From: a virus
IMG/VR virus record: IMGVR_UViG_3300028569_000021
Coordinates: 29,778 to 93,777 of that record
DNA: 64,000 nt
Reading direction: 5' to 3' (one strand)
Below the pieces are notes generated by a model that saw nothing but the letters and a program-made list of their open reading frames with translations, was not told where the DNA came from and made no database searches. Position 1 is the stretch's first letter, and each line of letters opens with the position of its first letter. Positions 1 to 64,000 of this stretch are shown in pieces. A program made the position numbers and the translations under genes.

Positions 1-10
1 GATAGTAAAA

Positions 11-199
11 ATGGAAGAATTTAAAAAATTTATTAACGATCCTAAGTCTGACTCTATTCAGGTAAAACTTCAAAACGCGTCTTGTGATTCTTTATTTGAA
101 AAAATTGCAAGCTCTGAACATAAGAGACTTTCCAGGGTTGCAATGGAGCTAAGTGGTATTATTGAAGCTTTTAGAGGTTATCAGAACGCAGGCGAATAA
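11..199 (+). CDS. Short hypothetical protein, possibly 5'-truncated
   Basis: This 62-residue protein is charged, with no recognisable domain. The frame has no stop between the left window edge and the first ATG, so the true start may lie outside. Its N-terminus has the Phe-Lys-Lys-Phe spacing of the packaging-type leaders seen elsewhere in the window, but lacks their hydrophobic-x-Glu end. The stop codon abuts the stop of the convergent primase gene. Function unknown. Confidence 0.5.
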   Translation: MEEFKKFINDPKSDSIQVKLQNASCDSLFEKIASSEHKRLSRVAMELSGIIEAFRGYQNAGE

Positions 200-1222
200 T
201 TACCCACTTGCAAGTAATTTACCTTTTAACCCGCTATAACTATTTTCTAAAATAATAGAAGCGTTAATACTATCTACATTATTATCACAACAGTAGTCAT
301 TTAAGTCTTTATATTTGCTCATTGTCTCTGGCCATATAAAAACTCTCTCACCTCTATCTAGTAATTTTTTTGTTTTTTGCCTACTAGTATTATCTAAGTG
401 CTGATTATCTAAAACCCATATTTTTTCATGTAGGGGGAAATTAAGAAATTGTCTTTCCTGAGTACTAGTAAAACTTTTATCACCTTCATTAATACCAGCA
501 ATCCCTACTCCGTTTTTAATAAACATTGCATCTATAGGCCCCTCAGTAATAAAAATATAGCTATAATCTTCATCAACGTTATTTGCTCCATATAGAGCTC
601 TCTCACAACTTACTTTAGAAAGATACTTTGCCCTATCATCACTAATTAATATCTTTCTACTTTGATACCATATGATTTTATTATTAAAATCTATAAATGG
701 TATTATTAGTCTATTGCAATGCACTCTATCATTAAGAGAGGTGTATAGAGCGTTAGATCTATTAATTGCCGTTTCAAGTCTTCTTTCCTTTATGAGATTT
801 AAACATGCTTGAACAACATTGTTACTTTTGTAATACTCTAATTGTCCCGGGTCAAACAGATTAATACTATCAGAAGGTAATACTGATGTATTTTCCTTGC
901 TGTCAGTACGCTTTTTAATTACTGTTTTGTGAATTAATTCAGGATAGCTATCCTCATCAAGCTCTTTTTTAATCTCTATATAAGTCAGACCTGAAACTCT
1001 TTGTATCCAAACATAAGGATTGCTAAACCATCCACAATTATGACAACAAACAGATTTTTTAGCTACTATATAATAACATCTTCGTTTTTTAAGCCAAGAA
1101 GACCCTTCGCGACATATAGGACAAGAACCCTGATACACTTTTTGCGCCCTATTATATGTAGGTTTACCACAATAACGGTAAAATTTTGAAGCAACGTAAT
1201 CTTCTGTTAGTTGTAATAACAC
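200..1222 (-). CDS. 61: DNA primase, T4 gp61 type
   Basis: Primase that lays RNA primers for lagging-strand synthesis with the gp41-type helicase. At 340 residues it matches the length of T4 gp61. An N-terminal zinc-ribbon pattern is visible (CPIC near residue 34 and CHNC near residue 60). A TOPRIM-like segment follows, with ITEGPIDAMF and a later WVLDNQ stretch. The reading starts at a GTG (1222). An AT-rich stretch upstream contains TTGATT and TATTAT elements. The family call is strong; detailed catalytic residues were not mapped. Confidence 0.85.
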   Translation of the reverse strand: MLLQLTEDYVASKFYRYCGKPTYNRAQKVYQGSCPICREGSSWLKKRRCYYIVAKKSVCCHNCGWFSNPYVWIQRVSGLTYIEIKKELDEDSYPELIHKTVIKKRTDSKENTSVLPSDSINLFDPGQLEYYKSNNVVQACLNLIKERRLETAINRSNALYTSLNDRVHCNRLIIPFIDFNNKIIWYQSRKILISDDRAKYLSKVSCERALYGANNVDEDYSYIFITEGPIDAMFIKNGVGIAGINEGDKSFTSTQERQFLNFPLHEKIWVLDNQHLDNTSRQKTKKLLDRGERVFIWPETMSKYKDLNDYCCDNNVDSINASIILENSYSGLKGKLLASG

Positions 1223-1253
1223 ATAATATATAATAAAATGTGTTATTTAAAAA

Positions 1254-1433
1254 TCAACTTTGTTTTAATTCTTCTACTTTAACTATACCTTTACGGATAA
1301 AAATTCCAGAAACTGGATCAATCCAATGTGCCTCTGTAATTATTCTATGACGATCTCTAATAGTTACAATTTTTGGCTCTATATATTGCCCGCTAATAGG
1401 GCTAATTATTCTCTTTGGAGTTACAGTTTCCAT
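1254..1433 (-). CDS. Small hypothetical protein, 59 residues
   Basis: An ATG at 1433 opens a 59-codon frame ending in TGA at 1254. It starts METVTPKRIISPISGQYIEP and ends in a charged EELKQS tail. It overlaps the last 32 bases of the upstream gene in the same direction, as is common in this gene-dense block, and it fills what would otherwise be a gap before the primase gene. The composition is balanced and not low-complexity, which favours a real gene. No family recognised. Confidence 0.6.
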   Translation of the reverse strand: METVTPKRIISPISGQYIEPKIVTIRDRHRIITEAHWIDPVSGIFIRKGIVKVEELKQS

Positions 1434-1716
1434 TTATATTATTTATACTTTTATACTCGTTTTCTACTACACAAAAGACTTTTTTAGGCAACCTCTCAAT
1501 AAAATCTATTATACCTCCTTGTATCCCTGTTTTAAAAGATTCAGCTGGTACCTGTCTTACAATTTTATCAGGCAGGGAAAAAAAATAATGTATACTGTCT
1601 TTACTTTCAAGAAAAATAAAGTATTCACCTGAATATGTACCTTTTAAAACGCAATAAATATTACCTGCTTCTAGGAAACTATGTTTTTTAGATAAAGTTT
1701 TTAAAAATTTTAACAT
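1402..1716 (-). CDS. Hypothetical protein, 104 residues
   Basis: Unrecognised protein with alternating hydrophobic strands (around YCVLKGTYSGEYFIFLES) that suggest a small beta-rich fold, and an Asn-rich tail. Its start overlaps the end of the upstream sugar-nucleotide reductase gene by 29 bases, and its end overlaps the next small gene, so it lies in one tightly packed transcription unit. No signal peptide or membrane segment. Confidence 0.6.
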   Translation of the reverse strand: MLKFLKTLSKKHSFLEAGNIYCVLKGTYSGEYFIFLESKDSIHYFFSLPDKIVRQVPAESFKTGIQGGIIDFIERLPKKVFCVVENEYKSINNINGNCNSKENN

Positions 1717-2551
1717 CTCTCTCTATTGACTCGTACGAATTTGGCAAAGATAAATTAAGACTTTCTATTTTTTTTGTACTAAGCGTGCAGTTGCTTCTTT
1801 TTGCCTTAGTATTAAGCATAGATGTTTCAATAAAATTCCAATTTTTGTTCTCTATACAGTTTTGCTTCATTATATCAACAACTTCTTTTGATGTTATAGG
1901 AGATTTATTAACTACATTATATATACCACCGGGTATATCTCTTAAAATAAATAAAAATCTAAACAAAAAATTATTTAAATCTGTCACACTTGTAACACTG
2001 TTCTTTTCACTAATAAGATTATCATAATTTAATATTTTTGTAAGATAATTTTTAGAAACGTTTTTAAATGTAAAAGGTATTCTTATCCTCAATATATATA
2101 CACAGTAATTATCTAAAAGAATTTCACTTGCGTGTTTACATTTACTGTAAAAACTGCTATCATTAGAATATAATCCAAAGTTTGGCTCGTCTTCCTCTGT
2201 GTAATCTTTATCTTGTCCATTATATATACAGCCGCTACCAACTTGAAGTACGGGCAATTTAAAGTCATTAGATACTTTAACTATATTAGTAGTATCTATT
2301 ACGTTTCTCTTCCAGCACTCCTGTTTATTAATCTCACACCCATCAACATTCGGTGTGCCTGTATAGCCTGAAGTATTAATAACACAATGAAATCTCTTTG
2401 AATTATTATCTAAAAATTCAGCTAGTTTTTCTGTATTAGTATAATCAAGCATAGATTTCGAATAAATTTCATATTCAAGATCCACTTCATTAAAAAAACT
2501 AGATAAATTACTACCAATAAAACCCTTACCTAATACTAATACCGTTTTCAT
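1688..2551 (-). CDS. NAD(P)-dependent sugar-nucleotide reductase/epimerase (RmlD-like)
   Basis: Extended short-chain dehydrogenase fold. The N-terminus has the dinucleotide motif GKGFIG (residues 8-13). A central SGCIYNG stretch is followed by YSKCK, which gives the YxxxK catalytic pair. At 287 residues it fits dTDP-4-dehydrorhamnose reductases and related enzymes. It probably makes a deoxysugar nucleotide for the glycosyltransferases in this window, although it sits in the replication block. Its start overlaps the stop of the upstream gene (ATGA type). The exact substrate cannot be told. Confidence 0.75.
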   Translation of the reverse strand: MKTVLVLGKGFIGSNLSSFFNEVDLEYEIYSKSMLDYTNTEKLAEFLDNNSKRFHCVINTSGYTGTPNVDGCEINKQECWKRNVIDTTNIVKVSNDFKLPVLQVGSGCIYNGQDKDYTEEDEPNFGLYSNDSSFYSKCKHASEILLDNYCVYILRIRIPFTFKNVSKNYLTKILNYDNLISEKNSVTSVTDLNNFLFRFLFILRDIPGGIYNVVNKSPITSKEVVDIMKQNCIENKNWNFIETSMLNTKAKRSNCTLSTKKIESLNLSLPNSYESIERDVKIFKNFI

Positions 2552-2832
2552 TCAAAAGAATTATTATTAAAAATAAATTTGTTAATAGCTGTTGAGATAG
2601 CATCAGCTTCTAGCTGAGATGAAGCTTGAATAATATTAACAGGTTGTCCTTTAACATCATATCCAATAAGCATAAAGGGACCTAGGTATTCAGAAATATA
2701 ACCTGATAATCTATTAACTAAATCCTCCCTACTCTTAATAAAAGTTGCCTGTTTAAAAACATACTCTCTCATGGCACTCTCAAGTAATTCTTCTATTTGT
2801 GCGCGTTCTGGAGAATTTAGTTTTTTATCCAT
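2548..2832 (-). CDS. Hypothetical protein in the clamp operon
   Basis: The frame is open to an ATG at 2877, but that start would overlap the upstream gene by 44 bases. The ATG at 2832 follows the upstream stop by one base and is preferred, giving 94 residues. The protein is mostly helical (LLESAMREYVFKQATF) followed by a strand-rich part, LIGYDVKGQPV. Not recognised. Position next to the clamp gene suggests a replication-linked role, but this is inference only. Confidence 0.6.
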   Translation of the reverse strand: MDKKLNSPERAQIEELLESAMREYVFKQATFIKSREDLVNRLSGYISEYLGPFMLIGYDVKGQPVNIIQASSQLEADAISTAINKFIFNNNSFE

Positions 2833-2833
2833 T

Positions 2834-3235
2834 TTACTTTTCTGCTGTTTCCTGGGCTTGTTCGGTTCCTCGTTCATTAATATCTTCCTTTCTTCTTACA
2901 GGTGACATGTAATATGGTGATGTCTTTGCATCATTGTTTACTCCATGTCTAATTAGATAGCTAATAACAACCTCAATGCTTTCTGTTTTTAAGATAAAAT
3001 TTTTAGGAAATCTAACGCCACCGTCATTGACTTCAAACATTACATCACCGTTAAAATTCTTATTACTAAAACAAGTTACAAACGTGGAAGACTTACCTGG
3101 GTCAACTAATATAGTCCATCTTCTTGGATCTTGAATACTATAGCCGTTAAAAAGTTTTAAGACAATAAATCCGTTATCTCTTAATCTTTTACAAAAATAG
3201 GCCGGTGTTTTGATGGAATTTTTTGGTTTTTTCAT
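2834..3235 (-). CDS. Hypothetical protein upstream-coupled to the sliding clamp
   Basis: 133 residues with an N-terminal patch KTPAYFCKRLRDNGFIVLKL and a strand-rich middle; the tail is polar and disordered-looking. Its start overlaps the clamp stop (ATG/TGA type overlap), so translation is probably coupled to the clamp. The slot could correspond to the small regulators found near gp45 in T4 relatives, but I see no convincing RegA or gp62 similarity. Function unknown. Confidence 0.6.
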   Translation of the reverse strand: MKKPKNSIKTPAYFCKRLRDNGFIVLKLFNGYSIQDPRRWTILVDPGKSSTFVTCFSNKNFNGDVMFEVNDGGVRFPKNFILKTESIEVVISYLIRHGVNNDAKTSPYYMSPVRRKEDINERGTEQAQETAEK

Positions 3236-3963
3236 TTTGTAAGTGCAGAGACGATGTATTTAGACTTAACTGTATTATTTTCAAATACAAAAAGTATAAC
3301 CCCTAATTTAGAAGATATTTTGCAGCTCAATGTATTAAATTTACTTGAACTCAGGGTACGAAAAATTTCAAAATTTAAACAAAGATCTTTAATTTCTTTG
3401 CCTTGAAAATTATCAGAAACGTTAATTTCAAAACAATCAATATTAAATTTTGTTTTATCAGTTAAATTACCTTTCAATAAATTACCGGTAGAAGTAATGT
3501 AAATTTTATTAGAATCTGATGAGAAAGTACTACCTTTTATAAGGTCATTAAGAGCCCTGTCTGTAACAGTAAAAGTACAATCAAATTCTAGGTCCTCTAG
3601 CTTTTGAACGTTAATTTTTGGTTGTGTAATGATACCGTCTTCGAAAAGATGATACTTAAATTGAATGTTATTGTCAGAGTAATTAATATTATTATTCTTA
3701 ATATTAAACACTATATCTTCTTCGTCAATACAATCAAAAGCTCTAATAAGCTTTTTTATATCTCCTACATTCAAGGTAAGTGTATCTACACAATCTTCTG
3801 TCTTAATATTTAACTGAGTTGCTAAGATAATTGAACTATCAGGTGAGCATGTTACGCAACTGATAAAATTGCTACCTGCTTTAATTACCGCACTGTCAGA
3901 AATTTTACCAATTTGTTCAAGAAAGTTTCTCTTGAATTGTTGATTGTTAATAAAGATTCGCAT
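3232..3963 (-). CDS. 45: Sliding clamp, T4 gp45 type
   Basis: Processivity clamp for the polymerase and, in T4, the mobile activator of late transcription with gp55. The 243-residue length and repeated beta-alpha-beta layout fit the trimeric gp45 family (T4 gp45 is 228 residues). It sits between the single-strand binding protein and small coupled genes, as part of the replication block. The matching clamp loader (gp44/62) is not in this window. The call rests on overall pattern and context, since clamps have no short signature motif. Confidence 0.75.
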   Translation of the reverse strand: MRIFINNQQFKRNFLEQIGKISDSAVIKAGSNFISCVTCSPDSSIILATQLNIKTEDCVDTLTLNVGDIKKLIRAFDCIDEEDIVFNIKNNNINYSDNNIQFKYHLFEDGIITQPKINVQKLEDLEFDCTFTVTDRALNDLIKGSTFSSDSNKIYITSTGNLLKGNLTDKTKFNIDCFEINVSDNFQGKEIKDLCLNFEIFRTLSSSKFNTLSCKISSKLGVILFVFENNTVKSKYIVSALTK

Positions 3964-3970
3964 GTATTAA

Positions 3971-4432
3971 TTAGTTTTTTTTTGTACTTAATTCTTTGTA
4001 AAGTAGGTCAATTTTTTCTTGTAAATTTTTAATATTTTTGTTTATATTTTTAAGTTCACATTGAAGATCTTCTGGTGTAATTTTTTTATAAAAATCAAAC
4101 TCTAGTTGATTAGGATCGTAATTAACCGTTGCTTGAGATTGTTCAGACAGATTTGTAGATATATTAGTTACTGCATGCAATTGCGGTTGAGACAAGCCCT
4201 GTAGCACTGGCTGTTGAGTTACAACAGGTGCTACAGGGGTAAAAGCAGTATTAAATTCATTAACCATTCTGTTGACATCAAGCCTTAGACCTGATACATT
4301 GCCACCACTACCTACAATATTTTTATCTATATCCTTCATCTCTGCAGTAGTCATACCTAACAACCTCAGAGCCATAATTCTAGGATCTGCAGGAAGGGTT
4401 TCTACTTCAAGAGGGTCAATGCTTTGATTCAT
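3971..4432 (-). CDS. Hypothetical protein with a clamp-binding-like motif
   Basis: 153 residues. The N-terminal part is helical (PRIMALRLLGMTTAEMKDI), the middle is Gln/Thr/Val-rich and disordered-looking, and the C-terminus is a strong coiled coil (KNINKNIKNLQEKIDLLYKE). Between them is the peptide NQLEFDFY, which resembles hydrophobic clamp-binding peptides. It lies directly between the clamp and gp32-type genes, 7 bases upstream of the clamp start. It could be a clamp-tethered replication or transcription accessory protein; no family is recognised. Confidence 0.6.
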   Translation of the reverse strand: MNQSIDPLEVETLPADPRIMALRLLGMTTAEMKDIDKNIVGSGGNVSGLRLDVNRMVNEFNTAFTPVAPVVTQQPVLQGLSQPQLHAVTNISTNLSEQSQATVNYDPNQLEFDFYKKITPEDLQCELKNINKNIKNLQEKIDLLYKELSTKKN

Positions 4433-4440
4433 ATTATTTC

Positions 4441-5325
4441 TTAAAGATCATCAAAACCGTTAAGCAGTTCATTAATTTTATTTTCATCAATAAAGCTATC
4501 CACACTGCTCGAATCATCCTTAACTTCATTCTTAATTACTGGCTTAGGTGTATCTACTACAGCAGAAACTTGAGATCTTACTTCCGGAGTACTACTTGAC
4601 TTAAGGGAAGAGCTATTAGTACAATAAAAATGCTCATCGAGAAGAGCTTGAATTTCATCAAAACTCTTAACAGCAAGTACTGCAGTGAGGTCATTAGTAC
4701 TATCATATATGGTATTAATCTTATCGTCAGTAAGTCCTTCAATAGCTTTAGGAAGTGAAAATTTACTACTTACGTAAGTTGGATATTCGCCTTGTTTTTC
4801 TGCCTTAATAATAAAGTTACACCCATTAGGAGACATATCAAAAATTCTTGGACCGAAATCTTCTGAGCCTTCCCCTTCCATTGCATCAACAATAATTTTA
4901 TGAAGCTGCTTACCGTAACGAATAATCATAATCTTATTTTCGTTTTCTGAATTACTAGGATCTTTTACGATATAAGCATTGACAAGCCACTTCTCACTAC
5001 GCATTACCGAAGATGCACGACTCTTGAGGTCTTCGGTCTCACTATCATTACGCATAATGCGATATTTTGCCTCTAACACAGGGTCTCTTTCACCGAAAGT
5101 AGAAGGACTAACGTAGCTAATATACTGACCAGTAGAAAATGAAGTCCAACCTACCGAATAGTAGTGAAAGAAGGACTTATCTGGGGTTTTAATATTAGGT
5201 AGGAGCCTAACTGTGTAGTTATTACCTGGGGTAAGCTTAAGAATATCCTTATAGGATGAGTTCTGAGTATTTTTTTGAAGTGCGCTTTTAATGCTTTCAA
5301 ACATCGATGGTGTGAATTTATTCAT
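4441..5325 (-). CDS. 32: Single-stranded DNA-binding protein, T4 gp32 type
   Basis: Coats single-stranded DNA in replication and recombination and works with UvsX/UvsY. The layout fits gp32: a basic N-terminus, an OB-fold core rich in aromatic residues (FFHYYSVGW, WLVNAYIVKD), then a Ser-rich linker and an acidic tail ending NELLNGFDDL. At 294 residues it is close to T4 gp32 (301). The His/Cys zinc ligands of T4 gp32 are not visible in the core, so the structural zinc seems lost. AT-rich sequence upstream of the ATG could hold a promoter. Confidence 0.85.
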   Translation of the reverse strand: MNKFTPSMFESIKSALQKNTQNSSYKDILKLTPGNNYTVRLLPNIKTPDKSFFHYYSVGWTSFSTGQYISYVSPSTFGERDPVLEAKYRIMRNDSETEDLKSRASSVMRSEKWLVNAYIVKDPSNSENENKIMIIRYGKQLHKIIVDAMEGEGSEDFGPRIFDMSPNGCNFIIKAEKQGEYPTYVSSKFSLPKAIEGLTDDKINTIYDSTNDLTAVLAVKSFDEIQALLDEHFYCTNSSSLKSSSTPEVRSQVSAVVDTPKPVIKNEVKDDSSSVDSFIDENKINELLNGFDDL

Positions 5326-5355
5326 ATAATTAATGTATAGTATTTTTGTTAATAA

Positions 5356-6018
5356 TCAAGTTGTTTTTTGTTGTATTTTTTGTTCTATTATTTTTAATCC
5401 TGTTATTGCTATATTTTTTGTTGTTTTTGATGAGTAAAATTTTGTTCTAAAAAATGAAATTCTTGAAGCTAAATCGTTTAAAATAAACTTTAGAATGGAA
5501 TAATCAATACTAGAATAAACTTTATCAAATTCTTTAAATGGAAATAAGTTGTATATGGATATGTTTTTTTCTTTTAAATGTACTACAAAACTATTAACAT
5601 TTGCACCTGGTTCCTTATATTTTAAGTAATCAGATAAATTAATTTGTTTAGTAATGCAAAATTTTTTAATAAAATTGATACCTCTAAGAACTGCTTCTTG
5701 TTGAACCTCGCAATCAGGTTCTAAATTCTTTTTTTTATCACAGAATAAATTATATACCTTTACTGCCGTCATGGAGTTATAAAAATCCAAGTCATAAAAT
5801 CCTTCTTCCTCATATACTTCATATGGAGCTGTAAAATAATCTTCTACATTTACAATATAATTACGGTCAAAAAAGCTTTTTAATTTAATTAAAAGATTAT
5901 AATGTTTATGATTTTCAAAGTCTTCCCAATTAGATCTAAGCTTATAAGGCTTATCCTGCTTTTTTCTGGATATTCTCAAAAAGGTATTGTAAAGTTCCTG
6001 TATATTAGTATCTCTCAT
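5356..6018 (-). CDS. Hypothetical protein between gp32 and helicase genes; possible helicase loader
   Basis: 220 residues, rich in Lys, Tyr and Phe, with conserved-looking segments KLRSNWEDFENHKHYN and FYDLDFYNSMTAVKVY. In T4 the helicase loader gp59 (217 residues) is encoded beside gp32. Here the size and the place between the gp32 and gp41 genes match, but I cannot show sequence similarity, so the function is a guess from position. It overlaps the next gene by 4 bases (ATGA). Confidence 0.6.
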   Translation of the reverse strand: MRDTNIQELYNTFLRISRKKQDKPYKLRSNWEDFENHKHYNLLIKLKSFFDRNYIVNVEDYFTAPYEVYEEEGFYDLDFYNSMTAVKVYNLFCDKKKNLEPDCEVQQEAVLRGINFIKKFCITKQINLSDYLKYKEPGANVNSFVVHLKEKNISIYNLFPFKEFDKVYSSIDYSILKFILNDLASRISFFRTKFYSSKTTKNIAITGLKIIEQKIQQKTT

Positions 6019-6293
6019 TTAAAAACACTCTTACCTTTTAGGTTATTAAGATATTTCATTATATACTTACTTTTGTAAAGTACAGGGTCAAATTCAAGAA
6101 ATATTTTTATAGCTTCAAAATCAGTATATATAGAGAGTAGTTCTTTAAAAAAATCTCTAACTTTTTTATTCTGTAGATACAGAAGTAGAATGTTAGCTGT
6201 ATTAAATTTTTTATTTCTAGTGAGACACATATAGCTACAAAACACTCTAAAGAGATGATTGTTTTCTCTATATTCTAATTCTTTATTAATCAT
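6015..6293 (-). CDS. Hypothetical protein, 92 residues
   Basis: Small basic, aromatic-rich helical protein (FRVFCSYMCLTRNKKFN, LLLYLQNKKVRDFF). Both ends overlap neighbours by 4 bases, so it is translationally coupled within the DHH phosphoesterase - gp59-position unit. Not recognised. Confidence 0.6.
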   Translation of the reverse strand: MINKELEYRENNHLFRVFCSYMCLTRNKKFNTANILLLYLQNKKVRDFFKELLSIYTDFEAIKIFLEFDPVLYKSKYIMKYLNNLKGKSVFK

Positions 6294-7195
6294 ATAAATC
6301 TATCCATTTGGTTAAGGAGTTTACTAAATTCAAGAAACTCTTGAGTTATCAGACCGCCTGCTGCAGCCTCATGTCCTCCGCCCTTGCATATTCTTGAAGC
6401 CAGTTTACTTACATCAATAATACTGTCCTTGCTTCTTCTAAAACTTACAGTCTCAGTCCTCGGATTAACTATAATTCCGACCTCACTCTTTGTTAAATTT
6501 AAAATTTCATAAGCAAATTCGTTAATGCAAAAATCGGCCATAACAGAGCAAACCTTAACTTCCCTTTTACCAAAAGTTATACCTGCAGAGTAAATTGGAG
6601 TTATTTCTAAATGCTTTTTGATCTTATTTTTGTAAAACAATATTATTTTATGTTCATCATTAGTAAAGGGTATAAATCCGTTATAATATTTTTCGGCAAA
6701 TTTTTCTAATCGATTACCCTGAAGGTTCCAAAAAAGGGTATTTAAACCTACAGAGAGGTCTTTATTTTTTAAAGTATAGCTATCATAATCATGCCCTATA
6801 GAAACTAATAATTTTTTATTTTGATCTAGATCTCTATTATATTTTTCTTTTAATTTTTTATATAAAAACTTGCATGCGCTACCTTCATTCTCTATGAATA
6901 CTTTTGCATGTTTAAATTGATAGGTACAATTAATGCTGCCTAGATGATGATCAAAAATAGTTATATTTGGTTTATCATATAATTCAGGTGTTCTAGAAAT
7001 ATCAATATCTAAAATATAAACTCTACTATAATTATTAATATCATTATTATTTAAAAATTGTTCAAGGTCTTTCTTTAAATTTTTTTCTGTGGTAACTGTA
7101 ACATTTAATTTTTTTTCCATGAACCAGCACGATGTTAAATAGCATACTGCACCATCTAAATCTGCGTCAGTGAAGACATGTATTCCTTTACTCAT
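6290..7195 (-). CDS. DHH/DHHA1 family phosphoesterase (RecJ/NrnA-like)
   Basis: Predicted metal-dependent nuclease or nano-RNase/phosphoesterase. Motifs in order: DADLDGAV near residue 11, the ILDID strand, FDHH (giving the family its name) near residue 80, GHDYDS, and the C-terminal DHHA1 glycine motif CKGGGHEAAAGG. At 301 residues it fits the NrnA-like size better than full RecJ. Placed between helicase and gp32-side genes, it may trim DNA or recycle short oligonucleotides during replication. The substrate is not determined. Confidence 0.85.
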   Translation of the reverse strand: MSKGIHVFTDADLDGAVCYLTSCWFMEKKLNVTVTTEKNLKKDLEQFLNNNDINNYSRVYILDIDISRTPELYDKPNITIFDHHLGSINCTYQFKHAKVFIENEGSACKFLYKKLKEKYNRDLDQNKKLLVSIGHDYDSYTLKNKDLSVGLNTLFWNLQGNRLEKFAEKYYNGFIPFTNDEHKIILFYKNKIKKHLEITPIYSAGITFGKREVKVCSVMADFCINEFAYEILNLTKSEVGIIVNPRTETVSFRRSKDSIIDVSKLASRICKGGGHEAAAGGLITQEFLEFSKLLNQMDRFI

Positions 7196-7219
7196 TACCG
7201 TACTTAGTTTATAATATTG

Positions 7220-8545
7220 TTAATCAACTAATTGACTAATGGACCTTGAGAAGTCCAATGTTTCTGCTGTACCTGTAATAATATCGTCTTCATTAATAGT
7301 AAGAGTGTGATAATCAATTCTAAGAGGTATAAAACCATGATTAGGTCCAAATCTATTCTTAACTATACCTAGATTTACTATACCTAACTCCTTATCCTCA
7401 TCTCTTTGCCATATGCTAAAAATAGCATCTGCAGTTGCTGCTAATCCAGTACTTTCAGATATAGTTTCTAGACCCGGTTGATCCATTCCGTATCCTGATC
7501 TATTAATTTGTGTTGCGCTAATTACAGGACAATTAAATTCATAACTCATAGCTCTAACTTTTTCGGAAATATTTTTAATTCGTTCATAACTATTATTACC
7601 AACAGGGGAGTTAAGCAGATTAATATAATCCAATACAATAGCATCAGGTCTAAAGCCAGACTGTACAATCTTTTTAATAAAAGCACTTACTTGACCTGGG
7701 CTAATTGTTGAGGGTGGAAATTCTTTAATGAGTACTGCAGACTTTTTATCTTTTTCTCTCGTCTCAATAAGAAGTTGCTTAAGAGTCTGACTATCTGCTC
7801 TTAGATTACTCATAGGGATTTTAGTAATAGAAGAAGCCAAGCGCTTTGCATACATTATTTCAGACATCTCAAAGGTGAGTAGCAATACTTTCTTACCTTT
7901 GAGTGCAATATTGGTAGCAATATTACCTAAAAATATACTCTTACCTACATTTGTTTCACCCATAAACAAATACAGAGACCTACCATTCTCAAAAAACCCC
8001 CCTCCTAGCTTTTCATCGAGCCACTTCCAGCCAGAAGAAATAACAGGTTCGTCCCTATTAAGTTCTTTAATAAAATAATCTACATCATGAAGCAGATTAG
8101 TACCTTGGCTTGTTGATAGATCGATATTAACAGCTTTTTCTATTTTCTGCAGAAGCTTATTAGTATCTAAGTTTTTTGAATCTAACTTATCAGCTGCTTC
8201 TAAGAGAGTATTAAAAACATGCCTCTCTTTCAAGAAAACTTCCGTATTACTATATAGCTCTTCTTTATTAAATCTTTTGTCTATATCTACTAATTTAGAC
8301 AGTACGGTTTTAAAACTTTGCTTTAGATTATCATCGCTTAAATATGCTTTAATTTCAGTATTGGTAGGTAAACATCCCCTATCTTTAAAGAAATCAGTAA
8401 GAATACTAATGACAGACTTAATATCTTTGTTTTTAAATATAGCAGGTGTAATATAATCACATACACTTGAAATATACGAACTATCTACAAGACAATTGTA
8501 GAAGATGATATGCTCATAAAGCTCTTGATCTATTTGTTTTTCCAC
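7220..8545 (-). CDS. 41: Replicative DNA helicase, T4 gp41 / DnaB type
   Basis: Hexameric helicase that unwinds the fork with the primase. 441 residues: an N-terminal helical domain (about 1-140), then a RecA-like core with Walker A GETNVGKS at 196-203, a Walker B region ending in AIVLDYINLL, and a DnaB-type SATQINRSGYG stretch after it. Its start overlaps the end of the upstream glycosyltransferase gene by 16 bases. Intact; no sign of an intein. Confidence 0.9.
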   Translation of the reverse strand: MEKQIDQELYEHIIFYNCLVDSSYISSVCDYITPAIFKNKDIKSVISILTDFFKDRGCLPTNTEIKAYLSDDNLKQSFKTVLSKLVDIDKRFNKEELYSNTEVFLKERHVFNTLLEAADKLDSKNLDTNKLLQKIEKAVNIDLSTSQGTNLLHDVDYFIKELNRDEPVISSGWKWLDEKLGGGFFENGRSLYLFMGETNVGKSIFLGNIATNIALKGKKVLLLTFEMSEIMYAKRLASSITKIPMSNLRADSQTLKQLLIETREKDKKSAVLIKEFPPSTISPGQVSAFIKKIVQSGFRPDAIVLDYINLLNSPVGNNSYERIKNISEKVRAMSYEFNCPVISATQINRSGYGMDQPGLETISESTGLAATADAIFSIWQRDEDKELGIVNLGIVKNRFGPNHGFIPLRIDYHTLTINEDDIITGTAETLDFSRSISQLVD

Positions 8546-9204
8546 TTTTTAATAAAATTATCGTTACTGACATTCCAACTCGAGTTAAAATCCTTTAAAC
8601 CAGGTGATTTATGGTTTATAAGAATTGGCCACACACCTATTTTAAGTGAACTTTTGTTACATTGCAAGCTAAAGTCAATATCATAGTGATGAAATTTAAA
8701 ATCTTCATCAAATTTAATATTAGAGTCAATAATCTTCTGTAAATTTATAGCCATAAAAACCCCGTCTATAATAGCCACTCTTGATGGGGTAGGGCCAAAG
8801 GAAGTAACATAGAAAGAGTCACTTGCTTCATCTATAGGATGACCTGCAATACCTCTAAAGTTTTTTTTATCCCCTGCCATCCAGTGCCATAGATTCCTTT
8901 CTATAATTTTTGGATTTACACAACCTGCAACTCCTAAGACATCATAAGTTTTTAAACCTTGCTCTACTTGAGAAAATACATCATTATTGATAATTTGAAC
9001 ATCATCATGACAAAATATTAATGTGTTTATTTTAGGCTGTTCTTTGTATTTTTCTATGCACTCATTATAGAATTGACTCAGTCCTTTCTTACCATCATTA
9101 TGTTGTTCAAAGCAAATATTACATATATTATTTTTTAAAGTAGATTTGTAAAGAATAGTATCAAAGAAATTATTTTTTGTAATGCTACAAATTACTGTAT
9201 TCAT
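8530..9204 (-). CDS. Glycosyltransferase-like protein (family 2 fold)
   Basis: 224 residues. The N-terminus resembles small GT-A enzymes: strand, then LIFCHDDVQI with an acidic pair as the nucleotide-sugar metal site, and a later GVFMAINL and HHYDIDFSLQC segment typical of the acceptor side. It may glycosylate phage DNA or a virion protein. A sigma70-like promoter can be read directly upstream: TTGAAT, 16 bases, TATAAT, with the ATG only 6 bases after the -10. It starts the long minus-strand replication unit containing the helicase. Confidence 0.7.
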   Translation of the reverse strand: MNTVICSITKNNFFDTILYKSTLKNNICNICFEQHNDGKKGLSQFYNECIEKYKEQPKINTLIFCHDDVQIINNDVFSQVEQGLKTYDVLGVAGCVNPKIIERNLWHWMAGDKKNFRGIAGHPIDEASDSFYVTSFGPTPSRVAIIDGVFMAINLQKIIDSNIKFDEDFKFHHYDIDFSLQCNKSSLKIGVWPILINHKSPGLKDFNSSWNVSNDNFIKKWKNK

Positions 9205-9224
9205 ACAAATATTATATACTAAAC

Positions 9225-9232
9225 CATAAATA
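9225..9232 (+). promoter_or_regulatory. T4-like late promoter box
   Basis: CATAAATA, one mismatch from the T4 late consensus TATAAATA, lies 6 bases before the ATG of the gene at 9239. A gp55-type sigma factor is encoded in this window. The start of transcription would fall at or next to the ATG. Confidence 0.6.
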
Positions 9233-9238
9233 ATTCAA

Positions 9239-10114
9239 ATGAATAATGACATCCATAAAATTTTCGAAACTTATAGTAGACATAGGAACAATTTACTTAA
9301 TGAAAACGTTCCCGTAGAAATAGAAGGAGGATATGGTGGCACAGGAGAAGAAGTAACTGCAGAATTTCCTGAATTATCTAAAGGTAAATATGATCTTTCT
9401 CCTGATGAAACAAAAGCTGTTTTTAGTAAGTTTTTTCAAAAATTTAGAAGTATGGGTGGAAGATCTCCAAAATTATATAAGGATTTTTATGAGATGGAGA
9501 TAGGACCTGTAATAAGAGAAGTCAAGCCTTCCATTAATAATACAAATGCAAAGTATTCTTCAAGGGTTTTATACAATGCGTTGAAGGCTGCTAAAGTTTT
9601 AAGAGATGAAAGAGACGGTTTAACATCAGGTGTAAAGTTAGAGAAAAAGCCTTCACCTGCTGGTGTTGAGAAACTAGCAGAATATACCTTTAAAAAAGCA
9701 GGTGAGTTAGGTAATACGGAAGAAGAGGAAACTGAAGGTATTACAGGACAGCAAGGCGAAGGTATCGATGATCCCGCAATGAAGCGCTTTTGGATTAAAA
9801 TTCTTGATGAAGGTGACTATACAAGAGATGAATTAATAAGAATGTATATTGAAGATAATCCTGATGTGGATGATAATGATGCAAAAATGTCTATATCTTC
9901 TCTTATAAGCACAGGTTACTTAGTTAAATCCGGTACTAACCAGTTTAAAGCTGCAGACCCTGAGGAACAGTCGGATGAGAGAGAGGCTAAAGAAGGTGAA
10001 GGTACTGGTGAAATTACTTCAGGTTATGAAGATGAAGATGTCGCAGACATGGATAAGGATGAATGGGGCGGGGTTCATGTAGGTGGATGGCGCGGTGAAG
10101 GAGATATGAATTAA
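9239..10114 (+). CDS. Probable packaged/virion protein with capsid-targeting-like leader, acidic
   Basis: 291 residues. The N-terminus has a long-type leader ending LLNE (Glu22), matching the hydrophobic-x-Glu prohead protease rule. The middle has a compact helical region (TKAVFSKFFQKFRSMGG), and a later part (TRDELIRMYIEDNPDVDD, then ISSLISTGYL) looks like a small winged-helix-like unit. The tail is Glu/Asp/Gly-rich. A late-type promoter box sits just upstream. The gene is isolated between minus-strand genes. Function unknown; location in the virion is inferred. Confidence 0.65.
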   Translation: MNNDIHKIFETYSRHRNNLLNENVPVEIEGGYGGTGEEVTAEFPELSKGKYDLSPDETKAVFSKFFQKFRSMGGRSPKLYKDFYEMEIGPVIREVKPSINNTNAKYSSRVLYNALKAAKVLRDERDGLTSGVKLEKKPSPAGVEKLAEYTFKKAGELGNTEEEETEGITGQQGEGIDDPAMKRFWIKILDEGDYTRDELIRMYIEDNPDVDDNDAKMSISSLISTGYLVKSGTNQFKAADPEEQSDEREAKEGEGTGEITSGYEDEDVADMDKDEWGGVHVGGWRGEGDMN

Positions 10115-10779
10115 ATAGTAAAAAACGGACTATCACATTCAAAGTCTGCAACTGCTGTAATACCTTCAGAAGTTACTTGAAAAAGTACACCTTCATCTAA
10201 ACTCGATAGACCCTTATCCTGTACTGAACTAAAAGTATTCTCATACACATCAGCGAATAAAGTGACCCCGCATTTTGCTAAAAAGGAATTACCTGTATTA
10301 GCATTAAACATCCATAAACCGAAAGTACCTTTTAGTAACTGAAGACAGTTAACAATAACATCAATTTCTGTATTTCTAGAACTAAATGTCTGCGTAGCAT
10401 ATAAAATATAAGGTATTATGCTGGTATCTACAGGGTTATTATAAGGCATCTCAAATTGATTGACAAGCTCTTTAAAATTTGTGAGTACTCCATTGTGAGC
10501 AACAACCCAATTCTCAACAATAAAGGGGTGTGTAGTATTAATATCAAATTTTCTTTGCGATGAAGTAGGTGCTTGAGCGTGACCCATATATAGATCAAAT
10601 TTTTTCTTCTTAGGAAATCTATACTGAGTCTTAATAACGTTCTGCATAGGTACTTTATGTATTTCAAAGCCGTCTCTATCAACAAATAAAGTACTGTGAG
10701 CAAAGTCACCTCTTTTAAGATTAAGCTTTTGTAAGTTTAAGTATTTTTCTCTTTTATTTGATCCAAATATCCCACACAT
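10111..10779 (-). CDS. Class II glutamine amidotransferase domain protein
   Basis: N-terminal nucleophile (Ntn) amidotransferase: releases ammonia from glutamine. Cys2 (MCGIFG) is the catalytic nucleophile; GHAQAPTSS and AHNGVL supply the glutamine-binding residues. At 222 residues it is only the glutaminase half, with no synthetase domain. It is the last gene of the uvsX-queC-heme oxygenase-bilin reductase unit, 5 bases after the reductase. Archaea and some phages have a Gat-QueC fusion that makes archaeosine from preQ0; here the two halves may be separate proteins. The partner is inference. Confidence 0.85.
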   Translation of the reverse strand: MCGIFGSNKREKYLNLQKLNLKRGDFAHSTLFVDRDGFEIHKVPMQNVIKTQYRFPKKKKFDLYMGHAQAPTSSQRKFDINTTHPFIVENWVVAHNGVLTNFKELVNQFEMPYNNPVDTSIIPYILYATQTFSSRNTEIDVIVNCLQLLKGTFGLWMFNANTGNSFLAKCGVTLFADVYENTFSSVQDKGLSSLDEGVLFQVTSEGITAVADFECDSPFFTI

Positions 10780-10784
10780 TTTAA

Positions 10785-11447
10785 TTAGTTAGTCTCTTCA
10801 ATTTCAGGGAACAGATATTTATTTAAGAATAATTTTGCATTGTCATCACCTATTTCATTTGCTAATGACTTAAATGTCTTATCATTTTTCTTTTGACCTA
10901 CGCAATATCTATTTTGTATATTAATGTTCTTTTGATATATTTTAGTATAGTAAGTAATATAATAAAGATAATTTTTTATAATAATATAAATTTGATTAAA
11001 AATATAATCTAATTCTTCCGCTTCTGGTGTAATACAAATAAAATCATCACTAAAAAAATTAGCCCATTCTGGTAAATTTCTGGTAGGTGACTTAATTTTA
11101 CTTTTAAGATTTCTTAAGCTGGTTATATCAAATAAAGACAGTGATGTAGGTGTGAGATCAAAAAATATTCCTGTAATTTTATCCCCTAGAGCTATAACAT
11201 CGAATCCTAAAATAGGTAAATCAACATGTGAATTGGGAAAAATATTTGAATGCAACACACACATTTTATTAGTTTTATAATATTCAAGATGCACGTGCCT
11301 AGTAACATCAGTATTAAAAAAATAATTTAACCATTCGTGTTCTTCTTTCTGAAAAGGTAGCTTCTTATTATCGAAGCTACCCATATAGTCAGAAAAAATA
11401 TCAGCTAAATCGTTAAAATAGCCTTTAAGTAGATTGTGGGATTCCAT
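10785..11447 (-). CDS. Ferredoxin-dependent bilin reductase (PcyA/PebS/PcyX family)
   Basis: Reduces biliverdin to a phycobilin using ferredoxin. Family features: HLEYYKTNKMCVLHSNIFP followed by DLPILGFDVIALGD, then FFDLTPTS, and near the C-terminus YCVGQKKNDKTFKSL before LFLNKYLFPE. The Asp in PILGFD lies where the family's catalytic Asp is expected. The frame opens at 11483, but the ATG at 11447 gives a normal N-terminus (MESHNLLKGYF) and only a 23-base overlap with the heme oxygenase gene that makes its substrate. Product specificity (PCB or PEB) cannot be read with confidence. Confidence 0.85.
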   Translation of the reverse strand: MESHNLLKGYFNDLADIFSDYMGSFDNKKLPFQKEEHEWLNYFFNTDVTRHVHLEYYKTNKMCVLHSNIFPNSHVDLPILGFDVIALGDKITGIFFDLTPTSLSLFDITSLRNLKSKIKSPTRNLPEWANFFSDDFICITPEAEELDYIFNQIYIIIKNYLYYITYYTKIYQKNINIQNRYCVGQKKNDKTFKSLANEIGDDNAKLFLNKYLFPEIEETN

Positions 11448-12021
11448 TATAAATTTGATCAAATAGAGTAACGTGAAACTCAAAAAAATTATTTACTTCT
11501 AATACAAAATCATCTTCACTAACATTGTCATTTGTAATATCAACAATTGCTCTTACATCACTAATAACATTTTGTGCATTATTATAAATGTACATTTGAT
11601 TAAAAGGTGCAAGTTTTGTAGATAGTAACCTACCGCCGTAAAGATCAGCTAACCACCTAACGTATAGGTCCGCTTTAAGCAAAGCAACTGGCTTAGACCA
11701 AGCTTTTGATACCCATTCCTCTGCAATTGCTAAAGGTTTTAACAAGTAAACATTGTCTTCATTAATATGCTTTCGAGTAAGTGTGATAATATCTTTAGAG
11801 ATTGTCTGAGTCCTCCTTAAGTCAGAGTTTCTAAAGATATTTGCTGACAATAGTCTTTCCTCCACAGCACTATATGTAGGTCTCACATTAACAAGAAATT
11901 GTAAAAGTTGTCTTTCATCGTATTTGCCACTAATAAAACTGGCCATCAGTGGATGATTTTCTGCTCTTTTATGTGATTCTGTTGTTTCTTCTTTAAGTCG
12001 TTGTTGCAATGTATTACTCAT
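11425..12021 (-). CDS. ho1: Heme oxygenase
   Basis: Opens heme to biliverdin, CO and iron. 198 residues; the proximal heme ligand motif ESHKRAENHP has His17, in the place expected for the family, followed by helix pattern FLVNVRPTYSAVEERL and a distal-helix candidate LYGGRLLSTKLAPF. It overlaps the bilin reductase start, so the two enzymes are coupled and form a heme-to-bilin pathway. It lies 4 bases after queC in the same unit. Confidence 0.9.
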   Translation of the reverse strand: MSNTLQQRLKEETTESHKRAENHPLMASFISGKYDERQLLQFLVNVRPTYSAVEERLLSANIFRNSDLRRTQTISKDIITLTRKHINEDNVYLLKPLAIAEEWVSKAWSKPVALLKADLYVRWLADLYGGRLLSTKLAPFNQMYIYNNAQNVISDVRAIVDITNDNVSEDDFVLEVNNFFEFHVTLFDQIYNGIPQST

Positions 12022-12025
12022 ATTT

Positions 12026-12763
12026 TTATATTAACTTACAGTTGTGTTTTTTCCACACACTATCTAAATTTTGTTTATATTCCATAGGATCAATCAACCC
12101 GGCATTAATAAATCCCTTAATTCTTAATGAGGATGAGGCTGATGAAGCGTCAGCAGGTAACTCACCTGAGTAACAAGTATATGTCTTATCAAATTTAACG
12201 CCAAGCTTTACTCCTTCCTTAATAATATCAACCTTATCCATTTCAATTAAAGGCGCTATAACTTTAATACTCTTTTCTCTATTCAATTCTATAACAGAAT
12301 TAAACCTATTAACAAACGTTTCTTCTGCATCCCAATATCCGGCAAGACTATCAATCTTAGTAGCACCATACCATACTTCCTCCGCACCTACAGTCTCTGC
12401 ATAAGCACAGCACATACTTAAAAACATTATATTTCTGAACGGTACGTAAGATTTTGGCTGTGCTTCACCCATCATATCTTTAATATTAGGTGTATCAATA
12501 TTATCGTTAGTAAGAGAGCTAGTACTAGCTAACTCTCTAATAGCAGTAACGTCAATTATTTTAAGTTGACCTGTTAAATTATTAAAGTCCGCTTGTTGTA
12601 CTGCACATGTTTTTTCAATAATATGTCTTTGACCATAGTCAAAAAACAAGGGATAAACATTATTATTACCTACTTGCTCTATTGCTTTCCACAATAGTAC
12701 GGCACTATCCATACCACCTGAAAGCGTAACTACAATTTTTTTATTCTTCATCTTTTGTAACAT
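12026..12763 (-). CDS. queC: QueC-like 7-cyano-7-deazaguanine synthase lacking most zinc cysteines
   Basis: ATP-pyrophosphatase that turns CDG into preQ0. The PP-loop SGGMDS is at 15-20, followed by FFDYGQRH. 245 residues, normal for QueC. Odd: the usual C-terminal zinc site, Cys plus CGxCxxC, is reduced to Cys197; the next positions read PADASSASSSLRIKGF, with Ala/Ser where three Cys are expected. The protein may have changed function, for example partnering with the nearby class II amidotransferase. The start at 12763 overlaps uvsX; ATG 12751 is an alternative. Confidence 0.85.
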   Translation of the reverse strand: MLQKMKNKKIVVTLSGGMDSAVLLWKAIEQVGNNNVYPLFFDYGQRHIIEKTCAVQQADFNNLTGQLKIIDVTAIRELASTSSLTNDNIDTPNIKDMMGEAQPKSYVPFRNIMFLSMCCAYAETVGAEEVWYGATKIDSLAGYWDAEETFVNRFNSVIELNREKSIKVIAPLIEMDKVDIIKEGVKLGVKFDKTYTCYSGELPADASSASSSLRIKGFINAGLIDPMEYKQNLDSVWKKHNCKLI

Positions 12764-13829
12764 CCTCTTTTACAGGTCCATGAGAATATTTGTATTTTTC
12801 CCCAAGAATTACCTCTAATTTAGGTAAAATAATATCCTCGTAGAATTTTTCATTAATAAAATTCTTTTTATAACCTAGCTTAGTACCATCAGGCATGGTG
12901 TAGGTAGATCCCGTTTGCATAATAATACCATGATTGACAGCCATCTCAAACAAGCCTGAATACCTATCTAAACCTTTAAGAAAGTTAAGATAAAGAGAGG
13001 CTTCAAGAAATGGCGGTACAAATCTATTTTTTACAGTTAGTGCTCTCAATGTTGCACCACTATAATTTTTTGCCTCAGGTAAGATTTCATCAGCATCGTC
13101 ATTTTCAGCTTTTTCATTCTTCTTAGCTAGCTGCACAATTACCGAAGCCATATAAAGCGGTCCCGAACCGCCTGATTGATTCTTAATAAGTGACGGGTAG
13201 AGGGCTACAGGGTCTGCATAAGTATGATTTGATATTAACACTGTAACCCCAGCTTGACCTGCTTTAAGAGTAAGAGTTCTCAAGAGACTCTTTATGCCTT
13301 TAGCTCTACTGCCCATATCTGCTGCTGCCTTATCCTTAAGCATATCTTGCTGTTCCTTTTCAGAAGAAAGATTACCAAGACTATCAATAGAAACTATAAA
13401 TTTACCTTGTAGTTTATTTTCTATAACCTTATCAAGAAATTTAGAGATAGAATTACGTAAACCTTCCACTGTATCAACAGGTATATACTTTGTCTTTTCC
13501 GGGTCTAATCCAACGTTAATAGCAGATTGTGAATCAACTGCAAACTCTGAATCAAAAATAACAGGATATATGCCTTGCTTCTGTGCAAGACCTAAGATCT
13601 TATTAATGAATAGGGTTTTACCAGTTCCAGTTTCACCCGCAAATATAATTACTCTACCCTTAGGTACCCCCCCGTCTTTAAGTTTGCCAGAAATAATTGC
13701 GTTAAGTGCGTATGAGCCTGTATCATACCAAGTATCTACATTTGTAAGAGTGCTTTCCGAGAGATATGTAGCATAAGGATTCTCATCCAACACATCAAAT
13801 ACATCCTGCATTTTTTTATCTTTTTCCAT
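12741..13829 (-). CDS. uvsX: RecA-like recombinase UvsX
   Basis: Strand-exchange protein for recombination-dependent replication. 362 residues. Walker A GETGTGKT at 65-72; the FIVSIDSLGNL segment carries Walker B; the later QSGGSGPLYMAS segment is loop-like. Works with UvsY and gp32, both in this window. A sigma70-like promoter is readable upstream (TTGAAT, 16 bases, TATATT) with the ATG only 6 bases beyond the -10. It heads the unit that continues into queC, heme oxygenase, bilin reductase and amidotransferase. Confidence 0.9.
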   Translation of the reverse strand: MEKDKKMQDVFDVLDENPYATYLSESTLTNVDTWYDTGSYALNAIISGKLKDGGVPKGRVIIFAGETGTGKTLFINKILGLAQKQGIYPVIFDSEFAVDSQSAINVGLDPEKTKYIPVDTVEGLRNSISKFLDKVIENKLQGKFIVSIDSLGNLSSEKEQQDMLKDKAAADMGSRAKGIKSLLRTLTLKAGQAGVTVLISNHTYADPVALYPSLIKNQSGGSGPLYMASVIVQLAKKNEKAENDDADEILPEAKNYSGATLRALTVKNRFVPPFLEASLYLNFLKGLDRYSGLFEMAVNHGIIMQTGSTYTMPDGTKLGYKKNFINEKFYEDIILPKLEVILGEKYKYSHGPVKEDVTKDEE

Positions 13830-13861
13830 ACAAGTAATATAGTGTATATTTTTTATAATTC

Positions 13862-13894
13862 AAGAAAAAAAAAACCATCTCAAAGAGATGGTTT
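13862..13894 (-). terminator. Intrinsic terminator
   Basis: A perfect 10-bp stem (AAACCATCTC with GAGATGGTTT) around a 3-base loop is followed on the minus strand by a run of about ten T. It ends the transcript of the gene at 13920-14267 just before the uvsX promoter. Confidence 0.85.
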
Positions 13895-13919
13895 AAAAAG
13901 TATTTTTTTAATTTTGTTA

Positions 13920-14267
13920 CTATTCGTCAAAAAGTTTTACTACTTCATCTGACGATGAGCCTGGATTTTGAGCTGTCGGTGCACCGCAAATAGATTGATA
14001 CTGACCAACTAAACGCTCTTCTAGAACTGCATCACTAACAACAATACGGTTCTTAGGATAGATAAATGTAACCCCTTCTTTGCGAGTCTCTTGAGTAAGA
14101 AATTCCCTAAACAAAACCGGCAAGAGTTGTACTTGAAGTTGATTTTGTTGATTAGGTGCAGCTTGAAGAACAGCAGGATTTTTAACCACTACTTTGTTCT
14201 CGTCAACTTTAACCTTTTCAGCGATGATTGTAAACCCTACTGGGTCGATGAATAATATTGTTTCCAT
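13920..14267 (-). CDS. Hypothetical protein, 115 residues
   Basis: Unrecognised. Beta-rich start (METILFIDPVGFTIIAEKVKV), a Gln-rich centre, then FREFLTQETRKEGVTFIYP and a tail ending EVVKLFDE. It lies 33 bases after the polymerase gene and is closed by its own strong terminator, so it is probably expressed with the polymerase. No membrane segment. Confidence 0.65.
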   Translation of the reverse strand: METILFIDPVGFTIIAEKVKVDENKVVVKNPAVLQAAPNQQNQLQVQLLPVLFREFLTQETRKEGVTFIYPKNRIVVSDAVLEERLVGQYQSICGAPTAQNPGSSSDEVVKLFDE

Positions 14268-14300
14268 ATGTCTTATAAATTATATTATGTTTGCAATAAA

Positions 14301-16856
14301 TCAACTCAATAACTCGAATAAATCACATTGAATTATTTCACCTGGCTTAGAAGGTACCCAATTAACGTTTTCATAAAAGCGTTTTACAATAGAATACACA
14401 ATTTTTTCAAACATAGCCTCATAGTCTAATTGAAAGAGCTGTTTAAATTCGTCAGGATAATAATACTTGTAAGCTATTTTTTTAATTCCAAATCTATTAG
14501 GAGTTTTTAAAGCCATATGTCTTATCTTATCTCCAGATTGAATCTTTTCATACTTTTTTTCTATACCTAGTCTTTTAATTAACTCGTTATAAAAATATGC
14601 CGCTTTAACATGGTGTGGCATGCCTTTAGCTGTTTTAAACCCCTCACATAAAGTAGAATACCTCTCTAACCCTTTAATACCTGACACTTCAGCAATATCT
14701 TCCACCGACAATTGAATAAATTTATCATATACTTCACTTACAACCTGGTTTGTCTTTTGGTGATTTTGGGTCAGCAACATTGTTTCAATAATGTTTTTTA
14801 CTAAAGGTTTGAGACTTGGAGGCATTGTTGTCCTCTTGACCTCTACACCTACATACTTAAACTCATTAGAAGGTGTACCTTCATCGTCTAGTACATGTAG
14901 TACATATCTTTTCTTTTTAAAGAAGCATGCCACGTCACAGATCTTCTCTCTTTTAAAGATAAATCTACAGTCTTTACTATTGAGAACCTTTTCGCCCCAC
15001 AAAGTAATTTCTGTATTAAGGTAATCAGTAACTCCGTCTACAATCTTATGAAACTCTTTTGTTATTAGACCATTTTCAACCGCGTTAATTTTATGATATT
15101 TAACCAAATGATCCAAAGCAAAATAACAGCTGTCTGTATCAGTATATTTGTTTACCTCGCCCGGATCTTCTCCTGTTTCTTGTTGAATGTATCTTTTAAC
15201 AATTTCTGCACTCTCTTTAATAACAGCTTGACCGGTTAATGTGATGCTTTCTGCCAAATCATCATCACCAAGAGGGAATACTTTATTGCCGAGAACACCA
15301 TATACGGAGTTAATGAAAATTTTAATTGTAAGTTGCTTGGTCTCTAATCTGTTTATTTCTTGCTCTAATTCTTTTTTATCTTCTAATTTTGCTATTTTCT
15401 TTTTTAATTTAGACAATTCTTTTTTAACCTCTACACGCTTACTGTAATAATAGTCTACTACTTCAGGAATTAATCCTTTTGTTTTCTGAGTAAACAGTAC
15501 ACCTGCTCTTGAAATAGCTAGATCCTTATCTTTAACTAGCGTCGCAAATTTACCTGTGCTTAGCTTATATGTATTATTATTAACATCCTTAATGGTAATC
15601 TCTTCTTTATTCTTACCCACGATTTTGCCGATTTTAGTTTCTGGTGAGAGATTTAACGTAATCATCGTATTAGGGTACAGAGAGTTAGCATCGAAGCTAA
15701 CTATATTCTTTTGAAAACCTGGCTCAGGTACCTTAACATACGCTCCTGCATTTTGAGAACCGTCGTCCGGGGGTCTAATAAAGGTAGGAATAATTTGACC
15801 TCTCTGTCTAGCCTTAATTGCACAAGCACCAACAATAACAGACATTGAGCCCATAGACGCTTCAACTGTAGTAAGACCCGCAATTGAAAGCATTCTCAAA
15901 AGTTCAATATATTTTAATGTTTGCTCGAGTTTTACAAGAATTTTAACGTCTTGAATGTTATAGTCTACGAAAACGTCCCAGCGGTTATCAGCAAGGTCTG
16001 ATAGATTACTACTACCATAATCAATCTTCTGTTCGTCAAGTTCTAGTCTAGCAATAGTATCAAGCTTATAATTTTCTCTATTAGGTGCGAATTTTTTATA
16101 TACGTCCAAGTAGTCGACCGATGACACACCATCAATATACCATCTTGTCTGGTCTTTACCGAACTGACCTTTCATAGTCCTACTATACATTCTACCTGTA
16201 GGTGACAATCTTTGAGCTGTTTCAAAGTCAAACAAGTTAGTAATTCTATTAATAATATAGGGCAAGTCAAAGCCGTGAAAGTTCCAACCAGAAATAATAT
16301 CCGGGTAGTCTTTTGTATAATAGTCTAGAAATTTTAGAAGAAGGTCCTGCTCATCTCTGCATTTAATATAAACTTCGTCAGGATTTTTAGGAGTATATTC
16401 TTTCTTTAGACCAAACGTATGATATTTATTTGTTAATGAGTCATGCGAAGTTATAAGATTAATAACATGCGTCGCAGTTTCTGGAACAGGAAACTCATCG
16501 ACTGAATAAGTCTCGATATCTATCATGAACACCTTAAGCGGATTCTGAATAAATTCTGGCTTTTCATAATCCTTATAAAAGGTATCAATTAAAAATTGCT
16601 GATTTACAGACAGATTTTCAAAAAGTCTCTTAACATTCGACTCTTTAAAGAACTTGCTCCTCTCGTATTGATTTTTAAATTTGCGCTTCTTAAGAGGAGT
16701 ATTAAAAATACTCGTAGCATCGGGTTTATTATTAGACTCTACATACAGGTAAGGATTGTAGGAAACATCGTAGGACACTCGTCTCCCTTCATTATCCCAT
16801 GTATATAAGATCATACACTCTCCTTTTGGGTTATACGCAACGTTTCTATAGCTCAT
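14301..16856 (-). CDS. 43: Family B DNA polymerase, T4 gp43 type
   Basis: Replicative polymerase with proofreading. 851 residues in one frame, with no intron or split. Exonuclease motifs: MIDIETYS near residue 110, SGWNFHGFDLPY, and YNIQDVKILVKLE. Polymerase motifs: FDANSLYPNTM (motif A), KIFINSVYGVLGN (motif B) and YTDTDS (motif C). The C-terminal CDLFELLS is a plausible clamp-binding tail. The 5' end faces the small plus-strand genes at 16.9 kb. Confidence 0.95.
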   Translation of the reverse strand: MSYRNVAYNPKGECMILYTWDNEGRRVSYDVSYNPYLYVESNNKPDATSIFNTPLKKRKFKNQYERSKFFKESNVKRLFENLSVNQQFLIDTFYKDYEKPEFIQNPLKVFMIDIETYSVDEFPVPETATHVINLITSHDSLTNKYHTFGLKKEYTPKNPDEVYIKCRDEQDLLLKFLDYYTKDYPDIISGWNFHGFDLPYIINRITNLFDFETAQRLSPTGRMYSRTMKGQFGKDQTRWYIDGVSSVDYLDVYKKFAPNRENYKLDTIARLELDEQKIDYGSSNLSDLADNRWDVFVDYNIQDVKILVKLEQTLKYIELLRMLSIAGLTTVEASMGSMSVIVGACAIKARQRGQIIPTFIRPPDDGSQNAGAYVKVPEPGFQKNIVSFDANSLYPNTMITLNLSPETKIGKIVGKNKEEITIKDVNNNTYKLSTGKFATLVKDKDLAISRAGVLFTQKTKGLIPEVVDYYYSKRVEVKKELSKLKKKIAKLEDKKELEQEINRLETKQLTIKIFINSVYGVLGNKVFPLGDDDLAESITLTGQAVIKESAEIVKRYIQQETGEDPGEVNKYTDTDSCYFALDHLVKYHKINAVENGLITKEFHKIVDGVTDYLNTEITLWGEKVLNSKDCRFIFKREKICDVACFFKKKRYVLHVLDDEGTPSNEFKYVGVEVKRTTMPPSLKPLVKNIIETMLLTQNHQKTNQVVSEVYDKFIQLSVEDIAEVSGIKGLERYSTLCEGFKTAKGMPHHVKAAYFYNELIKRLGIEKKYEKIQSGDKIRHMALKTPNRFGIKKIAYKYYYPDEFKQLFQLDYEAMFEKIVYSIVKRFYENVNWVPSKPGEIIQCDLFELLS

Positions 16857-16892
16857 AAGTAGTTTTTTTTACAAGTTAGAATATATATTAAT

Positions 16893-17090
16893 ATGAGTGA
16901 AGATCAAATTAATTTTTTTATAGAAGATAAGCCTTGCCCGGAAAGTATTGTTAACTGTTCTAATTTAAGAAAAGAATTTTTTAAAGAATTAGAAGACTAT
17001 AAGAAGCAAGGAGCATGCAGTAGTTGCGCTGAAAGGAGTTTAAGAAACAAATATCTTACTTTTATAATGTCCTCTACCCCTACAACTTAA
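16893..17090 (+). CDS. Small Cys-containing protein
   Basis: 65 residues with four cysteines: CPESIVNC near the start and CSSC at about 42-45, which could bind a metal. A helical EFFKELEDYKKQG lies between. The stop overlaps the next start as TAATG, so the two are coupled. Divergent from the polymerase gene. Function unknown. Confidence 0.6.
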   Translation: MSEDQINFFIEDKPCPESIVNCSNLRKEFFKELEDYKKQGACSSCAERSLRNKYLTFIMSSTPTT

Positions 17091-17410
17091 TGACTATTTT
17101 ATTTTTACTTGGATTACTAAATGTCAATAGTTTACTGACTCTTTGGTTTTTTTCTCCTATAAAAAACACTATTGGTAAAATTTTCTTTAAAAAAGATTTA
17201 TCTCCAATGCAGTTTGACGATTATCTTTTTGTAAAAAATAAAATTTTAGGAGAGTTAACCTCTTGTTGGATATGTTGTAGTTTTTGGCTCTCTTTACTAG
17301 TAGGTGCAGCTTATACATTTATTTTTAGTTTAAGTCCTCTATGGCCTTTACTAACTTTTTTGTCTTACCCTTGTATAAGCTATCTTTTTTATATAATCGT
17401 TAAACGATAA
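17090..17410 (+). CDS. Small membrane protein with CWICC motif
   Basis: 106 residues with about three hydrophobic segments: residues 2-20, about 65-85 and 88-104. CWICCSFW sits just before the second segment. Together with the Cys-rich protein it is coupled to, it may form an inner-membrane pair. Converges on, and overlaps by 11 bases, the glycosyltransferase gene on the minus strand. Function unknown. Confidence 0.6.
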   Translation: MTILFLLGLLNVNSLLTLWFFSPIKNTIGKIFFKKDLSPMQFDDYLFVKNKILGELTSCWICCSFWLSLLVGAAYTFIFSLSPLWPLLTFLSYPCISYLFYIIVKR

Positions 17411-18599
17411 TTCCGTTTATTCGATTTATTCTCTTCCTATCTTTATGACCATATGGTAGAGTAAACAGTTCCTGATAACAATCAAGATTTTCACCATTCT
17501 CAAGCCATCTAGTATTAGCTATATTACGTGCTTTTGCAGAAAGATTCATATATCTACCTTTCTTGCTCAAAACATCGCTACATATGTCAATCATCTCACT
17601 TCCTGTCTTAAATTTAAAAGGTGCATCTTCATAAGTGCATAAGTCTTGACATGCAATCGGTATCCCGAAAGCATTTGCCTCAATTAACTTAAGATCAGAT
17701 TTTGACTTATTAAAATTATTATCTTTAAGAGGTGCAACCATCATATTAACTCTAAGATTTTTAATTTTTTCTCCGTAATTATAAAGATTAGACCACTCGT
17801 GGAATTCAATTTTTTTAGACTGTACTAAATTTCTCAAAGGAAGTGGGTAAGCTCCTAGAAATACCCACTGGAATTTATCAACAGTATCATGAATTGCTTT
17901 AACAACATGAGAAAAATCATCATCTTGTCCAACTCTATTGTCTACATCAAAGTGTGCACCGGAACCAGTATAAAGAATTCTTGGTTTTTTCGAGTGCTGG
18001 TCGTAATTATCAGAAATTGTCTTTACATCATAATGATTTCCAATCCAAAATTTAGGTGGGTAATTGGGAATAATAGTAATATTATTATGGCCAGTTTTTG
18101 CTGCATAATAATCCTTCATGAACTGACATGTTACTGTAATTTCATCACACATTCCCATAATCTCTAGAATGTTTTTTCTTATATCTGGATCAGTAAAAGC
18201 AGGTTTAAACTTGTTATATTCAGGAATGTCTTCATGAAAGACTAAGTCATCAATTTCATAAATTAATCTAAAACCTACCTGCTTTTGAACTTCTTTTAAA
18301 AATTTAACAAATGCGACTTGATGGGATGTAGCTTGTCTTTGAATTCTTACAACCTTAGTATGTACATACCATCTTGGATCTAAGCACATAACAGTACTAC
18401 CATGCACTACTCCTTTATTATAAGCATTAATTAAATGCTCCGGCCAGATCATTCTCCAGAAACCACACCCGCTATAATCAGCATAGAATTGAATTGTTCT
18501 TGGTAGCTGAGTTTCAGGTGGCGTAAGATCTTGCTGCTTTTGTACGGGTTGAGAAAAATTATTTTTTTGTACGTTTCTTTGTAAAGGTGATATCAACAT
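17400..18599 (-). CDS. Glycosyltransferase, GT-B (family 4-like)
   Basis: 399 residues. After a Gln/Pro-rich disordered start, the N-terminal half has YADYSGCGFWRMIWP and YEIDDLVFHE. The C-terminal half has RILYTGSGAHFD and the donor-binding stretch KLIEANAFGIPIAC, where Glu-x-x-x-x-Gly is typical of GT4 enzymes. It probably modifies a virion or host glycan. It is the first gene upstream of the polymerase block on this strand, 42 bases after gp46. Confidence 0.75.
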   Translation of the reverse strand: MLISPLQRNVQKNNFSQPVQKQQDLTPPETQLPRTIQFYADYSGCGFWRMIWPEHLINAYNKGVVHGSTVMCLDPRWYVHTKVVRIQRQATSHQVAFVKFLKEVQKQVGFRLIYEIDDLVFHEDIPEYNKFKPAFTDPDIRKNILEIMGMCDEITVTCQFMKDYYAAKTGHNNITIIPNYPPKFWIGNHYDVKTISDNYDQHSKKPRILYTGSGAHFDVDNRVGQDDDFSHVVKAIHDTVDKFQWVFLGAYPLPLRNLVQSKKIEFHEWSNLYNYGEKIKNLRVNMMVAPLKDNNFNKSKSDLKLIEANAFGIPIACQDLCTYEDAPFKFKTGSEMIDICSDVLSKKGRYMNLSAKARNIANTRWLENGENLDCYQELFTLPYGHKDRKRINRINGIIV

Positions 18600-18641
18600 A
18601 TTTTAAATTTGTATTATTTACTTTTTCTTTTTTTAATTCAA

Positions 18642-20447
18642 CTACTCCAAGTATTGAACTCTTTTTGTTATACCTTCTTGCTTTTCAAGAAAGATAACAT
18701 CCCCTGTACTCAATTTAGAGCATTCTTTTCTATGGGATATGACATATATACCATATTTTTTTGCTTGTACCAATTCTGTCAAAAGACTTATAACCATCTC
18801 TACCCCTGCTTCATCTAGACTAGTATCGAGAAGCTCATCATAAAATTGTATGTTATAAGATATATTGCTTTGAAGTCTTAGCATTTCAATAAAAGTAAAC
18901 ATAATTGCTAAATCAATAACTTTTTTTTCTGCTCCGCTAAAGTTAAAATAACTCATCTCAACCCCTTTATTATTAACAATAGTCTCTTCAAAATATTCAT
19001 CAAATTTAATAAAAGCATTAGAATTTAATTTTCTTAAGTAGCCGCTAAGCTTATTATTAAACAAGTTAAGTATCTTTTTAACAATATAACTCCTTACTCC
19101 GTCTTCACCTAATACAAATTTTACTAGGTCGAGTATATTTAAATTATGCTTATCTTTTTCTATCTGTTGAGTAATAGCATCAACTTTTTGCTTAATAGTT
19201 TCAATAGCATTTGTTAGATCATTATTTGTATTTTCTAAATCTTCAATATCTCTATCAACAGTAGCAACATAAGATTGTAAGTCTATTTCTTTTTGAGTAA
19301 GGTGTTGTTTTTGTTGTTCTCTTAGCTTTTGTCTGCTAACAATCTCTTTAAGCTTACAAAACGCGCTGTCTAGCTTTATTTTAGACTCTTCATAAACAGT
19401 CAATTTATTTTCTAGTTCATTAATGCTAATATCATATTCACTTATTTCTTTCTTAAAAAGCTTCTTTTGATCAGATATATGATTTTTATCCAATGCAGTA
19501 ATAGGTTTTAAGCATACAGGACACATGTCTTTTTCAGTACCTATCTTCGTTAAAGACACTTTAATAAAATCTCTTTTTGTTTCTACAGATGTAATATCTT
19601 TGCCGATAATATTAATCTTGGATAATAATTCCTGTAGTTTATCACCTGCATAGGTTATTTTATTTTGTACTTCAGTAATATCTATATTTTGTATTTTATC
19701 TATAGTAACTTTTACTTCTTCTATTTCTTTAGCAGCGCTCTCTCGCCTACTCTGCAAAGTTTCTCTTCTCTTTTTCTTTTCTATTTCTTTATTTAAAGAT
19801 TGATCCACAAGACTACTATAATGTTTTTTTATTTCTTCAAATTTAGCATTCTTAATATCAAAATCTTTTTTGGTCTCTTGCATTTCAGCCTTAAGATTAC
19901 TGTTCATACTACTAAACATTTCTAAATTAAAAATACTCTCAATAAACTTTCTCTTTTCTACCTTCTTCTTTGCCATGAAAGGTACCATATTATTAAGAGT
20001 CATTGCAATGCAGTTTTGAAATATTTCAGGCGTAAGTCTTAAAATACCTTGAACATATTCAGTGGTATTAACCATAGAATCTCTTGTAACGTCTATACCA
20101 TCTTCATATAGATAACACTTACTTGGTTCTATTGTCCTGTGTAATTCATATTTTTTAAGTATATTATTTTCTTGAATACTAAAAACAAGAGAAACTTTAG
20201 GAGTCTTTTTAGTAATATTGTTAACAATAAACTCCTTCTTTAACTCTCTTAGGGTATTACCAAACAACACAAAGCTAAGACCATCAAGAATAGTACTCTT
20301 ACCAATACCGTTTCGTCTATCAGATTGGTCTTTATTGGTACCGGTAATAACATGTAGACCTGGCTTTAAATCTATTTCTACTTGCTCTTTACCAATTGAT
20401 AAAAAATTTTCTATTATTAATTTATCAAAATTTACAAATTTAGTCAT
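18642..20447 (-). CDS. 46: Recombination nuclease subunit, T4 gp46 / Rad50-SbcC type
   Basis: SMC-like ATPase that with gp47 processes DNA ends. 601 residues: the N-terminal ATP site is around GIGKSTILDGLSFVLFG, long coiled coils flank a zinc hook (MCPVCLKPI), and a C-terminal signature region reads FSGAEKKVIDLAIMFTF followed by FYDELLDTSLD (Walker B). It overlaps gp47 by 4 bases (ATGA), as in T4. Confidence 0.95.
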   Translation of the reverse strand: MTKFVNFDKLIIENFLSIGKEQVEIDLKPGLHVITGTNKDQSDRRNGIGKSTILDGLSFVLFGNTLRELKKEFIVNNITKKTPKVSLVFSIQENNILKKYELHRTIEPSKCYLYEDGIDVTRDSMVNTTEYVQGILRLTPEIFQNCIAMTLNNMVPFMAKKKVEKRKFIESIFNLEMFSSMNSNLKAEMQETKKDFDIKNAKFEEIKKHYSSLVDQSLNKEIEKKKRRETLQSRRESAAKEIEEVKVTIDKIQNIDITEVQNKITYAGDKLQELLSKINIIGKDITSVETKRDFIKVSLTKIGTEKDMCPVCLKPITALDKNHISDQKKLFKKEISEYDISINELENKLTVYEESKIKLDSAFCKLKEIVSRQKLREQQKQHLTQKEIDLQSYVATVDRDIEDLENTNNDLTNAIETIKQKVDAITQQIEKDKHNLNILDLVKFVLGEDGVRSYIVKKILNLFNNKLSGYLRKLNSNAFIKFDEYFEETIVNNKGVEMSYFNFSGAEKKVIDLAIMFTFIEMLRLQSNISYNIQFYDELLDTSLDEAGVEMVISLLTELVQAKKYGIYVISHRKECSKLSTGDVIFLEKQEGITKRVQYLE

Positions 20448-21472
20448 TTTATTTGATTATATAAAAACAATGTATGTTTAATTACTTCATCTTTTTCTTC
20501 TATATCTAGCATATTAACAAATTCTACTATAGCTTTTGAGACATCTACTCCAGAAAGATCACATTCATTTTGATCTTCTATAGAAACACTATAATTAACT
20601 AGAGGGTCAATTATTAACGACAACGGACTATATCCATTACAAACGTTAATATACTCATCTATCTTTTTTTGATCTATATTTTTATCTATTACAATTTTAA
20701 TAAAGTTATTTTTATAATGCTCTTTAAGATCTTCATTGTTTTGTAGTTCAGAAACTAAAAATTTTTTATGTACAGGTGAAATATTATTTTCATAAAAGTT
20801 ATATGTAATATTATCATCAAAATCTAATACGTAATACCCTTTTTTACATTCTCTTTCACCAAAATCTAACTGAAAAGGGCTGCCTACATATATAATTTTA
20901 CCTTCATCATACTCTCTTTCTTCGTTAAGATGAAAATGACCAGAAAAAATAAGAGGTGCTTTTTGCAAAAGATCTCTTGGGTTTGTACCTTTCTCACATA
21001 GCTTATGTGCATTCATCCTAAAAGTCTCTATCTCAAAGTGACCAAATATGGCACTACCTTCAGGTATATTATTTTCATTAAACCCCCAGGGACAAAACGT
21101 TACACTATGTTTACCAATAGTCTTACTAGTAACGCTGTCAAATATAGTTATATTACTATATCCTTTCAATATTGAAAGAGAATGTACATTAGCTTTATCC
21201 TTATAATAGCAGTCATGATTACCTGGTATCATTAATACTTCAAAATCTTTAAATTTATCTAGGAATTCGGCTGCAGCATGGATCGTATTAACGGATATTT
21301 CTGATCTAGAATGAAAAAAATCACCAGTAAATATAATATTTTTAATTTTCTTTGATTTTAATTCAGCAATAAACCAATCTGCCCAATCAAGGGCAATTTT
21401 ATGCCATACTAAACTATTTTGATGAACTCCTAAATGAAGGTCTGTAAATAAAGCGTATTTTGTTTGTGACAT
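20444..21472 (-). CDS. 47: Recombination nuclease subunit, T4 gp47 / Mre11-SbcD type
   Basis: Metal-dependent nuclease partner of gp46. 342 residues with the calcineurin-like motifs in order: FTDLHLG, GDFFHSR, GNHDCYYK and GHFHLNEE. These supply the Asp/His/Asn metal ligands. It lies 4 bases after the late sigma factor gene and is coupled to gp46 downstream. Confidence 0.95.
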   Translation of the reverse strand: MSQTKYALFTDLHLGVHQNSLVWHKIALDWADWFIAELKSKKIKNIIFTGDFFHSRSEISVNTIHAAAEFLDKFKDFEVLMIPGNHDCYYKDKANVHSLSILKGYSNITIFDSVTSKTIGKHSVTFCPWGFNENNIPEGSAIFGHFEIETFRMNAHKLCEKGTNPRDLLQKAPLIFSGHFHLNEEREYDEGKIIYVGSPFQLDFGERECKKGYYVLDFDDNITYNFYENNISPVHKKFLVSELQNNEDLKEHYKNNFIKIVIDKNIDQKKIDEYINVCNGYSPLSLIIDPLVNYSVSIEDQNECDLSGVDVSKAIVEFVNMLDIEEKDEVIKHTLFLYNQIK

Positions 21473-21476
21473 TTAA

Positions 21477-22109
21477 TTAAGTATCGCTAAAAACATCGTT
21501 ATCGTAACCTGTAGGTTTAGTATAAATTTTATGTGAATTCATCTCTTCATCACTATTAATGAGATTATTGTATTGTCTTTCTTTATAGTCTTCTAGCACT
21601 TGATAATGTTTCTTTTCTTTTTTAATTCTACTAATAAAAGCGTGAAATGCAATAGTCGTAAAATAACTAAAAGGAGAAAAACCATGATTAAGTTTAAATT
21701 TTTTATGCTTAAGAGCCTGATACATCTTTACTATAGCATCTCCTATCATATCTTCTTTAAAGGAGTAATTGATAAAGTTAGGTGCGTATGATAAACCTAC
21801 AGCAATTTTTCTTAGACTATCACCTAGATAATTTGTAATTTTATCTGTCTGATAATAGACGGTGATTGCATCTTCAAACTCTCTACCATTAACATAATGT
21901 TCTTTTTCTTCTGCAGACTTTTTTTTCTTACGTTTCTTAGGTGGATCTTCCGCTACAATAACAGGTAATATAATAGTTTCAGGTATTGAGCTTTTCATAA
22001 GCTGATCAACGCTTACTATAGAAACGTTTTCTTGAATGCTACTCTCTAATTTCGGTTTTTTGATAAGGGATTTTTTCTTGTTCATAAAATTGTATGCGTT
22101 TATTACCAT
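21477..22109 (-). CDS. 55: Late-transcription sigma factor, T4 gp55 type
   Basis: Directs host RNA polymerase to late promoters. The part from about residue 74 fits gp55: YVNGREFEDAITVYY, then a region-2-like stretch EDMIGDAIVKMYQAL and FSPFSYFTTIAFHAFISRI followed by KKEKK. It has a Lys-rich N-terminal extension. The window also contains many ATAAATA boxes before late-type genes, which supports the call. The start at 22109 overlaps uvsW by 71 bases; ATG 22085 is an alternative. The hydrophobic clamp-binding tail of T4 gp55 is not obvious. Confidence 0.85.
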   Translation of the reverse strand: MVINAYNFMNKKKSLIKKPKLESSIQENVSIVSVDQLMKSSIPETIILPVIVAEDPPKKRKKKKSAEEKEHYVNGREFEDAITVYYQTDKITNYLGDSLRKIAVGLSYAPNFINYSFKEDMIGDAIVKMYQALKHKKFKLNHGFSPFSYFTTIAFHAFISRIKKEKKHYQVLEDYKERQYNNLINSDEEMNSHKIYTKPTGYDNDVFSDT

Positions 22110-23487
22110 GGTCTATACCATATTGAAGTTGATCTTGTAAATCTATAATTTGAAGTATTTTTTTATCTTTATGTAATCTAAGACCTCTTCCAATACTTTG
22201 TAAGGTTTTAATTTTAGCTTTACCACCCCCTGCAAATATTATATAATGTAAGTTCTTAATATCAATACCTGTAGAAAATATTTTAGAGATAGCAACACAA
22301 ACAACATTATTTTTGTATTCCATCTTTTTTCTTATTTCTTCTCTTGCATCGGTTTCAACACTACCTTGAATAAAATATATTTCTTTATTTTTAAGGTTGG
22401 CAGATAGTACTTCAAACAATTTTTCACCGTGTTTAATAAAATCTACCATTATAAGTATATTATTATTTGCGTTAGAAGAAATTTTGTTTATAATTTTATT
22501 TCTATAGCTATTAGAAAAAAGAAACTCTAATTCTGATCTGTATTTATCGTTAGTAAAGATACGCATATCAGGTTTAGTTTTATAAAATATTTCTAGAATA
22601 GAAATTTGTACACTAGAAACAAAATTGTCTTTCCTTAATTCATAGCTCTTTCTCTCGTACAATTGAGGTCCCATTTTACCTATAATATTCCAGGTATCTA
22701 TTTTAGATTCAGGCATAGTACCTGTAAATCCAAAGCGGTGAGGTGTTATAATAGTATCTATAATTTTATTAATACTATTACCTGTTCTTAAAATGTGTAC
22801 TTCGTCAACAATTAACATATCTACTGTTTCTAGAATAGAGGTATCAGTATTTTTGCTTTGTAATATGCCTATATTACATACTATAACATCAGTAGCTAAA
22901 TTGAGAGGATTGTTACCTGTCCATTTAGAGTATGTAAAATTAACACCGTACTCTTGAAATTTATCAATAGTTTGTTCTACTAAAGAAAGGGAGGGTACTA
23001 CTAGTGCACATTTAAAATCTTGCTTATCAGCATACACTGTATTTCTTATATGATTAATAAGAGAGGAAGTAATAAGTGTTTTTCCTCCAGCAGTTGCCAG
23101 TACTATAGTACCTCTACCTGCTGTAAGACATTTTTTAACAACATCTTCTTGATAATCATAAAGTTTTAAATTTAAATCTAAAATATTTTCAGTATAATTT
23201 GTATGACTTTTCCATTTTCTAGAAGGAATAAGATAATCTATTAAGTGTTCAGAAATAATTAGCTTCTCTTTAGGATCGTTTTCTTTAATATAATTAACAA
23301 TTTCGTAGGCCAGGCCAGGTAAGAATCGACCGGTAGGTGTAATGGCATATTTACGCATAGGTATAAACTTATACCTATTTCTTGCAAATTTGGCACCATC
23401 ATTTTTTTCAGAAAAATGTTCTCTTATTTTAGTAAATAAGTCTCCTTTTAAAATACCTTTAAACTTTTGGAAATCTAACTCTGTCAT
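22039..23487 (-). CDS. uvsW: Superfamily 2 helicase UvsW
   Basis: Recombination and replication-fork remodelling helicase. 482 residues: N-terminal accessory domain, then Walker A ATAGGKT at 131-137, DEVH, FTGTMPE (motif III), and C-terminal helicase motifs including SIGRGLRLHKD. It overlaps the uvsY-like gene upstream by 4 bases and the sigma factor gene downstream by 71 bases. Intact. Confidence 0.9.
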   Translation of the reverse strand: MTELDFQKFKGILKGDLFTKIREHFSEKNDGAKFARNRYKFIPMRKYAITPTGRFLPGLAYEIVNYIKENDPKEKLIISEHLIDYLIPSRKWKSHTNYTENILDLNLKLYDYQEDVVKKCLTAGRGTIVLATAGGKTLITSSLINHIRNTVYADKQDFKCALVVPSLSLVEQTIDKFQEYGVNFTYSKWTGNNPLNLATDVIVCNIGILQSKNTDTSILETVDMLIVDEVHILRTGNSINKIIDTIITPHRFGFTGTMPESKIDTWNIIGKMGPQLYERKSYELRKDNFVSSVQISILEIFYKTKPDMRIFTNDKYRSELEFLFSNSYRNKIINKISSNANNNILIMVDFIKHGEKLFEVLSANLKNKEIYFIQGSVETDAREEIRKKMEYKNNVVCVAISKIFSTGIDIKNLHYIIFAGGGKAKIKTLQSIGRGLRLHKDKKILQIIDLQDQLQYGIDHGNKRIQFYEQEKIPYQKTEIRE

Positions 23488-23879
23488 AATGTTTCAAGTT
23501 GAACTATTTTAATTATATTAGACATGTCATAACTCATAGAAGAAATAATCTTTTCAGTTCTTTCTAAGAAATCAATTATCATTTTTTCTTCATCAATATC
23601 CTTTACTACAGATATAACCTCTGTAGTCTCTTCTGCTTTTTCTTTTATAAAATTATCAGAAAGCTTTACAGGTAAGGATTCTTTAACTCTAGGTAAAGCA
23701 TCTCTTATAATATTTTTCTTTCGTTTCTCTAATATATTTAAATTATTTTTATGATTAATAATTCGAGCTACCCACTTAGCCTTAATAGCAGGTAGTGATA
23801 GAGCCTTCTCCTTAAGATTTATTTCATTAACAATTGTATCTTTTTTAAGCTCTTCAATATAAAGTGTAATGTTAACCAC
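23484..23879 (-). CDS. uvsY: Recombination mediator UvsY
   Basis: Loads UvsX on gp32-coated DNA. 131 residues (T4 UvsY 137). The N-terminal LYIEELKKDTIVNE and the KAKWVARIINHKNNLNILEK region correspond to the conserved Glu-Glu-Leu-Lys-Lys-Asp and Lys-Trp segments of T4 UvsY. It is directly coupled to uvsW, as in T4. The C-terminal half is helical and more divergent. Confidence 0.8.
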   Translation of the reverse strand: MVNITLYIEELKKDTIVNEINLKEKALSLPAIKAKWVARIINHKNNLNILEKRKKNIIRDALPRVKESLPVKLSDNFIKEKAEETTEVISVVKDIDEEKMIIDFLERTEKIISSMSYDMSNIIKIVQLETL

Positions 23880-23914
23880 CTTGTTATAGTACTATAATTG
23901 ATTAAATAATCAAG

Positions 23915-24118
23915 GTGAAAAATTTTAAAAAATTCCTAGAGCAAAATATGGCTGGTTCTGGGGGAGTTTTTGGCGATTACTCGACCTCTAGTGAAGGGGG
24001 AGCTAGTGTTGGTAATAGTGATACTTATGCTAAAGAACATGGTGCTATTATACCAAAAGTACTGGGACTGTACACAAGAAATGGTAGATTAAAAACTAAA
24101 AAAAGGAAAAAGAAATAA
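23915..24118 (+). CDS. Small protein with packaging-type leader
   Basis: 67 residues from a GTG start. The leader MKNFKKFLEQ fits the short capsid-targeting pattern with Phe-Leu-Glu at residues 7-9. Then comes a Gly/Ser-rich linker, and the basic tail ends RLKTKKRKKK, which could bind nucleic acid. A TTAAATA stretch lies just upstream. Its stop overlaps the start of the GIY-YIG gene by one base. Function unknown; a head-internal protein is possible. Confidence 0.55.
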   Translation: MKNFKKFLEQNMAGSGGVFGDYSTSSEGGASVGNSDTYAKEHGAIIPKVLGLYTRNGRLKTKKRKKK

Positions 24119-24549
24119 TGGATCTAGGTCACTGGTTAGCAAAAGAAGGAACTGTTTGTAGTGAGGATATGTTTGGGTTTGTTTATGAAATAATAAACAC
24201 CACTAATAATAAAACTTATATAGGTAAAAAACAATGTTGTAGAAAAGTGAGAAAAAAACCTTTAAAAGGTAAAAAAAAAAACCGTATTGAGTTAAAAGAA
24301 TCTGATTGGAAAGGGTATACTGGCTCTTCTTTTGATCTTAATGAAGATATAATGAAGTTAGGTAAGGATAAATTCACGTTTACTATTATTAAAATATGTG
24401 GTTCTAAGTGGGAGTTAGGGTATGAAGAAATAAAAGAGCAAATTAAAAGAGATGTTTTGTTACAAGAGAATTTTTATAACGGAATAATAAATGTAAGAAT
24501 AGGTAGACCACCAAAAAGCTTGTTAAATAAAAAAAGTATATTAAACTAA
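24118..24549 (+). CDS. GIY-YIG endonuclease, resembling T4 endonuclease II (DenA)
   Basis: 143 residues. GFVYEI and TYIGKKQ give the GIY and YIG strands, then WKGYTGSS and later EEIKEQIKRDVLLQENFYN with the family's Glu/Asn positions. T4 DenA is a 136-residue GIY-YIG enzyme that cuts unmodified host DNA. The size and the WKxYxGSS segment favour that type over a homing endonuclease. If phage DNA carries 7-deazaguanines (genes elsewhere in the window), this enzyme could distinguish host from phage DNA; that link is inference. Confidence 0.75.
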   Translation: MDLGHWLAKEGTVCSEDMFGFVYEIINTTNNKTYIGKKQCCRKVRKKPLKGKKKNRIELKESDWKGYTGSSFDLNEDIMKLGKDKFTFTIIKICGSKWELGYEEIKEQIKRDVLLQENFYNGIINVRIGRPPKSLLNKKSILN

Positions 24550-24553
24550 GGTA

Positions 24554-25048
24554 GTGGAAGACTACATTTTTAGTAGATATAATATTGTTTATATAGACTG
24601 TACCGGTTTTTATAATAATACCCTTAATAAGATAAATGATTTGCATATCTATAAGCCTAGTAGCAGAGATATTAAAAAGCTTATATTTCACTTTATTATT
24701 AGGGACTTACTATACACTAGTAAAATAAAAAAAACTAAAGAAAAGCCGGTTTTTTTCTTTCGTAGTAATGATTTTTTAAAGACTGATACAACTTTTATTG
24801 TTCAGTTTATTAATGTTGTTAAGATGTTAAAGAAATTGCTACCTGTACCTGTTTTAATTTTTAAAGATGAAGAAATTTTTAAGAAAAATAATGGAAACTT
24901 AAAAGGTTTAAGTGAAAAAATTTTTAATTTTTACTCTACAAGAGATCATAGTACTAAAAAATTAAGAAAATATTTAGAAGTTGAAGAATATTATGAATTA
25001 ATTAAGGTTTTAGGTGAGGTAAGGAGTTTAAAAACCTTGGTAAACTAA
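24554..25048 (+). CDS. Hypothetical protein, 164 residues
   Basis: Starts at GTG (24554), 4 bases after the endonuclease stop. Lys-rich, alternating strands and helices: NIVYIDCTGFYNN and KPVFFFRSND, with LLPVPVLIFKDEEIF in the middle. It could be an alpha/beta fold, but no motif is recognised. Its end is 8 bases before the next gene. Confidence 0.55.
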   Translation: MEDYIFSRYNIVYIDCTGFYNNTLNKINDLHIYKPSSRDIKKLIFHFIIRDLLYTSKIKKTKEKPVFFFRSNDFLKTDTTFIVQFINVVKMLKKLLPVPVLIFKDEEIFKKNNGNLKGLSEKIFNFYSTRDHSTKKLRKYLEVEEYYELIKVLGEVRSLKTLVN

Positions 25049-25056
25049 ATAATATT

Positions 25057-25527
25057 ATGCAAAGTAATTTTATTAAAATTTTAAATAATTCCTACAAAGG
25101 AATCCTGACAGAGCAAGGTCCTGAGATGCCTGTTGATCCGGCAGCAAATATGGCAGCTGCACCTACTCCTGCACCTAATTCTATAACCCCACCACCAGGA
25201 GCTCCTGCACCTGAAACAGAACATCCTGTAGAAGAGACAGAGTCTAGAAGTAGCAGTGATGCTTTTTTAATAGGTATGGTTGCAAAGGCATTATTAGTTA
25301 ACCTAGATGATGACGATAAGCTTAAAGTAGTTAAATTTCTTAAGAGCCTAAACAAAGATAATGCTAGTAAAATAGAAGAAAACTTAGTTAATATCATTAA
25401 CGGCTATGATTATCAAAACTTAGATATCGATTTAGATTCGAATTTTAAAATACCACCTAAAAATTCTAGAAAAGTTATAAAATTTTTAAATAAAATTATG
25501 GATGATTATGTTAATACCGAATATTAA
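25057..25527 (+). CDS. Probable packaged protein with leader and Pro/Ala-rich linker
   Basis: 156 residues. The long-type leader ends GILTE (Glu19). It is followed by a Pro/Ala/Thr-rich disordered linker of about 45 residues and a helical C-terminal domain (FLIGMVAKALLVNL, DDDKLKVVKFLKSL). CTAAATA lies just upstream of the ATG. The gene overlaps the convergent 25524-26030 gene by 4 bases. A virion-internal protein is likely from the leader; function unknown. Confidence 0.6.
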   Translation: MQSNFIKILNNSYKGILTEQGPEMPVDPAANMAAAPTPAPNSITPPPGAPAPETEHPVEETESRSSSDAFLIGMVAKALLVNLDDDDKLKVVKFLKSLNKDNASKIEENLVNIINGYDYQNLDIDLDSNFKIPPKNSRKVIKFLNKIMDDYVNTEY

Positions 25528-26030
25528 AGTCTGTTAGCCTTTAGACATTCAATATTAAAAATAACGTTTTTGAGTACAGCCTCATTAACTCCCATACCTT
25601 CCCCGTCAAGCATACCTTTAATGTTTGAAGCTAATCTTAATCCATCATTCATATCCTCTACATCACTTGAATTCATACATTCTTTTTCAAATTTATCGTA
25701 TTCAAGTGCTTTTTTAACAGATATAATGTAATCTGAAGCTTTTACTATTTTACTTAGCATCCATGGATCCATGTCTTCAGTATGGTTTAACATATCTAAA
25801 AGATCTGTACCATCTTTAAGAATACTAAAAAGCTCACTTTTAGCCATATCAGAGTTTCTCTTTTCTGGTTCTGGGTTTTCATGAGCAGAGTGTATTACCG
25901 GTTGAATTTGTGGTACCGGACCTGGTTCATTGTCAAATAACGAACTCGACAAATCCATATAGTGCATGTCCTCGTTAATTACTTTTTCATATACGCTACG
26001 GATTCTATCAAGTTCATATTTCTTACTCAT
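25524..26030 (-). CDS. Probable packaged protein with leader
   Basis: 168 residues. Leader ends VINE (Glu20) and contains the recurring Arg-Ser-Val-Tyr pattern seen in other long leaders here. The body is helical and acidic, with SKIVKASDYIISVKKAL. An exact TATAAATA box is 5 bases before the ATG. Function unknown. Confidence 0.6.
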   Translation of the reverse strand: MSKKYELDRIRSVYEKVINEDMHYMDLSSSLFDNEPGPVPQIQPVIHSAHENPEPEKRNSDMAKSELFSILKDGTDLLDMLNHTEDMDPWMLSKIVKASDYIISVKKALEYDKFEKECMNSSDVEDMNDGLRLASNIKGMLDGEGMGVNEAVLKNVIFNIECLKANRL

Positions 26031-26035
26031 AATAT

Positions 26036-26043
26036 TATTTATA
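26036..26043 (-). promoter_or_regulatory. T4-like late promoter, exact TATAAATA
   Basis: Exact TATAAATA on the minus strand, 5 bases before the ATG at 26030. It matches the consensus used by gp55-type sigma factors. Transcription would begin at about the ATG itself. Confidence 0.7.
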
Positions 26044-26056
26044 TTATGAGATTAAT

Positions 26057-26704
26057 TTAAGTATTTTTCTTACTAAATTCTACAAATTTATAGAATTCCG
26101 CTCTAGAATTATCATTATTATCAAGAAATGCACCTGACATACGCGCAGTTCTCATAGTAGAGTCATGCTTAATGCCCCTGTTAGAACAACAGGAATGATT
26201 TGCTTCAATCAGTACTGCAACTCCATTATTCCTTTCACATACTTTATTGACATACTCATGGATTTGTGCTGTAAGGTTTTCTTGTACTTGCGGACGACGA
26301 GCAAACCAATCTACAATGCGATTTAGCTTAGACAATCCAATAACTTTACCCTTAGCGGAAGGTATGTATGCAACATGTGCAACGCCTGTAAAGGAAGCAT
26401 GATGATGTGAGCATAAAGAAACTACTTTAATGTTATTCTGACAAACTATACCATCATATTTGTCGACATTATCAAATGCTGTAACTTTTGGTGGCTCAGT
26501 ATAACATCCCATGGCTAGATCAGTTACGAAGGCCTTTGCCACTCTCAAAGGGGTATTACTGCTATTAGGATCGTTTCTCCAGTCAAAACCAAGTGCATCA
26601 AGATATGCTTCATAAGCAATTGCGGCCCTTTCAATAAGATCAGTCGTCTCTTCTGGTGTATGGGGGTTGTTGTGATTGGCGTATGAAAGTTTCTTTTTAA
26701 TCAT
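26057..26704 (-). CDS. folE: GTP cyclohydrolase I
   Basis: Makes dihydroneopterin triphosphate from GTP, the entry to the preQ0 pathway. 215 residues. Active-site stretches: [18 protein letters not shown] (zinc Cys and His), then [20 protein letters not shown] and the later [11 protein letters not shown]. The canonical motif reads CEHH; the Ser-for-Glu change does not remove the metal ligands. It pairs functionally with queD (47.2-47.8 kb), queE (45.5-46.3 kb) and queC (12.0-12.8 kb). Confidence 0.92.
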
Positions 26705-26749
26705 AAGACTATTTTAATCTATATATTAACTTTTTCAATAAATAATATT

Positions 26750-27220
26750 ATGAAATTTTTTAATATTTTCAAATCCGTGTTTGAGGATAAAAGTTTAAAG
26801 AAAGTGCGAATTAAGGTTGACCCCGTCTGGGCAGAAAAGCTTGGTGCTTTATATAGTCCAAATTATGAAGGTTACATTTTACAGGAATGTCATGATAGCG
26901 GAGGATCACAATTTAAAATTTTTATAGTAAACGTACCTCCCGGTTATAATCCTATACAAACAGTTAGTAGTAATAATATAGAGGAAATACCCCAGGACAA
27001 ATTAGAAGAAGTACCGCAAGTAAACTACTCTAGATTGACTCTACTTAAAAAGGCAATATTAGATAAAGTAATAGAAAAAGGAAAAACAAAGGATGACCCT
27101 GATGTGCTGCAATTATTAAACTCAAAAGACATAGGTTTTATTGAAACGTTTTTAAGACAGATGGGATTAACAGAAGAGGATATTTTAAACTTATATAGAA
27201 AATGCTTTAAGAAGCTATAA
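26750..27220 (+). CDS. Hypothetical protein with short leader-like N-terminus
   Basis: 156 residues. The N-terminus MKFFNIFKSVFED resembles the short packaging leader, with Val-Phe-Glu at 10-12. A beta-rich segment (RIKVDPVWAEKLGALYSPN, FKIFIVNVPPGYNP) is followed by helices. AATAAATA lies 7 bases before the ATG. Function unknown. Confidence 0.55.
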   Translation: MKFFNIFKSVFEDKSLKKVRIKVDPVWAEKLGALYSPNYEGYILQECHDSGGSQFKIFIVNVPPGYNPIQTVSSNNIEEIPQDKLEEVPQVNYSRLTLLKKAILDKVIEKGKTKDDPDVLQLLNSKDIGFIETFLRQMGLTEEDILNLYRKCFKKL

Positions 27221-27223
27221 ATA
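27216..27223 (+). promoter_or_regulatory. T4-like late promoter, exact TATAAATA
   Basis: Exact TATAAATA across the stop codon of the previous gene, 8 bases before the ATG at 27232. Confidence 0.65.
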
Positions 27224-27231
27224 AATTTATT

Positions 27232-27555
27232 ATGCCATTTAAAAAGCAATCATCCAAAAAAACAGTTTCAAAAAATAAAGAAACAGAAATGAAAAAATAT
27301 AATAAAACAGGTAAAGCTGGCAAATCAAAGCCAGGCAGTGGTAAAGATAAGGTTGTTAAAGGCAAAAAGCTTACTGAGGCTGCTAAAGCTAAGAAAGACT
27401 ACGATAAAGACGGTAGAGTAAAAACACCAGAACAAAAGTTCAAAGGTTCTAGAGACAAGGCTATCAAGAAAGCCAAAGGTAAGAAGACTTCTACTTTAAA
27501 AGAAAATTTTAATAATTATATTAAAGATTTGCTTAAGAAAGCTTTTTTTAATTAA
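27232..27555 (+). CDS. Lys-rich basic protein with EF-hand-like loop
   Basis: 107 residues, about a third Lys. The centre has DYDKDGRVKTPE, a DxDxDG calcium-loop-like motif, followed by GSRDKAIKKAKGKK. The C-terminal segment LKENFNNYIKDLLKKAF is an amphipathic helix. The charge suggests DNA or RNA binding, perhaps in the packaged chromosome. It has an exact late-type promoter box. The 3' end overlaps the convergent gene by 4 bases. Confidence 0.6.
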   Translation: MPFKKQSSKKTVSKNKETEMKKYNKTGKAGKSKPGSGKDKVVKGKKLTEAAKAKKDYDKDGRVKTPEQKFKGSRDKAIKKAKGKKTSTLKENFNNYIKDLLKKAFFN

Positions 27556-28649
27556 AAAGAACCACCAGGTCTTATATCACCTATCTTACCGGAAGCAAAA
27601 CCAGGTCTTCTCTGTAAGGTATGTTTATTTTTACTTGCTGCACCTAACTTCTTCAAAGTATCTATAAGGGATTGACCCTCTGCAGCATTTCTTTCTATCT
27701 CAGCGTCTAAAGGTTCTTTTATTGAATTAGCCATTCTCGCACCACCTACTACTGCTGGTAATAATTCCTTACCAAATCTAGACGGTTTTATTATTTTTGC
27801 TGCAGCCTTTGCTTTTTTTGCTGCTTTTATTTTTGCTGCTTTTATTTTTGCTGCATCATCTGGAACTATAGTTTGTTTTGCTGTTTTTAATTTTGCAGCA
27901 TCATCAACTGCTAAAGCCGCTTTTTCTGCTTGTTTAGATATAGGAACTTCCGCTTGTTTAATTAATTTTTCAAGTTTTACAATTTCCCTTTCTGGTAACA
28001 ATTTATGTCTTCTTAAGAAATTAATGTAAACTTCTGATGCTTTTTTACCGCTTGAGGTACTTATTTTATCTAAAGACTTAACACTATTAATAGAAATATT
28101 TTCTACTGCTTTTGGATTTGATCTAAACCAATCTGTTACATTTTCTACCATGTTACCTAGTGATTTTCCCCCTGGAACTAATTTAGCCATAAACTTTATT
28201 GGCATCATCAGTAATTTTAATGTACCCCATATAAGTGTCGCAGGTTTACCTCCTACGGGTATTATAGATAAAGCAGCTAGTACTAGAAATATTGTGTTCC
28301 AAGGTCCCTGGTTTTTATCATATTCATTTATTGCCTCAACAAATGCAGGCCAAGATAGAATTCCTGTAGGTTCAAATACAGCAATTGTATTATAAACCCA
28401 TGCAGGTAAATCAGTCCAGCTATCAAAATTAGAAAGTTCATTCCATGTTAAGTCATTTTCTGGTGGTACTTCAACATTTAAATTAAGATTTTTGAATAAA
28501 GTAGAAAACTTTGTATTAAAAATTTTACTAGAAATATCACCTTTAAATAAATTGTGAATTTGTTGAGGTATAAAGCTTTCTGCTTCTGTAATCTGATCTT
28601 CAGATCTATACATATTAATAAGACTCTCTATCTTTCTATCAAATATCAT
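27552..28649 (-). CDS. Probable packaged membrane-active protein, paralogue of the 41.9-42.8 kb gene
   Basis: 365 residues. A leader-like start ends QITE (Glu22). From about residue 93 it reads FEPTGILSWPAFVEAINEY, then a hydrophobic stretch TIFLVLAALSIIPVGG and another around KLLMMPIKFMAKLVPGG. The C-terminal third is Ala/Lys-rich with repeated AAKIKAAK units. The same PTG(I/V)LS plus hydrophobic layout occurs in the 41926-42849 protein. It resembles internal proteins that may enter the host membrane with the DNA; that role is inference. Confidence 0.6.
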   Translation of the reverse strand: MIFDRKIESLINMYRSEDQITEAESFIPQQIHNLFKGDISSKIFNTKFSTLFKNLNLNVEVPPENDLTWNELSNFDSWTDLPAWVYNTIAVFEPTGILSWPAFVEAINEYDKNQGPWNTIFLVLAALSIIPVGGKPATLIWGTLKLLMMPIKFMAKLVPGGKSLGNMVENVTDWFRSNPKAVENISINSVKSLDKISTSSGKKASEVYINFLRRHKLLPEREIVKLEKLIKQAEVPISKQAEKAALAVDDAAKLKTAKQTIVPDDAAKIKAAKIKAAKKAKAAAKIIKPSRFGKELLPAVVGGARMANSIKEPLDAEIERNAAEGQSLIDTLKKLGAASKNKHTLQRRPGFASGKIGDIRPGGSF

Positions 28650-28678
28650 ATTTTTATTTAGTCTATAAAAAAATAAAG

Positions 28679-28706
28679 TTGATATATTATTATTTTACCT
28701 TATAAT
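28679..28706 (+). promoter_or_regulatory. Sigma70-like promoter
   Basis: TTGATA, a 16-base spacer, then TATAAT. The ATG at 28713 is only 6 bases beyond the -10, so transcription would start at about that ATG. The mRNA is either leaderless or translated from ATG 28737. Confidence 0.7.
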
Positions 28707-28712
28707 AGGTGT

Positions 28713-28931
28713 ATGAAAGGAAACAACAACCAAAACATGATTGATTACAACAACAAAAACCTCCGCTCAAAAACCTTCTTCGCGAAGATTGAGCGTGATC
28801 GTAACGGTGAATTTACCGTTAAGCGTGTTAATGTTCTTGAGCGTACTAATCAGTACTCCAAGGATATCCGCCGCGTAGATGCTCGCGATTTTACGCGCGC
28901 TATCCGTAAGAACGGACTTCAAGTTGCCTAA
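28713..28931 (+). CDS. Small basic protein with codon use unlike its neighbours
   Basis: 72 residues from ATG 28713, or 64 from ATG 28737 (which has AAAGGAAA about 15 bases upstream). Rich in Arg, Asn and Lys; contains KTFFAKIERDRNGEFTVKRV. Arg is written mainly CGT/CGC, while neighbouring genes use AGA, and the gene is richer in G+C. It has its own strong promoter and terminator. This suggests high expression or recent acquisition. Function unknown. Confidence 0.65.
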   Translation: MKGNNNQNMIDYNNKNLRSKTFFAKIERDRNGEFTVKRVNVLERTNQYSKDIRRVDARDFTRAIRKNGLQVA

Positions 28932-28960
28932 AATTTAGGTAGTAAGAGTGATAGGTAAAA

Positions 28961-28992
28961 GAGAGAGGGAGAAATTTCTCTCTCTTTTTTTT
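28961..28992 (+). terminator. Intrinsic terminator
   Basis: A purine-rich arm (GAGAGAGGGAGAAA) pairs, with G-T pairs, to TTTCTCTCTCT, followed by eight T. It closes the 28713 transcript. The complement strand also has a T run, so it may act both ways for the gene at 28999. Confidence 0.75.
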
Positions 28993-28998
28993 ATAATG

Positions 28999-29196
28999 TT
29001 ATAAAACTACTCTGAGAGCCCATTGATCGTAAATATTAACTGCAGTCAATGCTTCTGCACCAGCATCCCATTCAGGCCTATCAATTGTAATAACGGATGT
29101 AGCAGGGTAAGAGGTACTATCAGCTTGTGTTAAATTTACATAGGATTGGGCTATTCTTGTTTGAAAAGTATCGATTTTATTAAAAACAATGGGCAT
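28999..29196 (-). CDS. Small hypothetical protein, 65 residues
   Basis: Short beta-rich protein (YVNLTQADSTSYPATSVITI) ending YDQWALRVVL, without a leader motif. AATAAATA lies 5 bases before the ATG (29202-29209), which suggests late expression and perhaps a minor virion component. No family recognised. Confidence 0.55.
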   Translation of the reverse strand: MPIVFNKIDTFQTRIAQSYVNLTQADSTSYPATSVITIDRPEWDAGAEALTAVNIYDQWALRVVL

Positions 29197-29277
29197 AAAG
29201 ATATTTATTAAAAAGCCTTGCCTTAATTTAGGTATCAGTTATAATTTTTATAAATAAAAAAAGATCTTTGATAATTT

Positions 29278-29718
29278 GGGGGTGTACTGGTTTTCGATTT
29301 ATAATTGAAACCTAAGAGTGCATGCAGAGGTTAATCGATGGCCTCTATAAAAATCGATTAAAAACCTAAATGCAGAGGATAATACTTCTGATCTTTTAGC
29401 TGAAGCTGAATACATCATCAATCACGCTGACGAGTTTCTCGTTGGTTGTGAAGATGAGTACGAACTCGCAGCCTAAAAGCCTAATAGAGGATCCTCTAAA
29501 TCTATTTTGAAACGCAGAGGTTTTGATGAACTGTTAGAGATCATAGAAAAACTAATACAGAGGGAACATACGACCTGATCACGTATGTAGGCAGACTTTA
29601 AAAGATGGTCGATGAGCCAAGACAGCCTTTAGTCAAAAAATGTCAAATTCATCTAAGCATGTAGTACCTTTTAGAAGATATTGTAAAGACAGGGGTTCGA
29701 ATCCCCTCACCTCCACCA
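29278..29718 (+). ncRNA. ssrA: tmRNA (ssrA), one-piece, with an unusually long tag
   Basis: The 441-base RNA rescues stalled ribosomes and tags their products. The 5' GGGGGTG pairs with 3' CACCTCC, then A and an encoded CCA. The 5' part reads TACTGGTTTTCGA, as in bacterial tmRNA, and the 3' T arm has GGGGTTCGAATCCCC. The tag frame starts at GCA 29372 (base 95 of the RNA, close to the usual place) and ends at TAA 29474-29476. It encodes 34 residues, starting AEDNTSDLLA and ending EDEYELAA. Most known tags have about 10 residues. The YxLAA end is the classic protease signal. Confidence 0.92.
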
Positions 29719-29722
29719 ATTT

Positions 29723-29812
29723 GGAACGATGGCTGAGCGGCCGAAGGCAGAGCTTTGCTAAAGCTCCGAGGACTAAAAACCTCCGAAGGTTCAAATCCTT
29801 CTCGTTCCGCCA
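29723..29812 (+). tRNA. tRNA-Ser (GCU)
   Basis: Acceptor GGAACGA pairs with TCGTTCC, discriminator G, and CCA is encoded. The anticodon stem GAGCT/AGCTC encloses TTGCTAA, giving anticodon GCU for AGC/AGU codons. A long variable arm (CGAGGACTAAAAACCTCCG) is typical of serine tRNAs. It lies 4 bases after the tmRNA, probably on the same transcript, and is followed by a T-rich run. Confidence 0.95.
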
Positions 29813-29862
29813 TTTTTTTTATTTTTTATAGTATTATTTTATAAGAATGATTAAATATATTC

Positions 29863-31059
29863 ATGGCCTTACAGACTATTGAATATTTAAAATCAAAATT
29901 CGAAACAGGAGATTTACCTGATCAAAACGATTTTCAGGATTTAATAGATAGCTGTTATAATTTAACTCAGTCGGACTTATCTCTTTTAATTATAACTATT
30001 GTTGAAAATATTACAATAAATTCAAGAAATGTTTTTTACGACAATACAGCAGGTATTGATAATATTATAGTAGGTCAGAACGTACAAGATGCAATAACTC
30101 AGTTATCCTTTATGGTTAAGGAATTAAACAACGTTGTTTTTCCTTCTCCTACGCCAACCCCTACCCCTAGTATTACACCAACTTTAACACCTTCTGTAAC
30201 CCCTTCAGAGACCCCTTCAGAGACCCCTTCTGTGACTCCTACAGTAACTCCGACACCGACACCTACAGAAACACCTAGCTTAACTCCCTCTAAAACACCA
30301 TCTGTAACTCCTTCAGAAACGCCTAGCTTAACTCCCTCTAAAACACCATCTGTAACTCCCTCCAAAACGCCATCTGTAACTCCTAGCTTAACTCCCACAA
30401 TTACACCATCAAATCCAACTCCTTTTTCTTTAGTATGGGATAATTTCTCTACACTACCTACTTTCTCTTATACTGATACCGGTAGTATTGAAGTTATTAA
30501 TAACTCTACACAAATATTGTTGAGACCTAAAAGCGCGCTATTGACATTTGAAAGTAGTTATAATACTGCAAATGGAGATGTTAACTTTTCGAGCTGCTCT
30601 AATCTAACATTTTTAAGACTTAAAGATAACGGTATTTCTAGTTTAAATGTTTACAATTGTACATCTTTAGATATCTTAGACTGTTCTACTAATAATCTCT
30701 TATCTCTTGATATTATATCATGCTCCGTTTTAACAGATCTTGATGCAAGTGGAAATCAATTAAATACAGTAACGCTTAGTGGGCTTACTCTTTTAAATAC
30801 AGTTAATTTAGAAGGAAATAACATAAGTTCTTTAAATGTTACTAATGATGTAAACCTAAGTTCAATTAATATAGGCTATTGTAACTTTAATATTTCCGAT
30901 TTAGATACTTTATTTAATAATTTACAGGATCGTACAAGCTCTACATCTGGTAATATTGATATATATTCCAATCCCGGTACTAGTGGTGCTAATTCTTTAA
31001 TAGCAGAAGGAAAAAACTGGGTAGTTAACAAGATTGGCCCATTAAATGCTCAAGTCTGA
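29863..31059 (+). CDS. Fibre-like protein: Pro/Thr/Ser repeat stalk plus leucine-rich repeat domain
   Basis: 398 residues. The start ([20 protein letters not shown]) resembles the attachment ends of T4-like fibre proteins. Residues about 94-187 are a PTPTP/TPSxTPS repeat stalk. Residues about 200-395 carry an LRR-like solenoid ([45 protein letters not shown]). It could present a binding domain on a flexible stalk. A TTAAATA sequence precedes the ATG. It sits just upstream of the lysis genes. Adhesion is inferred. Confidence 0.65.
30142..30423 (+). repeat. Low-complexity Pro/Thr/Ser coding repeat
   Basis: Imperfect tandem units encode TPS(V/L/E/K)TP. One block of about 60 bases, beginning ACACCTAGCTTAACTCCCTC, is repeated almost exactly, a sign of recent expansion. 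The antisense frame is open only because of the repeat. Confidence 0.8.
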
Positions 31060-31116
31060 TAAATCCTAAGAATAGATATAGGACAAAGTACTGTACACAA
31101 TAAACTCGAACATATA

Positions 31117-31124
31117 CATAAATA
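31117..31124 (+). promoter_or_regulatory. T4-like late promoter box
   Basis: CATAAATA located 5 bases before the start of the lysis cassette at 31130. Confidence 0.6.
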
Positions 31125-31129
31125 GTTAT

Positions 31130-31732
31130 ATGAAAAGAGTATTTCTGTTCTTAATATTTTTTTGCTTTTGCTTACCTTCCTGTACTATATATACAGAAAA
31201 GCAATCAGAAGCATTATCACGTTCTGTGTATGCAACAAAAGATTCTTTAGATAATGCTAGATTAGATTTAGCAGATACATATACTAGTGAGTCAGTAAGA
31301 ATAGTAAAGCCGCCAAAACAAAGAATAGATATTAAACCTGTTTACAAAAAAACTATTAATGTTATTTCAAGTCAAAGTAAAGCAAGTCCAACTTTTATAA
31401 ACAAACAAAGGGTTTTAATAATTCCAGAAAAATATAGAGGTGACACTGTTGTTGTAGTTAGCTCAGAAGAATATCAGCAGCTTTTAAAAGATAAAGAAAC
31501 ATATGATCAAATAGAGAAAGATAATAAAAATTTATTCGAGACAAAGCAATTAGTAGATCAGGAAATAATACGTCAAATGGAATATAACGATAAAATGATA
31601 AAAGATTTGAATATAATGCAGAAAAAATTGGTAGAAAAAGATTTAGCTATTTTGCAAAGAAATATTGTAATAGTACTACTTCTAGCTGCTATGGGCGGGG
31701 CAACATATCTAAGAATAAAGGGAATACTTTAA
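31130..31732 (+). CDS. Lipoprotein with C-terminal membrane segment, u-spanin-like
   Basis: 200 residues. A signal peptide ends in a lipobox LPSC with Cys18; residue +2 is Thr, so outer-membrane sorting is allowed. A long charged coiled-coil region follows, and the C-terminus has one membrane segment (VIVLLLAAMGGATYL). An N-terminal lipid anchor with a C-terminal membrane span is the topology of single-protein spanins that fuse the two membranes in lysis. It lies directly upstream of holin-like and endolysin genes. A CATAAATA box is 5 bases before the ATG. Confidence 0.7.
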   Translation: MKRVFLFLIFFCFCLPSCTIYTEKQSEALSRSVYATKDSLDNARLDLADTYTSESVRIVKPPKQRIDIKPVYKKTINVISSQSKASPTFINKQRVLIIPEKYRGDTVVVVSSEEYQQLLKDKETYDQIEKDNKNLFETKQLVDQEIIRQMEYNDKMIKDLNIMQKKLVEKDLAILQRNIVIVLLLAAMGGATYLRIKGIL

Positions 31733-31733
31733 T

Positions 31734-32159
31734 ATGTGGGAGAAAATAGTTGATATAACAAAAACAGCGAGTGCTATGCTTACTAGTGGTAAAGTACCTC
31801 CCAATACTCCACCTGAGTATACAGAAAATTTAAGTAAAATAAACTTCCTTGCATCTAAGAAATTTTATGTTGTGTTTTGCTCAGTAATTATTCTTGCTTT
31901 GTTTTACGTTGCTAGTATTGTAGTTTTGTTTTTAACTGCTACTTCTCCTAGTTTAACTGTTCCTTTTGTAACCATATTTACAGAAACTATTAAAATCTTA
32001 GCAGTAATAATTGCAAGTTATCTGGGAGTACAAACGGTTTTAGATTATAGAATGCAATCAAACAGTAGTGTTAATTTACATGGTCAAAATACAGTAATTA
32101 AGGAAGATATAACTGTAATACAAACAAACATAAAAGATGAAGATTATGAACTCTATTAA
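31734..32159 (+). CDS. Holin-like membrane protein
   Basis: 141 residues with two strong membrane segments (about 44-66, FYVVFCSVIILALFYVASIV, and about 78-98, FTETIKILAVIIASYLGV), a polar N-terminus and a charged tail. Together with the flanking spanin-like and endolysin genes this fits a holin that opens the inner membrane. It starts 1 base after the upstream stop and overlaps the endolysin gene by 23 bases. Confidence 0.65.
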   Translation: MWEKIVDITKTASAMLTSGKVPPNTPPEYTENLSKINFLASKKFYVVFCSVIILALFYVASIVVLFLTATSPSLTVPFVTIFTETIKILAVIIASYLGVQTVLDYRMQSNSSVNLHGQNTVIKEDITVIQTNIKDEDYELY

Positions 32160-32763
32160 ACCATCTGAAAAAACATTAGATTTACTTCTTAAGTATGAAG
32201 TAGGGGGTGGTAAGTTTTACTATGAAAAGTATCTATCTAAATTTACTTGGCCTGGTGGAGCTTCTGGACCTACTATAGCAATAGGGGTAGATTGTGCTTA
32301 TTATACTCCTGAAGAATTAGCTAATATTTTTTCCTTTTTAAATAGCGAGCAATTAAATTTGATAAAAGAGGCATCTGGCAAAACAGGCGAGAGAGGGAGA
32401 GAGTATACCAAAAAATTGAGAGCTGCTGACATTGTTGTTACCTGGGAAAAAGCTTTAGATATTTTTAATACTTTAACCTGGCCAAAATTTACCAAGCTAG
32501 CTGAAAGAGCATTTCCTGGATTGTCAGAATTAGATCCTGATGCTTATGGGGCTATAATATCCTTAGTCTTTAATAGAGGAACTAGTCTTAAAGGTGAGTC
32601 AAGAAAAGAAATGGTAAATATAAAAGAAATAATACCAAGTAAAAATTACAAACAAATAGCTAAAGAGTTGCGTAACATGAAAAGAATATGGATAGGTAAA
32701 GGTTTAGATGGTCTATTAGAGAGGAGAGAAGCGGAAGCAAATTTAGTAGAAAGCTGCGTCTAA
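32137..32763 (+). CDS. Endolysin, lysozyme-like (GH24/pesticin-type)
   Basis: Peptidoglycan hydrolase for host lysis. 208 residues. The N-terminal KYEVGGGKFYYEKYL carries the likely catalytic Glu. It is followed by TWPGGASGPTIAIGVDCAYY, where the Gly-x-Asp after the strand fits the lysozyme active-site region. No signal peptide, so export depends on the holin. ATG 32146 is an alternative start with less overlap. Confidence 0.8.
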   Translation: MKIMNSIKPSEKTLDLLLKYEVGGGKFYYEKYLSKFTWPGGASGPTIAIGVDCAYYTPEELANIFSFLNSEQLNLIKEASGKTGERGREYTKKLRAADIVVTWEKALDIFNTLTWPKFTKLAERAFPGLSELDPDAYGAIISLVFNRGTSLKGESRKEMVNIKEIIPSKNYKQIAKELRNMKRIWIGKGLDGLLERREAEANLVESCV

Positions 32764-32777
32764 TAACCTTACTCATA

Positions 32778-33323
32778 TTAATTTTTTACAATTAACCAGG
32801 ACGTATTTTCAAACTGTTTATAATTACCAAAAATTTCTACTACTGCTTGTTTAACCCCTCCTATAATAACATCATGACCAGCAATTATACCACCTTGTTT
32901 TACTTTTGGTAACCAAACTAAAATATCTTTTTTGACATTCTCGTAGTCATGTGCAGCATCAATATAAACCATGTCTAAGCTTTTATCGTTAAATAATTTT
33001 GATACATCTTCACTGCTAGATTTAATTTTATTAATATTAGAGTATTTTTCTTTAAGTAAGTCGAATCTCTTCTCACCTTCAACTATTTCCGGTGTATTAA
33101 TTTCCTTATACGATTACCATCTATCAACACAATTAAGCTCTTTACAATGCATAGCAAAGAGTTCTGAAGAGATTCCAGAAAAGGAACCAATCTCAACCAT
33201 AACAGTTTTGTCAGTTACATTTCCTTTTATAAGATCATAAAGACCTTTAAGGTAATTTTGAGGTACTAATGTACTGTAGTACATTCTCGGAGTTGTGAGC
33301 AATTCTTGTATTCTGTTATTCAT
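32778..33323 (-). pseudogene. SAM-dependent methyltransferase split by one in-frame stop
   Basis: Residues 1-69 (with VMVEIGSFSGISSELFA, the SAM-binding strand) are followed by a single TAA at 33114-33116. The same frame then continues without interruption to MVYIDAAHDYENVKKDIL, GGIIAGHD and the stop at 32778. Without the stop it would be one 181-residue methyltransferase-24-like protein. Either a recent inactivating mutation, a suppressed stop, or a sequencing error. It lies at the end of the glycan island. Confidence 0.8.
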
Positions 33324-33993
33324 TTTTAATTATAATTGAGGTAATGCTTTTAAATTTATAATCTAACTGCACATTTTTATTTTCTGATTCATATATATTA
33401 ATATCTTTTATATTATTTTCAATATATAAACTCTGTTCTTTATCTAAGAAAATACTTTTAAATGGCTTAGTTTTTAAAAGGTTTAAAGTAGTATTGCTGC
33501 CATCAGTATTATTCTCCATAGGTCTACCGTATACATCTGTACCCGGATTGCATAAAGAAGTGTGTAGATCTTCTACTATATAAATGCCACCGGGTTTAAG
33601 CATGGGAAATAAAAAGCCTAAAGTTAATTGTTGATCAGAAATGTGATGGCTACCATCATCAATAATAATATCAAACAAAATTTTATTTTTATTTGCAAAT
33701 TGATATAATTGTTCTTTTTTGGATTGATCCAATACATTACATTTAATTCTTTCGTTGTTAAAACTACTTTTATTATTGATATCTAGCCCTAAAATTTTTG
33801 CATTTATAAAATACTCATACCACATTTTAAGAGAAGAACCATCATTTATCCCTATTTCTAGAATATTAATATAATCGTTTTTTAATTTATTAAAGTATTT
33901 TTCATAAATTAATGTAAAGCCGTGCTTTGATCCATACTCTGTTCCCTTATCTGATTTATACTTATTAGCTAGTTCTGTTAAATTATTACTCAT
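33316..33993 (-). CDS. SAM-dependent methyltransferase, sugar O-methyltransferase type
   Basis: 225 residues. The N-terminus YKSDKGTEYGSKHGFTLIYEKYF is typical of macrolide/rhamnosyl O-methyltransferase-like proteins. ILEIGINDGSSLKMW is the SAM loop, ILGLDIN follows, then IIIDDGSHHISDQQ and PGGIYIVEDLHTS. It probably methylates a sugar in the glycan made by the adjacent transferases. Overlaps both neighbours by 8 bases. Confidence 0.8.
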   Translation of the reverse strand: MSNNLTELANKYKSDKGTEYGSKHGFTLIYEKYFNKLKNDYINILEIGINDGSSLKMWYEYFINAKILGLDINNKSSFNNERIKCNVLDQSKKEQLYQFANKNKILFDIIIDDGSHHISDQQLTLGFLFPMLKPGGIYIVEDLHTSLCNPGTDVYGRPMENNTDGSNTTLNLLKTKPFKSIFLDKEQSLYIENNIKDINIYESENKNVQLDYKFKSITSIIIKNE

Positions 33994-34684
33994 ATTTTTC
34001 TTTTATATATTTAAACTCTTTATCTCTTAATTCCTGATTAGCAATAAGACGAGTTATTTGTTTAGGGTGATTTCTATTTACTACAGTAGGGGTATTACCC
34101 AAGGCAGGTACACCGTAATTATCATACATTCTTCTATAAAAATCACAATCCATTAACCATATTAAGTTTTCATCAAACTGTAAAAAACTATCTTTAAATA
34201 GCATTATTACACTTGGTGAACTAATAGTATTGTCTCCATATACTACATTATCATTATAAGTAGGGTGATATAGTCTATAAAATTTAACCCCGTCATCGGT
34301 ATGATAGCATGAAGTCGCAGCCCATTTACTATTGCTATTTAATAGTACATTTAATTCGTTTTTAAGACTATTAGGATCATAAAAAAAATCGTCTTGAAAC
34401 AATATTTTAATAATATCACCTTCTGCTAGTTTTATACTGTTGTTTAAATTAGCGGAAGAATTACCTCTATTTTCTTTAAAATTATAATATCTTATGTTTA
34501 ATTGATCTACCCAACTATTACATAGTTTTTTTATAGAATCATCTAGACTGTGATCAGATATTACAACTTCAAAATTATTAATCGTTTGTTCTTTTAGTTT
34601 AGAAAAAGAATGATCTAGATACTTTAAACCTGTTCCACCCATCTCATAAGTTGGTATACAAATTGATACAGAATGCACACTCAT
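33986..34684 (-). CDS. Glycosyltransferase family 2
   Basis: 232 residues, GT-A fold. VSICIPTYEMGGTG at the start, EVVISDHSLDDS for the nucleotide, and IKILFQDDFFYDP with the metal-binding Asp pair. It is coupled to its neighbours by short overlaps in the glycan island. Acceptor unknown. Confidence 0.8.
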   Translation of the reverse strand: MSVHSVSICIPTYEMGGTGLKYLDHSFSKLKEQTINNFEVVISDHSLDDSIKKLCNSWVDQLNIRYYNFKENRGNSSANLNNSIKLAEGDIIKILFQDDFFYDPNSLKNELNVLLNSNSKWAATSCYHTDDGVKFYRLYHPTYNDNVVYGDNTISSPSVIMLFKDSFLQFDENLIWLMDCDFYRRMYDNYGVPALGNTPTVVNRNHPKQITRLIANQELRDKEFKYIKEKYE

Positions 34685-35472
34685 TTTTGTTTATAATAAT
34701 TTAAGAATTCACTATCGGAAAAACTCTGTATTTTACTCCATATTTTTTCATTATTTTCATAGTTATCGTGATGGCCAGAATCTAGTCCTCTATAATGCTC
34801 TAAATGAAAAACGTATTCTCCGTCTTTTAAATCAGTTATTTTAAACCCTAACTTATTAAATCTAAAATATCTTTCCTTGTCTTCAGGTCCATAAGAAATA
34901 AAATCTTCATTTTCTCCATAACCTTGCTTATAAGATGCGGTGTTAAAGAATTGCAAGTGACCATGCTCAGTTGTATGTTTTATTAATTTATTAAAATTAA
35001 TATCTTGTAAATTATCTTTTAATATTATGTCTCTGTAAGCTTGAGGTACTTTATATTGGTACCAACTTTTAGTAGTATAGGGGTAAACTAAATCAAAATT
35101 ATCTATTAAAATTAAATCCCTTGCTTTAGAGTAATTTTTTTTAGGTAAGAAAACATCAATATCATAATTAATAGTTACTGAGGTCTTAACCATATTAAGC
35201 ATTTCATTTAAGTATTTTGTTCTGTGAAATACTTTCTCACTATCTTTTTCTATTAATAAAATATTATTTTTGTTAATTAGCTCTCTATATTTTTTGTTTA
35301 AAATTAAACTATTATTATCACTCGTTTCAGTAATTATAATATTGGTATCAAAATTTTTAGTTAGATAATTAATACAAAATAAAAAATTTTGTTCTCTATC
35401 ATAGCTGTCAACCTTTAAAGGAATAATAAAAGTACAGTCTGTTAAATTAATTTTGTTCATAAAATATTCCAA
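34681..35472 (-). CDS. Glycosyltransferase, galactosyltransferase-like
   Basis: 263 residues. TFIIPLKVDSYDREQN opens a GT-A domain; INYDIDVFLP carries the metal-binding DxD. YGPEDKERYFRFNKLGF and FHLEHYRG match the C-terminal acceptor-side pattern of family-7-like galactosyltransferases. Overlaps the next gene by 4 bases and the fucosyltransferase-like gene upstream by 16. Confidence 0.75.
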   Translation of the reverse strand: MEYFMNKINLTDCTFIIPLKVDSYDREQNFLFCINYLTKNFDTNIIITETSDNNSLILNKKYRELINKNNILLIEKDSEKVFHRTKYLNEMLNMVKTSVTINYDIDVFLPKKNYSKARDLILIDNFDLVYPYTTKSWYQYKVPQAYRDIILKDNLQDINFNKLIKHTTEHGHLQFFNTASYKQGYGENEDFISYGPEDKERYFRFNKLGFKITDLKDGEYVFHLEHYRGLDSGHHDNYENNEKIWSKIQSFSDSEFLNYYKQK

Positions 35473-36269
35473 GATTCAACAAAAATATCTCTAGAGTCAT
35501 GAAAGCTATCTTTGACTTTAAACCATTTTTCAGGGGCATAAACTTTTTTTTGATCATTCTTATTTAAATAAGCTCCCCACCATCCAAAAGAAGAGTTAGT
35601 TATAATATTATGCTCGCATAATGTTTGAATAAAAAATTGTTCAATATAATTATAATTTTCTAGAAAGAAAAAATTATCATACTTACCAAACATTTTTTTA
35701 GCTTTATCTATGTTATTTGAAGTAACATAATAGGTCTTATCTTTACCAAAATACTTAATCGACTTTACTAGGTAGTCTATATTTTCTCCAGGTGAATAAT
35801 ATAGACTATAACCTGCATCAGTATTAATACCGTTAGTATTGTAAGATGTCCTACTTCCATCATAAAACCTTAACTGCAAACACACGGAGTTATTAAAATT
35901 TAACTTTGTTATTTTATTAAAAATTTCTTGATTAGGTTCTAGCAAATTACAAATTATTTTACTTACATTCTTGAAATACTTTTCACTCTGAAAATAACCT
36001 AACAAATTTACGTTATTACCAATGTTGGTTGGTATTTCTTCATATTTTAAAGTACTCTCTGTATAATTTGTAAAATTATTATCTATTGAATTAGATTGAA
36101 GTATACTGTTTTTAAAATATTTTGAATATTCGTCATTATTAAACATGTTCTTCCATATAGGAAAAACATAATCTTGATTTATTTTATCAGCGTACCCTAT
36201 AGTTGCAGCTATTTGAAATAACTGATTACCGAATTCACCGTTAGTACCTAATCTTTTGTAAGTGATCAT
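35457..36269 (-). CDS. Fucosyltransferase-like protein (GT11)
   Basis: 270 residues. The signature FGNQLFQIAATIGYA near the N-terminus and the C-terminal NSSFGWWGAYLN match alpha-1,2-fucosyltransferases of family GT11. CLQLRFYDGSR is the GDP-binding-like segment, although the canonical His-x-Arg is replaced by Leu-Arg. It needs GDP-fucose from the host, since no synthesis gene is seen here. Confidence 0.8.
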   Translation of the reverse strand: MITYKRLGTNGEFGNQLFQIAATIGYADKINQDYVFPIWKNMFNNDEYSKYFKNSILQSNSIDNNFTNYTESTLKYEEIPTNIGNNVNLLGYFQSEKYFKNVSKIICNLLEPNQEIFNKITKLNFNNSVCLQLRFYDGSRTSYNTNGINTDAGYSLYYSPGENIDYLVKSIKYFGKDKTYYVTSNNIDKAKKMFGKYDNFFFLENYNYIEQFFIQTLCEHNIITNSSFGWWGAYLNKNDQKKVYAPEKWFKVKDSFHDSRDIFVESWNIL

Positions 36270-36272
36270 ACA

Positions 36273-37661
36273 TTAAGAGTTAATATAATCCTCATGTTCA
36301 TGCTCATTAAAAGGTTTATTCATCTTATTAATTACAGGGTGCCATAAATGTATATTTTTTGTATTCACATTAGATTTTATAACTAAACCTTTCCTAGTTG
36401 CCAGTTTTTTAGATAGTAAAATTTCTTCCCCACCATACTCTTTTAGCTTAGGAAACCCACCTACTTCATAAAACTTATCAGCAGGTACCGACATATTATT
36501 ACCCCAGGGGTAGTAATAACTATAAACTTTGTTATATGTGTAAGCAGAATTATCATGTCTAAGATCTTTCGTTATACCTGATATACTTACTTTGTTGTAA
36601 TTTTCTAATAGTTGTCCCGGTTTTAAATCTTGTTTAAGTAAACTATCTATACTTTCATCTGTACGCTCGTTAGGTCCAAATATTATATCATTCTGCATTA
36701 CTGGATCAGCATGACTATTAACATAATTACTTGGTAAAATACAGTCAGCGTTAGTAAAGATAAGTCTACTACCTGTAGCACAAAAGTTAGCTGCAGTGTT
36801 CCAATTTTGAGCTAATGTATATGTACCTGCTTTACTGTGAGGATTTATGGATAATAATACCCCAGGGAACTCATCCCTGATCATTTCTATAGAACCATCA
36901 GTACTGTTGTCATCAGCAACAATAACCTCATAATTATAATAATTTTGTAAGCATGCTGATTTAAGACTATATCTTAATCTTTCTTTTTGGTTACAAGAAG
37001 AAATAATTAAAGACATTTTTGCAAAATTTGGTCTGAGATGTAGAAGATCTTGTGATTTTTTTTCAATATCTGAAAAGATACTATCTTGCCAAACTAAATG
37101 TGGTTTAAAAACATAGCAGTTGAATTGTTTAACTCGCTCTTGAATAACAGAAAAATAAACATCTATAGGCATCTCTAGGTCCTTATCGTTATCAGGTATT
37201 AAACTTAAAACTGTATCAAACAATGTATTCTTCATTGCGTACATGTTTGTGGTAAGAGACTTAGTACACCTGCCTATATTTACGTTGACCGGTTTAAGAG
37301 CTCCTAAATGACTTCCTCCAAAGTATAAAAGATCCCAATTATTAGGTACTTGCTTCCAATAACCTTTAAATAAATTATTAAAATTTTCTATAAAAATATT
37401 ATCATCTTCAATTACTAAAATATTTTGGTACCCTCTATCTTTGGCCATACTAATTACTTTTCTATGTGAAAGAACACAACCTGCTTGACCCTTATGGTTC
37501 CAATCATTACCGATCTTAGGATCTGGATCGAGTAAATCTCCATCAACCCCGCTAACACGCTCAGCTATAATACCTACTTTAGATAATTGATTTGTTATAA
37601 GTTCCCAGCGATCTTTTCGCCTATCTAGATTTATAACAAAAACGTAATCAAATGTATTCAT
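36273..37661 (-). CDS. Two-domain glycosyltransferase (GT25-like plus GT2-like)
   Basis: 462 residues. Residues 1 to about 210 form a family-25-like domain: VFVINLDRRKDRW, GQAGCVLSHRKVI and ILVIEDDNIF. From about 213 a second GT-A domain starts MSLIISSCNQKERLRYSL with VIVADDNSTDGS and later FTNADCILPSNY. The fusion suggests two consecutive sugar additions. Overlaps the upstream gene by 4 bases. Confidence 0.8.
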   Translation of the reverse strand: MNTFDYVFVINLDRRKDRWELITNQLSKVGIIAERVSGVDGDLLDPDPKIGNDWNHKGQAGCVLSHRKVISMAKDRGYQNILVIEDDNIFIENFNNLFKGYWKQVPNNWDLLYFGGSHLGALKPVNVNIGRCTKSLTTNMYAMKNTLFDTVLSLIPDNDKDLEMPIDVYFSVIQERVKQFNCYVFKPHLVWQDSIFSDIEKKSQDLLHLRPNFAKMSLIISSCNQKERLRYSLKSACLQNYYNYEVIVADDNSTDGSIEMIRDEFPGVLLSINPHSKAGTYTLAQNWNTAANFCATGSRLIFTNADCILPSNYVNSHADPVMQNDIIFGPNERTDESIDSLLKQDLKPGQLLENYNKVSISGITKDLRHDNSAYTYNKVYSYYYPWGNNMSVPADKFYEVGGFPKLKEYGGEEILLSKKLATRKGLVIKSNVNTKNIHLWHPVINKMNKPFNEHEHEDYINS

Positions 37662-39103
37662 TTCATTAATACACCTATACCCATTTTACCTGTAGGAGAT
37701 TTTAGTATCTCTTTATGTTTATAATTATGTTTTATTTCATTCCAGAATTTACTACCACCACCCTCTTCATTTACTGCAATATCGTGAAAAGCTATTATAC
37801 CACCTGGTCTAACTAATGTCGAATAGGTTTCAAAATCATATTTTATAGCCTCATACATATGGTTACCATCTATAAAAAGAAAATCTAATTCCGGTGTAAT
37901 ACTTTTAACTTTTTCAAGAGTATTTTTTTCTAGCGAAAGCTCTGGTAGTACAAATAAATTTACCTTATTTTGTTTAGCCCATTTCTTCCACAATATCATT
38001 TGACCATACTCTTGTTGATCAACTCTATGATCCATAGGACCTACAAACTCTCTCACAGGCAAATCAATTGAGATAATATTGGTGCTCTCCGGGGAGTTAA
38101 AAATAAAGTTTCTTAAAGACCATCCTAGTAAAGATCCTATCTCTAAAACATTCTTTGGTTTTAATGCTTTATAAAAGTTAATTAACTCATCAAACTCTTC
38201 TTGAATTTGAGATATATTAGGTAAATTATCCCCCACTTTATTTTGCTTCTCTAATTCCAAAAGCTTTGAGCGTCTTTTAAGTCTCTTGATGTGCTTTAGA
38301 GTATTTTCCTTATCTGAAACAGGTGGCATATTTGGATAATGACCGTGTTTATTCTTATAAATCTCACGACCTTCGTAAACGTTTTTTTTCCATTGCTCTG
38401 TATCTTTTGCAATACTACTGTTCTCAATAGCAGTCGGTGCTTCACTAATAAGTCTATCACTATCTGCAACATCAGCAAACCACCAGAAAGGTGGATGATA
38501 ACCAGCTTTGATAATTCTATAAGTTAAATCAACATGCTCCCACGCATTAAAAAACTTTTCATCATGTAATCCTACCTCTTCTAGGACCGATCTATGAAAG
38601 TAAGATAACATGGCCACTGAATGTTCATAAAAAACAACTTTAACACCATCACCATAATCTACAGTTAACTTTGGATTTAAAGATGTATCTTGCTTACATT
38701 CATGTCTGTTATGCAAATCAAACTCAAAATCTTGCTTTCTATTAAATGGGCTACCCGGTCCATAGTTGAGATGATATATACCAGATTTTTTTGCTGCTTT
38801 AATATATGTATCAAATACACTAGAGTCTTTTACAATCATATCATCTTCCAGAATAAAGATATGCTCTACTTCGGGTATACTCAAAGCTTTTTTAAGTAAA
38901 TCATTTTTACTAATACCAACGCCTTTATTCTCTTCATGTTGTATTAAAATTGTATCCTTATTGATAATATCTAACAACTCTTGACTTTGATTATCATCGT
39001 TGCAAACAGCCAAGACATCAACATTATTGGCTTCTAGAACAGAATTATAGCAATTTTTAAAAAAATCTAAACGATTACAAGTTACAATGCCTACAAAAAT
39101 CAT
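37658..39103 (-). CDS. Glycosyltransferase-methyltransferase fusion
   Basis: 481 residues. The N-terminal GT-A domain starts IFVGIVTCNRLDFF and has HIFILEDDMIV as the metal site. After a charged linker (about 260-300) the C-terminal domain reads NVLEIGSLLGWSL, LDFLFIDGNHMYEAIKYD and GGIIAFHDIA, a SAM methyltransferase. It may add and then methylate a capping sugar. It is the first gene of the minus-strand glycan island. Confidence 0.8.
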   Translation of the reverse strand: MIFVGIVTCNRLDFFKNCYNSVLEANNVDVLAVCNDDNQSQELLDIINKDTILIQHEENKGVGISKNDLLKKALSIPEVEHIFILEDDMIVKDSSVFDTYIKAAKKSGIYHLNYGPGSPFNRKQDFEFDLHNRHECKQDTSLNPKLTVDYGDGVKVVFYEHSVAMLSYFHRSVLEEVGLHDEKFFNAWEHVDLTYRIIKAGYHPPFWWFADVADSDRLISEAPTAIENSSIAKDTEQWKKNVYEGREIYKNKHGHYPNMPPVSDKENTLKHIKRLKRRSKLLELEKQNKVGDNLPNISQIQEEFDELINFYKALKPKNVLEIGSLLGWSLRNFIFNSPESTNIISIDLPVREFVGPMDHRVDQQEYGQMILWKKWAKQNKVNLFVLPELSLEKNTLEKVKSITPELDFLFIDGNHMYEAIKYDFETYSTLVRPGGIIAFHDIAVNEEGGGSKFWNEIKHNYKHKEILKSPTGKMGIGVLMK

Positions 39104-39137
39104 AATAGTATTTTAATGTAAATAACTGTAAAATCTA

Positions 39138-39145
39138 CATAAATA
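39138..39145 (+). promoter_or_regulatory. T4-like late promoter box
   Basis: CATAAATA located 12 bases before the ATG at 39158. Confidence 0.55.
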
Positions 39146-39157
39146 ATTTTTAATTAT

Positions 39158-39718
39158 ATGAATCTTTATAATACAACTAATATTAAAGCGTTACCGCCTG
39201 TTGAACAAATTTTACCAGGTAATTTTTTAGTTGTAGAAGATACAGTAGGTACTAAAAAATTAAACTTTAATGATTTTGTAATAGGTCCTAATAATACTAG
39301 TTTTTATACACCTTTAGATACAAGAATTAAAACACTTTCTACTTCTGTTTTTTCTTTAAGCTCTGAAACAATTTCATTAAGTTCTAGCTTAAATTCTTTA
39401 GCTACATACGTTTTAGAACTTTCTGCTACGTTAGAAACTGCTGTAGCGGAATTGAGCACGATGCTTACAACCCCTAATGTAGGCTCTTTTACTCTTTCTT
39501 CTCCTTTTACTGCTACAGAAATTACTATAACTTCTATTTCTCCCACCCTATCTACCTTTAATGTAATAGTAACTTGTGATACATATTATAAAGGATTTGG
39601 CTGGAGGTTGATATATAAGGAACGAAACAATAACTTATTTACCTATACTTTAGGTGTATCTACTGCTCAAGTTGCAGAAAGTACAGATATTTTTCAATAC
39701 AAAGTATCTTTAATTTAA
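39158..39718 (+). CDS. Probable small fibre or structural protein
   Basis: 186 residues. The N-terminal KALPPVEQILPGNFLVVED resembles attachment ends of fibre-type proteins. Residues about 55-105 form a Ser/Leu/Thr heptad-rich coiled coil, and the C-terminal part is beta-rich with an aromatic cluster (YYKGFGWRLIY). A late-type box precedes it. It is next to the glycan island, whose enzymes could modify such a Ser/Thr-rich protein; that is inference. Confidence 0.6.
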   Translation: MNLYNTTNIKALPPVEQILPGNFLVVEDTVGTKKLNFNDFVIGPNNTSFYTPLDTRIKTLSTSVFSLSSETISLSSSLNSLATYVLELSATLETAVAELSTMLTTPNVGSFTLSSPFTATEITITSISPTLSTFNVIVTCDTYYKGFGWRLIYKERNNNLFTYTLGVSTAQVAESTDIFQYKVSLI

Positions 39719-39933
39719 TTTTCTTTAACTAGAAAGTGAAGACACTTGGATAGCTTATCTACAATTTGATTATTCTTTAAATTCTCTGTCTTAAGTCTTT
39801 TAATTTCTTTTTTTAATGCGCTTGTAAATTCAGGAGATAAACTAAAGTTTCTAGGGTAAAACATTCTTTTCTTATAAAGAATGCTACCAAAATTTTCCAT
39901 TAAATTGTAGAAACTCTTATCGTACATTTTCAC
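39715..39933 (-). CDS. Small basic protein with leader-like N-terminus
   Basis: 72 residues from GTG 39933 (ATG 39927 also possible). DKSFYNLMENFG fits the leader pattern with Leu-Met-Glu. The remainder is a Lys-rich helix (ALKKEIKRLKTENLKNNQI). A CATAAATA box is 5 bases before the GTG. Function unknown. Confidence 0.55.
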   Translation of the reverse strand: MKMYDKSFYNLMENFGSILYKKRMFYPRNFSLSPEFTSALKKEIKRLKTENLKNNQIVDKLSKCLHFLVKEN

Positions 39934-39938
39934 ATAGT

Positions 39939-39946
39939 TATTTATG
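39939..39946 (-). promoter_or_regulatory. T4-like late promoter box
   Basis: CATAAATA on the minus strand, 5 bases before the GTG at 39933. Confidence 0.55.
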
Positions 39947-40670
39947 TCAATTTAATGATTGGAGGTTTTGCTTTATCTTCTTCTGCTAGAAATTCTTTTT
40001 GATCTGCAAGAATACCCTTCATCTTACTTAATTGATCCATATTAATTAATGATTGATCTTCACCAAAGCAATCCCCATCTGAAGTTACATACAGACCTAT
40101 TTGAGCAATACGCTCTTCTGTTGTCCCATGTAGTTCAATTAAAATAGGTGAATCATCTTTTTGCAAAAAGAAAGGTGTTTCTTTTTTTTCATTTTGTGTT
40201 GTTTTATGAAGTGCTCTAAACAAATTATTAGTTTCGCTAATAAAGACAGGGTCTGTTTCTCTTGTATCATTATCTTCAATAACAGGAGGCATTAGATCTC
40301 TAAAGCAAACAAATATAATATCAAGACTTCTCATCGATTCCTTGACCTTCTTAATGGTATTAACCATAAACTCTTTAGTAAATTCTTTATTACCTTTGTC
40401 ATTTGCCCACATAGAATACACTAAATTATCAAGGGGACATCTATCGTATACTACTCTATCATGCAAAGTATAGGGTTTTACGTCAGAACAAAGAATATCT
40501 AAAATCTTACCTTGAGTTTCTGCATTTACATTCTTATTATGATTAGTAGTTTCTTTAACAATCTTCCTATAATCACTCTTAATAAGCTTGTAATTAGGCC
40601 ACTGTTTTAAAAAAGCTTTGATAGTAGTTGTCTTACCTGTACACGCCGCCCCGGAAAATGCAATTCTCAT
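39942..40670 (-). CDS. P-loop NTPase/kinase (NadR/AAA_28-like)
   Basis: 242 residues. Walker A is GAACTGKT at about 7-14, followed by YDRCPLDNLVYSMW, where Asp-Arg-Cys-Pro is typical of the AAA_28/thymidylate-kinase-like group, and DIIFVCFRDLMPP. Probably phosphorylates a nucleoside or cofactor. The substrate is unclear. It is closed downstream by the small gene at 39715. Confidence 0.7.
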   Translation of the reverse strand: MRIAFSGAACTGKTTTIKAFLKQWPNYKLIKSDYRKIVKETTNHNKNVNAETQGKILDILCSDVKPYTLHDRVVYDRCPLDNLVYSMWANDKGNKEFTKEFMVNTIKKVKESMRSLDIIFVCFRDLMPPVIEDNDTRETDPVFISETNNLFRALHKTTQNEKKETPFFLQKDDSPILIELHGTTEERIAQIGLYVTSDGDCFGEDQSLINMDQLSKMKGILADQKEFLAEEDKAKPPIIKLT

Positions 40671-40704
40671 GCAATTATATTAGTATACCACTTTAAAAAA
40701 TCAA

Positions 40705-41922
40705 TTATTTTCTAAAAGGTTTAGCAAGAGAATTACCCACATCACCAAAGAAGTTGGATAATGATCCAGCAGCTCCTGTAAATTGTGATTGTGGTCTTAT
40801 AGCAGACCCTTCCCTTCTAACTTTAACGAAGTTAGATTTTTGATATTCTTGTTGACCTTTTGTAGGGTTAGGAATATAAAGTTGCATGTTTGGGTTATCT
40901 AATTCTTCTTGTCTAGCAGGGCGAAACTTACCCCCGCCCATATCAATATAAGCAGGATACTCTCTTCTATTGTACCTTATTGTAGGTCCTTTTCCTCCAG
41001 CTGGGGTTGTAGAGGATTTTACCGGTTGAGCTTTTCTAACCCCTACTCCATCAGAATATTCCTTTCCGCTTCTTAAAGCCTTTAATAAGCTTGTATTTTG
41101 CTGTGCAGTTCCTGTATACTCTTCAGGTGTATTTACAATACCCATACTTACAGCTAATTTTCTTCTAGCTTCAATGTCGCTAGGTTTCCCACTTTGTTGT
41201 AAAAACTCTACAATTGATACACCCTTGTAATCTTTAGAATAGTTATCATTACTAGTATTTTCTGGTTTAGCTTCTCCAGATTCTGGTTCCTTTATATCAA
41301 ATTGCTTATTTAATCTTTGTATAAATTCCGCATCGTTTTCTTGAGATGGATTAGATTTCAGAGAAAAACTATCTTCTTTAGTATCAAGATTGAAAGGTTG
41401 TGTATCTGGCGGTTTACTAGAAGAAGTACTAGTATTTTCTGGTTTAGCTTCTCCAGATTCTGGTTCCTTTATATCAAATTGCTTATTTAATCTTTGTGTA
41501 AATTCCGCATCGTTTTCTTGAGATGGATTAGATTTCAGAGAAAAACTATCTTCTTTAGTATCAAGATTGAAAGGTTGTGTATCTGGCGGTTTACTAGAAG
41601 AAGTACTAGATGATTTGTTAGTATCAACATATTTATAAAAAGTTTCATTTGGTTTAGGTAAAGAATCTGAAAGACTTGAAAAGCTATCAAAAAAATTATT
41701 ATTAGATTTTGAAGAGGTAAAAGTATTATCCTCAGGGGGAACACTATCTGCCTTATTAACAACGATAGATTTATTTTCTTTAGCTTTATTATTTTTTTCT
41801 TTATTATAAAAAACTGCAGTTTCAGGTGGAAGTTCATCTTCAGTTAAAAGCCCCTCATTTAAAGGTAAAGGGGTTTTTGGGTAAAAAATAACTTTTGTTT
41901 GTCTGTAAGGTTTAATTGTCAT
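40705..41922 (-). CDS. Low-complexity, probably virion protein with internal 59-residue duplication
   Basis: 405 residues, Ser/Pro/Asn/Lys-rich and mostly disordered. Two adjacent, nearly identical 59-residue units contain PPDTQPFNLDTKEDSF and RLNKQFDIKEPESGE. The C-terminus has an amphipathic stretch AAGSLSNFFGDVGNSLAKPF, similar to one in the 44388-45383 protein. It follows the 41926 gene by 3 bases. Structural or packaged role inferred from neighbours. Confidence 0.6.
   Translation of the reverse strand: MTIKPYRQTKVIFYPKTPLPLNEGLLTEDELPPETAVFYNKEKNNKAKENKSIVVNKADSVPPEDNTFTSSKSNNNFFDSFSSLSDSLPKPNETFYKYVDTNKSSSTSSSKPPDTQPFNLDTKEDSFSLKSNPSQENDAEFTQRLNKQFDIKEPESGEAKPENTSTSSSKPPDTQPFNLDTKEDSFSLKSNPSQENDAEFIQRLNKQFDIKEPESGEAKPENTSNDNYSKDYKGVSIVEFLQQSGKPSDIEARRKLAVSMGIVNTPEEYTGTAQQNTSLLKALRSGKEYSDGVGVRKAQPVKSSTTPAGGKGPTIRYNRREYPAYIDMGGGKFRPARQEELDNPNMQLYIPNPTKGQQEYQKSNFVKVRREGSAIRPQSQFTGAAGSLSNFFGDVGNSLAKPFRK
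41251..41604 (-). repeat. Tandem duplication, two 177-bp copies
   Basis: Copies at 41251-41427 and 41428-41604 differ at one base that I could see (TATA against TGTA), keeping the reading frame. The near identity means a recent duplication. Confidence 0.9.
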
Positions 41923-41925
41923 TTT

Positions 41926-42849
41926 TTATGGAACTATCACATAGCTTATTGCGTTTTCTTTATTATTATCATCAACAACATCGCCTACTTTTGGAGTTGT
42001 TCCGTCTTCTAATTTAAAAGGTTTGTTATAAGCTTTTTCATATTGAGATAAACTTATTTGTTTTCTATAACCTACCTTACCTGAGTACTCAGGGTTTTTT
42101 TCAATAGTTTGGGTAATCCCTTTACCTGTAGCAGATCTTATTCTTTGTCCAGCGTTTGTACTAGGTTTTAAAAAATTCTTACCCATCTTCGTTAAATTTT
42201 CCGCAGTATTAGGTAGATTAAAAGAACTAACGTCCTTTAAACTTTTTACTATATTATCCCTGTATGCTATGTTGTTCAATGTGGCTTCTTTTTTAGTTAA
42301 TGCGTGAAATAAATCTTCATAACCTGCTTGATTAATTACCCCTGCTTTTTTAAATCCCTCAAGTTTTTGTGTTACGAAGTTAGTAGCCCATTTAGATCTT
42401 TGAACCATACTAAGTAATTTGTCAAACTCTGACAATACATTATTGAAATTTCCTGTTTCAGCAGCTTTTCTAACAGCTTTTTGTAAGCCTGCTTTTATTC
42501 CTGCCCAAGCAGCTCCACCAAAGCCTGCCGCAAGTATTCCAAAATTAGGAAAAGCGCAGTAAATACAAATACCAAGTAAAACTGTATTAATATATGAGGG
42601 GTCATTATTCCATCTCTTTGCTTGTTTAATTAAATCTCCATAAGAAAGGACACCTGTAGGGTCTATTACTTGAGCAACAAACCACGCACCACTAATCATG
42701 TTATTCAAATCTTGATCACCAGGCGACTTTTGTGGTCCTTCTGGTGGTGAAGGTGAACCTGAAGGAGTAGGACCGGGGATACTTGAGTTTTGTTCTGTTA
42801 AATAAATAGATCTATAATTTTTAAAAAGTACTGTATCATCTCTAGTCAT
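41926..42849 (-). CDS. Probable packaged membrane-active protein, paralogue of the 27.6-28.6 kb gene
   Basis: 307 residues. Long-type leader ends YLTE (Glu19), then a Pro/Gly/Ser linker. From about 60: DPTGVLSYGDLIKQAKRW, a hydrophobic LLGICIYCAFPNFGILAAGFGG, and a Lys/Ala helical part. The Asp-Pro-Thr-Gly plus membrane stretch recurs in the 27552-28649 protein. A late-type box (CATAAATA) is 6 bases before the ATG. The likely role is entering the host with the DNA or contacting the membrane; inference. Confidence 0.6.
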   Translation of the reverse strand: MTRDDTVLFKNYRSIYLTEQNSSIPGPTPSGSPSPPEGPQKSPGDQDLNNMISGAWFVAQVIDPTGVLSYGDLIKQAKRWNNDPSYINTVLLGICIYCAFPNFGILAAGFGGAAWAGIKAGLQKAVRKAAETGNFNNVLSEFDKLLSMVQRSKWATNFVTQKLEGFKKAGVINQAGYEDLFHALTKKEATLNNIAYRDNIVKSLKDVSSFNLPNTAENLTKMGKNFLKPSTNAGQRIRSATGKGITQTIEKNPEYSGKVGYRKQISLSQYEKAYNKPFKLEDGTTPKVGDVVDDNNKENAISYVIVP

Positions 42850-42855
42850 ATTTTT

Positions 42856-42863
42856 TATTTATG
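42856..42863 (-). promoter_or_regulatory. T4-like late promoter box
   Basis: CATAAATA on the minus strand, 6 bases before the ATG at 42849. Confidence 0.6.
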
Positions 42864-42866
42864 TCG

Positions 42867-43496
42867 TTAGGTAGAAAAAATATCTAAAAAGCCACTTTTA
42901 ATTTTATCCAAAGCACCTACAATACTAAAATCTTCTTCTTCTGGCTTTAAATTATTAACTGCTGCATAATCTGCCTTTTTAAAGTCTGCTGGTGACATAG
43001 CAGGTGAACCTTGCCCTGTAAATGATCCACCTGCTAACAGTGTACCGCTACCGGTTGCTTGCTTATAAAAAGAAGAAACATACTGAGGCCATTGAGCATT
43101 GGTACCCTTAGGGTCGTTTGATGCTCCAGGGGGAGCGTACTTTGCCCCTATTTCAGGTATTGTATTTAGCCCTTGATTGATATACCCGCTTTTTAAAAAT
43201 CTTGCTTGATCAAAAATACTACTTTTAACATTACTATAATATTTATGGGTTTTGGTTTTTGGATCCCAAACTCCTCCTACACTATTATTTCTTTTAAAGG
43301 AGCTAGATGTACCTCTACCTGTCTCGAGCATAGCTATAGAAGCAGTAAGATAAGGATCTATATTATATTCTACACCTGCAGCAACAAAATCAGCAGCGTA
43401 CGGTTTAAGACCTCCTTGTAAAAAAGTTTGTAAATCTCTTACTACCTTTTCTTTGTCTAGAATATTTTCGTAAATATATTGCTTAAATGATTGCAC
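42867..43496 (-). CDS. Peptidoglycan hydrolase, glucosaminidase (GH73-like), with packaging-type leader
   Basis: 209 residues from a GTG start. Leader MQSFKQYIYE (Glu10). The enzyme domain reads AAGVEYNIDPYLTASIAMLETGRGTS in its core (helix with the likely catalytic Glu), then SFKRNNSVGGVW and FLKSGYINQGL, as in FlgJ/GH73 domains. It ends with SIVGALDKIKSGFLDIF, shared with the next gene. CTAAATAAATAA precedes the GTG. Probably virion-borne and acting on entry. Confidence 0.75.
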   Translation of the reverse strand: MQSFKQYIYENILDKEKVVRDLQTFLQGGLKPYAADFVAAGVEYNIDPYLTASIAMLETGRGTSSSFKRNNSVGGVWDPKTKTHKYYSNVKSSIFDQARFLKSGYINQGLNTIPEIGAKYAPPGASNDPKGTNAQWPQYVSSFYKQATGSGTLLAGGSFTGQGSPAMSPADFKKADYAAVNNLKPEEEDFSIVGALDKIKSGFLDIFST

Positions 43497-43510
43497 TTAT
43501 TTATTTAGTA

Positions 43511-44152
43511 TTAAGCGCCAAAAATATCACTTATACCAGTCTTTATAGCATTCAATGCTCCTTGTATTGAGTCAGAGCTTGACTCAACATCACTACCCCC
43601 GGGGGTAGTACTTGAACCTACCCCGTCAATAGCTGCTTCTGGTTCTTCTTGTTCTTCAGGTGAACCTTGAGTAGAAGGTGGCGCAACTGAACCATCACCC
43701 ATAACTTTTTGCTTTCCACTATACTCTGCTACATTACCTGTATAATCAAAATGATGTCTCTCGTTAGTAGAATTTAATTGTTTAAACCCATATTTACCGC
43801 CGTTTTTTACAAACCACTCCCAAGACTCATCTTTAGTTAAATCAATAGATAATCCAAACCCGTGATTAGATCTACCAGGTCTAGCAGCTTGACCAGCTCC
43901 ATACTGTCTAAAAATCATATTCTGCTGGTCAATATTACGATACGAACTATTAGGGCCTGCTAGTGTTAGGGGTTTACCTACACTAGCCTGGCAATCTCTT
44001 TGAGCTCTTTCGAAAGCTGCAGCTGCAGAACCAACTAACTTATTACCCTGCCTATCAATAGGTCTCATTAAATTGTCAGGTACTTGACCGTTAACAATTT
44101 TATTTGAATCTAGTTGAGTAACTTCGTTTAAAAAGGCCTTAAAGGTAATCAC
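43511..44152 (-). CDS. Peptidase M15-like (D-Ala-D-Ala type) with packaging-type leader
   Basis: 213 residues from a GTG start. Leader MITFKAFLNE (Glu10). The catalytic region has SNHGFGLSIDL (zinc His and Asp) and a later RHHFDY (second zinc His). It cuts peptide cross-links in peptidoglycan. The tail SIQGALNAIKTGISDIF resembles that of the glucosaminidase next to it, so the two lysins may dock on the same virion site. Confidence 0.8.
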   Translation of the reverse strand: MITFKAFLNEVTQLDSNKIVNGQVPDNLMRPIDRQGNKLVGSAAAAFERAQRDCQASVGKPLTLAGPNSSYRNIDQQNMIFRQYGAGQAARPGRSNHGFGLSIDLTKDESWEWFVKNGGKYGFKQLNSTNERHHFDYTGNVAEYSGKQKVMGDGSVAPPSTQGSPEEQEEPEAAIDGVGSSTTPGGSDVESSSDSIQGALNAIKTGISDIFGA

Positions 44153-44156
44153 ATAA

Positions 44157-44354
44157 TTACTTATTAATTACTTCACTAATAACTTTCTTAAGATCTTGAG
44201 TGTATTTGGAAACAAATCCATCAATTGCCCTGTTACCTGCTTCAATGCCACTCGTCTTAACAATGTTCAAAAGATTTTCCGAATTAAAAACTACTGCAAT
44301 GCTTTTTGGTTCGCCTACTTCTGGGGTAACATCCGTTCTAATTGTAATATTCAT
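44157..44354 (-). CDS. Small hypothetical protein, 65 residues
   Basis: Beta start (MNITIRTDVTPEVGEPKSIAV cut short here by a helix) then FVSKYTQDLKKVISEVINK. Lies 4 bases upstream of the M15 peptidase gene. A CATAAATA box (44360-44367) is 5 bases before the ATG, so it heads a late transcript with the two lysin genes. Function unknown. Confidence 0.55.
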   Translation of the reverse strand: MNITIRTDVTPEVGEPKSIAVVFNSENLLNIVKTSGIEAGNRAIDGFVSKYTQDLKKVISEVINK

Positions 44355-44359
44355 GAACG

Positions 44360-44367
44360 TATTTATG
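44360..44367 (-). promoter_or_regulatory. T4-like late promoter box
   Basis: CATAAATA on the minus strand, 5 bases before the ATG at 44354. Confidence 0.6.
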
Positions 44368-44387
44368 ATACACGTTTAAAAAAGCAA

Positions 44388-45383
44388 TTATCTTACTTTA
44401 GGATTTGTTGGTTTGGCTTTAGGGGCTGCTGTTGTCTTTGTTTGTGTTGTAGGTGCTTTAGGCGCCGCTGTTTTTGATTGATACCCAAAACGTGCACTAC
44501 CACCAGGGTTAACTTGCCCTGCTGTTCCCGTAGCCACGTTCTTAGCAGTGTCACCTGCTCTTCCTAAGAAGTTTGAAACTGATCCTAAAACACCTGGTAG
44601 TTTACTGTTCTGTCTTTCAGCATAACCTGGGGGTAAGTTTGCTGGTACAGCTCTCTGTACTTGCGCTTTAGGATTGTAGCTGCCTCCAGGTGAAGTAGCA
44701 GTAGGGGCAGCAGGAGCTGCTGTTTTTATTTGACCTGGTTTATTACCTCCCCCGGGCATAGCTGCACTTACAGATGCTTGACCAGTCATTTGAGCCATCT
44801 TACGTCTATCCATGGAGCTGTTAGGATTGAAGGCTGTTCCATGCATTTTTTTAAATGCATCGAGCTGGGCTTGTTGTTGTACCTTACCGGAAGTTTGTTG
44901 AACTTGCTGTTGAGTATTAGAATTAGATAAATTAGTCGCAGCTTGCTGCATTGTAGAAGAAGCTGTAGGTTGCGCTTTAGGTGCAGATACCTGTACAGGT
45001 GTTACACTCATGGGGTTAGTCATAGTGTTAAATGTAGGTTGTGCAGCTGTAGGAGCTGAAGTTGACCAATACCCCGCCAAGGGAAGATCGTGCTGCACGC
45101 CCATATTATTAAAAAAAGAAACTGCTGGGTTAGACCCGTCTAATTGAGTGTTTGGATCAGAAGTACTCGTCACATTTGTTTTTATATTATTAGCAGCTGG
45201 GGTGGTGGGAACAACTGGAGTATTTGGAGTAGCTGTTCTAAATTTTGGTTGAGGTTTAGCAGCTGCTGCAGCTGCTGCAGCTATAGCTGCCTGTCCATCA
45301 AGGGTAGAAGGGTCCATTCTTTCAGCTAAAATACTATTATAATAATTAAGAAAAATGCTTTTTGAATCTCTATCGAATGCCAT
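44388..45383 (-). CDS. Ala/Gln/Thr/Pro-rich protein with packaging-type leader
   Basis: 331 residues. The long-type leader ends SILAE (Glu21) and is followed by a polyalanine run and long low-complexity Ala/Pro/Thr/Gln stretches. Near residue 255 it has GVLGSVSNFLGRAGDTAK, like the tail of the 40705-41922 protein. Probably a structural or packaged protein. AATAAATA overlaps the region just before the ATG, and an exact TATAAATA is about 40 bases upstream. Confidence 0.6.
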   Translation of the reverse strand: MAFDRDSKSIFLNYYNSILAERMDPSTLDGQAAIAAAAAAAAKPQPKFRTATPNTPVVPTTPAANNIKTNVTSTSDPNTQLDGSNPAVSFFNNMGVQHDLPLAGYWSTSAPTAAQPTFNTMTNPMSVTPVQVSAPKAQPTASSTMQQAATNLSNSNTQQQVQQTSGKVQQQAQLDAFKKMHGTAFNPNSSMDRRKMAQMTGQASVSAAMPGGGNKPGQIKTAAPAAPTATSPGGSYNPKAQVQRAVPANLPPGYAERQNSKLPGVLGSVSNFLGRAGDTAKNVATGTAGQVNPGGSARFGYQSKTAAPKAPTTQTKTTAAPKAKPTNPKVR

Positions 45384-45422
45384 ATATTTATTTATTAAAC
45401 CTTGAGAGCTATAAGCGTGTTT

Positions 45423-45430
45423 TATTTATA
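45423..45430 (-). promoter_or_regulatory. T4-like late promoter, exact TATAAATA
   Basis: Exact TATAAATA on the minus strand, 39 bases upstream of the ATG at 45383; leaves room for a normal leader. Confidence 0.65.
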
Positions 45431-45508
45431 CTATTTTTGTTAAACGTCAAATAAGAATAAGGCTGGAAAGGTAAAACTTGGAGACATTTAGGTTGGTCCT
45501 GTGTTCCT

Positions 45509-46291
45509 CTACACACGCAAAGCTAAATCCCAAATTATTAATTGCAATCTAGGAGAAAAGTTTACATGCATCGCTTTTGCATATTCTGCAACAGCAGTAG
45601 CATTTTTAATATGCTCTTGTCTGGAACCACAGCAAGGCATAAACCAAATACGATCAACAGGTACTTTAACATTCTCATTAACTACATACTTTTTCCAAAT
45701 TTCTTCTATATCCCTATCTGAACTAATTACAAATTTAAACCCAGATTTATTTCTAATATGCCAGTTAAGAACATCAGGCTTATATGTCTTCTTTTCTGGA
45801 TCACCATTAGTGGTAAGTTTAGGAGATGTAGTAAAGGTTGCGTTATATCTCCAAATCCATTCTTGGGACGGTTCAAGTGTAGCGTTAGTCTCAAAATCAA
45901 TCTTAGGTATAAAATTATACCTATCAACAAAAACTTTTATAAAATTAAGCAATGACTTTTCTTGTATAATTGGCTCACCACCAGTAATCTTAAAGATGGC
46001 GCCTCTCTCTAAATGCTCTATGTATAAATTGTTTTCCATATACTTAAAAATATCTTCAAAAGACATTTTATTTTTTACAGACCACGAAACAAAAGAATCG
46101 CATCCATGCGGTGAATCATCAGAAGCAAACCCCTTACAGGTCAAATTACACATTGACAGTCTCATAAAAATAGAAGGTTTACCTACATACTCACCCTCTC
46201 CTTCTATAGTATAGAAAATCTTATCATCAGACAAAAACAAATATTTGCTCTCAATATCAATCATATTATTATTATATGCGATATCTTGCAT
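45509..46291 (-). CDS. queE: 7-carboxy-7-deazaguanine synthase, radical SAM
   Basis: Third step to preQ0. 260 residues. The start has FYTIEGEGEYVGKPSIFMRL, then the cluster region CNLTCKGF with a third Cys in HGCDSF. The spacing is CxxxC then 11 residues then C, so about nine residues are inserted into the usual CxxxCxxC. ITGGEPIIQ (SAM binding) and FETNAT follow. The gene is divergent from phoH, overlapping it by 6 bases at the 5' ends. Confidence 0.88.
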   Translation of the reverse strand: MQDIAYNNNMIDIESKYLFLSDDKIFYTIEGEGEYVGKPSIFMRLSMCNLTCKGFASDDSPHGCDSFVSWSVKNKMSFEDIFKYMENNLYIEHLERGAIFKITGGEPIIQEKSLLNFIKVFVDRYNFIPKIDFETNATLEPSQEWIWRYNATFTTSPKLTTNGDPEKKTYKPDVLNWHIRNKSGFKFVISSDRDIEEIWKKYVVNENVKVPVDRIWFMPCCGSRQEHIKNATAVAEYAKAMHVNFSPRLQLIIWDLALRV

Positions 46292-47203
46292 ACATCAAGA
46301 CTAAATATAATTGTGAGTAAAAAAAGTCACACTAAGGAGAGGTCTGTAAAAAAGACAACAACTAGAACTGCAGTAGTATCGTTATCAGGTGATAATACAC
46401 CATACGTCTTCCAAAGAGATAAAATTAATTACGAAATTAAACCAAGAGAACTTAAGTGGACGGAAAAGCAAAAAGCTATTATAGAACTCATAACCCATAA
46501 AGATACTAAAGTGGTATTTTTAAATGGACCGGCCGGTTGTAGTAAGTCTCTACTAGCTGTATTTTGTGCTCTTAAATTACTTGGAACTAAACGAGTAAGT
46601 GAAATTATTTACGTTAGATCTATTGTAGAGAGTGCAACTAGAAGCCTAGGATCTCTTCCAGGTGAGGCAGAAGATAAATTTAAACCTTTTGCTGCTCCAA
46701 TGGTAGATAAGATGGAAGAGCTCTTAAAAGAGAGCGATATTAAGAGACTCTTTATTGATGATAGAATCAAACCTATACCAGTTAACTATCTTAGAGGCGC
46801 TTCGTATAACGTAAATTTTGTTATTGCTGATGAAATGCAAAACGCTGTCTTTTCAGAAATACAAACTATAATGACTAGAATTGGTCAATTTAGTAAATTT
46901 GTATTTTGTGGGGATCCTGCACAGTCCGATTTACCTCCAGGTAAATCAGGTTTTCAAGAAATTTATAACACCTTCAACAATGAAGAAGCAAAAAGTAAAG
47001 GAATTTACTGTGTAGAATTATCTGAAGAAGATATTATGAGATCTGAAATCTGCAAATTTATTGTTAAAACATTTAAAGATCTTAGAGAAAAGCAAAACGC
47101 TGCTGCACTTTTACATGCAGCAGCGCATAAGAAGTCCTCAATTACACCTTGTCCTTCTACGATCCCCAGCTGGTCCCCGCAAAGGGATTCGACCATCCTG
47201 TAG
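46286..47203 (+). CDS. phoH: PhoH-like P-loop ATPase
   Basis: 305 residues. Walker A is GPAGCSKS near residue 81, then YVRSIVESATRSLGSLPG (family signature) and VIADEMQNA (Walker B), with FCGDPAQSD after it. The role in phages is unsettled; the family has an RNA helicase-like ATPase core and is common in marine T4-like phages. A GTG at 46313 is an alternative start that would avoid the overlap with queE. The C-terminus overlaps the convergent queD by 47 bases. Confidence 0.9.
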   Translation: MHTSRLNIIVSKKSHTKERSVKKTTTRTAVVSLSGDNTPYVFQRDKINYEIKPRELKWTEKQKAIIELITHKDTKVVFLNGPAGCSKSLLAVFCALKLLGTKRVSEIIYVRSIVESATRSLGSLPGEAEDKFKPFAAPMVDKMEELLKESDIKRLFIDDRIKPIPVNYLRGASYNVNFVIADEMQNAVFSEIQTIMTRIGQFSKFVFCGDPAQSDLPPGKSGFQEIYNTFNNEEAKSKGIYCVELSEEDIMRSEICKFIVKTFKDLREKQNAAALLHAAAHKKSSITPCPSTIPSWSPQRDSTIL

Positions 47204-47774
47204 AGCGGTTGTTACCAACCGGTGCGGCGTTGTTATTTACACCAGCCTGAAGAGGCTGAGTAGGCTCAATAAAGCTATTTAAATCTATTTTAATAGGTGT
47301 AATATCTTGTTTTACGTTAAAACTTTTTGTAGCTTCCTTTTCGTATATTGCTGAATTAAGCTCATGCTCAAATACTTCCACCTTTTCACACCACACTCTA
47401 CCGCTTGTTTTAAATTTAACGTAGCTATCGGCACTATTGAAGACGAATTCTGCAAATTTTTCAATACCAACACCCTCGTCGAATACTACAATGTCAACTG
47501 CTCCATACCTCTCTAGCTCTCTAAAAGCTGATTTCGCTGGATCATCTTTACTAATAATTAATTTATGATCAAAAGTTTTTTGTAAACTTTCTTTAAGTTC
47601 TTTAAGATCAGAAAAATCGAACACCCAATTACATTCATTAAGCTCATTAGCTCCAAACCAAAGCTTAGCCTTGAGTTGATAACCATGTACTTTACTGCAA
47701 TGGCTTTTAGCGTTTGGTTGCCTGAACGCAGTTGAACCCAATTCAATAACTTTTGTAGAATAATGTCTTGTCAT
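47157..47774 (-). CDS. queD: 6-carboxytetrahydropterin synthase-like
   Basis: Second step to preQ0. 205 residues, longer than QueD (about 120) because of a Pro/Asn/Ser-rich tail of about 45. The CSKVHGYQLKAKLWF segment holds the Cys and the first of the two HGH zinc histidines; the second is Tyr. VFDFSDLK and DHKLI (catalytic Asp-His) follow, and later VEVFEHELNSA. The zinc site may be altered but the fold is clear. Confidence 0.8.
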   Translation of the reverse strand: MTRHYSTKVIELGSTAFRQPNAKSHCSKVHGYQLKAKLWFGANELNECNWVFDFSDLKELKESLQKTFDHKLIISKDDPAKSAFRELERYGAVDIVVFDEGVGIEKFAEFVFNSADSYVKFKTSGRVWCEKVEVFEHELNSAIYEKEATKSFNVKQDITPIKIDLNSFIEPTQPLQAGVNNNAAPVGNNRSTGWSNPFAGTSWGS

Positions 47775-47797
47775 ATTGTTATATTATATTATTTTTA

Positions 47798-48235
47798 TTA
47801 TAAGTCAATATCTCTATTAACTTCATCTAGATTTTCTATAATATGTTTTAAAAATTTATAAACGTATTTTTGTAATTTAATTTTTTTTAATCTAGTATAA
47901 TCTACCCAGTCGTATGCCAAGTGTTCATCTGAAATACTAACATCAAAAGGTTTATCTACAAGGCTAATAAAAGAATAAAACATTCTACTATCATTTTTTA
48001 ATGGTAATTCTTTTATAAATTTACCTGGGCAACTGCCAATCTCTTCTTCTGATTCTCGCCTAGCAGTTTGCTCCGGAGCTTCACCTTCATTAGGCTTACC
48101 TCCAGGAAAGCCCCAGCACTTGTTTGGCTTTTTTAAAACCAAAACCTTTTTACCATCAAAAAATATAACACCAGCTCCAGAGTAATGTCCAATTTTTGAT
48201 TTAATAATTTTATTAAAAATGTCTTGTATTTCCAT
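47798..48235 (-). CDS. Nudix hydrolase
   Basis: 145 residues. A complete Nudix box is present: G, five residues, E, then REsEEEIG (GGKPNEGEAPEQTARRES onwards). It hydrolyses a nucleoside diphosphate linked to another group; the substrate is unknown. GATAAATA lies upstream of the ATG. Divergent from the glycosylase-like gene. Confidence 0.88.
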   Translation of the reverse strand: MEIQDIFNKIIKSKIGHYSGAGVIFFDGKKVLVLKKPNKCWGFPGGKPNEGEAPEQTARRESEEEIGSCPGKFIKELPLKNDSRMFYSFISLVDKPFDVSISDEHLAYDWVDYTRLKKIKLQKYVYKFLKHIIENLDEVNRDIDL

Positions 48236-48256
48236 ACATACTATTTATCATATACT

Positions 48257-48688
48257 ATGATGCAAGTTTTTCTACCATACAAAAGTTTTGAAGAGTCAGC
48301 CAAGGTACTAGACATGAAACGTCTAGGTAAACAAAGGGTTGAAGTGTTACAGCTCTTAAACAGTATACAAAAAATTAATAATAACGAGCCTATTAGAGGG
48401 TGGAAAAATCACCCTTGTAGAAAGATGTGGCATAACTACTCAAACGCTTTAGTTCATTACGGGCAAGTAATTTGTAATGAATGGAAATCTAGAGGTTACA
48501 AAGATACCTGCTACGAAAAAATTTCTAGTCATTATGATCACTCAAAACCTACAGTATATCCAAATTTTGTAGGTAATGAAGATTTTCATAAATCTCATAG
48601 ATCTATGCTCATACAAAAGCAACCGGACTTCTATAGACCAAAATTTCCTAATACACCAGATAACCTAGAATACATCTGGCCAGAATAA
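48257..48688 (+). CDS. Pyrimidine dimer DNA glycosylase-like protein
   Basis: The frame is open from 48224, but ATG 48257 (MMQVFLPYKSF) gives the family start and avoids overlap with the Nudix gene. 143 residues. VLDMKRLGKQRVEVLQLLN and WKNHPCRKMWHNY match the T4 DenV-related Pyr_excise group, and SHRSMLIQKQPDFY is the usual end. Probably repairs UV damage in phage DNA. Confidence 0.75.
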   Translation: MMQVFLPYKSFEESAKVLDMKRLGKQRVEVLQLLNSIQKINNNEPIRGWKNHPCRKMWHNYSNALVHYGQVICNEWKSRGYKDTCYEKISSHYDHSKPTVYPNFVGNEDFHKSHRSMLIQKQPDFYRPKFPNTPDNLEYIWPE

Positions 48689-48696
48689 ATATAAAC

Positions 48697-48963
48697 ATGC
48701 TTAATTTTAATAACTTAGTTTCTAACCTTATTGAAGGTTGCAATGTAGAGGCTAATGAACTAAAAAAGGGTGATACAGTTAAAGATATTAACCCATCTTG
48801 TAAAGAGCGTAATGCCAAAGGTAAGGTAAAGAGTGTTAAAAAGATAAAGGACGGTAAAAGGACAGCAGGTAATTTAGTTGAGATAGAAGTAAAAAATAAA
48901 GGTAAACACTTTAAGCCAGGCGATAAAATTAAAAAAACGGAAATCCAGCTTAAGAAACTTTAA
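48697..48963 (+). CDS. Small basic protein with leader and SH3/KOW-like core
   Basis: 88 residues. Leader ends NLIE (Glu13). The core LKKGDTVKDINPSCKERNAKGKV and HFKPGDKIKKTEIQL looks like a small beta-barrel with many Lys. AATAAATA lies shortly before the ATG. Overlaps the convergent 48950 gene by 14 bases. Perhaps a packaged DNA- or RNA-binding protein; inference. Confidence 0.55.
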   Translation: MLNFNNLVSNLIEGCNVEANELKKGDTVKDINPSCKERNAKGKVKSVKKIKDGKRTAGNLVEIEVKNKGKHFKPGDKIKKTEIQLKKL

Positions 48964-49894
48964 TTACTTTAGGTGATTTAACTCTCTTCTTATAAACAGC
49001 CAATACTCTGATACCAGGTAAGTCAGTATCGAGGTTACGTCTAGAATCGTTTCTTATTAAAATATAGACTTGTTTTTCATCTGTAATGTCATTCAAGTTT
49101 TCAATAATACTAGAACAGTTGACAGTTAAAGTATTTGTAGCGTCATCAAATTCAAAGTCAGAGTCTTTAAAGGTTTTTGTTATAATAGCGCTATCTCCTT
49201 CTTTTAGATCATTCCCAAAAATAAATTTCTGACTTTCTTCTGGTGTGGCTTTTTTAGCAATGCTAGCAGAAAGTTTAAAGTGTCCTTGTTTTTTTATTAA
49301 CTTAACTTTATCCTTGGCTATTAAGTCCTTTATTATTTTACCAGCTTCTTTTAAATGAGTCTTGTCTGCAGAGCTCCAGTGTTCAGCACTATCCTCTTTA
49401 ATAGATATCTTATATTTTTTATTTCCTTTAAGAACAACATCAGCCTTATCTCCTTTTTTTGATGTGCGACCTGTTTCTATCGCTTCCTTTACGTTTTCAC
49501 ATTTAAATTCTTTTTTATTGCTTTTAAATATAATGGTTATATTTTCTTGCATTTGATTTATATACTGATTAATTGTCTCTAGTAACTTAAGCTCATTGCT
49601 TACTCCGGCGGAGCTACTACCTTGTTTTGATTTAGGTTTAACAATAATTTTATAATTAGGACTTATCTCTATATGTCCCATAGATGAATGATTGGTAGCG
49701 TCAGATTTGATAGGATTAAATTCAGCTAAACTATCAAGAAGCCTATCCATTACCTCTTGTCTATTATCGTCAGTTAATACAGCTATCTTGATTAGAGAAA
49801 TAACTTTTAAATCATTATATCCTATTTGTCTTAAGGTATCTTCAAGATTAACAATCTGCTGTTCTAAAATTAAAAACTTAGTAAAAGATACCAT
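48950..49894 (-). CDS. PD-(D/E)XK nuclease-like protein with packaging-type leader
   Basis: 314 residues. Leader MVSFTKFLILE (Glu11). In the centre, KGDKADVVLKGNKKYKISIK followed by EDSAEHW gives an Asp, a strand and an I-x-Ile-Lys-Glu pattern like the Asp...Glu-x-Lys core of restriction-type nucleases. The C-terminal half is beta-rich. An exact TATAAATA is 6 bases before the ATG. If packaged, it could enter the cell with the DNA and act on host DNA; the nuclease call is only a pattern match. Confidence 0.5.
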   Translation of the reverse strand: MVSFTKFLILEQQIVNLEDTLRQIGYNDLKVISLIKIAVLTDDNRQEVMDRLLDSLAEFNPIKSDATNHSSMGHIEISPNYKIIVKPKSKQGSSSAGVSNELKLLETINQYINQMQENITIIFKSNKKEFKCENVKEAIETGRTSKKGDKADVVLKGNKKYKISIKEDSAEHWSSADKTHLKEAGKIIKDLIAKDKVKLIKKQGHFKLSASIAKKATPEESQKFIFGNDLKEGDSAIITKTFKDSDFEFDDATNTLTVNCSSIIENLNDITDEKQVYILIRNDSRRNLDTDLPGIRVLAVYKKRVKSPKVIKVS

Positions 49895-49900
49895 ATTTAT

Positions 49901-49908
49901 TATTTATA
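49901..49908 (-). promoter_or_regulatory. T4-like late promoter, exact TATAAATA
   Basis: Exact TATAAATA on the minus strand, 6 bases before the ATG at 49894; it lies in the 3' end of the upstream gene. Confidence 0.7.
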
Positions 49909-51529
49909 ATTCATCAAGCAAGTCATCAAAGGTAGATACTACGCTTTTATCCATATCTTGTGTATATATTTCTTTTTGCTTATATTTTTTAATAGCATCC
50001 ATAGTGATATTATCATCAGATGGTAAAACATATTGTTTAGCATTTGGTAACCCCTTTAAAGATTTTACCGGGTTATCTGTAAAAGAAAAATAATTACCTG
50101 CATCTTTTAAAGATCCTTCAAAATTTTCTAAATTATTATAACTAACGTTTACGTGATCTTTTACCTTTTCCGGAAAATTATTTAAGCTTGTTAAATCTAA
50201 AAATCTTAACTCTAATATATCCATCTCTTTAGGTAAACCTACAACACTATTGACATGTACGTTATAAATTTCTAAAGATCTTAATTTTGGAGGTAAGAAT
50301 GTTAAATCTTGAATTACTCTTTTTGATTTACTAGCAGCCGTGTGTTGAATAGTCCAATTTGAGTCTTTCTTAGGTTGAATACATAAATAGTGTACCGTGT
50401 CCGGAATGTTAATATTAGTAATAATAGAATTATAACTATTATTTAAATGATATTTATATTTAGCGCTAGGATGGGAAAAATCGCAGTCTTTAAACCATTT
50501 TTCGTTAATATCGCTTACGTTGACCTCGTTATGTGCATATTTAAAGTTATTCTTTATTTCTATGCTTGGGTTAATAATCTTAAACAACTTTTCTGGGGTA
50601 GGGTTGTTTATTATATCAATTATTTCACTTGTATATTTAATAATAGAAGCTTCTGATAAATTTTTAGGTGTTAGGGTTAAGAACTTGGGAGTAAAAACTG
50701 CACCTAAAGTATTAGCTGTATCATCATAATTTATTATTCCTGTAACTTCTTCATACATATAATTTTTGTATGGAAAATAGATTGCATAAGGAGAAACGGC
50801 ATTATTATAAAATAGACTGTTTTGTAAATTACTAGGCTTAAAAGCTTCTGTGTAAGTTAAATTTTTAAGTTTTTTAGTTATAGAGTTATTAAATCTTACA
50901 ATTATATAATTAGTTTTTATTAAATTAATTACTTCTGGGTCCTGTTGGTCTAATAAATCTGGTATATGACTTATTTTTAACCCGACCATATTTGGTGTCA
51001 TATCCTTAATAGGTTTTACTGCTAAGACGGTTGTTGTTACTTTACCATCTTTTGTAAAGAGTTGTAATGGTGTAGGTAACCAATTAAAACCGAGTGGTGA
51101 ATCGCAGAAGACATCTACAATCCTTTTTTCCATTCTTTCATTATTTTGTAGAGGTCCATCGTACGAGTCCTTGCTTCCTGGTTTTACTAAATCAGCCGCA
51201 TTAATAGTAAGGTTAGGATCTTTACTATATTTTTCTGCTACTTTAACATCTTTAAAGGGCCCATAAAGAAAGTGACCATGAATACCGTGTATACTTTTAT
51301 CAGAAAAGAACTCTACAGCAAACTTGGAATAAGATCCAGGTATATTCTTATACGCAACTACTCTACCGATTTGGTTTATGTAAGGTAGAGTTTTTTTAGG
51401 TTGATATACGAGCCATTTACCGTTATCTCTTACAACTACAATATCGTCTATTTGAAATTTTGCGCGCAGAGGTGAGTCATAAAAATCTTTATAAACAGAT
51501 TCAATAAAAAAATCTTTAAATATTTGCAT
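49904..51529 (-). CDS. LRR-containing protein with packaging leader and shared C-terminal tag
   Basis: 541 residues. Leader MQIFKDFFIE (Glu10). The N-terminal half is beta-rich (FQIDDIVVVRDNGKWLVY). From about residue 410 there is an LRR-like solenoid: LPPKLRSLEIYNVHVNSVVG, LPKEMDILELRFLDL and VNVSYNNLENFEGS. It ends VVSTFDDLLDEL, the C-terminal tag shared with the 55-59 kb proteins. TTAAATA lies 10 bases before the ATG. The architecture recalls secreted LRR effectors; function unknown. Confidence 0.6.
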   Translation of the reverse strand: MQIFKDFFIESVYKDFYDSPLRAKFQIDDIVVVRDNGKWLVYQPKKTLPYINQIGRVVAYKNIPGSYSKFAVEFFSDKSIHGIHGHFLYGPFKDVKVAEKYSKDPNLTINAADLVKPGSKDSYDGPLQNNERMEKRIVDVFCDSPLGFNWLPTPLQLFTKDGKVTTTVLAVKPIKDMTPNMVGLKISHIPDLLDQQDPEVINLIKTNYIIVRFNNSITKKLKNLTYTEAFKPSNLQNSLFYNNAVSPYAIYFPYKNYMYEEVTGIINYDDTANTLGAVFTPKFLTLTPKNLSEASIIKYTSEIIDIINNPTPEKLFKIINPSIEIKNNFKYAHNEVNVSDINEKWFKDCDFSHPSAKYKYHLNNSYNSIITNINIPDTVHYLCIQPKKDSNWTIQHTAASKSKRVIQDLTFLPPKLRSLEIYNVHVNSVVGLPKEMDILELRFLDLTSLNNFPEKVKDHVNVSYNNLENFEGSLKDAGNYFSFTDNPVKSLKGLPNAKQYVLPSDDNITMDAIKKYKQKEIYTQDMDKSVVSTFDDLLDEL

Positions 51530-51556
51530 GTTTGATAAGTATTTAAGTAATTAATT

Positions 51557-53050
51557 ATGTATTTAAAGCAAGAAGAGTCAAATATTTTTTCACGCTATGT
51601 CTCGTTATTAAAAGAACAGAATGCAGCTCCACCTGCTGATGAATCTAATAAACTAGAGGACCCAGAATATTTTAGAATGTTTGAGAATAGATTATTGGCT
51701 AGTATCAATCATCTTTATAAAAATCATAGATTTTATGGCATAACATTGAGAAAGTTAAAGACAGTACCGACTTTAACTGTGCCTACCATGGCTGTAGATG
51801 ATTATAATAATATATTCATTAACCCTAATTTCCTTATAGATGAGTTATCTATAGAAGAAGCGGCAGGTGTATTGGCTCATGAATGCTTGCATATAATAGG
51901 TAAGCATCTGTTTAGACTTGGTAATAGAGATATGTCCTTATGGAACTGGGCTACTGATTTTATTATTAATATGAACTGCTTGCAGGATGGAATGGCTCTT
52001 CCTAAGTTAGGTCTCATACCTCAACAAGACCCTAGTGGTAGGTGGCACGCTAAGGTAAAGGGTAAGAAGGGTGATCTAGATATTGATATTACAGATTTAA
52101 TTCCAGAAGAACTTTACGATATATTAAATGCTAATGCTGAAAAGATAGACCAAAATGGTATGAATCAACAGCAACAGGAGATGGACGAACATATTAATGA
52201 TCAAACAGGAAGACCTCAAATACCTAACAATGCAAGTGATAACGATAGCTATAAAGCAGATGGTCCTAGTGGTGGAGGTAAGTCTAAATCGGCCGGTGAA
52301 AAAGAAGCCCAAGCAGAAGATATAAAAAAGAAATCAATAGGAGAAACTAAAAAGGATCAAAGTAGAGGAATGGGTGGAAGTTTACCTAGAATGATTTCTA
52401 AAGAAGAAGAGACTCCTAGAGTTAATTGGAGACAAATTTTAAAAAGATATTTAAAGGTAAGTGCCTCATCTTATGAAACTTACATGAGACCTAGTAGAAG
52501 AGGTTTAGCGAGAGGAATAATTCAAAAAGGAGAAAGAAGTATTCCTGATAAAGTTGATGTAGTAGTGGCTTGTGATACTAGTGGCTCTATAACTCCTGAA
52601 ATTTTGAATCTTTATACAACAGAAATTATGTCAATTTCTAAAGCGTATAAAAGCGTTTCTATTCTTTTAATTCTATGGACAACAGAAGTTTATTTTGCTG
52701 CAAAAATAGAAAAAGGTACTATAGAACCTATCTATTCTGCTGTAGCGGGTAAAAAAGAAAATATAAATAATAAAACAATAACAATTGCTAATATACCCTA
52801 TAAAGGAGGTGGTACAATATTATCTAGCGTTCATAAGTGGTTTAATGACAACCGTGCGATTGCGGTAACTAAAGCAAAATTATTAATAGTATTTACTGAC
52901 GGTCATGTTGAAGACCAACCTGTATTTCCTAAGCAATTTAATAAGAGGAATACAATTTTTATGGTTAATGATCCTCAATCTGGTGGTATAGATGATATAG
53001 TTAAAAAATATGGTACTGCCATTTATGTAAAAGTTGGTAAATACACATAA
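51557..53050 (+). CDS. Metallopeptidase-like plus VWA domain protein (DUF2201-like) with leader
   Basis: 497 residues. Long-type leader ends LLKE (Glu20). Residues about 50-150 form a putative metallopeptidase: AAGVLAHECLHIIGKH contains HExxH, followed by WNWATDFIINMNC. A charged linker (about 205-285) leads to a VWA domain with a metal-site motif DTSGSI and a late FTDGHVED. The next gene is a MoxR-type ATPase. Such pairs act as ATP-driven protein remodelling or metal-insertion machines in bacteria; the target here is unknown. Confidence 0.75.
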   Translation: MYLKQEESNIFSRYVSLLKEQNAAPPADESNKLEDPEYFRMFENRLLASINHLYKNHRFYGITLRKLKTVPTLTVPTMAVDDYNNIFINPNFLIDELSIEEAAGVLAHECLHIIGKHLFRLGNRDMSLWNWATDFIINMNCLQDGMALPKLGLIPQQDPSGRWHAKVKGKKGDLDIDITDLIPEELYDILNANAEKIDQNGMNQQQQEMDEHINDQTGRPQIPNNASDNDSYKADGPSGGGKSKSAGEKEAQAEDIKKKSIGETKKDQSRGMGGSLPRMISKEEETPRVNWRQILKRYLKVSASSYETYMRPSRRGLARGIIQKGERSIPDKVDVVVACDTSGSITPEILNLYTTEIMSISKAYKSVSILLILWTTEVYFAAKIEKGTIEPIYSAVAGKKENINNKTITIANIPYKGGGTILSSVHKWFNDNRAIAVTKAKLLIVFTDGHVEDQPVFPKQFNKRNTIFMVNDPQSGGIDDIVKKYGTAIYVKVGKYT

Positions 53051-53053
53051 ATA
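53046..53053 (+). promoter_or_regulatory. T4-like late promoter box
   Basis: CATAAATA overlapping the stop of the VWA gene, 6 bases before the ATG at 53060. Confidence 0.6.
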
Positions 53054-53059
53054 AAAAGT

Positions 53060-54682
53060 ATGAAGTTTTTTAACTCTAGTAAAGATGATTTGTTTGATGC
53101 CTATAAGAGTGTTTATATAAAAGAAGCTGTTAACCCTAAGCCAGCACTGCAAAGTGTTCAACCAAAAAAGAAAGCTCCTGCAGTTATAGCGCCTGCACCA
53201 GTTCCTTTCTCTGGTGGTAAAGTAGGTAAACCAGCACAGCAACCTCAAGCTGCAGATGAGATACCATCTGATCCAACACCTGATATAGAAGCAGAAGATA
53301 TTATTAATAAAGCTGCTCCTATGGTTAATGCTATTAATCAAGGTGAAGATTTAGACCTAGAAGACATTTTAAATCAAACAGGTGGCGTTGATGACGTCAA
53401 TTTACCTACTTACAAAGATACAGATTTACCTGAATGGGACTATGAAGATGTAGAACCATTAGTACAAAGATCTTACGACCTTAAAGAACCAATTTTGATA
53501 TATGGTTCTGCTGGTATTGGTAAATCTACTATAATTGAAGATTTTGGTAGAGACATTGCTGCTGCTTCTACAGGTAGAATTTATAAGAACTGGGATGATA
53601 CATCATATCAGGAAAAAGAAGAGATGATGTATCATCCAGAAAAGTACTTTGGAATGGTTAAGATTCTGCCTAACAAGTATACTCCAGAAGATATTCTCGG
53701 TGTACCTAAAGTAATGAATCAAAAAGAATGGCTTGTTACAGATAAATTTATGTGGATTGAATATTTGTCGCGTCCAGGTGCTGCTGGTATTCTATTCCTT
53801 GACGAGCTCAATACTGCTTCAGCGAGAATGCTTTATAGTTTATATGAAGTGGTTCTAGATAAAGCAGCTGCGGGTACGAAATTTGCTCCTGATGTTGCAA
53901 TTATGGCTGCAGGTAACTTAGAAAACGAGCTTAACCCAAACTTAGAGCCACTACCCCAACCTTTAGTAGATAGATTTACAAGCGGTGTGTTAGTAGCTGA
54001 CGTTGACAAATGGGTTGAGTTAGCTAAAAAATGGAAAGTTGATAGAAGAATATTGACGTTTGTTCTTTCTAATCCTAAAGATAATTTTTATGCTGAGCCA
54101 ATTACCGGTGGTGGTGGATCTCCAACACCTAGATCATTAGTGAAGTTTTCTAATATGCTTAAGCATATATATAAAGATTATAGTGATAAGATTAAATCAG
54201 GTGCACTTATTAAGAAACCTATTCTCAGACAAATTGGTAAAGCAGCTGCAGGTAAACTGGGTACTAAATGGGCTAAAAACTTTGTTGAATTTTTAGCTTA
54301 TAGTAGATCATTTAATTTTGCAGACCTCATTAAGGACGCAGCAAATCTTAATAAGAGAAAGAAAGCCGAGATTAGCGCCTTACAATTGTATTTGCTAGGT
54401 AGAGCAGAATGGGCCACAAAACAATTAATAGGCGTCCCGCAAGAAGCCATTAACGATCCTAATGTTAAGGAAGTTATGGAAGGTATTCTTACTGTCTCAA
54501 ATGCTCTTGACAATAATTGGAATATTAACTTATGGGTAATGTTCAAGAAGGATATGGCACCTGAACTGTTTAAATCATTAATGGTATATACTGTTCAAGG
54601 CGATTATAACCCTACAGTGAAAGCTGCAATGGTTGTAAAGATGAAGAAAATTGGTAAAATCTTAAAAGGAGAAACAGAATGA
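53060..54682 (+). CDS. MoxR-type AAA+ ATPase with packaging-type leader
   Basis: 540 residues. Long-type leader ends YIKE (Glu22), then a Pro/Ala/Lys linker to about 125. ATPase core: Walker A GSAGIGKST near 150, Walker B ILFLDELNTAS, sensor 1 in AIMAAGNLENEL with RF arginine (QPLVDRF), and sensor 2 in PTPRSLVKF. Partner of the metallopeptidase-VWA protein directly upstream. It overlaps the next gene by 4 bases, which has a good ribosome site (AAAAGGAG). Confidence 0.85.
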   Translation: MKFFNSSKDDLFDAYKSVYIKEAVNPKPALQSVQPKKKAPAVIAPAPVPFSGGKVGKPAQQPQAADEIPSDPTPDIEAEDIINKAAPMVNAINQGEDLDLEDILNQTGGVDDVNLPTYKDTDLPEWDYEDVEPLVQRSYDLKEPILIYGSAGIGKSTIIEDFGRDIAAASTGRIYKNWDDTSYQEKEEMMYHPEKYFGMVKILPNKYTPEDILGVPKVMNQKEWLVTDKFMWIEYLSRPGAAGILFLDELNTASARMLYSLYEVVLDKAAAGTKFAPDVAIMAAGNLENELNPNLEPLPQPLVDRFTSGVLVADVDKWVELAKKWKVDRRILTFVLSNPKDNFYAEPITGGGGSPTPRSLVKFSNMLKHIYKDYSDKIKSGALIKKPILRQIGKAAAGKLGTKWAKNFVEFLAYSRSFNFADLIKDAANLNKRKKAEISALQLYLLGRAEWATKQLIGVPQEAINDPNVKEVMEGILTVSNALDNNWNINLWVMFKKDMAPELFKSLMVYTVQGDYNPTVKAAMVVKMKKIGKILKGETE

Positions 54683-55173
54683 CAAAACAAATTAAAGAAG
54701 CAAAGAAATTAGCAGCAGATTATTTTTATAGAAAAAGAAAGTTAACAGAAAAGGAAAGATTCCTTGTAGAGAGCTCTCCCTTTGGATATGTTCTTAAACC
54801 TGCTGAAACTGCTACAAAATTTAATAAAATTTTAGAACAGTATGGTATGGACAATGGTGTAATTGATCTTATGGATGTACCGGAAGGTCTTCCTAGAAGA
54901 AAGCCAAACTATACACCCTGGATTAAAAAGCATTACGTTAAAGAATTGCTTGATCAAATTGAAGAAAAATTTAACGTTGGTATGTATAATGTAGGGGTGG
55001 GTAAATATAAAAATATCGATTGTGATATTTTAAAGCAATTTATACATAATTTTGTTGTAAGAAATAGAATACAAAGCGGTAGCCAAGATACAGCAGAAGA
55101 GCTTTTAGACATTGCTAATAACTGCGGTGACGTTTACAAAGTAATGTATAAGCTTTATTTTCTAGCAAAATAA
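54679..55173 (+). CDS. Hypothetical protein in the VWA/MoxR operon
   Basis: 164 residues, helical and basic: KKLAADYFYRKRKLTEKERF, then PNYTPWIKKHYVKELLDQIE. No leader. Coupled to the ATPase by an ATGA overlap and preceded by AAAAGGAG. It may be an adaptor or substrate of the ATPase pair; no family is recognised. Confidence 0.65.
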   Translation: MTKQIKEAKKLAADYFYRKRKLTEKERFLVESSPFGYVLKPAETATKFNKILEQYGMDNGVIDLMDVPEGLPRRKPNYTPWIKKHYVKELLDQIEEKFNVGMYNVGVGKYKNIDCDILKQFIHNFVVRNRIQSGSQDTAEELLDIANNCGDVYKVMYKLYFLAK

Positions 55174-55179
55174 AGCAAA

Positions 55180-55707
55180 ATGCGAGAGCTGATAGATAAG
55201 TTAGTAAGTGATATTGTTTTAAATAAAAAAGAACAATCTTTTGTTAAGACTATGGCTTCAAGTCTTGTTAAAACAAAGCTTTTAAATAATAGTCATTTTT
55301 ATGAAACTTTGTTTTTAATTAAAAGATTCTTTAATGCACCTAAAGTTGGTATTAGAGTTGTAGATGACCTACAGTGGGTAAGAATGGGCCCTGAGTGTAA
55401 GTCAATATTTGAAAAATATAATTATAAGTATCATTATCGTTATGATGGAGAGTCAATGGAAGACATATTTGCCATATTTAAAAAGTTTTGTATTAACCAT
55501 GGAGCAGATATAAAAGCAGGTATAAGTCCTGAAAACGATAAAAAATTACAAATTCCTTTACAGATGGCAGAAGAGCTTTTTAATCTTGCTTTTAGAGAGA
55601 CTCTTGCTAGACACAAAAATGATCCTACAATTAAAGAATACTTAATAATGAGAGATATACCTGAAGATGTGGATGATGTTTTCGGGGATTTAACTTCTGC
55701 GTTATAA
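55180..55707 (+). CDS. Hypothetical protein with FGDL-type C-terminal tag
   Basis: 175 residues. No leader, but the end, EDVDDVFGDLTSAL, matches the C-terminal tag of the 56.4-59.4 kb proteins. The body is helical with basic aromatic stretches (YNYKYHYRYDGESMEDIF). It lies 6 bases after the previous gene, the last member of the VWA/MoxR unit, and links that unit to the tag-bearing set. Confidence 0.6.
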   Translation: MRELIDKLVSDIVLNKKEQSFVKTMASSLVKTKLLNNSHFYETLFLIKRFFNAPKVGIRVVDDLQWVRMGPECKSIFEKYNYKYHYRYDGESMEDIFAIFKKFCINHGADIKAGISPENDKKLQIPLQMAEELFNLAFRETLARHKNDPTIKEYLIMRDIPEDVDDVFGDLTSAL

Positions 55708-55839
55708 TTTTTTTTCTTTTTTAACTTCTTTTATTAATGTAGTACATTCTAATAAAAGTCTATCTAGCTCCATACATTCCTCAAATGTTGGTTCTTCTAT
55801 TAACATTAACTCATCTATTTTTTTAATCTTTTCTTCCAT
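55702..55839 (-). CDS. Small acidic protein, 45 residues
   Basis: ATG at 55839 opens a 45-codon frame (MEEKIKKIDELMLIEEPTFE at the start) ending at TAA 55702. Entirely helical, Glu/Lys/Leu-rich, with two Cys. It overlaps the SemiSWEET-like gene by 17 bases in the same direction, so it completes a three-gene unit. Its 3' end overlaps the convergent 55180 gene by 6 bases. Function unknown. Confidence 0.55.
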   Translation of the reverse strand: MEEKIKKIDELMLIEEPTFEECMELDRLLLECTTLIKEVKKEKKL

Positions 55840-56110
55840 TGTCTTTATTCCTATACCAAAAATATAAAAGAACTCCAGATGTAATAATACCTGTAACGTA
55901 ATTCATGACCCACCACAAACCAAATACGTTATGGTACATATAAAGTAAACCAAATATATATCCAGACATAGATAGTATAATCATCAGTGGAGACAAATCA
56001 GAAGAGCTTTTAGTTTTAATAATCTTTATAATTTGAGGTAAAAAGCATGACATAAATGATAGAGTCATTAATATTCCGCACACCTCTCTTAGTATATCTT
56101 TTGTTGTCAT
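55823..56110 (-). CDS. PQ-loop (SemiSWEET-like) membrane protein
   Basis: 95 residues, three membrane segments: ILREVCGILMTLSFMSCFLP, LMIILSMSGYIFGLLYMYH and WWVMNYVTGIITSGVLLYFW. The FLPQIIKIIKTKSSSDLSP stretch is the PQ-loop signature. Bacterial SemiSWEETs of this size form dimers that move sugars across the inner membrane. Its start overlaps the upstream gene by 4 bases. A transporter in a phage is unusual; the substrate is unknown. Confidence 0.75.
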   Translation of the reverse strand: MTTKDILREVCGILMTLSFMSCFLPQIIKIIKTKSSSDLSPLMIILSMSGYIFGLLYMYHNVFGLWWVMNYVTGIITSGVLLYFWYRNKDNGRKD

Positions 56111-56370
56111 CCGTTAATAAGTTGAGTGTTTGTTGTCAATTTAAGATATCCATCAACAAGAGAAGTGTTGTTATATATTTGAGATTCCTTTTCTACTACT
56201 CCTATATACTTATTATAGGGCAACCTAAAGCCGCAACAAAGAAGAAAATTTTCAAAACCTCTGCACATTTCTTCTATATTACCACAATCTGTATTGATTG
56301 TATAATTAATCTTTGAGTCTGTACCGTGAGTAGTTTTATAACTAAAAGTTATAGTAGTAAGCTTTTCCAT
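56107..56370 (-). CDS. Hypothetical protein, 87 residues
   Basis: The frame opens at 56385; ATG 56370 (MEKLTTITFSYKT) is the more natural start. Contains CRGFENFLLCCGFRLP, a stretch I have a sense of from other phage small proteins, with three Cys. Ends in a beta-rich, Asn/Thr-rich tail. Coupled to the SemiSWEET-like gene. Function unknown. Confidence 0.6.
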   Translation of the reverse strand: MEKLTTITFSYKTTHGTDSKINYTINTDCGNIEEMCRGFENFLLCCGFRLPYNKYIGVVEKESQIYNNTSLVDGYLKLTTNTQLING

Positions 56371-56411
56371 AACTATATTATACAATACCTAAACAACTAA
56401 TCAAGATATAA

Positions 56412-56936
56412 TTAAAGTTCATTTAAGATATCTCTAAATGTATTAGAAACTTCTTTATCTGCTTTATCTAGACCATAAACTTCATTCTCTCTATATTTTT
56501 TATAAGCAATAACATCTTTCTCCACTACATGACCTGGTGTAAAATAATATACAGTATCTAGAAGTACTTTTTGTATTTTAAGTTTTACTTTTTTAATAGC
56601 ATTTTCTTCGTTTTCTTCATCAATATTTTGCTGATTTGATAACTCATCATTTAGGATACTATTAATTGTATAATTAAGAGAGCGTACATGTGTAAAGATA
56701 TTAACAAATGTATCTAGCATCTTACCTCTACCGTGTAAAACAGGTTTAAGTATTTCGACAACAAGACGAATAATAACTAAATTAATTTCTTGCAATAGTC
56801 TTGGCCTATCATTATTCATTTTATTATATATTACTATACATTCTTTTGCAGATTTTGTTATTATGTCATCCTCTCTTTGGGTGAGAGTCTCTCTAATATT
56901 ATTCTCTAATAAGTACCTGACCTTCTGATAAAACAT
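56412..56936 (-). CDS. Hypothetical protein with packaging leader and shared C-terminal tag
   Basis: 174 residues. Leader MFYQKVRYLLE (Glu11) and C-terminal tag VSNTFRDILNEL. The body is all helical (INLVIIRLVVEILKPVLHG, AIKKVKLKIQKVLLDTVYYF). It has the same overall plan as the plus-strand cassette at 57.1-59.4 kb but lies on the opposite strand. Function unknown. Confidence 0.6.
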   Translation of the reverse strand: MFYQKVRYLLENNIRETLTQREDDIITKSAKECIVIYNKMNNDRPRLLQEINLVIIRLVVEILKPVLHGRGKMLDTFVNIFTHVRSLNYTINSILNDELSNQQNIDEENEENAIKKVKLKIQKVLLDTVYYFTPGHVVEKDVIAYKKYRENEVYGLDKADKEVSNTFRDILNEL

Positions 56937-56947
56937 TAAAAGTATTT

Positions 56948-56971
56948 AATAGCTGTAAGCCACTCGTCAGC
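56948..56971 (+). repeat. 24-bp repeat, left copy
   Basis: 22 of 24 bases match 59517-59540. The two copies flank the five-gene cassette in the same orientation. On the minus strand this copy reads YVKKTADEWLTAI, a possible remnant of a gene end. Confidence 0.7.
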
Positions 56972-57015
56972 TGTTTTTTTAACATAAATAAATTAAAAGA
57001 ATAAAGATGTTCTAA

Positions 57016-57078
57016 TGTATTGTTTGGCGTGATCAAAAAGCATCAGATACCTTTGGAGATTTGTATAATGAATTATGA
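57016..57078 (+). pseudogene. 3' remnant of a lost cassette gene
   Basis: After a TAA at 57013-57015 the frame reads CIVWRDQKAS and then DTFGDLYNEL followed by TGA. The last ten residues match the C-terminal tag of the genes downstream. No start is present. The TGA overlaps the ATG of the next gene, the same junction used within the cassette, so this is most likely the end of a deleted paralogue. Confidence 0.7.
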
Positions 57079-57515
57079 TAAAGAGAAGCTTTAAAAAATA
57101 CATGACAGAAAACGGACCGGAAGTTATAGAAAAGAATTTCTATATTGAAGGTGAGGAAGATCCTACCTTGCAATATATTATAAGAGTACCTCTAAAAGTA
57201 AAAGAAGATGGACAGATAGAAGTTTTAGATAACCTGCGCAGGAGGACGGAAATTTTTTATCTCAAAACAACAAAGGATGTAAAGAGTACGAAAGATACAA
57301 GTTATAAGACTGTATATAATATAGGATATTTAAATTATACATTTAAAAAAGGCATTTCGATAGGACAAAACTATGATAGGTATAATCTAAGGCCTGTAAT
57401 AGACTTTTTCTTTAAACTTGCGCCTACAGCTGTGAGAGAGTATAATACAGATATTATATTTGCTTCAGAAAAAGAAACACAAGATATTTTTGGAGATTTA
57501 TTTAACGAAGTATGA
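57075..57515 (+). CDS. Cassette protein A (leader plus C-terminal tag)
   Basis: 146 residues. Leader ends YMTE (Glu12); tag TQDIFGDLFNEV. The body is beta-rich and shares VIEKNFYIEGEEDPTLQYII with the same region of the next protein (KNFYVGDDEPNLQYHI), so A and B are paralogues. The start ATG lies inside the remnant's last codons; the stop overlaps the next ATG. Function unknown. Confidence 0.65.
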   Translation: MIKRSFKKYMTENGPEVIEKNFYIEGEEDPTLQYIIRVPLKVKEDGQIEVLDNLRRRTEIFYLKTTKDVKSTKDTSYKTVYNIGYLNYTFKKGISIGQNYDRYNLRPVIDFFFKLAPTAVREYNTDIIFASEKETQDIFGDLFNEV

Positions 57516-57982
57516 AACCGTTTAAAACATTTATATTGGAAAATAAAAAAACTAGCTCTCTTGAGATAATGAGCAAGAATTTTTATGTCGGTGATGATGA
57601 ACCTAATCTTCAATACCATATCGAATTAAGCTCTATTCATAATTTTGTAATATATGTACCTCTGATAGTTAATGATAAAGAAAATATATCTGTTAAGACG
57701 AGCCTTAGTAATAGTATCGATTTTTGGTATAGGTTGCCAAGTCAACAGGGACCTAATGATGCATTAAGATGGAAAATATATGCTCGTGGTAAAAAAGATC
57801 TTAAAAGCCTTATATATTATACAAATAGTGGGGTAACATTAAATAAAAAAGAGAAGGAAATATTATCTAATTTTTATAAAGATATAATTGATGGTAATAT
57901 TAAAGAGTATAATGATAAGATTAACTTTGGAGATGATGAGGATGTAAAAAATACGTTTGGAGATATTTACAATGAACTTTGA
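57512..57982 (+). CDS. Cassette protein B (leader plus C-terminal tag)
   Basis: 156 residues. Leader MKPFKTFILE (Glu10); tag DVKNTFGDIYNEL. Paralogue of A by the KNFYVGDDEPNLQYHIELS region and VPLIVND. The bases coding NEL-stop also contain the ATG of the next gene in another frame. Function unknown. Confidence 0.65.
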   Translation: MKPFKTFILENKKTSSLEIMSKNFYVGDDEPNLQYHIELSSIHNFVIYVPLIVNDKENISVKTSLSNSIDFWYRLPSQQGPNDALRWKIYARGKKDLKSLIYYTNSGVTLNKKEKEILSNFYKDIIDGNIKEYNDKINFGDDEDVKNTFGDIYNEL

Positions 57983-58439
57983 TAAATTAATAGATATAAT
58001 ATTAGAAAATAATAGAGGTTATGTAATAATAAATAAAGAGTTAATTGCTAACAATTGGGATAAATATGACGATCCTCAAATTAGATTTGAGCTAGAGATA
58101 GATGGAGTATACCACGAGTGTTATTTTCCTTTAGATTATAAAGATGTAAAGTTTAATACCTTAAAAGTAGAAACAAAAAAGTGGGATTTTGCGTTATGGC
58201 GAAAAGATAAAATAACTAAAAAAGTTAACTTGATAGGTAGTATCGTTAAGCCATCAGAGGATAAAGAAGAGATGATGCTTAAATTAGCTAAAAGTAAACT
58301 TGATAAAAAGCACAAAGAAATAATGGCAGATTTATTAGATATAGCGTTTCAAATGCTGGAAGACCATAATAACGAGCAAATGACAAATGGTAAAAGTGAA
58401 GTATATGATGTGTTTAAGGATACATTTGATGAATTATAA
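57972..58439 (+). CDS. Cassette protein C (leader plus C-terminal tag)
   Basis: 155 residues from ATG 57972; the frame is open a little further, to 57957, but the internal ATG gives the leader MNFDKLIDIILE (Glu12). Tag VYDVFKDTFDEL. The body differs from A and B: strands (FELEIDGVYHECYFPLDY) then a long Lys/Leu helix. Function unknown. Confidence 0.65.
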   Translation: MNFDKLIDIILENNRGYVIINKELIANNWDKYDDPQIRFELEIDGVYHECYFPLDYKDVKFNTLKVETKKWDFALWRKDKITKKVNLIGSIVKPSEDKEEMMLKLAKSKLDKKHKEIMADLLDIAFQMLEDHNNEQMTNGKSEVYDVFKDTFDEL

Positions 58440-58441
58440 TT

Positions 58442-58927
58442 ATGTTTTATAAAAAAATAAATAGTATATTAGAGGAAGCTGCTACAAGGCCTCCTTTTGA
58501 AATGTTATTGGAAGGTAAGACGGTACAGGAGAACTATACAGCTATATCACCATTAGATTACTCTGATGTGGTAATAAGAGTAAGACACGGTGATGAGCGT
58601 AAATTAATGTTCTTTGAAAGATATAAAGTCACCAGCGATAAGAAGGAAAACTTAAAGTATATTAAAGATGAGTTAGTACCTAAGTTACCAGAAGGTGTTG
58701 ATGCACAGTGGGAAAAACATTACTTAGTTTACGGAATGGAAATAATGGTCAGGTATAGTGTATACAATGATGATGGGTTTTATCAAAGATGTGTATATAT
58801 AGTAAAGTATCCTAAGACTTGGAGTTCAGAATTATGGAAGGATGACCTCTTTGAAGCTTACTTGAAACCTACAAACTTAACAGGTGATGTTAAGGATGTA
58901 TTTGGAGATGTATATGGTGAACTTTAA
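58442..58927 (+). CDS. Cassette protein D (leader plus C-terminal tag)
   Basis: 161 residues. Leader MFYKKINSILE (Glu11), continuing EAATRPPFEML, coded by the same 44 bases as in protein E. Tag DVKDVFGDVYGEL. The body is beta-rich with VVIRVRHGDERKLMFFERY. It starts 2 bases after C. Function unknown. Confidence 0.65.
   Translation: MFYKKINSILEEAATRPPFEMLLEGKTVQENYTAISPLDYSDVVIRVRHGDERKLMFFERYKVTSDKKENLKYIKDELVPKLPEGVDAQWEKHYLVYGMEIMVRYSVYNDDGFYQRCVYIVKYPKTWSSELWKDDLFEAYLKPTNLTGDVKDVFGDVYGEL
58465..58508 (+). repeat. 44-bp exact direct repeat (second copy 58943-58986)
   Basis: The stretch beginning TATATTAGAGGAAGCTGCTA is identical in genes D and E, 478 bases apart. It codes the end of the leader and the next residues. 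The flanking bodies differ, so the leader region was copied or recombined separately from the body. Confidence 0.9.
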
Positions 58928-59402
58928 TAAAACCGTAAAGTATATATTAGAGGAAGCTGCTACAAGGCCTCCTTTTGAAATGTTATCGGAATTAAACTAT
59001 TCTAGTATTTTACTACTACAAAATAAACAGCATTATATAGGAAGAAATGCGTTTGGAAAAGTTTTTGATATTAAAAAAGGTAAGTTGTTTTATGGGCCTA
59101 GATCTAGAGCTAATGGCATGATACTCATTAAAGGACGTAATGAATGGATAAAAAATATTAAAAAGAACTGGCGTAAGGGACATATTGTAGGGGGAGGTGA
59201 ACTAAGAAGATACTTAGATTCTGCGTCTAGAGAAAAAGTTATAAATGATGATGATATAAAATATGTTGTTAACGATTTAAGTATACTTCCTAAGTTTACA
59301 ACACTATTTACTGGTAAGTTAGTTTATCTTGAACCAACAGATTGGGAACAAGCACCACAAGAAGTAAAGAATGTATTTACGGATATGTTCGAAGAGATGT
59401 AA
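58914..59402 (+). CDS. Cassette protein E (leader plus C-terminal tag)
   Basis: 162 residues from ATG 58914, inside the tag codons of D; the frame is open from 58884, but only the later start gives the leader (MVNFNKTVKYILE, Glu13). The segment EEAATRPPFEML repeats that of D. Tag VKNVFTDMFEEM. The body has basic GRNAFGKVFDIKKGKLFYGP and differs from D. Function unknown. Confidence 0.65.
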   Translation: MVNFNKTVKYILEEAATRPPFEMLSELNYSSILLLQNKQHYIGRNAFGKVFDIKKGKLFYGPRSRANGMILIKGRNEWIKNIKKNWRKGHIVGGGELRRYLDSASREKVINDDDIKYVVNDLSILPKFTTLFTGKLVYLEPTDWEQAPQEVKNVFTDMFEEM

Positions 59403-59410
59403 ATACTAAT

Positions 59411-59517
59411 ATGACTTTTGATGAAGAGTTAATTGTATAAAAGAGAAGCAACAAGAAGAGCATAAGTTCATTCTTATTGACCCATCAGAATATCAAACAG
59501 CAATAATTTATTCTTAA
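59411..59517 (+). pseudogene. Possible frameshifted small gene
   Basis: ATG 59411 opens MTFDEELIV and stops; a one-base shift continues into EKQQEEHKFILIDPSEYQTA and on to a stop at 59515-59517. It could be the decayed end of the cassette. The evidence is weak. The rest of 59403-59548 holds only the right copy of the 24-bp repeat. Confidence 0.3.
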
Positions 59518-59540
59518 ATAGCTGTAAGCCCCTCGTCCGC
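59517..59540 (+). repeat. 24-bp repeat, right copy
   Basis: Pairs with 56948-56971 (22 of 24 identical). On the minus strand it reads KKIADEGLTAI then a stop, directly behind the end of the 59549 gene but one frame away. Confidence 0.7.
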
Positions 59541-59548
59541 AATTTTTT

Positions 59549-59947
59549 TTATACGTAACCAAGAGCTACTAATCGTCTAAATCTCTTTTCTCCACATTCA
59601 TCGCTATGAGCGTACATATCAAATGTTGGATCGCAAGTTATACAACCGGCATCACCCTCAGTTACAATAGCGATTCCGTATCCTCCGTTGTCTACCCAAG
59701 TAGCTTCCCAAGGAAGTTTATTATTATCTGCTCCGGCAATAGCAGGCCAGGATCCTGGATTAGCTTTATCTATTAAATGCCATTCTTGGGTTGGAAGGGA
59801 TTCGAAATATTGAACACTAAATGTTATAGCACCGACTACTCTTTCCCAAGAGTCTTTTCCATTTACTGGAGAGGCAAGTGTATATACTCCGTTAGGATTA
59901 ACTCCACCAACGTCATTTAAACTACAAACTGTAATATTAGCTGCCAT
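59549..59947 (-). CDS. Hypothetical protein, probably structural
   Basis: 132 residues, beta-rich with aromatic and Gly/Asn turns (SPVNGKDSWERVVGAITFSV), a CITCDPTF segment and a C-terminal CGEKRFRRLVALGYV. A GATAAATA box (59953-59960) is 5 bases before the ATG, so probably late. Just past the stop, in another frame, the sequence KKIADEGLTAI is similar to a remnant at 56.95 kb; the gene may have been longer before a shift in an eight-A run. Function unknown. Confidence 0.6.
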   Translation of the reverse strand: MAANITVCSLNDVGGVNPNGVYTLASPVNGKDSWERVVGAITFSVQYFESLPTQEWHLIDKANPGSWPAIAGADNNKLPWEATWVDNGGYGIAIVTEGDAGCITCDPTFDMYAHSDECGEKRFRRLVALGYV

Positions 59948-59952
59948 GACTT

Positions 59953-59960
59953 TATTTATC
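59953..59960 (-). promoter_or_regulatory. T4-like late promoter box
   Basis: GATAAATA on the minus strand, 5 bases before the ATG at 59947. The stretch from here to 60199 contains no gene that I can support. It holds only a GTTCTA-A-TAGAAC inverted repeat near 60115 and the hairpin at 60131-60182. Confidence 0.5.
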
Positions 59961-60130
59961 CTTTTTTGTATAATTTAAAACGAAAAAAACGCGCAAAAAA
60001 AATTTTTCCAAATGGCGAATTCTAGAAACCAAAAATCGCGTAAAAATTCGGAAGCATGGGTATACCTTACTAAAAAAGTTCTATATATACATCACAAATT
60101 CCCGTACTGTGTTCTAATAGAACGTTGTCT

Positions 60131-60182
60131 AATAGAGAGAGGTGGTAGAGAGAGACACCACTAACTCTCTACCACCTCTATT
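60131..60182. other. Long stable hairpin at the early/late boundary
   Basis: AATAGAG(AGAG)GTGGTAGAGAG pairs with CTCTCTACCACCTCTATT: about 18 paired positions, a 4-base bulge and a 12-base loop. It lies between the minus-strand small-gene region and the 59549 gene. There is no T run, so a simple intrinsic terminator is not supported; it could stop or protect transcripts. Confidence 0.5.
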
Positions 60183-60199
60183 GTATCTGATCTAAGCTG

Positions 60200-60352
60200 T
60201 TAGATCTCTTCGTCTTCCTCTACATCATACACCTCTGGTGTGTTGTCGAGTTGTTGCAACGTGTTGAGTTCGTCTTGTTCTTGTGTGCTAAGTACACCCT
60301 TGTCTTGCTTACTAACTAGTTCGTACATACGAGCTTCTTGTTCTGTTGTCAA
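60200..60352 (-). CDS. Small acidic protein, 50 residues, TTG start
   Basis: The TTG at 60352 overlaps the upstream TGA (TTGA) and has AGGGGG eight bases upstream. ATG 60328 would give 42 residues. Reads KGVLSTQEQDELNTLQQL with an acidic end, VEEDEEI. Last gene of the right-hand early-type region. Function unknown. Confidence 0.5.
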   Translation of the reverse strand: MTTEQEARMYELVSKQDKGVLSTQEQDELNTLQQLDNTPEVYDVEEDEEI

Positions 60353-60657
60353 TATAAACACCCCCTTGTCTTGTCCTCGAGACCGAGTAGCCGAGATACC
60401 ATATCTACTGCTCCCCTATCCCTTCCACCAATGTGCCAATCATATGACTCCATTGGCGTGCTTGTTGTCTTCCAATCATATATAGTTGCTACTACATTGT
60501 TGGGAAATTCTATATGCCATTCACACGTGACCTTACCATCACCACTACGACCTACAATGGGCTCTCCTAGCTTCTCCACCAGGTAGTCGTATGTTGTTGT
60601 GATAAATCCTTTAAGGGATGTACCGTTTGTCATTATTGTATTAGTATTGATCTTCAT
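60349..60657 (-). CDS. Conserved-looking hypothetical protein, 102 residues
   Basis: Contains GTSLKGFITTTYDYLVEKLG, then GDGKVTCEWHIEF, IYDWKT and YDWHIGG, a pattern that looks like a compact conserved phage domain. Its ATG overlaps the upstream stop (ATGA), so it is coupled to the membrane protein gene. Function unknown. Confidence 0.65.
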   Translation of the reverse strand: MKINTNTIMTNGTSLKGFITTTYDYLVEKLGEPIVGRSGDGKVTCEWHIEFPNNVVATIYDWKTTSTPMESYDWHIGGRDRGAVDMVSRLLGLEDKTRGCLY

Positions 60658-61079
60658 TTGATTGTGATGATGTATGGATACTCTTGCATGAATGGATTGA
60701 GTACCTTATTGCCTTTGAGTGTGACACTATATGTCTTACCTACCTCGAGTTTACTATACAGCTCGTCGCTGTTGAAGATCTGAATAGGTAGTACGAAGTT
60801 CTGTACCTCATACACTCCCTTATCAGTCCCTACCATGTAGTCATGCTTATCTACATAGAGTCTCTGTACAGTGATCTGTTCGTCTCGCTCTGGTCCGAAC
60901 CCATCCGTACCTGTAACGAAGTTGATACCAGTGATGATAGCCAGTACAGCTACAACGAAGATCAACGGACCAACTAAGGCTGTAGTGACCGTCGCCAGAA
61001 TACTATCAGTGATATAGTCAATCATACGATCGAATGCTTTGTTTAGTTTGTACTTCATTGTGGTGTTCTTATTTTTCAT
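60654..61079 (-). CDS. Small membrane protein, 141 residues
   Basis: The frame is open to 61100, but that stretch contains the promoter; ATG 61079 (6 bases after the -10) or 61058 is the likely start. One strong membrane segment, ATVTTALVGPLIFVVAVLAI, then a beta-rich soluble part with YSKLEVGKTYSVTLKGNKVL. Probably inner-membrane, early-expressed. Function unknown. Confidence 0.6.
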   Translation of the reverse strand: MKNKNTTMKYKLNKAFDRMIDYITDSILATVTTALVGPLIFVVAVLAIITGINFVTGTDGFGPERDEQITVQRLYVDKHDYMVGTDKGVYEVQNFVLPIQIFNSDELYSKLEVGKTYSVTLKGNKVLNPFMQEYPYIITIK

Positions 61080-61085
61080 ACTATC

Positions 61086-61114
61086 AGTATAGCTGCTCAT
61101 TGAAGGAAGGTCAA
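61086..61114 (-). promoter_or_regulatory. Early-type promoter P1
   Basis: TTGACC, 17 bases, TATACT, then 6 bases to ATG 61079. Transcription would begin at about the ATG. Confidence 0.75.
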
Positions 61115-61121
61115 CGGTTTT

Positions 61122-61304
61122 TCAGTCGAATGAATACATCCTTGCATCTTTATCAGCTGCAGCATAGTTTTTTGCTAGTGCCTCAGCGCTCTCCTTGGTT
61201 GCTTGTCCCTCCGAGATTTGCATCCATTGGCCTTTACCAATATACCCGACAACAAAATATAAAGGACACTTGACAGACTTTTTAACGACCTTGTAGTTCT
61301 TCAT
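61122..61304 (-). CDS. Small hypothetical protein, 60 residues
   Basis: Start chosen at ATG 61304; the open frame further upstream (to 61343) is promoter sequence. Lys-rich start KNYKVVKKSVKCPLYFVVGY, then a helix SAEALAKNYAAADKDA. The start sequence CTGTAATG is shared with other genes of this region. Function unknown. Confidence 0.55.
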   Translation of the reverse strand: MKNYKVVKKSVKCPLYFVVGYIGKGQWMQISEGQATKESAEALAKNYAAADKDARMYSFD

Positions 61305-61314
61305 TACAGTATTG

Positions 61315-61343
61315 ATATTAGTGTGTGTTGGTGGACAGTTCAA
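61315..61343 (-). promoter_or_regulatory. Early-type promoter P2 with palindrome
   Basis: TTGAAC, 17 bases, TAATAT, 10 bases, ATG 61304. A perfect 12-bp palindrome TTCAAGCTTGAA (61339-61350) overlaps the -35 and could be an operator. The bases from 61351 to 61420 hold no gene that I can support. Confidence 0.7.
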
Positions 61344-61420
61344 GCTTGAAGTTGTACAATAAATCCACCAACACTAGAACTCAAAGGATTACCCGAAGAC
61401 AACGTGAATCTGACTTCATG

Positions 61421-61636
61421 TTACCAGACAGAATTCATAGCGTCAGCCTGCTGATCAGCCCACACTTCAGCCGTATCTTGGAAGTGTTTAAGTGCCTTCT
61501 CTTTGGACTCCCCATCTTGGATATGCTTCATGATATCTTTAATTGTCCAGCATTCAACAATCACATCCCAGCCGCCATCGTTGTAATGTTCTTGGGCGTA
61601 GTTGTAAATGTATTGAGCAATTTTTTCTTTGTTCAT
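61421..61636 (-). CDS. Small hypothetical protein, 71 residues
   Basis: Start at ATG 61636, directly after the promoter; the open upstream codons are promoter sequence. Helical: NKEKIAQYIYNYAQEHYNDG, then HIQDGESKEKALKHFQDTAE. Aromatic and acidic. Function unknown. Confidence 0.55.
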   Translation of the reverse strand: MNKEKIAQYIYNYAQEHYNDGGWDVIVECWTIKDIMKHIQDGESKEKALKHFQDTAEVWADQQADAMNSVW

Positions 61637-61646
61637 AACAGATAAG

Positions 61647-61675
61647 AGTGTAGAGGTTTTGGGTGGACAGGTCAA
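61647..61675 (-). promoter_or_regulatory. Early-type promoter P3
   Basis: TTGACC, 17 bases, TACACT, 10 bases, ATG 61636. The -35 overlaps the stop codon of the upstream gene. Confidence 0.75.
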
Positions 61676-61866
61676 CCTCTTTGCTGGAGGACCTTGAACT
61701 CCTTATCAAGGTCCTCCAGCTCCTTCTCCAGTCCCACTAGCTCGGCAAGCAAAGCATTCAGTCGGGCGTTCTTCGGATCGTACATATCCAGAAGAGTATC
61801 CTGATGCTTCTTCACCTGTTCGGTTGCGCCGCCGAGTTCTGCACGTTGTATGTAAATATTATTCAT
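61672..61866 (-). CDS. Small coiled-coil protein, 64 residues
   Basis: Almost wholly helical with Leu heptads (LNALLAELVGLEKELEDLDK). Its ATG overlaps the upstream stop (ATGA), so it is the third gene of a coupled trio. Its stop overlaps the P3 -35. Function unknown. Confidence 0.6.
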   Translation of the reverse strand: MNNIYIQRAELGGATEQVKKHQDTLLDMYDPKNARLNALLAELVGLEKELEDLDKEFKVLQQRG

Positions 61867-61994
61867 TGTGTGTATTGTGGCTGCTCTGAGGAGGAACTAC
61901 CAGCTGATTCTTCGATTGTTCTATAAGCTTGACTGTCCAGCTCGGCTAGCCAATCATCATAGCCGGGCCAGACCTCTTGATCGTCGCTATTCAT
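61863..61994 (-). CDS. Very small acidic protein, 43 residues
   Basis: ATG 61994 overlaps the stop of the upstream gene (ATGA) and its own TGA overlaps the next ATG. Reads MNSDDQEVWPGYDDWLAELD, then a Ser-rich end. The two exact ATGA junctions make it credible despite its size. Function unknown. Confidence 0.6.
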   Translation of the reverse strand: MNSDDQEVWPGYDDWLAELDSQAYRTIEESAGSSSSEQPQYTQ

Positions 61995-62176
61995 AGATTG
62001 AATTTTAATTTGATATCCTGAATCAATTGCTGTAGCCAGGCAAGTGCAACGAGTGCAAATAATACGAACGGTACGAACGATTCATTGAGCTTACTCCCTC
62101 TCCGGTCGATAGCTTCTATTAACCGGTCGATAGCTGCTAGCAAACGATCAAGAGTTGATAGCCTTGTTTGTCTCAT
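61991..62176 (-). CDS. Small single-span membrane protein, 61 residues
   Basis: An Arg/Leu-rich helical start (LSTLDRLLAAIDRLIEAIDR) followed by one membrane segment, FVPFVLFALVALAWLQQL. First gene of the coupled trio. Upstream, TATAGA occurs 8 bases before the ATG without a clear -35. The region 62177-62296 holds nothing else that I can support. Confidence 0.6.
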   Translation of the reverse strand: MRQTRLSTLDRLLAAIDRLIEAIDRRGSKLNESFVPFVLFALVALAWLQQLIQDIKLKFNL

Positions 62177-62296
62177 TAGTTTCTATAGCGAAGTAATTGA
62201 TTTGTTTTTTATAATTTAAACGTTCTTCTTATATGATGTACCTATTATAATGACGGAACTACTAGAGGAGTGTAACTATTAGAGGTTTGTCTCTCA

Positions 62297-62509
62297 TTAG
62301 ACCGCGCATGCGTAGTGCACATCTATCACCATATCGAATGAACCATGCTGCTTATAGAGGCTGACCATCTCGTGATTTACATCCGAGCTCCCTACCTCCT
62401 CCGCTCCGTTCTCGATTAGACTGTCTGCAGCTGCGCGACGCATAAGGTGCCGTTCGACAAATGGGAGGCTCTTATACTCCTCCATGATTTCGTGGAATGT
62501 TTTTTTCAT
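62297..62509 (-). CDS. Small hypothetical protein, 70 residues
   Basis: Helical N-terminus (KKTFHEIMEEYKSLPFVERH) and a mixed C-terminus ending YACAV. It follows a 20-codon peptide gene by 4 bases, probably from promoter P4. Codon use is richer in G+C than in the rest of the window. Function unknown. Confidence 0.55.
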   Translation of the reverse strand: MKKTFHEIMEEYKSLPFVERHLMRRAAADSLIENGAEEVGSSDVNHEMVSLYKQHGSFDMVIDVHYACAV

Positions 62510-62513
62510 ATAA

Positions 62514-62576
62514 TTAGCGCTTTTTGATACCGACTTTGATTCGTTTAGTTGTTGCGTAGAAGTAGATGTTTTTCAT
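62514..62576 (-). CDS. 20-residue basic peptide
   Basis: ATG 62576 comes 10 bases after the P4 -10. It encodes a strongly basic, aromatic peptide starting MKNIYFYATTKRIKV and ending KKR, then TAA at 62514. It could be a real small product or a translated leader for the next gene, 4 bases on. Confidence 0.45.
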   Translation of the reverse strand: MKNIYFYATTKRIKVGIKKR

Positions 62577-62586
62577 TACAGGTAAG

Positions 62587-62615
62587 ATGATATAGGAACT
62601 AGTGGAGGAACTCAA
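62587..62615 (-). promoter_or_regulatory. Early-type promoter P4
   Basis: TTGAGT, 17 bases, TATCAT, 10 bases, ATG 62576. The -35 overlaps the stop of the upstream gene. Confidence 0.65.
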
Positions 62616-62854
62616 GCTGGAAATGCTGGATATTGCCAATATTGGGTGTTGAAGGAGGTCACGTAATGTTCGCCAGTACTATGAGGCATACCCGAGAACA
62701 CCTCTTCACCGGTCTCATCATCCTTGACGATCACGAGGTCATCGGCACGGCCTTTCACAATGTACTTGACTCGCCGGGCTTCTTTGACGAGACTCTTGAA
62801 GTGTGCTGAAGTTATAACGCGGACGAATGATTTGATTTGTGTTGGTGTGTTCAT
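62612..62854 (-). CDS. Small hypothetical protein, 80 residues
   Basis: Basic helical start (SFVRVITSAHFKSLVKEARR), then a beta-hairpin-like DDLVIVKDDETGEEVF and an aromatic end, FNTQYWQYPAF. Preceded by TAATAT and CCTGTAATG, the same start context as other genes here, and by a short leader peptide. Function unknown. Confidence 0.6.
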   Translation of the reverse strand: MNTPTQIKSFVRVITSAHFKSLVKEARRVKYIVKGRADDLVIVKDDETGEEVFSGMPHSTGEHYVTSFNTQYWQYPAFPA

Positions 62855-62867
62855 TACAGGATTGATA

Positions 62868-62888
62868 TTAGTGTGTGTTGGTATTCAT
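62868..62888 (-). other. Six-codon leader peptide between P5 and the 62612 gene
   Basis: ATG 62888 lies 10 bases after the P5 -10 and codes MNTNTH then TAA; 13 bases later the next gene starts. The surrounding bases repeat the P2-type start region (ACTAATATCAAT then CTGTAATGA), so this may be a duplicated start module rather than a regulator. Confidence 0.45.
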
Positions 62889-62898
62889 TACAGATAAG

Positions 62899-62927
62899 AC
62901 TATAGAGATTTCAGTTGGACAGCTCAA
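62899..62927 (-). promoter_or_regulatory. Early-type promoter P5
   Basis: TTGAGC, 17 bases, TATAGT, 10 bases, ATG 62888. Confidence 0.7.
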
Positions 62928-62929
62928 GA

Positions 62930-63178
62930 TTATTCTTCATCATCTTCATCTTCTTCAAGATCATCAAGAGCTTCTTGATATGCTTCAAGCACATCATTCA
63001 CTCTATCTACTTTACATGCAATACCATCCTCAAGAAAGATGATATCCCAATTGTCATCACCAATAATCTCTCCAACTATATCGAGATCAACACCTTCTGG
63101 TGCTTTTAAGAAGACTACATCAGCGTGAATGTGAACTTGTTCAATTTTCATTTTGTTTGATTTGGATTTGTTTTTCAT
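62930..63178 (-). CDS. Small acidic protein, 82 residues
   Basis: ATG 63178 follows promoter P6; ATG 63151 (MKIEQVHIHADVVF) is an alternative. Beta-rich core (VGEIIGDDNWDIIFLEDGIA) and a very acidic end, DDLEEDEDDEE. The acidic tail recalls DNA mimics, but that is only a thought. Function unknown. Confidence 0.6.
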   Translation of the reverse strand: MKNKSKSNKMKIEQVHIHADVVFLKAPEGVDLDIVGEIIGDDNWDIIFLEDGIACKVDRVNDVLEAYQEALDDLEEDEDDEE

Positions 63179-63188
63179 TACAGATAAG

Positions 63189-63217
63189 AGTATAGAAGTT
63201 TTGATAGGACAGTTCAA
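63189..63217 (-). promoter_or_regulatory. Early-type promoter P6
   Basis: TTGAAC, 17 bases, TATACT, 10 bases, ATG 63178. Best match of the set to the bacterial consensus. Confidence 0.8.
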
Positions 63218-63258
63218 GAAAAAAGAGTCTCTCTAACCTCTTCAGTCAGAGAGACTCT
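63218..63258 (-). terminator. Intrinsic terminator
   Basis: Perfect 11-bp stem AGAGTCTCTCT with AGAGAGACTCT (63224-63234 and 63248-63258), 13-base loop, then six T on the minus strand. It ends the 63274 transcript directly before promoter P6. Confidence 0.85.
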
Positions 63259-63273
63259 ATAACTCTTTGTGAA

Positions 63274-63537
63274 TTAATCACATAAACAATTTTGAGCCCA
63301 CTCTCTTACTTCTGTCATCCAACTCTCGTAAGTACAAGACTTTACATCCATATCTGTAAAGTCTTGTGGACCATATCGTTCTTCATACTCTTTTAAACTC
63401 ATTGCAAAGAAAGGAGTATCAAACATTACTTCAGTTAAGTTTGTATCTTCTTTATCTAAAAGAGTTTGCAAATGTTGCTCGTCTTTTACGTCAGTTAAGT
63501 TAACAATTGTTTCTGCTTCGTTGTCTAGTATTTTCAT
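63274..63537 (-). CDS. Small acidic protein, 87 residues
   Basis: Starts MKILDNEAETIVNL; contains VMFDTPFFAMSLKEYEERYG and ends in a Cys/Trp-containing helix (WMTEVREWAQNCLCD). Net acidic. It has its own promoter (P7) and terminator. Function unknown. Confidence 0.65.
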   Translation of the reverse strand: MKILDNEAETIVNLTDVKDEQHLQTLLDKEDTNLTEVMFDTPFFAMSLKEYEERYGPQDFTDMDVKSCTYESWMTEVREWAQNCLCD

Positions 63538-63546
63538 TAGATTTAT

Positions 63547-63575
63547 ATATTAGGTGCTCCGGGGGGAACAATCAA
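63547..63575 (-). promoter_or_regulatory. Early-type promoter P7
   Basis: TTGATT, 17 bases, TAATAT, 9 bases, ATG 63537. Confidence 0.75.
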
Positions 63576-63588
63576 GGAGGAATTTTAT

Positions 63589-63644
63589 ATATTGTTTTCT
63601 GCTGTTTGTCCTTGCGGTCCCTTTGGTTTCCGCTAAAACAATAT
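63589..63644 (-). other. Structured intergenic RNA element
   Basis: A 10-bp stem ATATTGTTTT/AAAACAATAT encloses an inner GCGG/CCGC hairpin. It lies between the stop of the 63644 gene and promoter P7, without a T run. It may be a terminator variant or a small structured RNA. Confidence 0.4.
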
Positions 63645-63820
63645 CACTCTGTCATTTTAGATTGTTCTATCGAGCGTTTAAGGTAGGATAGAGTCTGAGT
63701 CTCATTGCTTAGAAGCCGGAGCCCATTAATGGTAGCGGTTAGAAAGCCGATGATGTAATCTTTGGACTCACCTCTCTTCTCCAGGTTTGTCACGATCTGT
63801 TGTGCGTAGTTGGTATTCAT
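63644..63820 (-). CDS. Small hypothetical protein, 58 residues
   Basis: Start at ATG 63820, 10 bases after the P8 -10; the longer open frame (to 63859) is promoter sequence. Helical: NTNYAQQIVTNLEKRGESKD and IGFLTATINGLRLLSNETQ. Function unknown. Confidence 0.55.
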   Translation of the reverse strand: MNTNYAQQIVTNLEKRGESKDYIIGFLTATINGLRLLSNETQTLSYLKRSIEQSKMTE

Positions 63821-63830
63821 TACAGATAAG

Positions 63831-63859
63831 AGTGTAGTGGCTATTGTGAGGAACGTCAA
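63831..63859 (-). promoter_or_regulatory. Early-type promoter P8
   Basis: TTGACG, 17 bases, TACACT, 10 bases, ATG 63820. It abuts the stop of the next gene upstream. Confidence 0.75.
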
Positions 63860-63997
63860 TTAGAAATTCATTGCGTCGTCGACAATTTCTGTATCTCCAT
63901 TGCTCATCTTGATAACCACTTGAAGAGATTGATTTGGTTTTTCATCCCCAAACCATTTCTCGACAAAGCTAAAGTCATCTGCATCAAGAAGCATCAT
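63860..63997 (-). CDS. Small hypothetical protein, 45 residues, near the window edge
   Basis: ATG 63997 (or 63994) opens MMLLDADDFSFVEKWFGDEK and ends at TAA 63860, just before P8. The frame is still open at the window edge, so it may extend. Acidic with two aromatic patches. Function unknown. Confidence 0.55.
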   Translation of the reverse strand: MMLLDADDFSFVEKWFGDEKPNQSLQVVIKMSNGDTEIVDDAMNF

Positions 63998-64000
63998 AGT

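Follow-up and report, generated by a model that had tools for sequence, protein, structure and literature searches.

The locus at positions 51557–55707 raises the question of why a phage should place leader-like N-termini on both members of a metallopeptidase-VWA/MoxR ATPase pair, and of where such a machine would act. The window, meaning the whole stretch of 64,000 nt analysed here, comprises positions 29778–93777 of a 93.8-kb linear IMG/VR phage fragment, and all four ORFs of the locus were found at the coordinates given below. The fragment carries T4-superfamily markers (baseplate wedge gp6, gp25-like proteins, sheath and tube proteins and a gp17-type terminase), by which sequences the phage is assigned to the T4 superfamily. 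Its terminase is 43–66% identical to that of 14 uncultured IMG/VR relatives and at most 38% identical to those of isolates such as Pseudoalteromonas phage XG4. Neither the gp21 head protease nor the gp23 capsid protein was found in the 93.8-kb fragment, and the S77/gp21 protease was detected in none of the seven partial relatives searched; as a positive control, the same search recovered it from the isolates Cr30 and XG4, whose terminases are similar. Because the protease is present in these two isolates, yet was not found in the seven partial relatives, we can only infer it for the phage of the window. A search of 14 fragments from terminase relatives recovered neither the VWA nor the MoxR protein, an absence which is uninformative because the fragments are partial. 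Elsewhere in the window, a phage-borne tmRNA gene (tag EAEYIINHADEFLVGCEDEYELAA; 29278–29718, plus strand) adjoins a tRNA-Ser gene (29723–29812, plus strand), and a long antisense open frame with GV(L/T)xGV repeats (30099–30398, minus strand) lies opposite the phage gene at 29863–31059, probably as a by-product of the repetitive coding strand.

The first gene of the operon (51557..53050, plus strand) encodes a DUF2201-type metallopeptidase-VWA protein of 497 aa, with matches to PF13203 (E = 6e-28; 98.5 bits against a cut-off of 23.2) and phrog_1314 (E = 4e-65), while PF09967 scored 26.3 bits, slightly below its own cut-off of 26.4. The original prediction had placed an HExxH motif and a VWA metal site in this one protein, and both were located: the zinc-site motif HExxHxxxxH reads HECLHIIGKH at aa 108–117 (51878..51907, plus strand), and the VWA MIDAS reads DTSGS at aa 340–344 (52574..52588, plus strand), with D340, S342, S344, T420 and D448 forming invariant columns. 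The AF2 model has a mean pLDDT of 70, reaching about 85–90 in the peptidase region, with low confidence over the first 25 residues, and Foldseek matched it to PDB VWA folds at E of about 2e-4. We rejected "HNH endonuclease", the PHROG annotation of phrog_1314, on account of the HExxH and VWA motifs, no HNH domain being reported. Conservation of the HExxH motif, which had been proposed as a check, was borne out without exception in IMG/VR homologues with the peptidase part inside the locus. The third zinc-ligand His is replaced by Thr in L041 and L126, the closest homologues found, and caution is therefore advisable, as peptidase activity may not be constant. In the L041 phage (L122:2442-4491) and at L126:2304-4683, peptidase and VWA are two coupled genes, and a KOW/SH3-like segment ends the peptidase ORF.

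The second gene (53060..54682, plus strand) encodes a MoxR-type AAA+ ATPase of 540 aa, matching phrog_1297 from aa 126 onwards (E = 3e-45). Its AAA+ core is complete, as had been predicted, with Walker A (GSAGIGKS, aa 149–156; 53504..53527, plus strand), Walker B (ILFLDELN, aa 244–251; 53789..53812, plus strand), sensor-1 N286, Arg finger R305 and sensor-2 R358, and in the alignments the Walker A/B, sensor and Arg-finger columns are conserved across homologues. Identification of the two genes as a MoxR/VWA remodelling pair was likewise upheld by phrog_1297 and phrog_1314 and by the intact motifs.

By these sequence matches the pair belongs to a known and widespread phage family (phrog_1314 with phrog_1297; COG3864 with COG0714). 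With the VWA protein as tblastn query, 378 phage records passed E<1e-5, spanning Schitoviridae, Vequintavirinae and jumbo phages. Single-protein IMG/VR scans with the VWA protein and with MoxR returned no relatives and two broad alignments yielded no conserved stretch usable as a search query. MoxR precedes VWA in 53 of 57 loci and VWA comes first in four; in the window VWA is first. Aligned isolate-phage homologues of both proteins start at the domain, and across about 74 IMG/VR loci nearly all proteins start at the domain or no more than a few dozen residues from it. The extra N-terminal residues in the window number about 125 for MoxR and about 45 for VWA. MoxR of L041 and of L126 is about 33–36% identical to that of the window (149/418 and 129/393 aligned residues); the two count as a single independent comparison, since they are 77% identical to each other (410/532). 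The arrangement is kept in both related phages, which share with the window the VWA-before-MoxR order, the leaders and the gene that follows (gene X), but have the peptidase/VWA gene split. The tree joins the window and L041 in one clade (support 100/99), whose sister is L042/L043, VWA-first yet leaderless (93/96). Another extended MoxR (L094) is placed elsewhere on a long branch, and a faecal scaffold (L010) has a MoxR without a leader among bacterial-looking genes.

Both proteins had been predicted to carry leaders ending in hydrophobic-x-Glu, and both endings are present, although the profile score is high for MoxR and weak for VWA. The putative capsid-targeting propeptide of the VWA protein, MYLKQEESNIFSRYVSLLKE (51557..51616, plus strand), ends ...SLLKE|Q at residue 20, and that of MoxR, MKFFNSSKDDLFDAYKSVYIKE (53060..53125, plus strand), ends ...VYIKE|A at residue 22 and is followed by a Pro/Ala-rich linker. 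A two-block profile was built from the leaders of other genes, both in this phage and in its relatives, with internal protein segments as controls. The held-out MoxR leader outscored 1,908 of 1,908 control segments (p about 5e-4), while the VWA leaders gave p = 0.005 in L041 and p = 0.04 in the window, the latter weak by itself; all three figures are only indicative, because the training leaders were picked by eye. A profile built from six short cassette leaders detected neither the VWA nor the MoxR leader.

Whether homologues share the leaders depends on how far one looks: they are found in the nearest clade, together with gene order and late promoters, but most wider homologues are without them, and the VWA leader was not present in seven phage-isolate homologues. 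The peptidase leaders are MYLRREDKGLFDVYQQVKTGKRKIVLE|S in L041 and MFRKKDDQLLEEAYQRVRSGRKTLTE|A in L126, those of MoxR are MSNLKKKRIVE|A and MYKLKKRLLE|A, respectively, and for both proteins in all three phages the ends read [LIV]xE|A/S/Q. The T4 gp21 site is (L/I)-X-E and the T4 capsid targeting sequence (CTS) is 10–19 residues long (PMC9026906). The leader ends fit this rule except that of the L041 VWA, where P3 is Val; in length, some leaders slightly exceed the T4 CTS, at 20–27 residues. Many unrelated late genes, in this phage and in its relatives alike, encode similar N-termini. The leaders of the pair are likely to be capsid-targeting, and they are new in comparison with the known family members. 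Two cell-wall enzymes of the window, a glucosaminidase (PF01832) and a VanY-type peptidase (PF02557) at 42867–43496 and 43511–44152 (minus strand), have the short leaders MQSFKQYIYE and MITFKAFLNE and a common C-terminal helix ending DIF(G/S)(A/T).

Late promoters are TATAAATA in T4 and NATAAATA in cyanophages, TAAATA being the T4-type core (PMC2984593). In the phage studied here the core precedes sheath, tube, TerL and gp25-like genes, and 37 copies in the record lie 10–19 nt upstream of genes, compared with about 0–5 per 10-nt bin farther upstream. Of 24 leadered genes, 16 have the core in front, compared with 20 of the remaining 99 (Fisher's test, P = 2e-5, for a leadered set picked by eye). 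A simple tally of TATAAATA across the window falls short of chance (9 versus 18.3 expected); the only informative feature is placement with respect to start codons. A T4-type late promoter, CATAAATA (53046..53053, plus strand), precedes the MoxR gene and overlaps the VWA stop codon. Before the VWA gene is the late-promoter-like TTTAAGTA (51542..51549, plus strand), whose variant core TAAGTA, 13 nt before the ATG, is weaker than TAAATA; the same variant, one base off, is also found 11–12 nt before the leadered genes at L004:15058 and window position 43511. Perfect late cores lie 12–17 nt before both the peptidase gene and MoxR in L041 and L126. In the first homologue set (74 MoxR and 57 VWA genes) L041 is the sole exception, with a late core before 0 of the other 73 MoxR and 0 of the other 56 VWA genes, so that late promoters, leaders and reversed order co-occur in one clade. 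It is therefore very probable that the pair is expressed late. Across the record, just 11–13 nt separate the late core from the start codon, and a Shine-Dalgarno sequence is usually lacking (e.g., at 26043, 27216, 49908, and 53046), an arrangement which implies nearly leaderless late mRNAs.

The pair had been described as followed by two coupled genes, the last bearing an FGDL tag, and this was confirmed. Gene X (54679..55173, plus strand), which overlaps MoxR by 4 nt, encodes a helical protein of 164 aa with ...RFLVE|S in its N-terminal region, and a gap of 6 nt separates it from an ORF for a protein of 175 aa (55180..55707, plus strand) with the C-terminus DVFGDLTSAL, of which FGDLTSAL is the last 8-mer. 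Homologues of gene X follow MoxR in L041 (33% identity, E = 2.5e-12) and in L126, and LxE|S is conserved in the N-terminal region in all three; its AF2 model (pLDDT 70) gave no PDB match. Neither the L041 nor the L126 record contains a homologue of the tagged protein. A divergent neighbour (49904..51529, minus strand) has the leader MQIFKDFFIE|S, the tag TFDDLLDEL and a late core.

The tag, F-x-D-(L/I/V/M/T)-x-x-(E/A)-(L/M/V), ends eight proteins of this phage, VFGDLYNEL-like in form and including those at 49904–51529, 55180–55707, and 56412–59402, and the 8-mer pattern occurs at 0 of 28,986 internal positions in the proteins of this phage. The L041 fragment lacks it. A relaxed form was found at one of 1,662 genes in other loci (0.33 expected overall), namely AFDELLNEL on the gene adjoining the operon in L126, which is suggestive at best of a link with the machine; BLASTP did not support homology between that gene and the one at 49904–51529. 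A connection of the tag with the MoxR/VWA machine is possible; the original proposal that the machine loads or processes the tagged proteins drew no support. The idea that the tag is a second gp21 cleavage site was set aside, as most tags do not match L/I-x-E. A truncated ORF ending ...KASDTFGDLYNEL* directly before 57075 suggests cassette duplication and decay.

Jumbo-phage pairs (PMC7824862) and that of Schitoviridae SP058 (COG0714 with COG3864) agree in both domain architectures, conserve HExxH and MIDAS, and lie in adjacent or near-adjacent genes, whereas the window has VWA before MoxR, leaders and late promoters on both, and the conserved gene X next. The T4 internal head proteins IPI-III and Alt (PMC9026906, PMC3012670) offer a parallel in their short N-terminal propeptide ending (L/I)-x-E and in the diversity of cargo behind a common leader; the cargo here differs in being a two-component ATPase-peptidase machine, putatively packaged and cleaved, in a fragment where gp21 was not found. 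The archaeal virus ATV likewise encodes a MoxR protein with a VWA partner: the ATPase p618, a binding partner of the VWA protein, ranks among the major components of the virion, and p618/p892 function in tail development (PMC4124505). By analogy, p618 is a precedent for a packaged MoxR. However, the ATV pair has no metallopeptidase domain (PMC7824862), belongs to an unrelated virus and works in extracellular tail growth, and no cleavable leader is reported for it in the literature consulted.

From all this we infer packaging, cleavage, ejection and a target for the machine, and on balance we favour a late operon whose products, bearing CTS-like leaders, would be packaged and then most likely ejected. 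The VWA/metallopeptidase, MoxR and X genes would form a late-expressed operon of a T4-superfamily phage, in which a hexameric MoxR ring would be joined by a VWA adaptor bearing a zinc-peptidase domain. Both core proteins would have gained T4 CTS-like N-terminal propeptides in this lineage. Late synthesis of the pair, with entry into the prohead by means of these leaders, is the most likely course; the leaders would dock both proteins on the prohead core, and a gp21-type prohead protease could then cut after hydrophobic-x-Glu and leave the machine inside the head. Packaging is probable. T4 Alt and the internal proteins are ejected into the host. The machine may, in like manner, enter the next host with the DNA, a step that we consider not quite an even prospect, and there carry out ATP-driven remodelling, and possibly cleavage, of a target early in infection, the MoxR ring supplying force, the VWA metal site binding the target and the zinc peptidase cutting. 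Against this reading are the failure to find gp21 or gp23 in the fragment, the weak VWA leader, the TAAGTA variant and the position of the MoxR core over the VWA stop; moreover, a MoxR hexamer would be large for the tail tube unless ejected unfolded.

The main rival to ejection is an assembly role, in which a late chaperone-protease, tethered by its leaders to the prohead core, would fold or process head or tail proteins and would not be ejected as a host-acting agent, although it may exit at maturation. Iyer et al. (2021) proposed virion assembly and peptidolytic processing for the unleadered jumbo-phage pairs by analogy with ATV (PMC7824862), and the tail function of p618/p892 (PMC4124505) and the late promoters are compatible with such a role. 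Yet chaperones of this kind have no need of cleavable leaders, and the pairs in other phages sit among replication or early-type genes and are without T4-type late promoters, though other late promoters may serve there; we regard this role as rather unlikely. It is still less probable that the machine is late but cytoplasmic, its N-termini being chance amphipathic helices or inter-subunit docking helices. The p value of the VWA leader alone, its low confidence in the AF2 model and the failure of the cassette-trained profile would agree with this, but like leaders on so many unrelated late genes, and the hydrophobic-x-Glu ends retained in L041 and L126, argue for packaging signals.

A phage-borne MoxR-vWA-VMAP system for conflict or defence appears very improbable; the original prediction had noted that similar pairs occur in conflict systems. 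The ternary systems (PMC7159879) share the coupling of MoxR and vWA, and weak sub-threshold Pfam matches to bpMoxR and VMAP-M4 were seen; however, the latter reached 14.1 bits against a cut-off of 27, PADLOC matched none of the four genes, VMAP and effector genes are lacking, and phrog_1314/1297 are by far the better-fitting families. Of the ATP-driven packaged machine first proposed, the remodelling pair and its T4-CTS-like leaders find support, and there is evidence for late promoters; a conflict role and the loading or processing of tagged proteins do not find support.

The family itself was already known; its leadered, late-expressed form is new. MoxR/VWA-metallopeptidase pairs occur in hundreds of phages, and no demonstrated function was found in the literature searched. 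Those members whose N-termini resemble leaders and whose genes have late promoters provide a direct clue, pointing to head assembly or injection. Tentatively, by placing leaders and late promoters on both subunits, this lineage may have converted an intracellular phage ATPase-peptidase machine into a virion-delivered AAA+ protease-type machine. If the pair is packaged, the known cargo of T4-type capsid targeting, small inhibitors and single enzymes, would be widened to include a multi-subunit ATP-driven protease machine, and packaging could move the timing of such a machine to the first moments of infection.

Follow-up and report, generated by a model that had tools for sequence, protein, structure and literature searches.

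Seven proteins encoded in the window, by which we mean the whole stretch of 64,000 nucleotides analyzed here (bases 29778–93777 of G000, a 93,777-base virus record that is itself a fragment), end in a common C-terminal tag and start with a leader-like N terminus. The nearest precedent is the internal proteins of phage T4, and we therefore propose, with a probability of about 0.45, that the tagged genes encode capsid cargo of that type whose tag is a second C-terminal helix that would dock in the prohead core. Capsid cargo as such is already known from T4; the comparisons below suggest that the tag is a previously undescribed docking tag. By its gene content, G000 is an uncultured T4-like phage: it encodes a gp17-related large terminase, baseplate and tail proteins, gp55, and gp43. 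No portal, scaffold, major capsid, prohead protease, or prohead core gene was found in the part of its ORFs that was scanned. A phage-encoded tmRNA is located beside a tRNA-Ser (29278–29718, + strand). The tagged genes and the features around them are as follows.

49904–51529 (−): W7, tagged, 541 aa; leader MQIFKDFFIE, tail VVSTFDDLLDEL
51540–51546 (−): late-promoter-like TTAAATA, 10 nt ahead of the W7 start
51557–53050 (+): DUF2201 putative metallopeptidase/VWA-like protein, leader present, adjoining the tagged cluster
53060–54682 (+): MoxR-like AAA ATPase, leader present, adjoining the tagged cluster
55180–55707 (+): gene with a degenerate tag (DVFGDLTSAL), matrix score 16
56412–56936 (−): W6, tagged, 174-aa body that looks predominantly helical; leader MFYQKVRYLLE, tail VSNTFRDILNEL
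56943–56949 (−): late-promoter-like TTAAATA, 6 nt ahead of the W6 start
56983–56990 (+): late-promoter-like CATAAATA, preceding the orphan tag and the array
57016–57078 (+): orphan gene remnant of 20 open codons that ends in the intact tag CIVWRDQKASDTFGDLYNEL*
57075–57515 (+): W1, tagged, apparently family A; leader MIKRSFKKYMTE, tail TQDIFGDLFNEV
57512–57982 (+): W2, tagged, apparently family A; leader MKPFKTFILE, tail VKNTFGDIYNEL
57972–58439 (+): W3, tagged, probably family A, start codon inside the W2 tag; leader MNFDKLIDIILE, tail VYDVFKDTFDEL
58442–58927 (+): W4, tagged, family B-like, motif SPLDYS; leader MFYKKINSILEE, tail VKDVFGDVYGEL
about 58914–59402 (+): W5, tagged, family B-like; leader MVNFNKTVKYILEE, tail VKNVFTDMFEEM
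59446–59517 (+): probable family-B gene remnant HKFILIDPSEYQTAIIYS* just past the array, recognized by eye and resembling the LxPxxY region of G001 proteins

The starts originally listed for W3 and W5 (57957 and 58884) are more likely ATG 57972 and about ATG 58914, each within the preceding tag.

The tag is 13 residues long and helix-like. Its strict form, (D/E)VxD(T/V)FxDh(F/Y)xE(L/V/M), ends seven ORFs of the window and no further ORF of the 93.8-kb record. On the plus strand, the proteins ending at 57515, 57982, 58439, 58927, and 59402 terminate in DIFGDLFNEV, NTFGDIYNEL, DVFKDTFDEL, DVFGDVYGEL, and NVFTDMFEEM, respectively; the minus-strand proteins 56412–56936 and 49904–51529 terminate in NTFRDILNEL and STFDDLLDEL. 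A position-specific matrix was trained on these seven tags together with seven from a second record, G001 (IMGVR_UViG_3300028569_000142, 27.3 kb). The window tags scored 30 to 36 and both sets together 30 to 41, against 0.7 for the highest-scoring untagged C terminus and 11.2 for the highest of 34,140 internal 15-mers. A candidate likeness of the tag to the gp32 tail was rejected (score −4). A preliminary description of this DNA had listed eight C termini as sharing the tag. All eight are present and seven are strict, while the eighth, that of the protein at 55180–55707, fits the first half only and does not have the Glu; it is a degenerate tag and a weak member. The tag on the orphan remnant, directly ahead of the array, is a ninth, absent from that description, and points to gene loss behind a retained end.

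Leader-like N termini were seen by inspection in 7/7 strict tagged proteins, in agreement with the earlier statement that most of them carry a leader. A strict leader regular expression matched five of the seven tagged genes versus five of 116 untagged ones (p = 2e-5), an enrichment to which their shared neighborhood may contribute. In the T4 capsid-targeting sequence, residues 4 and 7 are needed for targeting and residues 8 and 10 for processing (PMC9026906). Window leaders such as MKPFKTFILE and MQIFKDFFIE have hydrophobic residues and Glu at these four positions (the T4 leaders compared were MKTYQEFIAE of ipIII and MELITELFDE of alt), and the combination of hydrophobic residues 4 and 7 with a Glu near positions 10 to 12 was found in all seven strictly tagged window proteins and in one to three of the seven G001 proteins. 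The W4 and W5 leaders lie in a 69-nt direct repeat (58445–58513 and 58923–58991, 88% DNA identity), which, as the alignment reads, marks a 5′ end that was duplicated recently and now precedes different bodies. The spacing of the leader, h-x-x-h-h-x-E, recurs in the tag core F-x-D-h-[FY]-x-E, and the T4 alt segment ITELFDE resembles the tag FGDLFNE. A matrix trained on leaders ranked tagged above untagged C termini (p = 5e-4), with the same register in 12 of 14. Between 2 and 30% of random internal 16-mers reach most of the tag scores on that matrix, and the tags are not independent of each other; on these scores, the resemblance of tag to leader is weak and only modestly above chance.

The motif NTAAATA, a late promoter motif of the T4/cyanophage type, lies 5 to 16 nt upstream of approximately 38 starts in G000, versus about two expected. 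The genes that it precedes include those for the large terminase, sheath, and tube, leader genes, W6, and W7. Its presence ahead of W6, W7, and the array is a sign that the tagged genes may be expressed late. With the motif so near the starts of these roughly 38 genes, their transcripts may be nearly leaderless.

IMG/VR was scanned with several degenerate DNA patterns for the tag and with a peptide pattern, which covered part of the codon space, so that the carriers found are a lower bound. One further real carrier was identified, G001, in which seven tagged genes form a tandem array. The first of these has both the late-promoter motif and a leader (TATAAATA-5 nt-GTG-MESFKKFVKE), another has a leader-like start, and at least four of the seven have no obvious leader. 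The absence of the leader from most G001 tagged genes indicates that leader and tag are separable. G001 excepted, additional loci retrieved with three tag DNA patterns were short frames, antisense, or chance matches; the peptide LKDTFTDIFTEL occurred at five loci in an open frame of only 12 codons; and all 35 matches from a scan of GTDB genomes were short frames or unrelated proteins. Single-protein searches of IMG/VR found no relatives of W2, the VWA protein, or the MoxR protein, and tblastn against INPHARED with one G001 array member and W5 as queries gave no match.

The constant ends could also belong to one extremely divergent family fold, in which the tag would be the C-terminal helix, maintained by structure or function and not a separate docking signal. 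We regard this as unlikely, although some of the bodies look related. Full-length BLAST linked W1 to W2 (E about 4e-9) and W4 to W5, alignment grouped W3 with W1 and W2, and these three look like one family (A). W4, W5, and the G001 array proteins all carry LxPxxY and approach the tag through a strand-PT-helix run-in; they probably constitute a second family (B). The AlphaFold model of one G001 member (pLDDT 81) likewise ends in a strand followed by a helix at the tag, but that helix has a pLDDT of 71 dropping to 47, lower than most of the body. The W4-W5 link was gone after the leader and tail had been trimmed, and neither BLAST nor profile-profile comparison of the trimmed bodies gave a significant link between groups; the profile comparison, whose power is limited by the small number of sequences, gave only weak in-register matches. 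W6 and W7, which differ in size (174 and 541 aa) and have dissimilar bodies in the same low-power comparison, are 52% identical across their last 31 residues and share nothing besides. Sub-families aside, the mature bodies thus showed no mutual homology. Because the bodies comprise at least two array families and two unrelated proteins, one of 541 aa, the tag behaves as a module, and by these alignments it is one for W6, W7, and the array families at a minimum. The preliminary description was therefore right that constant ends sit on differing bodies; its reservation that all bodies might be one divergent family holds within W1 to W3 and probably within W4, W5, and G001, but not between these groups or for W6 and W7. 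Profile searches matched the array bodies to no Pfam or PHROG family, and fold searches with two array-body models (the G001 member against PDB and BFVD; the W2 model is poor, with a pLDDT of 60) found no match. Imperfect 36-nt direct repeats (86%; 56945–56980 and 59514–59549) flank the W1 to W5 array; they could act as a terminator or mark the edge of a cassette.

Three other explanations assign the tag a different role. If it docks its carriers on the MoxR AAA ATPase and the DUF2201/VWA-like protein, or links them to this pair as an adaptor, its conserved acidic residues might serve as ligands of a metal site (MIDAS), and the tagged proteins would be clients of the pair. MIDAS sites bind acidic ligands, which fits, and both genes adjoin the array, as in MoxR/VWA chaperone pairs, and carry leaders as well. 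The likeness is one of gene position, however, gene proximity is the whole basis of the idea, and the partial 27.3-kb G001 has tags but no MoxR match; we consider this role distinctly improbable. The chances seem slimmer still that the tag is a sliding-clamp-binding motif of the T4 type, recruiting its carriers to DNA-loaded gp45. Like the C termini of gp43, gp55, and gp33, it is an interchangeable hydrophobic and acidic C-terminal peptide on unrelated proteins, with an h-x-x-h-aromatic geometry, and the RB69 gp43 end SLFDMFDF can be set beside the tag TFKDMFDEL, as can the DVFSDT end of the window gp55. Yet the invariant Phe, Asp, and Glu of the tag are not requirements of the clamp motif, whose core [SDT]-L-x-x-[LFM]-[FM] at the C terminus does not occur in the tags, and a matrix built from eleven clamp-binding ends did not favor the tags (p = 0.09), whereas it did pick out the gp43 end of this phage, one of its training sequences. 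Conservation mainly at the nucleotide level is hardly credible. Here a ribosome-binding site would be supplied by the FGD codons (TTTGGAGAT), and the end of the tag would overlap the next start codon, as occurs at W2-W3, W4-W5, and several G001 junctions, with GGAGAT 7 to 14 nt ahead of the next starts. However, W5, W6, and L7 of G001 retain the tag with no overlapping downstream gene, and the FKD and FRD forms have no GGAG. Codons for the tag Leu are TTA, CTT, or CTA, and those for Glu are GAA or GAG; such synonymous change at invariant residues argues for selection on the protein, and not solely on start codons or ribosome-binding sites that overlap the tag. Codon variation, together with tags at array ends and on separate genes, largely refutes a ribosome-binding-site origin as the sole cause.

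Docking in the scaffold or prohead core is the best supported of the partners proposed in the preliminary description, because the tagged proteins have leaders of the T4 capsid-targeting type and their genes have late promoters. Under the capsid-cargo reading, the tagged genes would be expressed late, and the leader would serve for capsid targeting: it would direct its protein to the prohead core and then probably be cut after the Glu by a protease of the gp21 type. Between the ends, the variable middles would be the mature cargo, plausibly injected and acting on the host or its defenses. The tag, F-x-D-h-[FY]-x-E-L, would be a second docking signal, an amphipathic helix that can be joined to unrelated bodies and that would bind the same prohead core or one common partner within it. 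Array genes may have been gained, lost, and duplicated while their ends were retained. The T4 proteins Ip1 to Ip3 have only a packaging leader in common, are injected, and each inhibit a different GmrSD enzyme (PMC12373910); by analogy, the injected proteins of this phage may perhaps be anti-defense proteins.

The likeness to T4 Ip1, Ip2, Ip3, and Alt lies in the short leader with its key residues 4, 7, 8, and 10, in those proteins the only part in common, and in the placement of the genes in a hotspot under the late promoter class. Unlike the T4 internal proteins, which have no common C-terminal tag, the tagged proteins have a second constant end, their genes form overlapping tandem arrays, and the G001 tags mostly occur without a leader. 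The case for cargo draws mostly on the co-occurrence of tag and leader, and the G001 proteins with no obvious leader count against it; packaging by the tag alone would be conjecture. Cleavage after the tag Glu would remove just one residue. T4 alt is cut near its C terminus (PMC9026906), and the alt end does not match the tag. We are more doubtful of a stronger version, in which the tag would itself be a new capsid-targeting signal, separable from the leader and able to work in its absence, as G001 implies, and T4-like phages would use it to load arrays of rapidly swapped effectors into the head. If the capsid-cargo reading is true, the tag would be a second route for addressing cargo to the phage head, besides the T4 leader. 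It would also be a handle for finding, in uncultured T4-like phages, injected proteins with unmatched bodies, and the proteins found in this way would probably include anti-defense proteins.

Other shared ends were seen elsewhere in the window. A glucosaminidase and a VanY-type carboxypeptidase (42867–43496 and 43511–44152, both − strand), which belong to differing families and both bear leaders, have a second common C-terminal motif; their ends, ALDKIKSGFLDIFST and ALNAIKTGISDIFGA, are identical at 8 of 15 positions and contain the DIF core found in some tags. The gp55 homolog (21477–22109, − strand) ends in KPTGYDNDVFSDT, which resembles the array run-in followed by a truncated tag and may be a chance likeness. 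At 61122–63859, several small minus-strand ORFs have much the same TTG-extended sequence upstream (MNCP..TS.LLSVM), which is probably a recurring promoter region of the early type.
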